From: an uncultured Opitutales bacterium
GTDB taxonomy: Bacteria; Verrucomicrobiota; Verrucomicrobiia; Opitutales; Seribacteraceae
Direction: 5' to 3'
DNA: 32,066 nt
Assembly: GCA_905478775.1 (NCBI GenBank)
Contig: CAJQKB010000079.1
Coordinates: forward strand, 1 to 32,066
Translations under genes and position numbers: made by a program
The notes under the pieces: model-generated
Told to the model about the DNA's origin: nothing
Databases searched by the model: none
Seen by the model: the letters and a program-made list of their open reading frames with translations, nothing else
Shown here: positions 1 through 32,066 of the stretch, in pieces
Numbering within the stretch: the first letter of the stretch is position 1
How the letters are laid out: each line of letters opens with the position of its first letter

Positions 1-468
1 GAATTTTTTCCGAATTATAGAATTAATCAATATGTTGCCTGGGGGGTGAATATTGCACACCTAAACTCATCCAGTGATTTTCCGATGTTTGATGAATCGA
101 TGACCAGTGTTTCTTTTGAAACTATGGTCGAATCAAGCGAGGCATATGGTATGAATTGGTCAGGCCGACTATCTATTGGCCGATATTTTCCCAGTAACGA
201 TATTAATGATGAAGCACTATGGCTATTTAAGGGAGGTATCGCACTCCACTATCATTTGCACAACAACTTTACCATGCTGCCATTTATTCGTTTTAATTAC
301 TCCAACGGCGATGTATTGACAGATAGCATGTGGGTTGATTACGGAACGGAGTTTATTCTGATGCCAAATGCTCCTTGGAATTTCAGCTTAGGTATTGCTG
401 GTGTTGGTGGACACGATGTTATTGAGGAAGGTATGGAATTCTACCTTTCCACCAAAGGAAACTTCTAA
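1..468 (+). CDS. C-terminal part of an outer-membrane beta-barrel-like protein (partial at window edge)
   Basis: The frame is open from base 1, so this is the last 155 residues of a longer gene cut by the window edge. A GTG at 46 could be read as a start, but nothing supports it and the upstream codons read as ordinary protein. The segment shows alternating polar/hydrophobic strands rich in aromatic residues (for example FTMLPFIRFNYSNG and WNFSLGIAGVGG) and ends in phenylalanine, as is usual for the last strand of Bam-inserted barrels. No family could be assigned. The lipoprotein gene begins 21 bases after its stop, so the two may be co-transcribed. Barrel character is inferred from composition and the terminal Phe, not from a recognised domain. 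Confidence 0.6.
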   Translation, partial: EFFPNYRINQYVAWGVNIAHLNSSSDFPMFDESMTSVSFETMVESSEAYGMNWSGRLSIGRYFPSNDINDEALWLFKGGIALHYHLHNNFTMLPFIRFNYSNGDVLTDSMWVDYGTEFILMPNAPWNFSLGIAGVGGHDVIEEGMEFYLSTKGNF

Positions 469-489
469 TAATACCCAAAATTTATACTC

Positions 490-1197
490 ATGAAGATTAA
501 GTTATTAAGCTCGTTGTCGATTTTATCATTCATTATTTTGGGATCTAGTTGTACCCGAACCGCTAATAAAACCGGTCCACTTCGGCCTTACCCTGAAATT
601 ACCAACGATGTGGAAATCGGTGAACCAGTCAGGGGCGAAGGAACAAGAGCAGAATTGCTAGGTTTCATACGATGGGGGGACCCAGGGCGTGCATCTTTTC
701 GAGCCCACAAGCAGGAGCATGACTTAGGGGGTGCTGTGGTAAAGCAGTCTATGCAGTCAGCAGTCTATAAAGCTCTGGACGGTCAACCAGATCACTTTAT
801 AGTGGATCCTCACTTCCATACAGTAGAGCACAACTTTCTTATTTTTAAAACAGCGAAGACACAGGTAGTAGGTCGAAGAGCAACAAATAAGAATTATCGT
901 CAGGTAAAAAAATACAACACTGATGATACCGAAACCCTTATATTGGAAAAGTCTCCTCAAACTTACACTGTCGAACGCAATGGTCGTGAGGCAACTAAGA
1001 TAACAACCTCGGGGAACATAACTCCTTATGTAACTGATTCAGCAAAAGTGTATGATACTTCAGCGGGAGTGCAAATATTAGATTTAGATGCTCCTACCGA
1101 CAGCGAAAACACCCCAACGAATTTGGGTTCTTCAATGCAGCAACTTGAATTCAAAATCCAAGAACTGAATCGCAGAATCCAAGCATTGGATCAGTAA
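490..1197 (+). CDS. Putative lipoprotein of unknown function with C-terminal coiled coil
   Basis: The 235-residue product starts with a short basic segment and a hydrophobic stretch, then GSSC with Cys21. This fits a lipoprotein signal peptide, although the residue at -3 is Gly rather than the usual Leu, so the lipobox is imperfect. After Cys21 comes a Thr/Pro-rich linker, a central region with no recognised motif, and a C-terminal segment of about 20 residues with heptad spacing (LEFKIQELNRRIQALD) that should form a coiled coil. The upstream barrel gene suggests envelope co-localisation. No SD sequence precedes the ATG. It ends before a small hairpin at 1212-1228. I do not recognise the family. 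Confidence 0.7.
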   Translation: MKIKLLSSLSILSFIILGSSCTRTANKTGPLRPYPEITNDVEIGEPVRGEGTRAELLGFIRWGDPGRASFRAHKQEHDLGGAVVKQSMQSAVYKALDGQPDHFIVDPHFHTVEHNFLIFKTAKTQVVGRRATNKNYRQVKKYNTDDTETLILEKSPQTYTVERNGREATKITTSGNITPYVTDSAKVYDTSAGVQILDLDAPTDSENTPTNLGSSMQQLEFKIQELNRRIQALDQ

Positions 1198-1211
1198 TCT
1201 TTATTTTTGAT

Positions 1212-1228
1212 TGCCCTGAACGAGGGCA
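1212..1228. terminator. Small hairpin between convergent genes, possible bidirectional terminator
   Basis: TGCCCT and AGGGCA form a perfect 6-bp stem around the loop GAACG in the 41-base gap between the lipoprotein gene and the glutaredoxin gene, which face each other. Neither side carries a proper T-run, so intrinsic termination is uncertain. Confidence 0.4.
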
Positions 1229-1238
1229 TTCAAGTTAT

Positions 1239-1502
1239 TTAAAAGCCTAACTTTTTTGCTTCTAATGGGTTGTTAAGCATTGCCTGCTTAAACTCATCGA
1301 CATCAAAATCTGCGACTATAAAGTCTCCATTCTTTAAGGTGGGAGTCTTCATTTGTCCACTGCATGCTTGAAGTTCATGCATTTTTGAGGGGTCTTTTAG
1401 AACATCAATTACATTGAGCTTCAAATTGGCTTGATTAAAATATTCCAAGGCATCAATACACCAAGGACATCCGTTTTTAGTATACAGAATAGGTAAACTC
1501 AT
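1239..1502 (-). CDS. Glutaredoxin-like thioredoxin-fold protein
   Basis: This 87-residue cytoplasmic protein has the thioredoxin-fold order of a glutaredoxin: a first strand LPILYT, the redox motif CPWC at residues 12-15, and the cis-proline segment KTPTL near residue 54 before the last strands. Glutaredoxins use glutathione or a similar thiol to reduce disulfides or glutathionylated proteins; the exact substrate cannot be read here. An extra Cys at 47 lies before the cis-Pro. CPWC differs from the common CPYC but is found in thiol-reductase glutaredoxin-like proteins. It is transcribed away from the uvrA-like gene across a 91-base divergent gap and has no SD sequence. Confidence 0.85.
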   Translation of the reverse strand: MSLPILYTKNGCPWCIDALEYFNQANLKLNVIDVLKDPSKMHELQACSGQMKTPTLKNGDFIVADFDVDEFKQAMLNNPLEAKKLGF

Positions 1503-1593
1503 TATTTTATCTTTAATCTAATGTTTGTCATTTTGAAAGTGATTTCGAACTATGTTGTTTGCTTTGCATTTTATTCAACTCTGAACATCCTAC

Positions 1594-4488
1594 ATGCAAA
1601 TGGTAAGAGAACAAAATGATTTGAATCAAAATAGTGGTTATATTCATGTAAAAGGTGCTCGTGAAAATAACTTACAAAATATTACAGCTCTTTTTCCTCG
1701 CGGCCAATTAATCGGAGTTACTGGAGTCAGCGGTTCGGGTAAGTCTTCTCTAGTCTTCGATGTCTTAGCTGCTGAAGGCCATAGGAAATATGTGGAAAGT
1801 TTATCGACCAAAGCCCGTCAGGCATTGGAAAAAGTTCGTCGTCCAGAGGTTGATTTTGTGGAAGGATTATCTCCAGTTCTCGCGATTGAACAGGCCGTTG
1901 CCGGATCCTCCGGACCTCGTAGTACTTTGGCCACTGCAACAGAAATTGCAGACTATTCGAAATTATTATGGGCTACAGTGGGCTCCCCTCATTGCCCAGT
2001 AGATGGATCCCCAGTATCGAAGAGAAGTTTAGATGACTGCGTGGAGCAACTGCTAACAAATAGTCAAGGACGGAGAGTTTTGATCTTGGCCCCAATCTTC
2101 GAAACTAAAGCAGCGGTACTAAGAGAAGAACTTCCAAATTTTGAACGAAGGGGCTTTCAAAGGGTTCGAATTGAGGGAGAAATTAAACGGTTGGACGATC
2201 GGGATTTGATTCCAGAAAAAACGAAGGGCCGGGAACTCAAGGTGGACTTAGTAATCGATCGGATAAAAGTGGATTCGAAAAGTAGGAGTAGAATAGCAGA
2301 TTCCCTTGAACTTGCATTTAAAGAAGGAGGAGAATGTGCCTTTGCTTTAATTGAAAATGATCAAAAAAAGTTTGATGAAGTTTTTTTCTCGCAAAGCTAT
2401 GCTTGTGAAAAGTGTGGTTCCACTTACCCCAATCTTTCGCCCAAGCACTTCTCATGGAATCACCCCGACGGGGCATGTGAAACTTGTGCAGGCCTTGGCC
2501 AGGTACTTTCTTTTCGCGAGGATTTAATCATTCCAGATCCAACCCTCTCACTCGCAAAAGGGGCCATTAAGGTGTGGCGGTTAGGATCTCGCAAGATGGT
2601 TACTTTGCGTAAAAATATCCTAAAGCAGTTAGCCGAACAATATCCTCTGGACCTGAAGCAATCTTGGAACGACTTATCCGCACCAACAAAAAAGTTTCTT
2701 TTACACGGCGATGAGAAGCAAATTTTCGAATTAAAATTACAAATCGGTCGGGGAAAAGCTAAAAAACAACCTTTTCCTGGTATTTTATTTGATCTTGGTC
2801 AGACCATGAAAAATACCACGAGTGATTCTCTCCGTGCTCGCTTGTTAACTTATCAAGTCGGTACAAACTGTTCCTCCTGTAAAGGTAAGCGATTATCCTC
2901 CTTTTCCCGATCGGTCTTACTGGCTGGTAAATCATTTGACTATTTCCTTTCCCTTTCCTCCGAAAAAGCTTGGTCATTTATACGAAAAAAAGTTTTAGAC
3001 GATCCGGAATACGAAAAAATTCTTGATGCAATCTCGGGTCTGGAACAAAGACTTGGCTTTCTTAACGAAGTGGGACTTGGCTATCTTACACTGAACCGTT
3101 CTTATTCAAGCCTGAGTGGAGGGGAAGCACAACGTGCCCGTTTAGCAATTCAACTAGGAATGGGCTTAGTGGGAGTGATATATGCCCTAGACGAACCAAG
3201 TGTGGGGCTGCATCCATCTGATCATGATCGATTAATCAAAGTGTTATATGGATTACGAAATCGTGGAAATACCGTCGTAGTGGTGGAGCATGATGCCGAT
3301 ACCCTTCTAGCCTGTGATTATTTATTAGAAGTTGGACCCGGTCCTGGTACCGAGGGCGGGCAACTTATGTTTTCCGGCGATGTACAATCCTGCCTGGCTT
3401 CAAAACAAAGTTCAACCGGTCCGTTTCTTTCCGGTTCGGAAAAAGTGGAAAAAGAAGCATCTGATAAACTACCAGGGAATGATCAGTTGATAGTTCGATC
3501 TGCAAGGGCAAATAATTTAAAGAAAATCGATGTTTCTTTTCCAATAGGTCTTCTTACCGTCGTATGCGGCGTTTCTGGCTCTGGTAAAAGTACTTTGGTG
3601 AATGAAGTCTTGGCTAAATCGGCCGCAAATCAATTGCACCGAGCCAAGCAATTACCGGGTGCACACTCTGGTATCGAAGGTCTAGAGCATTTCGAACAAG
3701 CGGTTCGGGTCGATCAATCTCCTATTGGGAAAAGTCCGCGTTCGAATCCCGCAACCTATGTAAAGTTATTTGATTTATTAAGAAAACTGTTTTCCCAATG
3801 TTCTCTTAGTAAGGTACGCGGATACAGTCCGGGTCGATTTAGTTTTAATTTACCCGGAGGCCGTTGCGAAAGATGCAAGGGAGATGGCATGGTGAAATTG
3901 GATATGCAATTTCTGGCTGATGTGTTCGTAGAATGTGAAAGTTGTCAGGGGCAACGCTATAATCGAGAAACTCTGGAAGTTCGTTTCCGAGGGCATAATA
4001 TTGCCGACATTTTAAAGATGACCATTTCGGAAGCCAAAGAATTATTTATAAAACACCCATCTATTCTGGGAAAACTTGATACCTTGGAGGCAGTAGGATT
4101 GGGATATTTGAAATTGGGGCAGGCAGCAAATACATTATCGGGAGGGGAAGCACAGCGATTAAAATTATCTCTTGAATTAAGTCGTAAACAGTCAGGCAAG
4201 GCACTTTATCTTTTGGATGAACCAACCACCGGATTACACTGGCTTGATGTTCAACGTCTAATGGATTTATTATTTAAGCTACGAGATGCAGGAAATACAT
4301 TGATCGTGATAGAACATAATCTGGATGTAATTCGACTTGCCGATCATGTTATTGAGATTGGTCCCTATGGTGGAGAAAAAGGAGGAAAGCTTGTTTTCTC
4401 CGGAACGCCAGGCAAATTAGCAGAAAAGGCAACTTTAACAGGCACCTTTTTAGGAAAGCAACTTGCGAAGATTGAACCAAAGGGCTAA
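1594..4488 (+). CDS. uvrA: UvrA-family excinuclease ABC subunit A (divergent)
   Basis: UvrA is the dimeric ABC-type ATPase that recognises damage and loads UvrB in nucleotide excision repair. The 964-residue protein is full length (E. coli 940). It has Walker A GVSGSGKSS at 44-52, a UvrB-binding region around 130-260, a zinc site at Cys271/274/295/298, an ABC signature LSGGEAQR with LDEPSVGLH, a second Walker A near 659, DQSPIGKSPRSNPATY, a second zinc finger at Cys758/761/781/784, and LDEPTTGLH near the end. Odd point: the normally strict DQKTTSRNPRSTVGTVTEI stretch reads EQAVAGSSGPRSTLATATEI, so this may be a paralogue rather than the main UvrA. A second ATG two codons in is an alternative start. 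The downstream gene starts 22 bases after its stop. Confidence 0.88.
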   Translation: MQMVREQNDLNQNSGYIHVKGARENNLQNITALFPRGQLIGVTGVSGSGKSSLVFDVLAAEGHRKYVESLSTKARQALEKVRRPEVDFVEGLSPVLAIEQAVAGSSGPRSTLATATEIADYSKLLWATVGSPHCPVDGSPVSKRSLDDCVEQLLTNSQGRRVLILAPIFETKAAVLREELPNFERRGFQRVRIEGEIKRLDDRDLIPEKTKGRELKVDLVIDRIKVDSKSRSRIADSLELAFKEGGECAFALIENDQKKFDEVFFSQSYACEKCGSTYPNLSPKHFSWNHPDGACETCAGLGQVLSFREDLIIPDPTLSLAKGAIKVWRLGSRKMVTLRKNILKQLAEQYPLDLKQSWNDLSAPTKKFLLHGDEKQIFELKLQIGRGKAKKQPFPGILFDLGQTMKNTTSDSLRARLLTYQVGTNCSSCKGKRLSSFSRSVLLAGKSFDYFLSLSSEKAWSFIRKKVLDDPEYEKILDAISGLEQRLGFLNEVGLGYLTLNRSYSSLSGGEAQRARLAIQLGMGLVGVIYALDEPSVGLHPSDHDRLIKVLYGLRNRGNTVVVVEHDADTLLACDYLLEVGPGPGTEGGQLMFSGDVQSCLASKQSSTGPFLSGSEKVEKEASDKLPGNDQLIVRSARANNLKKIDVSFPIGLLTVVCGVSGSGKSTLVNEVLAKSAANQLHRAKQLPGAHSGIEGLEHFEQAVRVDQSPIGKSPRSNPATYVKLFDLLRKLFSQCSLSKVRGYSPGRFSFNLPGGRCERCKGDGMVKLDMQFLADVFVECESCQGQRYNRETLEVRFRGHNIADILKMTISEAKELFIKHPSILGKLDTLEAVGLGYLKLGQAANTLSGGEAQRLKLSLELSRKQSGKALYLLDEPTTGLHWLDVQRLMDLLFKLRDAGNTLIVIEHNLDVIRLADHVIEIGPYGGEKGGKLVFSGTPGKLAEKATLTGTFLGKQLAKIEPKG

Positions 4489-4510
4489 TGCTTTAATCCG
4501 AACAAAGGAT

Positions 4511-5665
4511 ATGCAAAACGACAAAGAAGAACATGACTTACTCACTGTAAAAAGAGATGCATTTTGGCAACTCTGGAAAAAACGTGGTTTACTTGTTTTA
4601 GCCTTATTACTCCTTCTAATTCCATTATACGGTACTTTCTCTCCTCTTTTTGAATTTATTTTATTCGCAGTATCCCTGGCAGCGTTAACCTACCCGGTAT
4701 TTTTCCGACCGATTGAGAGTATAGGAAGAAAACTGTTACCTTCTATTGACCCGAGAAGGCGATCAGAACTATGTGCAGTTTTAGCTACTATTTCTTTACT
4801 CTTAATCATCTTATCTCCATTTCTCTTGATCATTTGGGAGGCTTCAAATCCAAACCAAGGCATGCTTGATACGATCCTATCTCTTGCTTTGGGGGAAGAG
4901 GAGGGAAGGGAAGCTCTTTTACAAAGCATCTCAGCACGTATTCGTGAAATTCATGCGATTTATCCGAGACTACCTCTCGATGAGGAGAAAGCGGTTCAAT
5001 TTGTTTCCAACTTGGTAGGGGATACCCGGGAATTTTCGGGAACTTTTTTGGAATTTCTGTTCAAAGGAACTCGTGGCTTTGTAGCAGAACTTGCTCTTGC
5101 CTTAATTGCACTGTCGTTCCTCTATGCGCATGGTTCGAGTTTTCTTAAAGGAGCAATGCGAATTGGTGGATTCGAGAAAAGTGAAGTGAACGGATGGCTT
5201 GAAATGCACAGGAAGATTACTCTTCGCTTATTAAGTGATACTGTACTCACCTCGCTTATACGCGGTGTTGCACTTGCCTTGGTCGCTCATTTTATAGGTG
5301 GATTCTTTTTTCTCCCTGTTTTTTTCCTTGGAGCATTCATTGGACTAGTACCGGTAGTGGGAAGTGCTATGGTCTGGCTTCCACTGTCTTCTTTAGTCTG
5401 GACTCGAGGAGAACCGGTTACCGCAATGGCAATGGCGGGTTTAAGTTTATTCTTTAATTATTTAATTAGTCGAATTCGTGCTCGTATGGGAAGGCGATTA
5501 CATGAACAGGGAGCTTGGTTAAGCTTTATGCTTTTCCTCGGTATTATCGGGGGGATTTTATCCTATGGTCCGCAGGGTTTTATTATTGGACCAATGGCAG
5601 TAATACTTGCTTATGGCCTCGTACGTTTTTTGGCGAACCAATCAAATTCGTCCATAAAGACCTAA
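4511..5665 (+). CDS. AI-2E/PerM (TqsA)-family membrane transporter
   Basis: This 384-residue polytopic inner-membrane protein has two N-terminal membrane spans (about 20-60), another near 90-115, a soluble helical segment with many charged residues, and a C-terminal bundle of four to five spans. The FLGAFIGLVPVVGSAMVWLP stretch and the late GILSYGPQGFIIGPMAVI stretch match the conserved P-x-x-G and G-x-x-G-x-x-x-x-P elements of the AI-2E transporter family. Members export varied small molecules or act in Na+/H+ exchange, so the substrate is not predictable. I chose ATG 4511, just after AAAGGA, over an in-frame start at 4463 that would overlap uvrA. Its stop codon overlaps the stop of the convergent Dabb gene. 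Confidence 0.8.
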   Translation: MQNDKEEHDLLTVKRDAFWQLWKKRGLLVLALLLLLIPLYGTFSPLFEFILFAVSLAALTYPVFFRPIESIGRKLLPSIDPRRRSELCAVLATISLLLIILSPFLLIIWEASNPNQGMLDTILSLALGEEEGREALLQSISARIREIHAIYPRLPLDEEKAVQFVSNLVGDTREFSGTFLEFLFKGTRGFVAELALALIALSFLYAHGSSFLKGAMRIGGFEKSEVNGWLEMHRKITLRLLSDTVLTSLIRGVALALVAHFIGGFFFLPVFFLGAFIGLVPVVGSAMVWLPLSSLVWTRGEPVTAMAMAGLSLFFNYLISRIRARMGRRLHEQGAWLSFMLFLGIIGGILSYGPQGFIIGPMAVILAYGLVRFLANQSNSSIKT

Positions 5666-5961
5666 TCCGCATCGAAAATCTGCACTTTCTCCCACAGGTG
5701 TGAGCATTCTTTAATGAAGTTTAAGTGGATTGGGTCTACTTGGTACAAATCATGATCTTTTAGATCTTTCAGAACTACTGTTAATGCGCAGTCATACGTG
5801 TCATCAACAACAGGTCTTTTGGTCGTATTTGCGGGTGTACCGATAAAATTATGTTCCACGCATTGAATTTCTCCCAGTTTTTCTACTCCTTGAAAGAATT
5901 GAGAACGATCCTCTGTATTTAAACTTTTTTTAAGCCAAAAAATAACTGTATGAATAAGCAT
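5662..5961 (-). CDS. Dabb (stress-responsive alpha/beta barrel) domain protein
   Basis: The 99-residue product is one Dabb domain: the opening strand with HTVIFWLK, the middle block GTPANTTKRPVVDDTYD, and the later YQVDPIHLNFI with its conserved H-x-x-F pattern, ending in a strand plus Asp. Dabb proteins form dimeric ferredoxin-like barrels, and most bacterial members have no known function. It runs opposite to the AI-2E-type gene, and the two stop codons overlap (TAG read from 5664-5662, TAA at 5663-5665). A 194-base gap upstream holds a long inverted repeat and a TATAAT-like element. Confidence 0.8.
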   Translation of the reverse strand: MLIHTVIFWLKKSLNTEDRSQFFQGVEKLGEIQCVEHNFIGTPANTTKRPVVDDTYDCALTVVLKDLKDHDLYQVDPIHLNFIKECSHLWEKVQIFDAD

Positions 5962-6022
5962 GCTTATTAGCTAACTGAAAGAGTACAAAAAATAAAGTAA
6001 ATACAGCATATTAATTAAACAT

Positions 6023-6048
6023 GAAATTTAGTTTCAAAACTAAGTTTC
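6023..6048. repeat. AT-rich inverted repeat, 12-bp arms
   Basis: GAAATTTAGTTT (6023-6034) and AAACTAAGTTTC (6037-6048) are complementary over 12 bp with a single G-U pair and are separated by only two bases. The repeat lies in the 194-base gap between the small membrane protein gene and the Dabb gene. It could be the terminator of the tRNA/small-ORF transcript or a protein-binding palindrome. The minus strand after it is T-rich only in part (ATGTTTAATT). A palindromic ATTATATAAT at 6093-6102 contains a TATAAT on each strand. I see nothing else in this gap beyond a trivial 11-codon frame. Confidence 0.5.
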
Positions 6049-6155
6049 AACTTTAGAAGTTAATCGGTAAGGGTAGAGACAGTTTCTTAGTCATTATATA
6101 ATACTTTCCATTCCCCATCCAGATGACTGATAACTTCGGCAAAACACTTACAGGT

Positions 6156-6335
6156 TTATTTACTAATTAGATCCGATGGTGGGGTTGGTTCTTCATATCC
6201 TACACTTCCTGGACCTTTATGGTGAGGAGGTTGACGGGAAAGATTCCAGTGGGCAAGTAACCAAACAGATCCAAAAAGGAGAATAAGCCCAATGATAATA
6301 AACCATTCCATCTTAGATTTCTTCTGTTTATTCAT
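6156..6335 (-). CDS. Small single-pass membrane protein, hypothetical
   Basis: The 59-residue product starts MNKQKKSKMEW, followed by a hydrophobic span (FIIIGLILLFGSVWLLA) and a short Pro/His/Gly-rich tail. The basic N-terminus suggests the tail is periplasmic by the positive-inside rule. A longer in-frame reading from 6401 runs through the tRNA gene and is rejected. The start lies 21 bases downstream of the encoded CCA end of the tRNA, so it may be expressed from the tRNA transcript after processing. No family is recognised. That it is expressed is an inference from its good start, clear span and position. Confidence 0.5.
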   Translation of the reverse strand: MNKQKKSKMEWFIIIGLILLFGSVWLLAHWNLSRQPPHHKGPGSVGYEEPTPPSDLISK

Positions 6336-6356
6336 TGAATAATTTTGATTTAAAAA

Positions 6357-6433
6357 TGGTGGGAGATACTGGAATCGAACCAGTGACCTCATGCATGTCA
6401 TGCACGCGCTCTAACCAACTGAGCTAATCCCCC
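6357..6433 (-). tRNA. tRNA-Val (anticodon GAC), CCA encoded
   Basis: The minus strand folds into a full cloverleaf. The acceptor GGGGGAT pairs with ATCTCCC (one G-U); the D arm is GCTC/GAGC; the anticodon stem CGTGC/GCATG encloses ATGACAT with anticodon GAC (bases 6397-6399); the T arm is ACTGG/CCAGT with loop TTCGATT. The discriminator is A and the 3' CCA is encoded (6357-6359). Anticodon GAC reads valine codons GUC and GUU. Confidence 0.96.
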
Positions 6434-6446
6434 TTCTTTTGTAGAT

Positions 6447-6479
6447 ATGTTATTTGAAGAAGAACATCGGATTTGTCAA
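6447..6479 (-). promoter_or_regulatory. Candidate tRNA-Val promoter
   Basis: A perfect -35 hexamer TTGACA reads on the minus strand at 6479-6474. The best -10-like element is TAACAT at 6452-6447, which would start transcription a few bases before the tRNA. The 21-base spacer is longer than the ideal 17, so this is tentative. Confidence 0.35.
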
Positions 6480-6486
6480 CGATGTT
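6463..6486. promoter_or_regulatory. Inverted repeat around the TTGACA element
   Basis: AACATCG (6463-6469) and CGATGTT (6480-6486) are perfect complements separated by 10 bases. That interval contains the TTGACA on the minus strand. The layout suggests an operator or an RNA hairpin between the divergent tRNA and gmd genes; no regulator can be named. Confidence 0.3.
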
Positions 6487-6553
6487 GGATTCTTGAGATG
6501 TTGAACACGAGTTTCCTTTACGAAAAGTAATAACTTTTTTAGGGTTCATTTTT

Positions 6554-7570
6554 ATGAAAAAAGCACTCGTTACTGGTATCACTGGTCAAGATGGTTCTTA
6601 TTTGGCAGAATTCCTATTAGATAAAGGATATGAAGTACATGGAATAGTACGGCGTGCCTCTTCCTTTAATACTTCTCGTCTTGATCATTTGTATAAAGAC
6701 CCACTTGTTGATGACACCAAGTTATTTTTACATTACGGAGACTTAGCAGATGCAGTTCAGCTGGTAAAGTTACTCTACAAGCTACAACCGGATGAGATTT
6801 ATAATTTAGGTGCCCAAAGTCATGTGCGAGTTTCATTCGATATTCCCGAGTATACCGGTGATGTGACAGGAGTAGGTGCAGTACGTATTTTAGAGGCAAT
6901 TCGAGAAGCGGGTCTGGTTAATAAGGTTCGGTATTATCAAGCATCCTCTTCCGAGATGTATGGTAAGGTACAGGAGGTTCCCCAGGTTGAGACTACCCCA
7001 TTTTGGCCAAGATCTCCCTATGCATGTGCAAAAATGTATGCGCATTGGCTCACGGTAAATTATCGAGAATCTTATGGTTTACATGCAAGTAGTGGAATTT
7101 TATTCAACCATGAATCACCACGAAGGGGTGAAACATTTGTTACCCGAAAAATTACCCGTGCGGCAACTCGTATCAAGTTAGGGTTGCAAAACAAATTAAT
7201 TCTTGGAAATCTCGACTCGAAAAGAGATTGGGGATATGCGAAGGAGTATGTTGAAGCGATGTGGTTGATGCTTCAACAGGACGAGCCAGATGATTATGTA
7301 ATCGCGACTAATGAAACCCATACCGTTCGTGAATTCTTGGAAGAAACTTTTTCCTGCCTCGATTTAGATTACAATGAATTTGTGGGCTTCGATCAGAAAT
7401 ATGAACGTCCTGCAGAGGTGGATCTTTTAATTGGGGACGCAAGCAAGGCGGAGAATAAGTTGGGTTGGAAACCTAAGGTAAACTTTAAGGAACTTGTTTC
7501 TATCATGGTGGATGCGGATATGAAACTTGCTTTGCAGGAAAAAGCTTTATCCGAGGCAAATCTTAGTTGA
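6554..7570 (+). CDS. gmd: GDP-mannose 4,6-dehydratase
   Basis: It converts GDP-D-mannose to GDP-4-keto-6-deoxy-mannose, the first step towards GDP-L-fucose and other GDP-6-deoxyhexoses. The 338-residue protein is a complete short-chain dehydrogenase/reductase of the Gmd type: Rossmann motif [12 protein letters not shown] near the N-terminus, SSEMYG near residue 130, the catalytic YACAK with Tyr156 and Lys160, and the family block [17 protein letters not shown]. Its length is near that of bacterial Gmd (about 340-370). The next gene, GDP-L-fucose synthase, starts in the sequence TGATG, sharing one base with this stop, so the two are translationally coupled and supply GDP-fucose for surface glycans. 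No SD sequence precedes its ATG. Confidence 0.97.
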
Positions 7571-8511
7571 TGAAAAAGGTTTTCGTTAGTGGACACAACG
7601 GAATGGTTGGTTCTGCTCTAATTCGTGCATTTAATTCCCGTGTGGAAGAGTACGAGATAATTACCCGTAATCGAACGAAACTTGATCTTTGTAACCAACG
7701 GGATGTTCATCATTTTCTTTCTTCAGAAAAACCAGATATCGTGATTAACGCGGCGGGTCGGGTTGGCGGAATCTATGCAAACAATACCTTTCCAGCAGAC
7801 TTTATTCGTGAAAATTTACTGATCAATACAAATTTAATACATGCTTCATACGAAGTGGGAGTAACTCGTTTTTTAAATTTGGGTAGTTCCTGTATTTACC
7901 CTCGAGAGGCAGAACAGCCTTTGAAGGAAGAATCACTGCTAACGGGTCCATTAGAGCCTACAAATTCGGCTTATGCTTTGGCAAAAATTGCCGGTTTAGA
8001 GATGTGTAGGCATTATCGAAAGCAATACGGAGTGTTGTTTCATTCTGCGATGCCCACTAATTTGTATGGACCAGGAGATAATTATCATGCACAAAATTCC
8101 CATGTTCTTCCTGCCCTTATTAGGCGGTTCCATGAGGCAAAAAAAACGGGGCAATCTGAAGTGTGTATTTGGGGGACGGGAAAACCAAGGCGAGAACTTT
8201 TACATGCAGATGATTTGGCAGATGCATTATTATTTTTATTGTCTGTCGATAATCCGCCCGATTGGATAAATGTCGGAACCGGAAGGGATCAAACCATTTT
8301 GGAATTGGCAAACTTGGTCAAGGACACAACTGGATTTGTCGGTGAAATTACGCATGATCTAACCAAGGAGGACGGAACACCAGTCAAGAGGTTAGATGTT
8401 TCATTACTTGATAACCTTGGATGGAAAGCAAGAATATCCCTTGAACAAGGACTAAAAAGCACATACGGCGACTTTTTACGATGTGAAGAGAATAACTCTT
8501 TGCGAATTTGA
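7570..8511 (+). CDS. fcl: GDP-L-fucose synthase
   Basis: This is the epimerase-reductase that turns the Gmd product into GDP-L-fucose using NADPH. The 313-residue protein shows the Rossmann motif GHNGMVGSAL, SSCIYP, the catalytic YALAK with Tyr135 and Lys139, PTNLYGPGDNYH and the C-terminal RRELLHADDLADA, all typical of Fcl/WcaG. ATG 7570 overlaps the last base of the gmd stop; a TTG one codon earlier is a less likely start. It ends 11 bases before the convergent YceH-like gene. With gmd it forms a two-gene nucleotide-sugar operon. The glycosyltransferase using the fucose is not adjacent, though two glycosyltransferases lie at the far end of the window. Confidence 0.96.
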   Translation: MKKVFVSGHNGMVGSALIRAFNSRVEEYEIITRNRTKLDLCNQRDVHHFLSSEKPDIVINAAGRVGGIYANNTFPADFIRENLLINTNLIHASYEVGVTRFLNLGSSCIYPREAEQPLKEESLLTGPLEPTNSAYALAKIAGLEMCRHYRKQYGVLFHSAMPTNLYGPGDNYHAQNSHVLPALIRRFHEAKKTGQSEVCIWGTGKPRRELLHADDLADALLFLLSVDNPPDWINVGTGRDQTILELANLVKDTTGFVGEITHDLTKEDGTPVKRLDVSLLDNLGWKARISLEQGLKSTYGDFLRCEENNSLRI

Positions 8512-8522
8512 ATAAAAATTAA

Positions 8523-9227
8523 TTATTCGAATTGTTTTCGGAAATGTTTAAATTCATCCGATAATTCTCTCAATTGATAACGAAGGGTTTCCACTTCGTC
8601 TTTTAATTCGGTAAATTCCTTTGTCATTTCTTCGACCTGATCAATTCGTTTATCGGGTCCCGGTACATACACTGCAACTCCATCATTCAATTCCTCAATT
8701 ACAGGTTTGGGGGCCAATTTATGGAATCTACGTTGTTCTTTTTGTCCGGGAGATGGATCCATTATACCAATAAGGGAAGGATCTCGATCCATCAATTCTT
8801 GAAGAGTCTCCTCGACATCAGAAATCCCATCAAACGAAAACATTCGACTTGCCCGATTATTCAATTCGCCAGTTGTTTGGGGTCCGCGATTAAGTAACTC
8901 AGCAAGAAGAGCTCGTTCCGGTTTAATTAAATCCAGTTCCTTCTCTGCATTGTGTTGGTATTTTGGTACGCGTGAACCTACAAGGTCAACACGATGCACT
9001 AGTCTTTTAATGCGAAGTTCTTCAATTATTTTTTTTACCTCATCTTCATCGAAGTCGGTTCGTGGTAATCGATTGTTTTTCTGATTACACGCATTAACCA
9101 AACCATTTAGACTCATTGGATAGTATTCTGGCGTAGTCAGTTCTTTTTCGATCAAGGAACCTAAAACGCGAGTCTCCTCAAAAGTTAGTTCAACCAATGT
9201 GTTATCTTCACTAATTGCTTCGTCCAT
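8523..9227 (-). CDS. YceH/DUF480 (UPF0502) family protein
   Basis: The 234-residue product matches the DUF480 family: an N-terminal winged-helix unit with LTFEETRVLGSLIEKELTTP and PMSLNGLVNACNQKNNR, a second winged-helix-like unit with LLNRGPQTTGELNNRASRM, then a C-terminal coiled coil (EEMTKEFTELKDEVETLRYQ). The tandem winged helices suggest DNA or protein binding; the biological role in bacteria is unsettled. I chose ATG 9227 over a TTG three codons upstream. It lies downstream of L27 on the same strand, about 70 bases away, and faces fcl convergently. Confidence 0.9.
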   Translation of the reverse strand: MDEAISEDNTLVELTFEETRVLGSLIEKELTTPEYYPMSLNGLVNACNQKNNRLPRTDFDEDEVKKIIEELRIKRLVHRVDLVGSRVPKYQHNAEKELDLIKPERALLAELLNRGPQTTGELNNRASRMFSFDGISDVEETLQELMDRDPSLIGIMDPSPGQKEQRRFHKLAPKPVIEELNDGVAVYVPGPDKRIDQVEEMTKEFTELKDEVETLRYQLRELSDEFKHFRKQFE

Positions 9228-9267
9228 AGAAAACAAGTATAGGAAGATATTGAAAAACGAAAGACTT

Positions 9268-9287
9268 TAAAAGAGCTCGTTTGAGCT
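9268..9287 (-). terminator. Weak hairpin plus T-run after rpmA
   Basis: On the minus strand AGCTC-AAAC-GAGCT forms a 5-bp stem followed by CTTTT, shortly after the L27 stop. The short stem makes it a weak terminator candidate at best; the YceH-like gene could still be read through. Confidence 0.3.
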
Positions 9288-9296
9288 TAGAGGCCT

Positions 9297-9545
9297 TTAA
9301 TTATCAGAGACTATGTTAACCAAACGATGAGGCTTATCAAATTCAACCTTACCGGGGGTAAGAGCAAAAAGTGTGTGGTCGCGGCCCAATCCCACATTTT
9401 TGCCAGGATGGTATTTTGTGCCGCGTTGTCTTAAGATAATATTGCCAGCAACAACTGATTCGCCGCCAAACTTTTTAACGCCTAAGCGTTTGCTATTACT
9501 ATCTCTTCCATTTCTAGAAGTACCTTGTCCTTTTTTGTGTGCCAT
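9297..9545 (-). CDS. rpmA: 50S ribosomal protein L27
   Basis: L27 is a large-subunit protein whose N-terminal tail reaches the peptidyl-transferase centre. The 82-residue protein begins [16 protein letters not shown] and continues with [27 protein letters not shown] and [11 protein letters not shown], which is diagnostic. It starts directly with the mature AHKK sequence, so it lacks the cleavable N-terminal extension seen in Firmicutes. It follows rplU with an 18-base gap, the standard L21-L27 pair. The GTPase gene obg, which often follows rpmA, is absent here; a YceH-like gene follows instead. Confidence 0.98.
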
Positions 9546-9563
9546 ATTGGAATTCTCTTCTGT

Positions 9564-9881
9564 TTACTTTAAATCAATTGATTCGATTTGAACCACTGAA
9601 ATATGTTGGCGATGTCCTTTTCTTCTTTTGTAACCCTGCCTTCTTTTCTTTTTGAAAATAATTATTTTCTTATCCTTCTTATTCTCGAGAATCTTTGCTT
9701 TAACTGTAGCTCCTTCTACATTAGGAGTACCAAAGGTCGCTTTGCCTTCGTCTACAAGCATGAGAACTTGATCAATGCTTACTTGATCACCTTCGTTTGT
9801 GTCGGGGTAGCGATTTACGAAAAGTATATCGCCTTTTTGGACAGTAAATTGGCTGCCCTGTGTTTGAATAGTGGCTTTCAT
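9564..9881 (-). CDS. rplU: 50S ribosomal protein L21
   Basis: L21 binds 23S rRNA together with L20. The 105-residue product begins [18 protein letters not shown] and has the C-terminal basic block [16 protein letters not shown] characteristic of the family. The frame stays open for 22 more codons upstream, but the protein start aligned to the family is the ATG at 9881, so the longer reading is rejected. That start has no SD sequence (TTTCCTATC precedes it). It is the first gene of the rplU-rpmA pair. Confidence 0.97.
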
Positions 9882-9894
9882 GATAGGAAATGAG

Positions 9895-9925
9895 ATAATA
9901 AACCATTTAACTTTGAAATTGGCAA
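9895..9925 (-). promoter_or_regulatory. Low-confidence promoter candidate for rplU-rpmA
   Basis: The minus strand carries TTGCCA (9925-9920, five of six matches to the -35 consensus) and TATTAT (9900-9895, five of six to -10) with a 19-base spacer. It would leave a leader of only several bases, so the true start may use another site upstream. Confidence 0.22.
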
Positions 9926-9979
9926 GCGCCATCTTAGCTTTTCGCATATCGAAATATATGCATAATTAGAATTTATTTT

Positions 9980-10744
9980 ATGGAATTTGACAATCAGATG
10001 GTGGATGAAAAAGTAGTCCTTTCTTATTTTGAGAATAGGGGTGTTCTCGATCATTATGAAGAAGCGACCCGTAAAATTGGATTATGGGCATCTGAAGAAT
10101 TGATTTTTCGAAAATGTTTTCCAAGTCAAAATACGGAGATTTTAGAATTAGGCTGCGGGGTAGGGAGGATAAGTTTTTCTTTATGGATGCTTGGATATGA
10201 AAAGTTAACGGCCAGTGATGTTTCCAGTAAAATGGTGAAACGTGCTTTGAGCATACAAAAAGAAAGAAATAGTCGAATCAATTTTCTTACTGCTGATGCA
10301 ACTCAATTATCATTTGCAAGTAATTCATTTAATGGAGTTATTTTCGGGTTTAATGGATTAATGCAAATTCCACACCGAACGAATCGAAAAAAAGCGATAC
10401 AGGAATGTTTTCGAATACTTAGGCCAAATGGAAGGTTTGTTTTTACTTCTCATGATCGTTCCCTTCCGAAATGGAAAAAATTTTGGGCGAACGAGCGAAA
10501 AAAATGGAGGATTGGATTACAAGATAAAGCCCTTGTCGAATTTGGAGATCGGTATGGGGAAACTCCGAATGGAAAATTATTTATTCATGTTCCAGACTGT
10601 TCAGATGTACGAAAAGACTTAAAAGATGCGGGTTTTTTATTGGAGCGCGATGTATTGCGATCCCGTATTTCTGAAGAATCTAAGAGAGTCCAGGACTTTT
10701 CAGATGAATGTCGATTTTGGATCGCCCGTAAACCTGACCTTTAG
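9980..10744 (+). CDS. Class I SAM-dependent methyltransferase, substrate unknown
   Basis: The 254-residue protein has the class I methyltransferase fold: motif I ILELGCGVGRISFSL near residue 54, an acidic loop residue after the second strand (TASDVSSKMV), motif around NFLTADATQLSFASNSFN, and CFRILRPNGRFVFTSHD as the post-motif strand. These bind S-adenosylmethionine. The variable C-terminal part, with KKWRIG and the FSDECRFWIARK tail, does not identify the substrate. It sits alone on the plus strand between the divergent L21 gene and the convergent dapF-like gene (12-base gap), so context gives no clue. No SD sequence. Confidence 0.85.
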   Translation: MEFDNQMVDEKVVLSYFENRGVLDHYEEATRKIGLWASEELIFRKCFPSQNTEILELGCGVGRISFSLWMLGYEKLTASDVSSKMVKRALSIQKERNSRINFLTADATQLSFASNSFNGVIFGFNGLMQIPHRTNRKKAIQECFRILRPNGRFVFTSHDRSLPKWKKFWANERKKWRIGLQDKALVEFGDRYGETPNGKLFIHVPDCSDVRKDLKDAGFLLERDVLRSRISEESKRVQDFSDECRFWIARKPDL

Positions 10745-10756
10745 AACTTAGTTACC

Positions 10757-11605
10757 TTAGCTGACTTCAAGGCATTCTTTGTCCAACTCCATCGTTGCTA
10801 CACGAGTCGCTGGGCCAGTCATTTGAACATTGAATTCATCATCGATGAGCAGACCAATTTCTCCTCCTGGCATTTCAACGGTAATATTTTCATCACATGC
10901 CCCCATTTTCCGTGCTACTGCACCTGCCGCCGAACTGCTACTTCCTGAAGCCAGGGTATAGCCTGCACCGCGTTCCCAGATTTCAATTTTGATCCGATTA
11001 CGATTAATGATCTGTAAAAATTGAACATTAGTACGGTTTGGAAAATTGGAATGATTTTCTAACCCCGAACCCAATTCCATTGCCAGTGCTTGATTTGCAT
11101 TCTCCACAGGAATAACACAGTGTGGATTCCCGATTGTAGCGGCATAATATTGTAAGCTTTTGCCATTTACTTCAATTATTTCATCACAAACTTCTCTTGA
11201 ATTACCCTGCACATTAACCGGAATTTTATCGCTATGAAAACTTACTTTCCCCATTTCAACAATTATGACCGATTTATCTTCTGATACCTGACAAGATACG
11301 ATTCCACCCAATGTCTCGACTTGAAAGGGTTGTGTGGACACTTTTTTAATATCCCGTAAATATCTCGCAAATATTCTCAGTCCATTCCCACTCTTTTCAG
11401 CTTCACTTCCATCCGGGTTTAGAATTCTTAGCTTATAATCTGCCCGGTCTGACTTTGTAGGTCCGAGTAGAATCCCATCGGAGCCTAGACCAAAATTACG
11501 GTGGCATATCCGGATGATTTCCTTTTCCGAAAATGTGATGTCTTTTCCCTTGGGGTCAAAAACGAGATAATCATTTCCTAGAGCGTGATATTTTTCGAAT
11601 TCCAT
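10757..11605 (-). CDS. Diaminopimelate epimerase-family protein lacking both catalytic cysteines
   Basis: DapF interconverts LL- and meso-diaminopimelate with two cysteines. The 282-residue protein keeps the family frame: KYHALGNDYLVFD, RNFGLGSDGILLGP, LNPDGSEAEKSGNGLR, IGNPHCVI, FPNRTNVQF and ERGAGYTLASGSSSSAAG. The residue aligned with the first catalytic Cys is Ser72 (SGNG instead of CGNG) and with the second is Ser220 (ASGS instead of ACGT). Substrate-binding residues (Asn in HALGND, the GNG loop, ER) are kept. Either this is a variant subfamily with a different mechanism or substrate, or it is not a DAP epimerase. ATG 11605 gives the family N-terminus; a TTG at 11614 is rejected. The DUF5069 gene starts upstream, 18 bases away. 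Confidence 0.85.
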   Translation of the reverse strand: MEFEKYHALGNDYLVFDPKGKDITFSEKEIIRICHRNFGLGSDGILLGPTKSDRADYKLRILNPDGSEAEKSGNGLRIFARYLRDIKKVSTQPFQVETLGGIVSCQVSEDKSVIIVEMGKVSFHSDKIPVNVQGNSREVCDEIIEVNGKSLQYYAATIGNPHCVIPVENANQALAMELGSGLENHSNFPNRTNVQFLQIINRNRIKIEIWERGAGYTLASGSSSSAAGAVARKMGACDENITVEMPGGEIGLLIDDEFNVQMTGPATRVATMELDKECLEVS

Positions 11606-11623
11606 AATAGGCAAAAATATTGT

Positions 11624-12160
11624 TTAGCAATTTGTTTGAGACGATTTAATTCTTTCCGAAACCCATTGAGCAATCAAATGATCTTCAGATTCAGATTTTC
11701 TAACAATACGCAAGAATTCTGCCGGATGGATGTCATTAGTCCCAAAGAATGCCCTGTCTCCCCCACAGCAAAACATTGTATCAAAGGGAAGTTCACCTCT
11801 CAATTTAGCTCTGGCTTTACCTATTACTCTTGGAAGCCAGGTGATACCATTCAACTTTTCGGTTTTGCCCGGAAGTGCCTTTGAATCGAGTTTCTCGAGC
11901 GAATGAATTCCTTTTTGTTCTTCAATAAAAAAATCTCTGCGTAAGTCATGAATAAGAAGAAAAGTACCAAGATCTGGAGTTCCTTCACATACCCAATCTT
12001 CAACATAATCAAAAATATCCATTTTATTGAGGCCAATTTTATTCAAAAATGGAAGATCATGCTGGATTGGAAAAGTATCGGCAGAAGTATTTCCATTACG
12101 GTATAGTTCTACTGCATTCTCCCAAATTCGAACTAATTCTTTTTGGTAATTAAAATTCAT
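11624..12160 (-). CDS. DUF5069 domain-containing protein
   Basis: The 178-residue protein matches the DUF5069 type common in Verrucomicrobiota and related phyla: an N-terminal half with LVRIWENAVELYRNGN and FDYVEDWVCEGTPDLGTFLLI, then the DUF5069 core LPGKTEKLNGITWLPRVIGK, the ELPFDTMFCCGGDRAFF stretch, and a helical C-terminus. The function is unknown. A Cys-Cys-Gly-Gly-Asp run near residue 130 could be structural or metal-linked, but that is speculation. ATG 12160 is preferred over a TTG one codon earlier. It lies between the RNase R gene and the DapF-like gene in one strand run and may be co-transcribed with both. Confidence 0.8.
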   Translation of the reverse strand: MNFNYQKELVRIWENAVELYRNGNTSADTFPIQHDLPFLNKIGLNKMDIFDYVEDWVCEGTPDLGTFLLIHDLRRDFFIEEQKGIHSLEKLDSKALPGKTEKLNGITWLPRVIGKARAKLRGELPFDTMFCCGGDRAFFGTNDIHPAEFLRIVRKSESEDHLIAQWVSERIKSSQTNC

Positions 12161-12196
12161 CAAGAAGTGATCGAAAAACTTCAGGCAACTGTCAAC

Positions 12197-14227
12197 CTAA
12201 GATGTTTTTGCGAGTCGAAAATCGAGTTGCTTGTCCGATACAAAAACTTTGTCAATATGAACGCTGATTTCTTGGCCAAGCTTTAATTGAATCTTTGCAT
12301 TCCTTGCGACGAGCGAAGTGCCATTGGAAGAGACTCGGTAACCCAGTTCACGGGGAAGTGTACGAATCGGTACGAATCCGCGTGCGAGGGTGTCAATCAG
12401 TTCAATAAAGAATCCTCTTCTGGAAATCTCAGTAATAATTGCTCGATGTGACGGTGCAGGTCTTTTTCCAATATCTCTTTTGTAGTACAGTAATAGTTTA
12501 TCTTTTACTGATTCCCTCTCTGCATCCACGCTATTTCGTTCGGTTATGGACAAATGCTTTGCCGTTCCTTCCAGTCGAGCGTGGTCTATTTTCTTTCTCT
12601 TATTTCCACGGACATGATCTTCAATAGTTCGATGAACAATCAAATCGGCATATCTACGAATGGGAGAAGTGAAATGAAGGTAATCATTTTTCGCCAGTCC
12701 ATAATGTCCATCGGGGGTACTCTTATAACAAGCCTGCTTTAAACTTCTTAAGAATTTAATTCGGAGAACCTGAGATAGTGGATGCTTATTCATTGCAGTA
12801 AGCATTTTAGTCACTTCCTTCCTTCCGGTTAGTTCACCGCATGAAATACCAAATACTTGTAGAAAGCCTCTTAATTCCTCTAAGTTTTCCGGATCTGGAT
12901 CTGGATGAACCCGAAAAACGCCCGGTAATTTTTGTTTTCGTAATTCAATTGCAAGCCGTTCGTTTGCTAAAAGCATAAACTCTTCAATCATGTGATGACT
13001 TTCATCACTTTCTGACTGTAAAATTTCTTCAGGTTCCCCCTTTTGATCGACTAAGATTTTGACCTCTGTTGATTCCAAATCGAGTGAACCTTTTTTCATC
13101 CGTTCGGCTCGGAGTACTCTTGCAATTGAAGCAATTTTACGAATATTTACCTGCAGGTCCTGAAGGAGATTATCAGGGAGTTCATTTAAGAGTTTTCCAG
13201 GGTTCCCAGAATAACGACTAGGGGGTGGCTTGGCAGATTTAATCTTTTCGAGTTCATCTTCCTTCAAAAATAGACTGGCTTGTTCATAGGTCAGTCTTTT
13301 ATCGCTTAGAATAACGGACTCAGTAATTTTTGAACGTACTACATTACCTTCTTTTGAGAAGACAAAGAAGACTGACTTAACCAATCTCTCTTCGCCCTCC
13401 ACTAAACTACAAATCCCACTTGATAAACGATGGGGCAGCATGGGAACGACTTCCCCCACTAAATAAGTTGAATTCCCTCTCCGATTGGCCTCACGATCCA
13501 GGGCACTGCCTTGTTTTACGTAATGAGAAACATCTGCAATGTGGACTCCGATTTCCCACTCACCATTTTGTAATTCCTTTACCGATAATGCATCGTCAAA
13601 ATCACGGGCATCCAGTGGATCAATCGTTAATGTGAAGATACTTCGGATATCTTTCCGATCGGTAAGATCTTCCTTTGAAACTTGATCGGGACAAGCTTTT
13701 GCTTCCTCCATTACCTTGTCTGGGAAATTTCCACTTAACCCATATTTTGCTAAAATTCCTTTATGATCAGTAAGTGGATCGTCGCTTGGTCCCAGTACCC
13801 GAAGGACCTTACACATAGGAATACGAGCCGGCGGGTCCCATCGCACAAATTGGGCTAATACTTTATCATGCTCAACCGCATTTCTTTGGTCTCCAAGAAT
13901 CTTAAAGGGAACAAAGAGCCTCGAATTTTCAGCTTGTACGAGTGAACGGCCAAGGTCCCTTCGCAAGTAACCTAGGAATTCAGTTGTTCCACGCTTGATG
14001 ATTTTCCTGACCTCGTAGCGAGCCTTGGAAGGTTTTCGATCTCTTTTTTTACGGTCAAATTTTTTCGTTTTGGGGGGCAGGACGGTAAGTTCAACTGTGT
14101 CTCCGTGAATTGCCGTACCAGAAGAACCTTTTGCGAGGGCAATGGGTTCGTCTTTTCCTTCTACAACAACTTTTGCTCGTCCTTGTTTCCCAAAATATAA
14201 AATGCCATGGACTTTTACTCGGCCCAC
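12197..14227 (-). CDS. rnr: Ribonuclease R / RNase II-family 3'-5' exoribonuclease
   Basis: This enzyme degrades structured RNA processively from the 3' end. The 676-residue protein has cold-shock/OB-type N-terminal domains (FLGYLRR, FVPFKI), the RNB catalytic core with TIDPLDARDFDDALS (Asp203, Asp209, Asp211, Asp212 as metal ligands), VHIADVSHYV, RRGNSTYLV with VPMLPHRLSSGICSL, FTSPIRRYADLIVHR, and a C-terminal S1 domain. It is shorter than E. coli RNase R (about 810) because it lacks the N-terminal helix-turn-helix region. The start is GTG 14227, since TAA lies in frame five codons upstream. No SD sequence. The downstream DUF5069 gene begins 36 bases after it. Confidence 0.93.
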   Translation of the reverse strand: MGRVKVHGILYFGKQGRAKVVVEGKDEPIALAKGSSGTAIHGDTVELTVLPPKTKKFDRKKRDRKPSKARYEVRKIIKRGTTEFLGYLRRDLGRSLVQAENSRLFVPFKILGDQRNAVEHDKVLAQFVRWDPPARIPMCKVLRVLGPSDDPLTDHKGILAKYGLSGNFPDKVMEEAKACPDQVSKEDLTDRKDIRSIFTLTIDPLDARDFDDALSVKELQNGEWEIGVHIADVSHYVKQGSALDREANRRGNSTYLVGEVVPMLPHRLSSGICSLVEGEERLVKSVFFVFSKEGNVVRSKITESVILSDKRLTYEQASLFLKEDELEKIKSAKPPPSRYSGNPGKLLNELPDNLLQDLQVNIRKIASIARVLRAERMKKGSLDLESTEVKILVDQKGEPEEILQSESDESHHMIEEFMLLANERLAIELRKQKLPGVFRVHPDPDPENLEELRGFLQVFGISCGELTGRKEVTKMLTAMNKHPLSQVLRIKFLRSLKQACYKSTPDGHYGLAKNDYLHFTSPIRRYADLIVHRTIEDHVRGNKRKKIDHARLEGTAKHLSITERNSVDAERESVKDKLLLYYKRDIGKRPAPSHRAIITEISRRGFFIELIDTLARGFVPIRTLPRELGYRVSSNGTSLVARNAKIQLKLGQEISVHIDKVFVSDKQLDFRLAKTS

Positions 14228-14269
14228 AGAGTTAAAATTTTAAAAAATTGATAAAATAAAGACTGATTC

Positions 14270-14989
14270 TTAATCCTTGGTCATTTCCCAGCCAATGGGA
14301 AGGGCGGCTGAGATGTCATTGGTCGATTCAGATTTTTTATCAGCACCATCTTCTTTGTTGATTGCTGCTGAAAAGACTCCGTTTTCATCTTTTCCTTTTG
14401 TATCGTCATACCAACGAATTGTACCGTCGCTAAAAAGTACATGACCCCCTTCACCTGCCCAAGGAGAATCCACATCCCAACTGTCTGAACCGGATTCGAG
14501 GCCTCTTGTCCAAATGATTGGGTATGCACCACTTTTTAAGTTTCGATTAAATTTTCTACTTTCTGCGTCATCACCGGGAATGGCAATAGTATACCCGATC
14601 GCATCTTTTACGCTATCAAGTTCTCCATACTCACTGGGGATTTGTGAGGGTGGTCCATCTCCACTATCGTCTTCGAGTAAGTCCCTGTACTTTTCATCAT
14701 CAGGAAGAAACCAAAGTTCAGGTCGGGTGTCATTGGTCTTTTTACGGTACCAAATTGCAAAGTCAGCTGAACTTTTCACATCATCATTCATCGGGAAGGA
14801 GAATTGGCTCTTGGTTACAAGAGACTCGTAGATAGTCTTTAAATTTTTCTGAGCAGCCGTTCTGCCTGCTGTACCAAACACATCGCCAAAACCGACAAAT
14901 GCAATCCCAGCAAGAATACCAATGATTGTGATGACTACGAGAAGTTCGATTAGGGTAAACCCTTTTTTCTTAGATTTTTTTACATTCAT
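14270..14989 (-). CDS. Type II secretion-like pseudopilin with an H-X9-DG-type C-terminus
   Basis: The 239-residue protein begins with a basic leader and KKKGFTLIELLVVITIIG, the class III prepilin signal: cleavage after Gly10, methylated Phe11, and Glu15 at the +5 position. The hydrophobic helix runs to about residue 33. The C-terminal GGHVLFSDGTIRWYDD matches the H-X9-DG-like ending of pseudopilins abundant in Planctomycetes and Verrucomicrobia. These proteins are found in many copies per genome, and their assembly role is not established. No secretion or pilus genes are adjacent: RNase R lies 42 bases downstream and glyA lies upstream on the same strand. No SD sequence. Confidence 0.88.
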   Translation of the reverse strand: MNVKKSKKKGFTLIELLVVITIIGILAGIAFVGFGDVFGTAGRTAAQKNLKTIYESLVTKSQFSFPMNDDVKSSADFAIWYRKKTNDTRPELWFLPDDEKYRDLLEDDSGDGPPSQIPSEYGELDSVKDAIGYTIAIPGDDAESRKFNRNLKSGAYPIIWTRGLESGSDSWDVDSPWAGEGGHVLFSDGTIRWYDDTKGKDENGVFSAAINKEDGADKKSESTNDISAALPIGWEMTKD

Positions 14990-15036
14990 GTTTTCGTGAT
15001 TCGGTTCGGTAAAATAAGCATAAATTAAACTACAAT

Positions 15037-16326
15037 TTAATATGGTAATGCAAAACCTTCACAGAGGGCAAGTGCCTTCTTTTGCGCCTCATTTAAAACA
15101 GAGGAGTCTTCCGGGTTGGAAAGAACATCAGAAATTATACTGGCAATCTCTTTCATTTCATTTTCCTTCATTCCCCGAGAAGTAACTGCGGGAGTTCCAA
15201 TGCGCAAGCCACTGGTTTGGAAAGGACTACGAGTTTCCCCAGGCACCGTATTTCGATTCAGGGTTACATTCGCTCCATCCAAAGCAATCTGAGCTTTCTT
15301 TCCTGTTAATTCCGGGTGTGATGGACGTAGGTCGAGTAGCATTAAATGATTATCGCTTCCACCACTCACTAAATGAAAACCCTTCGCACTTAATGCAGTA
15401 GCGAGAGAAGCAGAGTTATTAATCACTTGTTGTTGGTATTCTTGGAAGGAGGGTTTTGCTGCTTCCTTGAAACAAGTGGCTTTCGCCGCAATTACATGCA
15501 TGAGGGGACCCCCTTGATTACCAGGGAAGACGGCAGAGTCGATTGCCTTTCCGTATTCTTCTTTACACATAATGAGTCCCCCGCGTGGACCCCGGAGAGT
15601 TTTGTGGGTCGTTGTGGTAACAAAGTCAGCATGAGGAACGGGGGAGGGGTGCAACCCAGCGGCAACAAGACCAGCGATATGGGCAATATCCGCTAGCAGT
15701 AATGCCCCACATCCTTTTGCAATCGTACCCATTCTTTCAAAATCAATAATTCGGGGATAAGCCGATGCCCCTACGGTAATTAATTTGGGCTTTTCCCGAT
15801 TCGCAATTTCTTCAATTGAATCGTAATTAATGTAGCCCGTCTCTGGATTCACTCCGTAGTTAATTACCTCATAGAGCATACCGCTACAATTTTTGGGATG
15901 ACCATGAGTAAGATGACCACCATCTTGCAAGCTCATCGTTAAAATTTTGTCATTGGGTTGTAGCATGGCAAAATAAACGGCCGTATTTGCCTGACTACCC
16001 GAGTGAGGTTGTACATTTGCGTACTCAGCTCCAAAAAGAGATTTGGCACGTTCAATCGCAAGGGTCTCTGCAACATCGACATGTTCGCATCCACCATAAT
16101 ATCTTTTTCCCGGATATCCTTCCGCATACTTATTTGTTAGTACGCTTCCAGTTGCTTCTATAATTGCGGGCAGTGTGAAATTTTCCGATGCAATTAATTC
16201 GATGTGCGTGCGTTGTCTGATTTTTTCCTTTTCGATTGCTTGAAAAATTTCTGGATCAAGCTCTTTAAGGGAGGTGGGATCGAGAAAGGATGAGGATGAA
16301 GTGGATGCTGTTTCTGTATTGTACAT
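15037..16326 (-). CDS. glyA: Serine hydroxymethyltransferase
   Basis: This PLP enzyme interconverts serine and glycine, supplying one-carbon units to tetrahydrofolate. The 429-residue protein has the full SHMT set: [53 protein letters not shown], the PLP lysine in [12 protein letters not shown] (Lys242), [11 protein letters not shown] and the C-terminal [13 protein letters not shown]. Length agrees with bacterial GlyA (about 417-430). It lies 24 bases downstream of the phosphatase gene in a same-strand run that begins with purD; GlyA and PurD both handle glycine. No SD sequence. Confidence 0.98.
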
Positions 16327-16350
16327 GGTGAAAATAATAAACTTATGAAA

Positions 16351-16854
16351 TTAAAGAGTTTTCTCAACCCAGTTGAGAAGAGAGGGGAGTGCTTCTTTCA
16401 TTCGATCTCTACATTCCCTGTAGACTTCCATATCCTGACCATAGGGATCCGGTAACTCTTTTGATCCTTGATCGATGAATTCTCTCATCAGAAATATAGA
16501 TGTGCTTTCCGGCACTTCAAAATACATGTTGAGTAATGCACGGTGAGATTCTGTCATGCAAAAAATGGCCGAGGCATTCTCGAGGGTGGCACGGGTTAAT
16601 GCTGCACTTCGATGATCAGATATGTCCAAGTTCAATTCTTGGCATGCCTGTATCGAATTGTCAGATGCCTGGTCCCCATCCATTGCAGAGATACCGGCTG
16701 AAAAAACGCGCACCTTTTTTGTAATTTTTGACTTGGTCAAAGCATCTTCAAATAATTTTTCCGCCATTGGACTACGACAAACATTAGCAGTACATACAAA
16801 TACAACTAGTTTTTCTTGCTTACGTTCCTTTTTCTCTCGGCTTTTTTTTCCCAT
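16351..16854 (-). CDS. Low-molecular-weight protein-tyrosine-phosphatase-like protein
   Basis: The 167-residue protein carries the LMW-PTP loop VCTANVCRSPMAE with nucleophile Cys21 and Arg27, the second family Ser, and the late DPYG with its general-acid Asp. Such phosphatases dephosphorylate tyrosine kinases of capsule or exopolysaccharide synthesis (Wzb type) or act in unknown roles; the partner is not visible here. The N-terminus has an unusual very basic extension (KKSREKKERKQEK) of about 13 residues before the first strand. It lies between purD and glyA on the same strand. No tyrosine kinase gene was seen in the window. Confidence 0.88.
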   Translation of the reverse strand: MGKKSREKKERKQEKLVVFVCTANVCRSPMAEKLFEDALTKSKITKKVRVFSAGISAMDGDQASDNSIQACQELNLDISDHRSAALTRATLENASAIFCMTESHRALLNMYFEVPESTSIFLMREFIDQGSKELPDPYGQDMEVYRECRDRMKEALPSLLNWVEKTL

Positions 16855-16908
16855 GTTCGAATATCACTTTTTCTCGATCTTCCGACAAAAAGGCAAGATT
16901 GAATCAAT

Positions 16909-18180
16909 TTATGTTCTAGAAAATTCTTTATGTCCAATGTCCTTACGAAAATATTTTGAGGTAAAATGAATCTTTTCACATAATTCGTATGCTCGATCTC
17001 TTGCCTGTTCTAAACTTTCCCCCCATCCCACTGCTCCGAGCACTCTTCCCCCTGCACTCACGATTTCTTGTTTTTCATTTAATTGGGTCCCGGCATGAAT
17101 AATTTGACTATCCTCCGAAGAAAGTTCGGGTTGTTGGATTACCTCTCCCTTAGGATAACTTTCCGGATAGCCTTTGCTTGCAAGAACAACAATCATTGCC
17201 GATTGATTTTTAATTGCCAACTTGGATGGTAAAGTACCTCCTTTTGCAGATTGAATTAAAACAGGAACAAGGTCTTCTTGCACTAATGGAAGAATTACCT
17301 GAGTTTCAGGATCTCCAAACCGCACATTAAATTCAAGTACTTTGGCACCATTGGAGGTAAGCATTAAGCCAATGTATAATGTGCCTCGGAAATCGATTCC
17401 ATCTGCTTTTAGTCCCTTCAGGGTGGGGATAACTATCGAATTTTCGTACTCTATTAACATTTCATCAGTTACCAACTTGGTTGGTGCATACGCCCCCATA
17501 CCTCCGGTATTTAAACCAGTATCACCTTCTCCTACTTTTTTATGATCTTGGCTGATCGGAAGGGTGACATAATTCTCACCTGAACAGATTAAATGGAGCG
17601 AAGCCTCCTCCCCTTCTAAAAACTCCTCAATTACAACCTCTCGTCCACTATCTCCAAAACTGGCGCCGTCCAGCATATCCTGGACGGCAAATTCTGCCTC
17701 TTTCAGGGTAGAACAAATTAATACTCCCTTTCCTGCTGCTAATCCACTTGCTTTTACTACAACCGGAAGTGAACAGGTGGATAGATATTCAAGTGCGGGT
17801 TGAATCTCGCTAAAATTCCCGTAGGAGGCAGTGGGTATGCCATGTTTAGCAAGAAAATCTTTGGAAAATGCCTTGCTCCCTTCCAATCGGGCTGCTTCTT
17901 TATTGGGTCCGTAAGCTAATATACCCTCCGATGCCAATGTAGTGACTGCACCATTACATAGAGGAACTTCCGGGCCAATGATTACAAAGTCTACCTCTTC
18001 CTGTTTCGCCAAAGTTACAATTTGATCATTTTTTTCGACATCGAGAGGGAAAGTAAGAAATTCTTTAGTTATTCCACCATTGCCCGGGGCAACAATGACT
18101 TTATCGACTAATGGACTATTCGAACACACTTTTGCCAGTGTGTGCTCCCTTCCTCCGCTTCCAATAACAAGAATTTTCAT
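16909..18180 (-). CDS. purD: Phosphoribosylamine--glycine ligase
   Basis: This second step of purine synthesis joins phosphoribosylamine and glycine with ATP. The 423-residue protein has the PurD N-terminal MKILVIGSGGREHTLA, the dinucleotide-like PGNGG, VIIGPEVPL, the ATP-grasp KASGLAAGKGVLIC and the late LEFNVRFGDPETQV, which is diagnostic. The length is typical (about 425). I chose the ATG at 18180, which has an SD-like AGGAAG five bases upstream (18191-18186); an in-frame start six codons earlier is rejected. It is the first gene of a same-strand run with the phosphatase, glyA and the pseudopilin. Confidence 0.97.
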   Translation of the reverse strand: MKILVIGSGGREHTLAKVCSNSPLVDKVIVAPGNGGITKEFLTFPLDVEKNDQIVTLAKQEEVDFVIIGPEVPLCNGAVTTLASEGILAYGPNKEAARLEGSKAFSKDFLAKHGIPTASYGNFSEIQPALEYLSTCSLPVVVKASGLAAGKGVLICSTLKEAEFAVQDMLDGASFGDSGREVVIEEFLEGEEASLHLICSGENYVTLPISQDHKKVGEGDTGLNTGGMGAYAPTKLVTDEMLIEYENSIVIPTLKGLKADGIDFRGTLYIGLMLTSNGAKVLEFNVRFGDPETQVILPLVQEDLVPVLIQSAKGGTLPSKLAIKNQSAMIVVLASKGYPESYPKGEVIQQPELSSEDSQIIHAGTQLNEKQEIVSAGGRVLGAVGWGESLEQARDRAYELCEKIHFTSKYFRKDIGHKEFSRT

Positions 18181-18185
18181 ATTTT

Positions 18186-18191
18186 CTTCCT
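18186..18191 (-). promoter_or_regulatory. Shine-Dalgarno sequence of purD
   Basis: AGGAAG reads on the minus strand five bases before the ATG at 18180. It is one of the few clear SD sequences in the window and decides the purD start. Confidence 0.6.
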
Positions 18192-18307
18192 TCATCACTA
18201 ACCGATCTCCTTAAAAGTAGACAATAAGTCGAGGCAATTTTATTTTTGTGAAGAACTAAATGTGGATTTTGCTTCCCCTTCGGTCAAAATTTGCCTACTC
18301 GGATGGT

Positions 18308-19762
18308 ATGCGGGTATTTTTTATTGGTATTGGTGGAACGGCGATGGGAAACGCGGCGATTTTACTCAAAAAACAGGGTCACGAGATAGCAGGATCTGAT
18401 CTTGGAGTATATCCCCCTATGTCGGACGTTCTTGCGAACGCCGGAATTGAGTTGTTTGAGGGATTTGATCAGCAGGTTATGAATTCGTGGAATCCGGACC
18501 GGGTGGTCGTCGGCAATGCAGTTTCTCGAGGAAACGAACAGGTCGAGTTTATTTTGAGTACTCGAAAGTTTCCTTATGTTTCTCTCCCTCAACTGATCGG
18601 TGAAGATTTAATCAAGTCGAGACCATGCTTGGTGGTTGCCGGTACTCATGGGAAAACAACGACAACTTCTCTGTCTGCGTTTGCATTGGAGCAGATTGGT
18701 TTATCTCCGGGATATTTAGTAGGTGGGGTTCCATTGGATTTGCCCTCTGGAAATGAACTGGGAGCGCTGGGGTCACCATTTGTAATTGAGGGAGATGAAT
18801 ACGATTCTGCTTTTTTTGATAAAAGAAGTAAATTTATTCATTATCGCCCCCGTATCTTAATTTTAAATAACTTAGAATTTGATCACGGAGATATTTTTAG
18901 GGATTTAGAAGATATTTCCCGAAGTTTTTCCCATCTTCTCCGAATTGTGCCATCCAATGGATTTGTGCTTCGAAATGGAGATGACATGAACATTATTTCT
19001 TTGCCCAACGCTCCATGGTGCACGACATTTTCAGTCGGTACAGGGGACCGAAATGATCTACAAATTAAAAATTTTGCCGAAAACAAAGACGGTACGAAAT
19101 TTGAACTTTTTTGGCAGGGCGAAAAGATTTGTTCCATTGATTGGCAAATGCCAGGAGAATATAATGCCCGAAATTTAGCGATGTCATTTTTGAGCTCCGT
19201 ATTGACTCAAGCCATTTGCGAGGGAAAGGAAATCCTCCGAACTAATCCATTTTCCGGTTTTAAATTACCTGATTATTCATCGTGTAAGGGCGTGAAGCGT
19301 AGGCAGGAAATCTTGGTGGACCAAGACGAGTTTACGGTTATTTCAGACTTTGCTCATCACCCCACCGCGATTGCTGGTACATTAGAGTCGTTGCGGGCTA
19401 GGTGGGCCAATCGAAAGATCATCGCATGCTTTGAACCTCGAAGTAATACGGCAGTAACCAATATTTTTCAGGATCGTTTTGCGGATTCATTATCTATCGC
19501 CGATGAGGTTCTGCTCGGTGCGGTTCATCGAGGCGACAAAATACCTGTTGCACAAAGGATTGATACACAAGCGATGATTGACAGGATTAAGAATTCAGGT
19601 CGAGAGGGGTGTTCTTTTTCGAAAAATTCTGACTTAGGAGATTATTTAAAATCAAAAAATAATCTGAATCAAGCGGTCCTAACTGTTTTCTTTTCCAACG
19701 GATCATTTGATGGAGAGATTGAAAAGTTTGTTCAATATGTTACCCCAAAGGATCTTTCATGA
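18308..19762 (+). CDS. mpl: Mpl-type Mur ligase (UDP-MurNAc:tripeptide ligase)
   Basis: Mpl attaches the recycled L-Ala-gamma-D-Glu-meso-DAP tripeptide to UDP-MurNAc, so it serves peptidoglycan recycling in the cytoplasm. The 484-residue protein has the Mur N-terminal GIGGTAMGNAA, the Mpl block YPPMSDVLANAGIELFEGFD and VVGNAVSRGNEQVE, the ATP loop GTHGKTTT (residues 112-119), IEGDEYDSAFFDKRSKFIHY, and LILNNLEFDHGDIF, which separates Mpl from MurC. ATG 18308 is chosen because it leads directly into the Rossmann strand; an in-frame start at 18260 adds 16 unlike residues. It overlaps the next gene by ATGA. Its presence implies meso-DAP-containing peptidoglycan. Confidence 0.93.
   Translation: MRVFFIGIGGTAMGNAAILLKKQGHEIAGSDLGVYPPMSDVLANAGIELFEGFDQQVMNSWNPDRVVVGNAVSRGNEQVEFILSTRKFPYVSLPQLIGEDLIKSRPCLVVAGTHGKTTTTSLSAFALEQIGLSPGYLVGGVPLDLPSGNELGALGSPFVIEGDEYDSAFFDKRSKFIHYRPRILILNNLEFDHGDIFRDLEDISRSFSHLLRIVPSNGFVLRNGDDMNIISLPNAPWCTTFSVGTGDRNDLQIKNFAENKDGTKFELFWQGEKICSIDWQMPGEYNARNLAMSFLSSVLTQAICEGKEILRTNPFSGFKLPDYSSCKGVKRRQEILVDQDEFTVISDFAHHPTAIAGTLESLRARWANRKIIACFEPRSNTAVTNIFQDRFADSLSIADEVLLGAVHRGDKIPVAQRIDTQAMIDRIKNSGREGCSFSKNSDLGDYLKSKNNLNQAVLTVFFSNGSFDGEIEKFVQYVTPKDLS
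19747..19752 (+). promoter_or_regulatory. Shine-Dalgarno sequence of the HD-type gene
   Basis: AAAGGA lies six bases before the ATG at 19759, inside the end of mpl, and supports translational coupling through the ATGA overlap. Confidence 0.55.
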
Positions 19763-20250
19763 AGGATCTTGTGGCGAAGGTAATTTCGGAGGCAAAATTG
19801 TCGAACAGTTCAATCCATGGTGTCTCTCATTGGCAGACCGTGGAGAGAAATGGAACTTATCTTTGCCAGTTCAATTCAGCGGATATTCAAGTGGTTCAAT
19901 TATTTGCTCTATTTCATGATTCAAAGAGAGAGGATGATCATCGAGACTTAGAACATGGACCGAGAGCGGAAAAATATCTTCGGACAATTTCTCAATTAGT
20001 TCCTCTGAATGCAGTTCAATTTGAGGATTTATGCGAAGCCTGTCGTACCCACACAGTAGGGAAGGTTACTGAGAACATCACTATCGGTACCTGCTGGGAC
20101 TCCGATCGTCTTGATATAGGCCGGGTCGGAATTAAACCGCATGAGAAATTTTTAATGAACCCAGAGGCAAAAAGAATTGCCCGAGAGGAAGACTTTAATG
20201 TTTTAGATCACTTTCTATTCGAAGGAATTATTTCGAATTCTTCAGTTTAA
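19759..20250 (+). CDS. HD-domain-like putative phosphohydrolase
   Basis: The 163-residue protein has a helical HD-type arrangement of metal-ligand candidates: IHGVSHW (His20, His24), FALFHDSKRE (His53-Asp54), CRTHTVG (His98) and GTCWDSDRLDIGRVG (Asp114, Asp116). This pattern resembles a small stand-alone group of HD-superfamily proteins that read SHW...FHDS...CWDADRLDLGRVGI; no substrate is known to me. The HD fold usually hydrolyses phosphate esters of nucleotides. It is coupled to mpl by the ATGA overlap, so a link to cell-wall nucleotide or sugar turnover is possible but unproven. Its end overlaps the convergent mutY end by 23 bases. Confidence 0.7.
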   Translation: MKDLVAKVISEAKLSNSSIHGVSHWQTVERNGTYLCQFNSADIQVVQLFALFHDSKREDDHRDLEHGPRAEKYLRTISQLVPLNAVQFEDLCEACRTHTVGKVTENITIGTCWDSDRLDIGRVGIKPHEKFLMNPEAKRIAREEDFNVLDHFLFEGIISNSSV

Positions 20251-21277
20251 GCTCTTCAATCCATTTTCGATGAGGTCCTGAAAGGGTTATTTTATTTAAA
20301 TTCTCCCACTTGATCCATTCCATATTGTATCGATTGATTTCACAATCTTGTTTAAGGGAAGTTAAGTAAATCGATTCTTCAAAATCGACCTGTCCGATTG
20401 TTCTTTTTTTAACGGCGAGTATTTTACCCTTTTTTGCAATTTCTAATTCAATAGCTTTAGGTAGCTCATAAATCCCGACCAATTTATTTCCTCCCTCCTT
20501 TGGTTTTTGTAGAAGGAGTGAGTCACTTGATTCAATCCAAAAACGCTTTATTTTTTGGAATGACTTTTTTTTCTTTGCTAGAACCGGAAATCTTTCTGGG
20601 TCTCCCTGTTTTCCACTTTTACAATAGGCCTGAACTGGGCAGATGGTACAGCAAGGAGATTGACGGTGACAAACAATTGCCCCGAGTTCCATTAATGCCT
20701 GATTATAATCTCCCGGTCTTTGAATATTAAGGAGTGTCTGTGCATGGGGTTGCAACTTCTTTTGAGCGACTGATCCATCCTTAAATTCTTCTCCGCAGGC
20801 CAATATTCGAGTCAATACACGGACTACATTTCCATCACAAACGGCTTCCTTTTGATTAAAGGAAATACTGGTAATCGCCGCGGCGATGTAGGGACCAATC
20901 CCGGGAAGGTTCTGCCAGGACTTTGCATCTGTTGGAAATGAATCCCATGTGCTTACGATTTTGGAAAGTTTATGTAAGTTTCTTGCCCTTGAATAATAGC
21001 CGAGACCTTCCCATCCCTTGAGAACCTCTTCTTCCTTAGCAGAAGCAAGCGAGTTAAAGTCAGGAAATTTTTCGATCCACTTTTTAAAATAAGGTAAAAC
21101 GGTTGTGACCCGTGTTTGTTGAAGCATAAATTCCGAGATAACCGTTTTGTATAACGAAGAGTTATGTCGCCAGGGAAGCTCCCGTTGATGGCTATCAAAC
21201 CATTCAAGAAGGTCTATCTGAAACTTTTCTCGATTTTCCAATTCTCCGAGAATATGCTTTGTGAGTAAATTATTCAT
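20228..21277 (-). CDS. mutY: A/G-specific adenine glycosylase MutY
   Basis: MutY removes adenine mispaired with 8-oxoguanine. The 349-residue protein has an endonuclease III-like core: RELPWR, ISEFMLQQTRVTTVLPYF with catalytic Glu49, WEGLGYYSRARNL, the helix-hairpin-helix LPGIGPYIAAAI, the catalytic Asp148 in VCDGNVVRVL, and a 4Fe-4S cluster site Cys203-X6-Cys210-X2-Cys213-X5-Cys219. The C-terminal Nudix-like domain that reads 8-oxoG follows to residue 349. It is divergent from rnhC (48 bases between starts) and overlaps the HD-type gene end by 23 bases. No SD sequence. Confidence 0.96.
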   Translation of the reverse strand: MNNLLTKHILGELENREKFQIDLLEWFDSHQRELPWRHNSSLYKTVISEFMLQQTRVTTVLPYFKKWIEKFPDFNSLASAKEEEVLKGWEGLGYYSRARNLHKLSKIVSTWDSFPTDAKSWQNLPGIGPYIAAAITSISFNQKEAVCDGNVVRVLTRILACGEEFKDGSVAQKKLQPHAQTLLNIQRPGDYNQALMELGAIVCHRQSPCCTICPVQAYCKSGKQGDPERFPVLAKKKKSFQKIKRFWIESSDSLLLQKPKEGGNKLVGIYELPKAIELEIAKKGKILAVKKRTIGQVDFEESIYLTSLKQDCEINRYNMEWIKWENLNKITLSGPHRKWIEELKLKNSK

Positions 21278-21325
21278 GCTTGGCAGTTGCTTTTTCCGTC
21301 CGACTTTTCCATTGATAATTTAGAT

Positions 21326-22312
21326 ATGGTAAGTGCATCTTCAAATTCAGGTGAGGGAGAAAGAAAGAAAAAAAATTCTTATACCCTAAAATTATCCAAT
21401 GAGCAAATGGACAAATTGGGGAATTCTTTAAAGTCCAGAGATTGGTCTACCCGTACTGTTCAATATGCCCGTTATGCATTCGATGGGGAATTGGTAAAGG
21501 TGGTTGTCTATGAAAGCGGTAAACTGGTTGTCCAGGGTAGAAAGACCGAGGATTTTGTGGCCAATATTCTTGAACCTGAGGTAACCGGAGAATTTTTACT
21601 CGGCTATGAGGAGGTGAATAACCCCGAATGGTTCGAACCGCATGCCGGGTTGGATGAAAGTGGAAAGGGAGATTTGTTCGGTCCGGTGGTCACGGCATGC
21701 GTTGTCGCTGATGGTGATATGGTCAGGGATTGGATGAATTCAGGTGTGAGAGACAGTAAGACAATCACAGATGGTGCGATTCTTAAAATGGCAAAGCAAA
21801 TTAAGGATACGAAGGGTGTCGTGGTCAAAGTGGCATATACCAATATGATCAAATACAATGAGTTGTACTTACAATTTGATAGTAATTTAAATAAATTCCT
21901 GGCTTGGTTACACGGTCGGTCTTTGAACGATGCCATTAAAGAAAGAAAACCATCCTGGGGTTTACTGGACCAGTTTACTAAACAACCACTCGTGCAGAAA
22001 TACGTGGAAGGGCAGGACTTTGATTTACAAATGCGAACCAAAGCGGAGGAGGACCCAGTTGTGGCAGCCGCGTCAATAATTGCCCGAGCAACTTGGTTGC
22101 AACAGATGAAAAAGCTTGGCGAATTAGCAGGGTGTGTTCTCCCCAAGGGTTCAGGGTCTCAGGCAAAGGAAAAAGCAACATCCCTCTACCAAAAGTGGGG
22201 GGAGGAACGAATGAAAGAGTTCTGTAAACTTCATTTTAAAACTGCTTATGAGGCTATGGGAAAGACTCCTCCCGCAAAGCCAAAGTGGAATTCAAAATGG
22301 CGAAAGGGGTAA
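21326..22312 (+). CDS. rnhC: Ribonuclease HIII
   Basis: It cleaves the RNA strand of RNA/DNA hybrids. The 328-residue protein has the RNase HIII N-terminal TBP-like domain (YTLKLSNEQMDKL to about residue 90) and then the RNase H fold with GLDESGKGDLFGPVVTACV (Asp110-Glu111-Ser112-Gly113-Lys114), GVRDSKTITD, VAAASIIARATWLQ and a basic C-terminus. The D-E-S-G-K-G form distinguishes HIII from HII (D-E-A-G-R-G). ATG 21326 is preferred over a TTG at 21287. rnhB follows after 18 bases, so both enzymes sit in one operon. Confidence 0.95.
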   Translation: MVSASSNSGEGERKKKNSYTLKLSNEQMDKLGNSLKSRDWSTRTVQYARYAFDGELVKVVVYESGKLVVQGRKTEDFVANILEPEVTGEFLLGYEEVNNPEWFEPHAGLDESGKGDLFGPVVTACVVADGDMVRDWMNSGVRDSKTITDGAILKMAKQIKDTKGVVVKVAYTNMIKYNELYLQFDSNLNKFLAWLHGRSLNDAIKERKPSWGLLDQFTKQPLVQKYVEGQDFDLQMRTKAEEDPVVAAASIIARATWLQQMKKLGELAGCVLPKGSGSQAKEKATSLYQKWGEERMKEFCKLHFKTAYEAMGKTPPAKPKWNSKWRKG

Positions 22313-22330
22313 GGCCTCATATTTGAAAAG

Positions 22331-23101
22331 ATGGTCAATCCACTATGGACTTTTGATCGGAAGCGAACGAAGGGATATCTGGGAATTATTGGGGTTGATG
22401 AGGCCGGCCGGGGCTGCCTCGCCGGGCCTGTAGTGGCGGGTGCTGTCTTGTTGAAAAATGATTTTTTTAAACATCGAGGAAATCGAAAGTCTTGCTCCAC
22501 GGTTAATGACTCTAAACAACTCAAAGAGAAGCAAAGAGAGGACCTATTTGAACAGATTCAAAAACTAGAGGAGAAGGGAGATCTGTTCTGGGCATTTGGG
22601 GAGGCTTCGGTCGAGGAAATCGAAGCCGAAAATATTGTCGGGGCTACCTGCCTCGCAATGAAGCGTGCAATGGAAAGGGTTTCCTTATCTTCAAAGGAAA
22701 TTTGGAAGCCGGATTTTAAATCAGAAAAAGATTTGTTTGCGGATGCAATGAGTCGGAAAGAAAACACATGGGTGGTAAGCGTGGATGGTCGTCCGATGAA
22801 AAAACTTCCTTTTCAACATGAGGGATTGATCAAAGGTGATACTTTTTCATTGGCTATTGCCATGGGTTCAATAGTGGCAAAAGTAACCCGTGATCGGTTT
22901 ATGAGAAAATTAGCGCTCGTTTATGAAGGGTATGATTTTGCCTCGAATAAGGGATATGGTTCTCCTAAGCATTTAGTAGGTCTACAGGAAAATGGTCCCT
23001 GTATTCACCATCGACCTCGATTTCTTAGGAAAATCTTAAATTGTGGAGCGGAGAAAAAATCAAATGAAGAAGATTCGCAAAGCCAGTTGAGTTTCTCGTA
23101 A
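22331..23101 (+). CDS. rnhB: Ribonuclease HII
   Basis: It removes single ribonucleotides misincorporated in DNA and also cleaves RNA/DNA hybrids. The 256-residue protein has GVDEAGRGCLAGPVVAGAVL (Asp23, Glu24), NDSKQLKEKQRE, the third acidic residue in SVDGRPMKK, AMGSIVAKVTRDR and NKGYGSPKHL, the HII family motifs. A charged insertion of about 20 residues (KSEKDLFADAMSRKENTW) precedes the VDG strand, and the C-terminal tail past RRPRFLRKI-like HHRPRF is acidic and not conserved. rnhC lies just upstream, and pdxJ begins 22 bases downstream. No SD sequence. Confidence 0.95.
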   Translation: MVNPLWTFDRKRTKGYLGIIGVDEAGRGCLAGPVVAGAVLLKNDFFKHRGNRKSCSTVNDSKQLKEKQREDLFEQIQKLEEKGDLFWAFGEASVEEIEAENIVGATCLAMKRAMERVSLSSKEIWKPDFKSEKDLFADAMSRKENTWVVSVDGRPMKKLPFQHEGLIKGDTFSLAIAMGSIVAKVTRDRFMRKLALVYEGYDFASNKGYGSPKHLVGLQENGPCIHHRPRFLRKILNCGAEKKSNEEDSQSQLSFS

Positions 23102-23123
23102 AAAAAAGATATTTTTAATTCGT

Positions 23124-23870
23124 ATGATTTTGTTAGGAGTAAATATTGACCATGTTGCAACATTGCGGCAGGCACGCTATCGCGATGAAGAAAATACCTT
23201 TGGAGGCTTTGTGGAGCCCGATCCTGCACAAATGGCCTGGCTCGCAGAAGATGCTGGTGCGGATGGAATTACTATGCATATTCGCGAAGACAGAAGGCAT
23301 GTGCAGGTGGAGGATGTTCAACGGTACCAGGAAAAGATGAAAACCCGTTTGAATTTGGAAACCTCGATGTCGCTGGAGATGGTTCAGTTGGCTCAGGAAA
23401 TAAATCCGGACAGCGTTTGCCTGGTGCCGGAAAATCGGAAAGAGGTAACCACCGAAGGCGGACTGGATGTGTGCGGGAATATTGAACGAGCGAACGAGGT
23501 GGTTCGCGAGTTACTTCAAAATGGAATCCCGGTGAGTATGTTTATTGATCCGGACCCTCACCAGTTGGAAGCCTGTGCAAAGATCGGTGCCCCATGGGTT
23601 GAGTTGCACACTGGAAGCTTTGCCCGTGCATGGTATGATTCCGAGCGAAGGGAAAAAGAATTAAGTATTTTAAGGGAGGGAATGCGAGTTGGATTGGAGC
23701 TTGGATTACGGGTAAATGCGGGGCATGGAATTAATTATGAAAATGTGGAGGGAGCCAAGACGCTGGAATCAATTTACGAATTTAATATTGGTCACAGTAT
23801 TATTTCCCGTTCCCTGAACACCGGTTTGGTGGAATCGGTAAAAAAAATGCGTACCCTCTTGAATCAGTGA
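23124..23870 (+). CDS. pdxJ: Pyridoxine 5'-phosphate synthase
   Basis: PdxJ condenses 1-deoxyxylulose 5-phosphate with 3-amino-2-oxopropyl phosphate to pyridoxine 5'-phosphate, the DXP-dependent route to vitamin B6. The 248-residue protein begins LLGVNIDHVATLRQAR (Asn7, His10 region), followed by AGADGITMHIREDRRHV, VCLVPENRKEVTTEGG, IDPDPHQLEA, WVELHTGSFA and the late VNAGHGINYENV, all PdxJ hallmarks. Its stop shares two bases with the acpS start (GTGA). The pdxJ-acpS order is common in bacteria. Confidence 0.98.
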   Translation: MILLGVNIDHVATLRQARYRDEENTFGGFVEPDPAQMAWLAEDAGADGITMHIREDRRHVQVEDVQRYQEKMKTRLNLETSMSLEMVQLAQEINPDSVCLVPENRKEVTTEGGLDVCGNIERANEVVRELLQNGIPVSMFIDPDPHQLEACAKIGAPWVELHTGSFARAWYDSERREKELSILREGMRVGLELGLRVNAGHGINYENVEGAKTLESIYEFNIGHSIISRSLNTGLVESVKKMRTLLNQ

Positions 23871-24277
23871 CATCGATACCGGAAATTCCATTGGGTAGTA
23901 ATGTGATAGGTCTTGGCATTGATACAATCGAAGTCTCCAGAATCAAGGAATCCATAGAAAGGCACGGGGAGCATTTTCTAAATAAGATTTTCACTCCTGA
24001 AGAGCAGTCGTACTGCGATGATAAGTCAGACTCCGCTCCTTTCTACGCCACCCGTTTTGCTTCCAAGGAAGCGATGGCAAAAGCTTTTCGTACAGGAATG
24101 GGCAAGGAGTTTGGATGGTTGGATTCCGAAGTAGTTCATGGAGATGCCGGAGAACCATTTATTAAATTGAGTGAAGCAGGCCAAGAATTACTTGAAAAAG
24201 TAGGTGCTTCCAAAGTGCTGATCAGTCTTACTCATTTATCAACTGTTGCTTCGGCAGTGGTAATCCTGGTTTCGTGA
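23867..24277 (+). CDS. acpS: Holo-[acyl-carrier-protein] synthase
   Basis: AcpS transfers the 4'-phosphopantetheine arm of CoA to acyl carrier protein. The 136-residue protein has GLGIDTIEVSRI (Asp19 binds magnesium), FLNKIFTPEEQSYC, RFASKEAMAKA (Glu68) and a final SLTHLSTVASAVVIL strand, the full AcpS pattern. The start is GTG 23867, overlapping the pdxJ stop as GTGA; no nearer start fits. The nnr start follows in TGATG, sharing one base with the stop. An ACP-domain fusion protein at 29531 could be one of its substrates. Confidence 0.95.
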   Translation: MTSIPEIPLGSNVIGLGIDTIEVSRIKESIERHGEHFLNKIFTPEEQSYCDDKSDSAPFYATRFASKEAMAKAFRTGMGKEFGWLDSEVVHGDAGEPFIKLSEAGQELLEKVGASKVLISLTHLSTVASAVVILVS

Positions 24278-25854
24278 TGAACTCCTTACCCAGCGATCCT
24301 ATTTTGAGTTGCGAGGAAGCGCTTGCGTTTGAAAGCAATTATTTTAATGGCGACCAAGAGCGTGAATGGGAAGCAATGAATCAGGCGGGTGATGCATTAG
24401 GGGATGGCTTGTTGAGGGACATGCGCGAATTACGAACTATTCCCCATCGCCCACGAATTTTGGTTTTAGTAGGCAAGGGCCACAATGGAGGCGATGCTTT
24501 GATTGCAGCCAAACGCCTACTGAAGACTATACCCACGGCACGTGCAGTAATTTGGCAGCTCTGTAAATGGCAGGATTGTAAGCCACTTTGCCAGAGGGCT
24601 CATGTTGAACTGATCGAGTTGGTTGGTAAGCGAGTAAAAGAGGTTGAACCCCTTGAAGCTTTGAAGGGGAGGGGAGAAATTGAAAAGATTTTTGCAGATT
24701 TACTTCAAGAGCGCGATTTCTCTGCTTCAATTGATGGTTTACTGGGTATGCAAGCAAGATCTCCGCTGAAGTTTCCAATTGCTGACTTAATTTCTGTAAT
24801 CAATCAAAGCGAAGGGATCGCAGTTCGAGCATCTGTGGATATACCCACTGGAGTGGGGCAAGATTTTTGTGGTGAAGCACTTCGGGCTGATTTTACCTAT
24901 GCAACGGGTATTGCAAAGAGCCCTATTATTGAACCGGGTAATCAAAAGTGGACGGGCCGCCTTCGTTATTTGGATCTCGGTTTTTTTGTAAAGAAATCAG
25001 ACCGATCTTTTAAAAGCTCACAAAAGCAGGTTCTATGTGGCTCGGCATTGAGGAAATTACGTACATTAAGACCGGCTGACTGTGACAAGCGTACTCATGG
25101 TCACCTATTTCTTCTCGCAGGTTCGCGGGAGTTGGGGGGAGCAGCAATGATGGCTGCACAAGCCGCTCTAAAAGCTGGCGTAGGTCTTCTTACGGTCGGT
25201 ATTCCCGAATCTTTACATTCGTCTTTTGTTGCCCAGCGACCAGAAGCAATGTGGATTCCCTTACCGGAAACTCCAGAGGGTGGATTAGCGCTTGAGGGAT
25301 TAGGCAAAATTCGCCAATTTCTTGGTAAAGCAACCGCCCTGGCGATTGGTCCAGGATTAGGTATAGAAGCCGAAACCCATTCGCTTGTTCGCGAGGTACT
25401 TCACTTGTGGAAAGGTTCGGTCGTTATTGACGCGGATGCCCTCCGTTCTGAAATTTTGGAAAACATTCCTGTACCGGAACGTTTAATCCTTACCCCTCAC
25501 GCCGGTGAGTTTAAACGCTTTGCTGGTTCACAATCAGCGAGAGAATATTCATCTTTAACTGGTTCAATTGTGGTTCTTAAAGGAGCACATTCAGAAATTA
25601 TCTCTACGGAGAAACATCATTATTGTTTTTCTGGTAGCTCGCTTTTAGCACGAGGGGGAAGTGGTGATTTACTGACAGGAATTATTGGCGCTTTACTGGC
25701 AAAAGCAAAATACGATCTTTTTTCCACCGCTTCACTCGGAGTGCTTTGGCACGGCCGAGCAGGAGAGGTTCTTGCGCGTCAGCATGGACAGGAAGCAGTT
25801 TATTCGACCGATGTCTTAGATTATCTATCCTTTGCAATACGAAATGACTTCTGA
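24277..25854 (+). CDS. nnr: Bifunctional NAD(P)H-hydrate epimerase/dehydratase
   Basis: This enzyme repairs damaged NADHX/NADPHX. The 525-residue protein fuses the YjeF_N epimerase domain (LVLVGKGHNGGDAL at about residues 61-75, and IDGLLGMQARSPLKFP, VDIPTGVG) with the ribokinase-like C-terminal dehydratase (FLLAGSRELGGAAMMAAQ near 279, IGPGLG, DADAL, LTPHAGEFKRF, LKGAHSEI, ARGGSGDLLTG near 458). The canonical GxGNNGGDG is GKGHNGGDA here, a small deviation. ATG 24277 overlaps the acpS stop by one base; a GTG one codon earlier is possible. The neighbouring acpS is a common partner. Confidence 0.95.
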   Translation: MNSLPSDPILSCEEALAFESNYFNGDQEREWEAMNQAGDALGDGLLRDMRELRTIPHRPRILVLVGKGHNGGDALIAAKRLLKTIPTARAVIWQLCKWQDCKPLCQRAHVELIELVGKRVKEVEPLEALKGRGEIEKIFADLLQERDFSASIDGLLGMQARSPLKFPIADLISVINQSEGIAVRASVDIPTGVGQDFCGEALRADFTYATGIAKSPIIEPGNQKWTGRLRYLDLGFFVKKSDRSFKSSQKQVLCGSALRKLRTLRPADCDKRTHGHLFLLAGSRELGGAAMMAAQAALKAGVGLLTVGIPESLHSSFVAQRPEAMWIPLPETPEGGLALEGLGKIRQFLGKATALAIGPGLGIEAETHSLVREVLHLWKGSVVIDADALRSEILENIPVPERLILTPHAGEFKRFAGSQSAREYSSLTGSIVVLKGAHSEIISTEKHHYCFSGSSLLARGGSGDLLTGIIGALLAKAKYDLFSTASLGVLWHGRAGEVLARQHGQEAVYSTDVLDYLSFAIRNDF

Positions 25855-26767
25855 ACAACCTACTCTTCTCGTCCTCGCTGCTGGCATGGGTTCCCGTTAC
25901 GGAGGACTAAAGCAACTTGATCCTGTTGGACCGAGCGGAGAAACGATCATGGACTATTCGATCTATGACGCCCGCAAGGCTGGTTTTAATAAAGTTGTTT
26001 TTTTAATTCGGGAAGAAATTGCAGAAATTTTTCGCGAAAAGATAGGCGCTAAATATTTGGGAATCATGGAGGTGTCGTACGCTTTTCAGGAAAAAAGTGA
26101 TCTGCCTCTTGGATGTAATTTTCCGGAAGGCCGGGAAAAACCATGGGGTACGGGTCATGCGGTTTGGGCAGCCAGGAAAGAACTCGAGCATAGTCCGTTC
26201 GCAGTGATTAATGCGGATGATTTTTACGGAGCGGAAACATTTAAAGTTCTGTATGAGCAATTTACGGAGTTTTCTACTTTTTCAATACACGATGAGCTGC
26301 CATGTGCAATGGTCGGGTTTCGCCTTTCCGAAACCATGTCCGAGTACGGGGCAGTTTCTCGTGGAATCTGCCAGACTGAGAGTGGAGTTTTAAAAAAAGT
26401 GGAGGAATGGACTGGAATTCAAGGAAATCCAATTATCGGAATTAATAGCAAGGGAGAAGGAGGAAAACTGACCGGCGAGGAATTGGTCTCCATGAATGTT
26501 TGGGCTTTTCCCTCTTCTGTTTTTGAATTTCTGGAAAAAAGCTTTGTTGAGTTTCTTCACAAACTATCAGATGCGGAGAAGGAGGAATTTTATCTTCCTT
26601 TTGCGGTGGATCAATGGATTAAGCAAGGGATTGCCCAAGTCCAGGTGAAACAGGCGAAATGCGAATGGATGGGGGTGACTTATAAGGAAGATAAACCCCG
26701 TGTTGAGGAATCAATCGCAAATTTGGTTAACGCTGGATTTTACCCGAGCCCGTTGAGTATGGCGTAA
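25844..26767 (+). CDS. Sugar nucleotidyltransferase-family protein
   Basis: The 307-residue protein opens with LLVLAAGMGSRYGGLKQLD, the nucleotide-binding loop of the NTP-transferase (RmlA/GlmU-like) fold, followed by PVGPSGETIMDYSIYDA, the ADDFYG metal-binding acidic residues and KPWGTGHAVWAA. It is of the roughly 300-residue type often annotated only as nucleotidyltransferase or NDP-sugar synthase, with no known substrate. Its start ATG 25844 lies 11 bases inside nnr; a TTG at 25832 is less likely. It ends the operon after nnr. With gmd/fcl and the later glycosyltransferases it suggests glycan precursor supply, by inference only. Confidence 0.85.
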   Translation: MTSEQPTLLVLAAGMGSRYGGLKQLDPVGPSGETIMDYSIYDARKAGFNKVVFLIREEIAEIFREKIGAKYLGIMEVSYAFQEKSDLPLGCNFPEGREKPWGTGHAVWAARKELEHSPFAVINADDFYGAETFKVLYEQFTEFSTFSIHDELPCAMVGFRLSETMSEYGAVSRGICQTESGVLKKVEEWTGIQGNPIIGINSKGEGGKLTGEELVSMNVWAFPSSVFEFLEKSFVEFLHKLSDAEKEEFYLPFAVDQWIKQGIAQVQVKQAKCEWMGVTYKEDKPRVEESIANLVNAGFYPSPLSMA

Positions 26768-26775
26768 TTTTTTGT

Positions 26776-26835
26776 ATCAATGTTCCCCTATTGATTGAAC
26801 TCATTGAAGCGAGGTAACAAGCAAAGTATTTGCTT
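26776..26835. terminator. Hairpins between convergent genes
   Basis: ATCAAT(26776-26781)/ATTGAT(26790-26795) and AAGCAAA(26819-26825)/TTTGCTT(26829-26835) are two perfect AT-rich inverted repeats in the gap after the nucleotidyltransferase, the second touching the stop codon of the opposite gene. No strong T-run follows either, so a termination role is uncertain. Confidence 0.3.
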
Positions 26836-28285
26836 AGCCGAATTGGGGGGTAATCTCAATTTTTTCACCTGCTTTGACCTCTATTTTTCCGGATTGATCG
26901 GGGTCGTTATCGTTTCGGTATAACTGAACGGTCAGGGAGGCATTTTTTCGGGATGGAGACCAGGCCCACTTGCCAATTTCAATAAAGTTCATCGGGACGC
27001 CTTCATCCCAATTTAATCCAGGACCTTCCCCTCGAAGGTAGGGTTTATTTCCAATTCCAATCATTACATTAGCTACGACTGAAGTGGTGCCCGTGGAAGA
27101 TGTTTTGGGGACTGAAATTTCCTTATTTTCAAGTGATGAAATACTACTTCCCGAGGAATCGCTAGGGTCAGTCTCTTGCAGTATGGCATCGACCTTACGC
27201 AGGGTCTCCGCAGGGTCGGGAAGTTCGAGTGCAAGCTCTTCAATCACCGGTTCTTCTTGAGCGTCAGTATTATCGGGTGACTCCTCACTTGGTTGGCTTT
27301 TTTCAGGAGTAGCGGTCTCGTCATTGGTATCAAGTTCATCTTCAATTGTTTGGTCTTGGCCTTCTGGAGAGGATTCAAGTGCAGGATTTGGTGGAGTAGG
27401 AGGTTCCATTTCGTCTTCATTCTGGCCCTCTAGTTCAATCTCAACCTCTCCGCTTGATTCTTCAGTATCCTGCCCGAACGATTCAGTTTCAACGCTCGAC
27501 TCGACGATGGTTTCTTCTGCCGGGTCCGATTCAATAATTTCTTCCTCTATATCCTCCTCTTCTTTTGTTAATTTGGAATCATCGGAAAGAGGATCGCTTT
27601 CCACATTATTCGGTGAGCGATCGGAAACTAGTTCTGGGTCTTTTTTTTCAATCACCACAGGTTCCGGGAATTCGGTGGGTAATGTTTGAACTAACTTTTT
27701 AAGACTTTGAACCTCCTTGGATAGGGAATCTATCGAGTTTTGAATCAAAGGAATATTTTGAGCCATTTGAGCAACGGCAGGGTCCGGTTCTGGAAGGAGG
27801 GGAGTTTGAACCACTAATTCTTCGAGTCCTTTCAATTTTTCCATCAGACTCCTTTTAATTTCATTTAAATCATTAGGGAGTTCAGAAAGGGTAGGGTCGG
27901 GGGAAGGCTCTTGTTTTTGAGAATCGGATACAATTTTATCAACCAATGTGGGGACTTTATCAATTTTTACTGAAAATGCCTCCAACTGGCTTTTCATTTC
28001 TTTTATGTCAAAATAAGTCTTTCGATGGAGTTCCTCGTCTTTTCGATTCGAAGGATCAAATGCAATGGCGAGAAACCGGTCAATTAAATGAGGTATGAAG
28101 ACGAGAATGGAAGCGAGGCCTGAGGCGAGAATACAAGTGGTCAGTTGCCACTGATCAAGGGTTTTATTTACAGTTAGATGAAGATATGCAAAGCCGATGA
28201 CCAATGAAATGATAAAAAGGGCAGCACAATAGAAGGGCCATTTGGTAACCCCTTCTTTTTCTTCCTCGTTTTCTTCGAAATCCAT
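26834..28285 (-). CDS. Two-span membrane protein with acidic region and distinct C-terminal domain, unknown function
   Basis: The 483-residue product has a charged N-terminus, two transmembrane spans (about 16-39 and 47-67), a predicted coiled coil from about 90 to 200 (for example MKSQLEAFSVKIDKVPTLVD), and a long low-complexity Glu/Asp/Ser/Pro region to about 380. A compact C-terminal domain with MIGIGNKPYLRGEGPGLNWD, EIGKWAWS, LTVQLYRNDND and KIEVKAGEKIEITPQF closes it, resembling a small beta-sandwich. I do not recognise its role; the last 80 residues are the part most likely to be conserved. The ends face the nucleotidyltransferase convergently and trpS lies upstream on the same strand. 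Confidence 0.75.
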   Translation of the reverse strand: MDFEENEEEKEGVTKWPFYCAALFIISLVIGFAYLHLTVNKTLDQWQLTTCILASGLASILVFIPHLIDRFLAIAFDPSNRKDEELHRKTYFDIKEMKSQLEAFSVKIDKVPTLVDKIVSDSQKQEPSPDPTLSELPNDLNEIKRSLMEKLKGLEELVVQTPLLPEPDPAVAQMAQNIPLIQNSIDSLSKEVQSLKKLVQTLPTEFPEPVVIEKKDPELVSDRSPNNVESDPLSDDSKLTKEEEDIEEEIIESDPAEETIVESSVETESFGQDTEESSGEVEIELEGQNEDEMEPPTPPNPALESSPEGQDQTIEDELDTNDETATPEKSQPSEESPDNTDAQEEPVIEELALELPDPAETLRKVDAILQETDPSDSSGSSISSLENKEISVPKTSSTGTTSVVANVMIGIGNKPYLRGEGPGLNWDEGVPMNFIEIGKWAWSPSRKNASLTVQLYRNDNDPDQSGKIEVKAGEKIEITPQFG

Positions 28286-28358
28286 TTTAAATAAATAAGT
28301 TAAATATTATCTGTTTGTTTTTTCTAAAAGAACCAAGCGAAAAATGTAAAAGAATTCA

Positions 28359-29435
28359 TTATGTACGATCTCGTTCAGGAAAACCCACTTTTCGATACAC
28401 TTTTCCGAGAATTTTATAAGCTCGTTTTTGGGCAGCATTTGCACCTTGTGCAAGAACACTTTTCAGGTATGTCTTGTCTTGGATCAATTCGTGGTATTTT
28501 TCACGTACAGGTTGGAGAGAATCGCTGATCAGTTCGGTTAACTCTGATTTTAGTACGCCATACCCTTTGCCTGCAAAATGTTCTTCGAGTTGATCGGTAT
28601 TTTGACCTGAAAGCGCAGAATGAATGGAGAGAAGATTTGCCACACCCGGCTTTTCTGAGTTGGATTCGATTTTGGAACCGGAATCTGTTACAGCCGATGA
28701 AATTTTCTTTTTGATCAAATCTGGTTCATCAAGAATAAAGAGGGTTGCCCGCTCATTTTTATCTGATTTTGACATTTTACGAGTCGGTTCAGAAAGAGAC
28801 ATAATTCGTGATCCCACTTTAGGGACATAAGGCTTGGGGATGACAAATGTTTCAGAATATTGATGGTTAAATCGTTGTGCAAGATCACGACAGAGTTCAA
28901 GGTGCTGACGTTGGTCTTCACCCACTGGAACTTGATCTGCATTGTAGAGCAAAATGTCAGCAGCCATTAAAACAGGATAGCATAGAATACCTGCATTAAT
29001 CGAAGCTTGGGGCCGTGCACCCTCATGACTGAATTTGAGATCATCACCGTCCGAGTGAGTAGCTTTAAATCCAAGTTTTGCAGTTTTATCCTTAAACTGA
29101 GTCATTCTTTGAAGCTCGCCAATCGGAGTAATGCAAGTGAGGATCCAGGCCAATTCAGTATGTCCGACCACATGGGATTGTACAAATTGATGGCATTTTT
29201 CAGGATCCAGTCCGCAGGCAATATATTGTGCGAGGCAATCAAACACATTTTGTCGAAGCAATGCTGGCTTTGCTGGGGTGGTAATTGCATGTAAATCAAC
29301 AATGCCAAAAAAACATTCATTCTTCTCAAGCATTTCCGCCCAATTGCGAACGGCACCTAAATAGTTTCCTAAAGAAAGTTTCCCCGTTGGCTGGGCACAG
29401 GAGAGAATGACTTTTTTTTTGCCTTCTGAACTCAT
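28359..29435 (-). CDS. trpS: Tryptophan--tRNA ligase
   Basis: It charges tRNA-Trp. The 358-residue class I synthetase carries the HIGH-like signature QPTGKLSLGNYLGA at about residues 15-28, the DLHAITTP stretch, LLYNADQVPVGEDQRQHLE, and KMSKS at about 220-224, followed by a C-terminal helical domain. The length fits bacterial TrpS (about 330-360). It is divergent from the ACP-FabZ gene with about 95 bases between starts, and the two-span protein gene begins 73 bases downstream on its own strand. No SD sequence. Confidence 0.97.
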   Translation of the reverse strand: MSSEGKKKVILSCAQPTGKLSLGNYLGAVRNWAEMLEKNECFFGIVDLHAITTPAKPALLRQNVFDCLAQYIACGLDPEKCHQFVQSHVVGHTELAWILTCITPIGELQRMTQFKDKTAKLGFKATHSDGDDLKFSHEGARPQASINAGILCYPVLMAADILLYNADQVPVGEDQRQHLELCRDLAQRFNHQYSETFVIPKPYVPKVGSRIMSLSEPTRKMSKSDKNERATLFILDEPDLIKKKISSAVTDSGSKIESNSEKPGVANLLSIHSALSGQNTDQLEEHFAGKGYGVLKSELTELISDSLQPVREKYHELIQDKTYLKSVLAQGANAAQKRAYKILGKVYRKVGFPERDRT

Positions 29436-29472
29436 AAGATTTTCAAAATAAATAGTTTGTGGACATGATAAA

Positions 29473-29478
29473 TATAAT
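29473..29478 (+). promoter_or_regulatory. TATAAT -10-like element before the ACP-FabZ gene
   Basis: A perfect TATAAT lies 52 bases before the ATG at 29531, in an AT-rich stretch. No -35 match lies at a good distance. If used, transcription would start near 29485, which rules out the GTG at 29459 and supports the 29531 start. Confidence 0.3.
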
Positions 29479-29530
29479 TTTATATATACATTCTAGAAAT
29501 AATCACCCTAAAACATTTACCCCATTTGTT

Positions 29531-30472
29531 ATGGATACAACATCCGACCAATCAGTTCACGATGATCTAAGAGATCTTCTCAAACGTTGCCCTGCGGGAA
29601 CTTTTGAAGCAGCCATTGCATTTCGCTTGGACAAAGACGTCACGCAAATCGAGAAAATTGTTCTTGGTATTATCGATCGTCACCTTGAACCCGAGCAGAG
29701 AGAAATTCTGTCAAAAAGCGATGATTCTCTTAGAATGTACGAAGATTTGGGAATGGATTCGTTAACCATGTTGGAAATTGTGATGCTTATTGAACAAACT
29801 CTAAAAGTGAGCATTGATAATGAAGAACTTAGGGATTTACGCACTTTAGGAGATGTAAAAGTGTACCTCGATGCGAAAGCAAGGGGGGAAGCACCACCCA
29901 AACGATCTAAAAGTTATCGTATTGAGGAAATCGCTTCACTTATGCCTCACCGTGAACCATTTCTTTTCTTAGAAACGGCAAAAATTGACGACAAGGAAGC
30001 AATTGCCACATACAAAATCTCGGGAAATGAATATTTTCTTGAAGGGCATTTTAAAGAGAATCCTGTTTTCCCTGCCTCGATCATGATCGAAGCCCTTGGG
30101 CAGCTTTGTGTGTTTTTCCTCCTTAAAGGCGATAGCCCTTCCCTTAGTTCAAAAGTTGATCCCAATACGATTTTCTTTACTTCCTGCGATGGCGTGAAGT
30201 GCCGAAGGATTTGTAAACCCGGTGACAAGTTAACCATGAAAGTTAAGGTTTCTAGAATTCGTCACCCACTTGCGTGTTTTCAAGGAGAGATTACAGTTGA
30301 TGGTCAAAGAACAGCACATGCTGAGGAAATTAAATTGGCTTTTGATTATTTCCCTGTGATCGACGCACAGGATACCAATTTTGCTCGGGAATCTGGAAAT
30401 ACCAATATTTCGAATGGAGTGAAGGATCTTACCAATGGATCAAATGGAAAATTGAAGAGATCGTTTTCTTAA
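29531..30472 (+). CDS. Acyl carrier domain fused to a FabZ-like (3R)-hydroxyacyl dehydratase
   Basis: The 313-residue protein has an unassigned N-terminal helical region of about 57 residues, an acyl-carrier domain with EDLGMDSLTMLEIVM in which Ser77 would carry phosphopantetheine, and a FabZ-type hotdog dehydratase with MPHREPFLFLE, GHFKENPVFPAS (His173) and IEALGQ (Glu187), the catalytic pair of FabZ. The final 35 residues are Asn/Ser-rich and unlike either domain. Carrying ACP and dehydratase in one chain suggests a dedicated acyl-chain step rather than the general FabZ, but the product is unknown. ATG 29531 is preferred to a GTG at 29459. The glycosyltransferases follow after 59 bases. 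Confidence 0.85.
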   Translation: MDTTSDQSVHDDLRDLLKRCPAGTFEAAIAFRLDKDVTQIEKIVLGIIDRHLEPEQREILSKSDDSLRMYEDLGMDSLTMLEIVMLIEQTLKVSIDNEELRDLRTLGDVKVYLDAKARGEAPPKRSKSYRIEEIASLMPHREPFLFLETAKIDDKEAIATYKISGNEYFLEGHFKENPVFPASIMIEALGQLCVFFLLKGDSPSLSSKVDPNTIFFTSCDGVKCRRICKPGDKLTMKVKVSRIRHPLACFQGEITVDGQRTAHAEEIKLAFDYFPVIDAQDTNFARESGNTNISNGVKDLTNGSNGKLKRSFS

Positions 30473-30531
30473 ATACCATCCAAGAATAAATTTAATTCCT
30501 TCATTCCCTATTCTTTCGAATACTGTAAAAG

Positions 30532-31734
30532 TTGAACCAGGTTGCTTTTTTTTATGCCACCTTTCCTCGTCCTACTGAAACATTCGTAAGGCGTGAATTA
30601 CGCGCCTTTGCACAGATTGGTTTTGATCCAGATCTGTATTCAATTTGGAAAGGTCGTTCAGAATGGGAAGGGAAAAAAATACTTAAATTCCAATTCTTTC
30701 GCCTTTTATATCTATTTTTCTGGATTCCTTACTGGGCATGGTTAAAACCCCAGGTTTTTAAGGAAATCCTTGTCGAGCTTTGGGCAAAGCCCTGTCCTAA
30801 TTTGCAAAACTGGAACGAAACCTTTCTCGCGTTGGGTTTTGCCTTAGTAGAAGCACATAACTTTAAAAATAAAAAATATTCCCTACTTCATGGAATTTGG
30901 GCAACAATGCCTGCTACCGCAGCATTAGCATTAAGTAAATTGACGAATACTCCCTTTTCAATGGGAGCACATGCTTATGATGTGTTTCGAACTGGTGGGG
31001 ATTGGTTACTTCAACATAAATTTGAAAATGCTTTATTTATAAGAACTTCCTCACAGTCAACAGCACGAAGAATTGAACAACTTGGAGTTCCAATTAAGAA
31101 AATCAAATTAATTCGAAGAGGATTAGCAAATTGGCCCGTTCGGTCCAATTTTGAATTAGTTAATGAATCTCGATTAGAATTATTAAGTGTAGGGCGATTA
31201 GTTGAGAAAAAGGGTTACATTTATCAGTTGAAAATTGCAGTTGAACTCTTATTACGAGCGGTACCGTTTCGCCTTCAAATTATTGGCTCCGGACCGTTGG
31301 AAAAGTTTCTTGTAAAGGAAACAAATCGTCTTGGAATCGCAGATCATGTATTATTCGTAGGGAGCAAGTCTCAGAAAGAAACGAGAAAGGTTTTCCTGGA
31401 GTCGGATATTTTTCTTTTTACTGGTGTTGTTGCAAAAAATGGCGATCGAGATGGCATACCGAATGTGATTCCGGAAGCAATGTCAACTGGGTGTTTAATT
31501 TTAGCTTCTTGTAATGCCGGAGCATCTGAAGCGTTTATTGAAGATGTTTCAGGTTTTTCATTAAATCCTAAAGACACCAAAAATTGGACTTCTTTATTAG
31601 AAGAATTTTGGGAGGAACCAGGCTCATTTCAACTAATGAGAAAACGTGCGATAGAGCATAGTAGGCAAGCATTTGATGTAAAGAGTACAGCCCATTCATT
31701 TTGTTCCGTTATTGAACAGAATATTAACTTATGA
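30532..31734 (+). CDS. Family 4 (GT-B) glycosyltransferase
   Basis: The 400-residue protein has a GT-B fold: an N-terminal half starting VAFFYATFPRPTETFVRREL, and a C-terminal GT4 domain with LLSVGRLVEKKGYIYQLK, IIGSGPLEKFL, ADHVLFVGSKSQKE and DGIPNVIPEAMSTGCLILAS with the following GASE, the usual nucleotide-sugar-binding Glu pattern. It is a retaining transferase of unknown donor and acceptor, likely for surface polysaccharide. It begins with TTG 30532; an in-frame TAA lies two codons upstream, so there is no earlier start. Its stop overlaps the next gene as ATGA. Confidence 0.88.
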   Translation: MNQVAFFYATFPRPTETFVRRELRAFAQIGFDPDLYSIWKGRSEWEGKKILKFQFFRLLYLFFWIPYWAWLKPQVFKEILVELWAKPCPNLQNWNETFLALGFALVEAHNFKNKKYSLLHGIWATMPATAALALSKLTNTPFSMGAHAYDVFRTGGDWLLQHKFENALFIRTSSQSTARRIEQLGVPIKKIKLIRRGLANWPVRSNFELVNESRLELLSVGRLVEKKGYIYQLKIAVELLLRAVPFRLQIIGSGPLEKFLVKETNRLGIADHVLFVGSKSQKETRKVFLESDIFLFTGVVAKNGDRDGIPNVIPEAMSTGCLILASCNAGASEAFIEDVSGFSLNPKDTKNWTSLLEEFWEEPGSFQLMRKRAIEHSRQAFDVKSTAHSFCSVIEQNINL

Positions 31735-32066
31735 CAAAAGATTGCATCGAAGTAAGTTTGGTTATTTCAGTTTATGGCCAATTGGAGCACACCAAGCGGT
31801 GCCTGCTAGAAATAGATAAAACTTTAAAAGGTGAAATTTCTTATGAAGTTTTGATTGTTGATGATGCAAGCAAAGATGGAACGCCAAAATTTCTTCGATC
31901 ATTAGACTCTCGTTATCGTATATTTTATAACGAAACTAATAAAGGCTTTGCCAAAAATAATAATTTCGCGGCCAAACAAGCCCATGGGAAATATTTATGT
32001 TTTTTAAACAACGATGTATTTGTTCAGGGCAATTGGCTTTTACCAATGCTTGAAGTTTTTAAAACC
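31731..32066 (+). CDS. Family 2 glycosyltransferase, N-terminal part (cut by window end)
   Basis: The reading frame starts at ATG 31731 within the ATGA overlap and is still open at the last base. The visible 112 residues begin VSLVISVYGQLEHTKRCLLE and contain EVLIVDDASKDGTP (nucleotide-binding VDD), NKGFAKNNNFAAKQAHGKY and LNNDVFVQGNW, where NND takes the place of the DxD. This is a typical GT2 (GT-A, inverting) start, of the kind used in O-antigen or capsule synthesis. Together with the GT4 it suggests a glycan locus continuing past the window. Confidence 0.9.
   Translation, partial: MTKDCIEVSLVISVYGQLEHTKRCLLEIDKTLKGEISYEVLIVDDASKDGTPKFLRSLDSRYRIFYNETNKGFAKNNNFAAKQAHGKYLCFLNNDVFVQGNWLLPMLEVFKT

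What the first reader, a model, noticed from the sequence alone, without database searches (positions are those of the whole stretch)
10757..11605. DapF homologue with both catalytic cysteines replaced by serine
The family scaffold and substrate-contact residues are intact (Asn in HALGND, GNG loop, ERGAG), yet Ser72 sits where the first catalytic Cys should be and Ser220 where the second should be. The canonical two-base thiol mechanism cannot operate, but mpl in the same window implies meso-DAP peptidoglycan. The protein may have a new substrate, a new mechanism, or be a second copy.
Basis: partly seen in the sequence, partly recalled or inferred. Interest (0 to 1): 0.6.

Follow-up and report, generated by a model that had tools for sequence, protein, structure and literature searches.

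The report
Diaminopimelate epimerase with serines for cysteines
A cell-wall and lysine enzyme that everywhere else relies on two reactive cysteines has serines in both places throughout a whole group of bacteria, in which it is nearly always the only enzyme able to do the job, so it probably runs the same reaction with a different pair of chemical groups.

Summary
The gene at 10757-11605 (-) is the only DapF-type gene in its genome. Both catalytic cysteine positions (E. coli Cys73/Cys217) are serine (codons AGT, TCA), while every substrate-contact position checked is kept. It is neither a sequencing error nor a pseudogene. All Opitutales DapFs sampled (over 60 distinct) except one are Ser/Ser, plus scattered relatives in other classes of the phylum and in two other phyla. 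Sister orders are Cys/Cys. On a tree built without the catalytic columns, Ser/Ser rows form one clade (100/100). None has reverted to Cys, although one base change would usually suffice. Nine further positions changed with them.

"New substrate" or "second copy" is not supported. The genome has DapL, MurE and a LysA-like enzyme, but no Ddh, the one known bypass. DapF-less relatives nearly all have Ddh (14 of 15); Ser/Ser genomes nearly all lack it (47 of 49). One Opitutales genome has swapped Ser/Ser for a Cys/Cys DapF. DapL, suggested as a substitute, makes LL-DAP and still needs DapF. Best reading: a working LL-DAP/meso-DAP epimerase with an oxygen-based Ser/Ser acid/base pair. Activity itself is untested. 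I found no report of such a DapF.

The parts
10757..11605 (-). dapF-type gene, 282 aa, Ser/Ser diaminopimelate epimerase homologue (TTG at 11614 is an alternative start)
11390..11392 (-). Ser72 codon AGT at the first catalytic position (E. coli Cys73), N-cap of predicted helix
10946..10948 (-). Ser220 codon TCA at the second catalytic position (E. coli Cys217), N-cap of predicted helix
11624..12163 (-). DUF5069 gene directly upstream, same strand; adjacent in the genus only
12197..14227 (-). RNase R-type exonuclease gene, same run of genes
18260..19762 (+). Mpl-like Mur ligase (367.6 bits, just below the mpl cut-off of 388.7); context for meso-DAP peptidoglycan

Best explanation
The gene encodes the organism's only diaminopimelate epimerase, converting LL-DAP (made by DapL) to meso-DAP for MurE/Mpl and LysA. 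It uses the ordinary DapF fold and substrate site, but the two proton-transferring side chains, one at the N-terminus of each central helix on either face of the alpha-carbon, are Ser72 and Ser220 instead of Cys. Inferred step: on domain closure one serine, stabilised by the helix dipole and a desolvated pocket, takes the alpha-proton as an alkoxide-like base while the other donates from the opposite face. The clade-wide co-changes (G48, K71, I78, Q195, E208, I209, usually Y216, S223; 282-aa numbering) probably tune the site for oxygen bases. Shown: sequence, conservation, single clade, sole copy, fold prediction, replacement pattern. Inferred: catalysis and the roles of the serines.
For: Only PF01678 gene in the genome. 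Single DapF in all 25 Opitutales genomes with a match, several of them finished chromosomes, and all examined are Ser/Ser. All substrate contacts kept. Clade 100/100 with the catalytic columns removed. AGY and TCN codons both used at Ser72, no reversion to Cys. pN/pS 0.14-0.24 among close relatives (synonymous sites saturated, so rough). DapL 554.7 bits, MurE over its 2,6-DAP equivalog cut-off with a DNPR motif. No Ddh in 30 Ser/Ser genomes, 2 of 12 more, 0 of 7 more. DapF-less genomes have Ddh in 14 of 15 (Fisher p 3.6e-11 without correction for kinship). G030 lacks the Ser/Ser gene and has a Cys/Cys DapF. Model pLDDT 91.8 with Ser at both helix starts; solved DapFs mostly at Z 33-36. Precedent for catalytic Ser in the same fold: 4-hydroxyproline epimerase with Ser/Cys (PMC4113996). 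DAP detected in Opitutus terrae and Lacunisphaera (PMC5303756).
Against: No activity has been measured. Cys-to-Ser mutants of related enzymes are greatly slowed (HisR C67S/C209S, PMC11602996). DAP in Opitutaceae is about ten times lower than in E. coli, its stereochemistry was not reported (PMC5303756), and O. terrae also has a Ddh. Same-genus genomes G016 and G019 (92% complete) show neither DapF nor true Ddh, probably assembly gaps. Fold matches do not separate DAP epimerase from O-ureidoserine racemase (Z 35.6).
Confidence: 0.72

Rival explanations
1. Weak or slow epimerase: the serines leave residual activity that suffices for slow-growing marine bacteria, with LL-DAP partly tolerated in the wall. 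The swap is then a tolerated decline and not an adapted mechanism.
For: Ser mutants of HisR keep only reduced turnover. DAP is low in Opitutaceae.
Against: No reversion to Cys in 77 aligned Ser/Ser proteins of two phyla, or in a further one from a third, though it usually takes one base change; many co-changed positions fixed at 99-100%. Fast-evolving small genomes (L031, L032) keep Ser/Ser.
Confidence: 0.13
2. Different proton-transfer groups: the catalytic base is not Ser but another clade-specific residue (for example Lys71 next to Ser72, or Tyr216 near Ser220), the serines only shaping the site.
For: K71, E208 and Y216 are near-invariant in Ser/Ser and absent in Cys/Cys proteins.
Against: Tyr216 is Asn in L201 and Phe in L224; Lys71 is Ile in L031; E208 is Ser in L180, whereas the two serines stay fixed. 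Side-chain geometry could not be measured here.
Confidence: 0.07
3. Same fold, different substrate (another amino acid racemase, or a dehydratase as in Ser/Thr members of the proline racemase family), with meso-DAP made by an unknown route.
For: Ser/Thr members of the superfamily are dehydratases (PMC4113996). HisR had been annotated as DapF.
Against: All DAP distal-site positions kept. Sole DapF with a complete DapL/MurE pathway. Replaced by Ddh or Cys/Cys DapF where lost.
Confidence: 0.05
4. Catalytically dead DapF kept for another role, such as the RppH-binding role known for E. coli DapF; the gene sits near an RNase R gene here.
For: E. coli RppH-DapF complexes exist (PDB 6d13). RNase R gene is two genes upstream.
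Against: The RNase R neighbourhood is limited to the genus. Leaves no source of meso-DAP. Substrate pocket fully conserved.
Confidence: 0.03

Closest known systems
Diaminopimelate epimerase DapF (TIGR00652, EC 5.1.1.7), Cys/Cys form
   Same: Homologous over the full length (241 bits, about 24-36% identity to solved DapFs), same two-domain fold, all substrate contacts, sole copy within a DAP pathway.
   Different: Both catalytic Cys are Ser, a third near-by conserved Cys (E. coli Cys79) is Ile, and a set of further positions is changed in the whole clade.
H. influenzae DapF mutants C73S and C217S (PDB 2q9h, 2q9j)
   Same: Single Cys-to-Ser changes at exactly these positions; Z 34.1 and 33.7 to the model.
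   Different: Laboratory single mutants made to slow catalysis, not a natural double replacement.
4-hydroxyproline 2-epimerase with Ser/Cys pair and trans-3-hydroxyproline dehydratase with Ser/Thr pair (proline racemase superfamily, PMC4113996)
   Same: Natural use of a catalytic Ser in place of Cys in the same fold, with retained two-base epimerisation for Ser/Cys.
   Different: Other family and substrate, about 14% identity; only one Cys lost in the epimerase, and the Ser/Thr form is a dehydratase.
meso-DAP dehydrogenase Ddh (TIGR01921)
   Same: Alternative source of meso-DAP; found in relatives that lack DapF.
   Different: Unrelated NADPH enzyme; absent from this genome.

Membership tests
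DapF (diaminopimelate epimerase) | Whole-length match above the TIGR00652 equivalog cut-off | tested here: met
   241.2 bits against 114.65
DapF (diaminopimelate epimerase) | Two catalytic cysteines (E. coli Cys73 and Cys217) | tested here: not met
   Ser at both; hence described as a Ser/Ser variant clade and not as a canonical DapF
DapF (diaminopimelate epimerase) | Substrate-contact residues Asn11, Asn64, Asn157, Asn190, Glu208, Arg209 and the helix N-terminal amides (Gly74, Asn75, Gly218, Ser/Thr219) | tested here: met
   All present in the window protein and nearly all clade members
DapF (diaminopimelate epimerase) | Two-domain DapF fold with the catalytic residues at the starts of two central helices | tested here: met
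   AlphaFold model pLDDT 91.8; helices begin right after both serines; most DapF chains at Z 33-36
DapF (diaminopimelate epimerase) | Genetic role as the source of meso-DAP | tested here: inconclusive
   Sole DapF, DapL and MurE present, no Ddh, reciprocal replacement in relatives; strong comparative evidence but no genetic test
DapF (diaminopimelate epimerase) | Epimerises LL-DAP to meso-DAP | not testable with these tools
   needs purified enzyme
Proline racemase family (Ser/Cys or Ser/Thr members) | Sequence membership in that family | tested here: not met
   Pfam gives only DAP_epimerase PF01678; structural identity to those entries 11-17%
Bifunctional DapF/glutamate racemase (NF038284) | Match above the family cut-off | tested here: not met
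   67.8 bits against 350

The most novel reading that the evidence does not exclude
A natural, thiol-free lineage of diaminopimelate epimerase that runs a full two-base alpha-proton transfer with two serine hydroxyls at near-normal rates. It would be insensitive to oxidation and to thiol-directed inhibitors, arose once, and spread across at least three phyla.
Probability: 0.55. Interest if true: 0.75.

Novelty: new variant of a known kind. Interest (0 to 1): 0.62.

Why it matters
Cofactor-independent racemases are explained by a thiol/thiolate pair that removes a proton with a pKa near 29. A group of organisms that appears to depend on a Ser/Ser version makes the need for sulfur directly testable in a natural enzyme. 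It also warns that residue-blind annotation calls these proteins ordinary DapF. A PROSITE-like C-containing pattern (recalled from memory) matched none of 77 Ser/Ser proteins, and the same pattern with Ser matched 76. Thiol-directed DapF inhibitors and redox control by disulfide (known for C. glutamicum DapF, PMC5296763) should not apply. It also bears on the old claim that subdivision 4 Verrucomicrobia lack DAP (reviewed in PMC5303756).

Tried and rejected
Sequencing error or pseudogene: rejected (same residues in all relatives; purifying selection). Second Cys/Cys copy: none. DapL as a bypass: present but makes LL-DAP, so not a bypass. A low-level TIGR01921 hit in the own genome (24.7 bits, profile positions 2-81 only) is far below the cut-off of 180.6 and not Ddh. 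Tyr216 as the replacement base: it varies to Asn and Phe. K71-E208 as a covarying pair: the two exceptions (L031, L180) each change one side only, so no support. Avoidance of Cys in general: Ser/Ser proteins still hold 5.2 Cys on average against 6.7. Plasmids: best matches of about 36% identity, so no close member of the clade. Literature searches for a Ser/Ser DapF found none; the library lacks most subscription papers. Side-chain distances could not be measured because model coordinates are not released to the scripts.

Full report
Observation. The gene at 10757-11605 (-) encodes 282 aa (the ORF listing start is a TTG nine bases upstream). It is a DapF homologue by TIGR00652 (241.2 bits, cut-off 114.65) and by Pfam PF01678 in both halves. 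The codons at the two catalytic positions are AGT (Ser72) and TCA (Ser220). Aligned with E. coli DapF taken from the MG1655 record they fall on Cys73 and Cys217, while N11, N64, G74, N75, N157, H159, N190, E208, R209, G218 and S219 are kept.

Conservation. The window lies in an Opitutales-type genome (Verrucomicrobiota by the record titles of its nearest relatives) of 2.78 Mb and 95% completeness, with a single PF01678 gene. Relatives down to 38-44% identity carry the same two serines. Over the phylum, 155 genomes were sampled with TIGR00652 and DapF was extracted from a broad selection. Of 162 distinct sequences, 85 are Cys/Cys, 72 Ser/Ser and one Cys/Ser; four are fragments. All same-order genomes examined are Ser/Ser except G030, which has a divergent Cys/Cys DapF; the other orders of the class are Cys/Cys. 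Ser/Ser also occurs outside the class (G058, G114, G118, G149), in 6 of 297 genomes of the phylum of a record titled Deltaproteobacteria bin85, and in 1 of 395 genomes sampled from the phylum of a Bacteroidetes record.

One origin. A maximum-likelihood tree without the two catalytic columns puts all Ser/Ser rows on one side of one branch with 100/100 support (105 rows). The result holds when members of the two other phyla are added (56 rows). The clade is nested with DapFs of other classes and phyla, not with the Cys/Cys DapFs of its own class, so transfer has probably played a part. Codons at Ser72 are AGY in 58 and TCN in 14; at Ser220 all are TCN. A single base change would restore Cys from AGY or TCY codons, yet no member has it. 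Pairwise pN/pS in the genus is 0.14-0.24, with synonymous sites saturated.

Co-changes. In 77 Ser/Ser against 89 Cys/Cys proteins, positions Gly48, Ile78 (always Cys in Cys/Cys proteins), Gln195, Ile209 and Ser223 (282-aa numbering) are invariant in the one set and essentially absent from the other. Pro49, Lys71, Glu208 and Tyr216 are at 76 of 77. Tyr216 becomes Asn or Phe in single members, Lys71 becomes Ile once and Glu208 Ser once, so none of these is likely to be the catalytic base by itself. The Bacteroidota member L224, aligned later, also lacks the Gly-Pro pair at 48-49.

Pathway. The genome has DapL (554.7 bits), MurE over a 2,6-diaminopimelate equivalog cut-off with a DNPR motif, a LysA-like protein below the LysA cut-off and an Mpl-like ligase in the window. 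DapL produces LL-DAP and therefore needs an epimerase; the only known route to meso-DAP without DapF is Ddh. Ddh is absent from all 38 nearest genomes, 30 of which carry Ser/Ser DapF. Of 12 further Ser/Ser genomes two have it (G134, G053), and of another seven none. In contrast 14 of the 15 DapF-less genomes of the phylum sample have a true Ddh, among them G184, from the same family as the Ser/Ser genome G137. The contrast of 2/49 with 14/15 gives Fisher p 3.6e-11, without correction for kinship; several of the 15 are of one genus and two different Ddh models were used. G030 shows the other kind of replacement: no Ser/Ser gene but a Cys/Cys DapF. These patterns are what one expects if the Ser/Ser protein does the DapF job.

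Structure. The AlphaFold model (29 sequences) has mean pLDDT 91.8 and pTM 0.86, with helices starting directly after each serine. The best solved matches are mostly DapFs (Z 33-36), including the C73S and C217S mutants 2q9h and 2q9j. O-ureidoserine racemase matches equally well, so the fold does not fix the substrate. The PDB sequences closest to the query are DapFs; the two alignments printed show Cys at both places.

Chemistry and precedent. Ser mutants of HisR are greatly slowed (PMC11602996). A natural 4-hydroxyproline epimerase with a Ser/Cys pair is active, and a natural Ser/Thr relative is a dehydratase (PMC4113996); an aspartate/glutamate racemase with Thr for one Cys is also known (PMC8142540). 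So one oxygen base is precedented; two in an epimerase were not found in the papers searched. In C. glutamicum the two cysteines can form a disulfide that acts as a redox switch (PMC5296763); a Ser/Ser enzyme cannot.

Physiology. Subdivision 4 Verrucomicrobia were once reported to lack DAP; GC/MS later found DAP in Opitutus terrae and Lacunisphaera, about ten times less than in E. coli, stereochemistry not reported (PMC5303756). The length of contig G134:C1 (5,957,605 bases) equals the published O. terrae genome size, so G134 is most likely O. terrae. It is Ser/Ser but also has Ddh, so it is not the clean test case; Ddh-free members are.

Verdict. The Ser/Ser replacement is real, ancient, fixed and shared by a clade in which it is the only DapF (one member, G149, has in addition a divergent paralogue with altered substrate residues). 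The most likely reading is a working DAP epimerase with an oxygen-based acid/base pair (0.72). Because a defining feature, the Cys pair, is not met, I call it a new variant clade of the DapF kind, not a canonical DapF. Catalysis is inferred, not shown.

Noticed in passing
L063:2683-3541 (Bacteroidetes MAG UBA9002; genome handle G192): A DapF with Cys at the first and Ser at the second catalytic position, a natural half-swap outside the Ser/Ser clade and the only DapF found in that genome.
   Followed up: partly
L188 (G030:C71): An Opitutales genome whose DapF is Cys/Cys and groups away from the Ser/Ser clade: apparent replacement of the Ser/Ser gene.
   Followed up: partly
L140 (G149) and L170 (G090): Second, divergent Cys/Cys DapF-like paralogues with altered substrate residues (ERG to EFG; ERG to ETG), likely with other substrates.
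   Followed up: no
L195 (G134) and L194 (G053): True Ddh (about 310 bits, TIGR01921) alongside Ser/Ser DapF in two Opitutales genomes, one of them most likely Opitutus terrae.
   Followed up: partly
L061 / L030 (UBA3151, G021:C78): The Ser/Ser dapF is split by an apparently in-frame insertion of roughly 100 codons between residues 111 and 131 of the query (open frame 394 aa); assembly artefact or real insert not resolved.
   Followed up: no
window 29459-30472 (+): Acyl carrier protein-like domain fused to a FabZ-type dehydratase domain in one protein; both score below the equivalog cut-offs.
   Followed up: no
window 21287-23101 (+): Two adjacent RNase HII-family genes, the first with a DUF3378 domain as in RNase HIII.
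   Followed up: no
L191 (G000:C156:23900-25300): The best LysA candidate scores 246 bits, below the LysA equivalog cut-off of 297.9, and this holds for nearly all the relatives: a divergent LysA group.
   Followed up: no
window 7567-18198: Gene order GDP-fucose synthase, DUF480, L21, methyltransferase, dapF, DUF5069, RNase R, pilin-like, SHMT, PurD is largely kept across the genus but not beyond it.
   Followed up: partly
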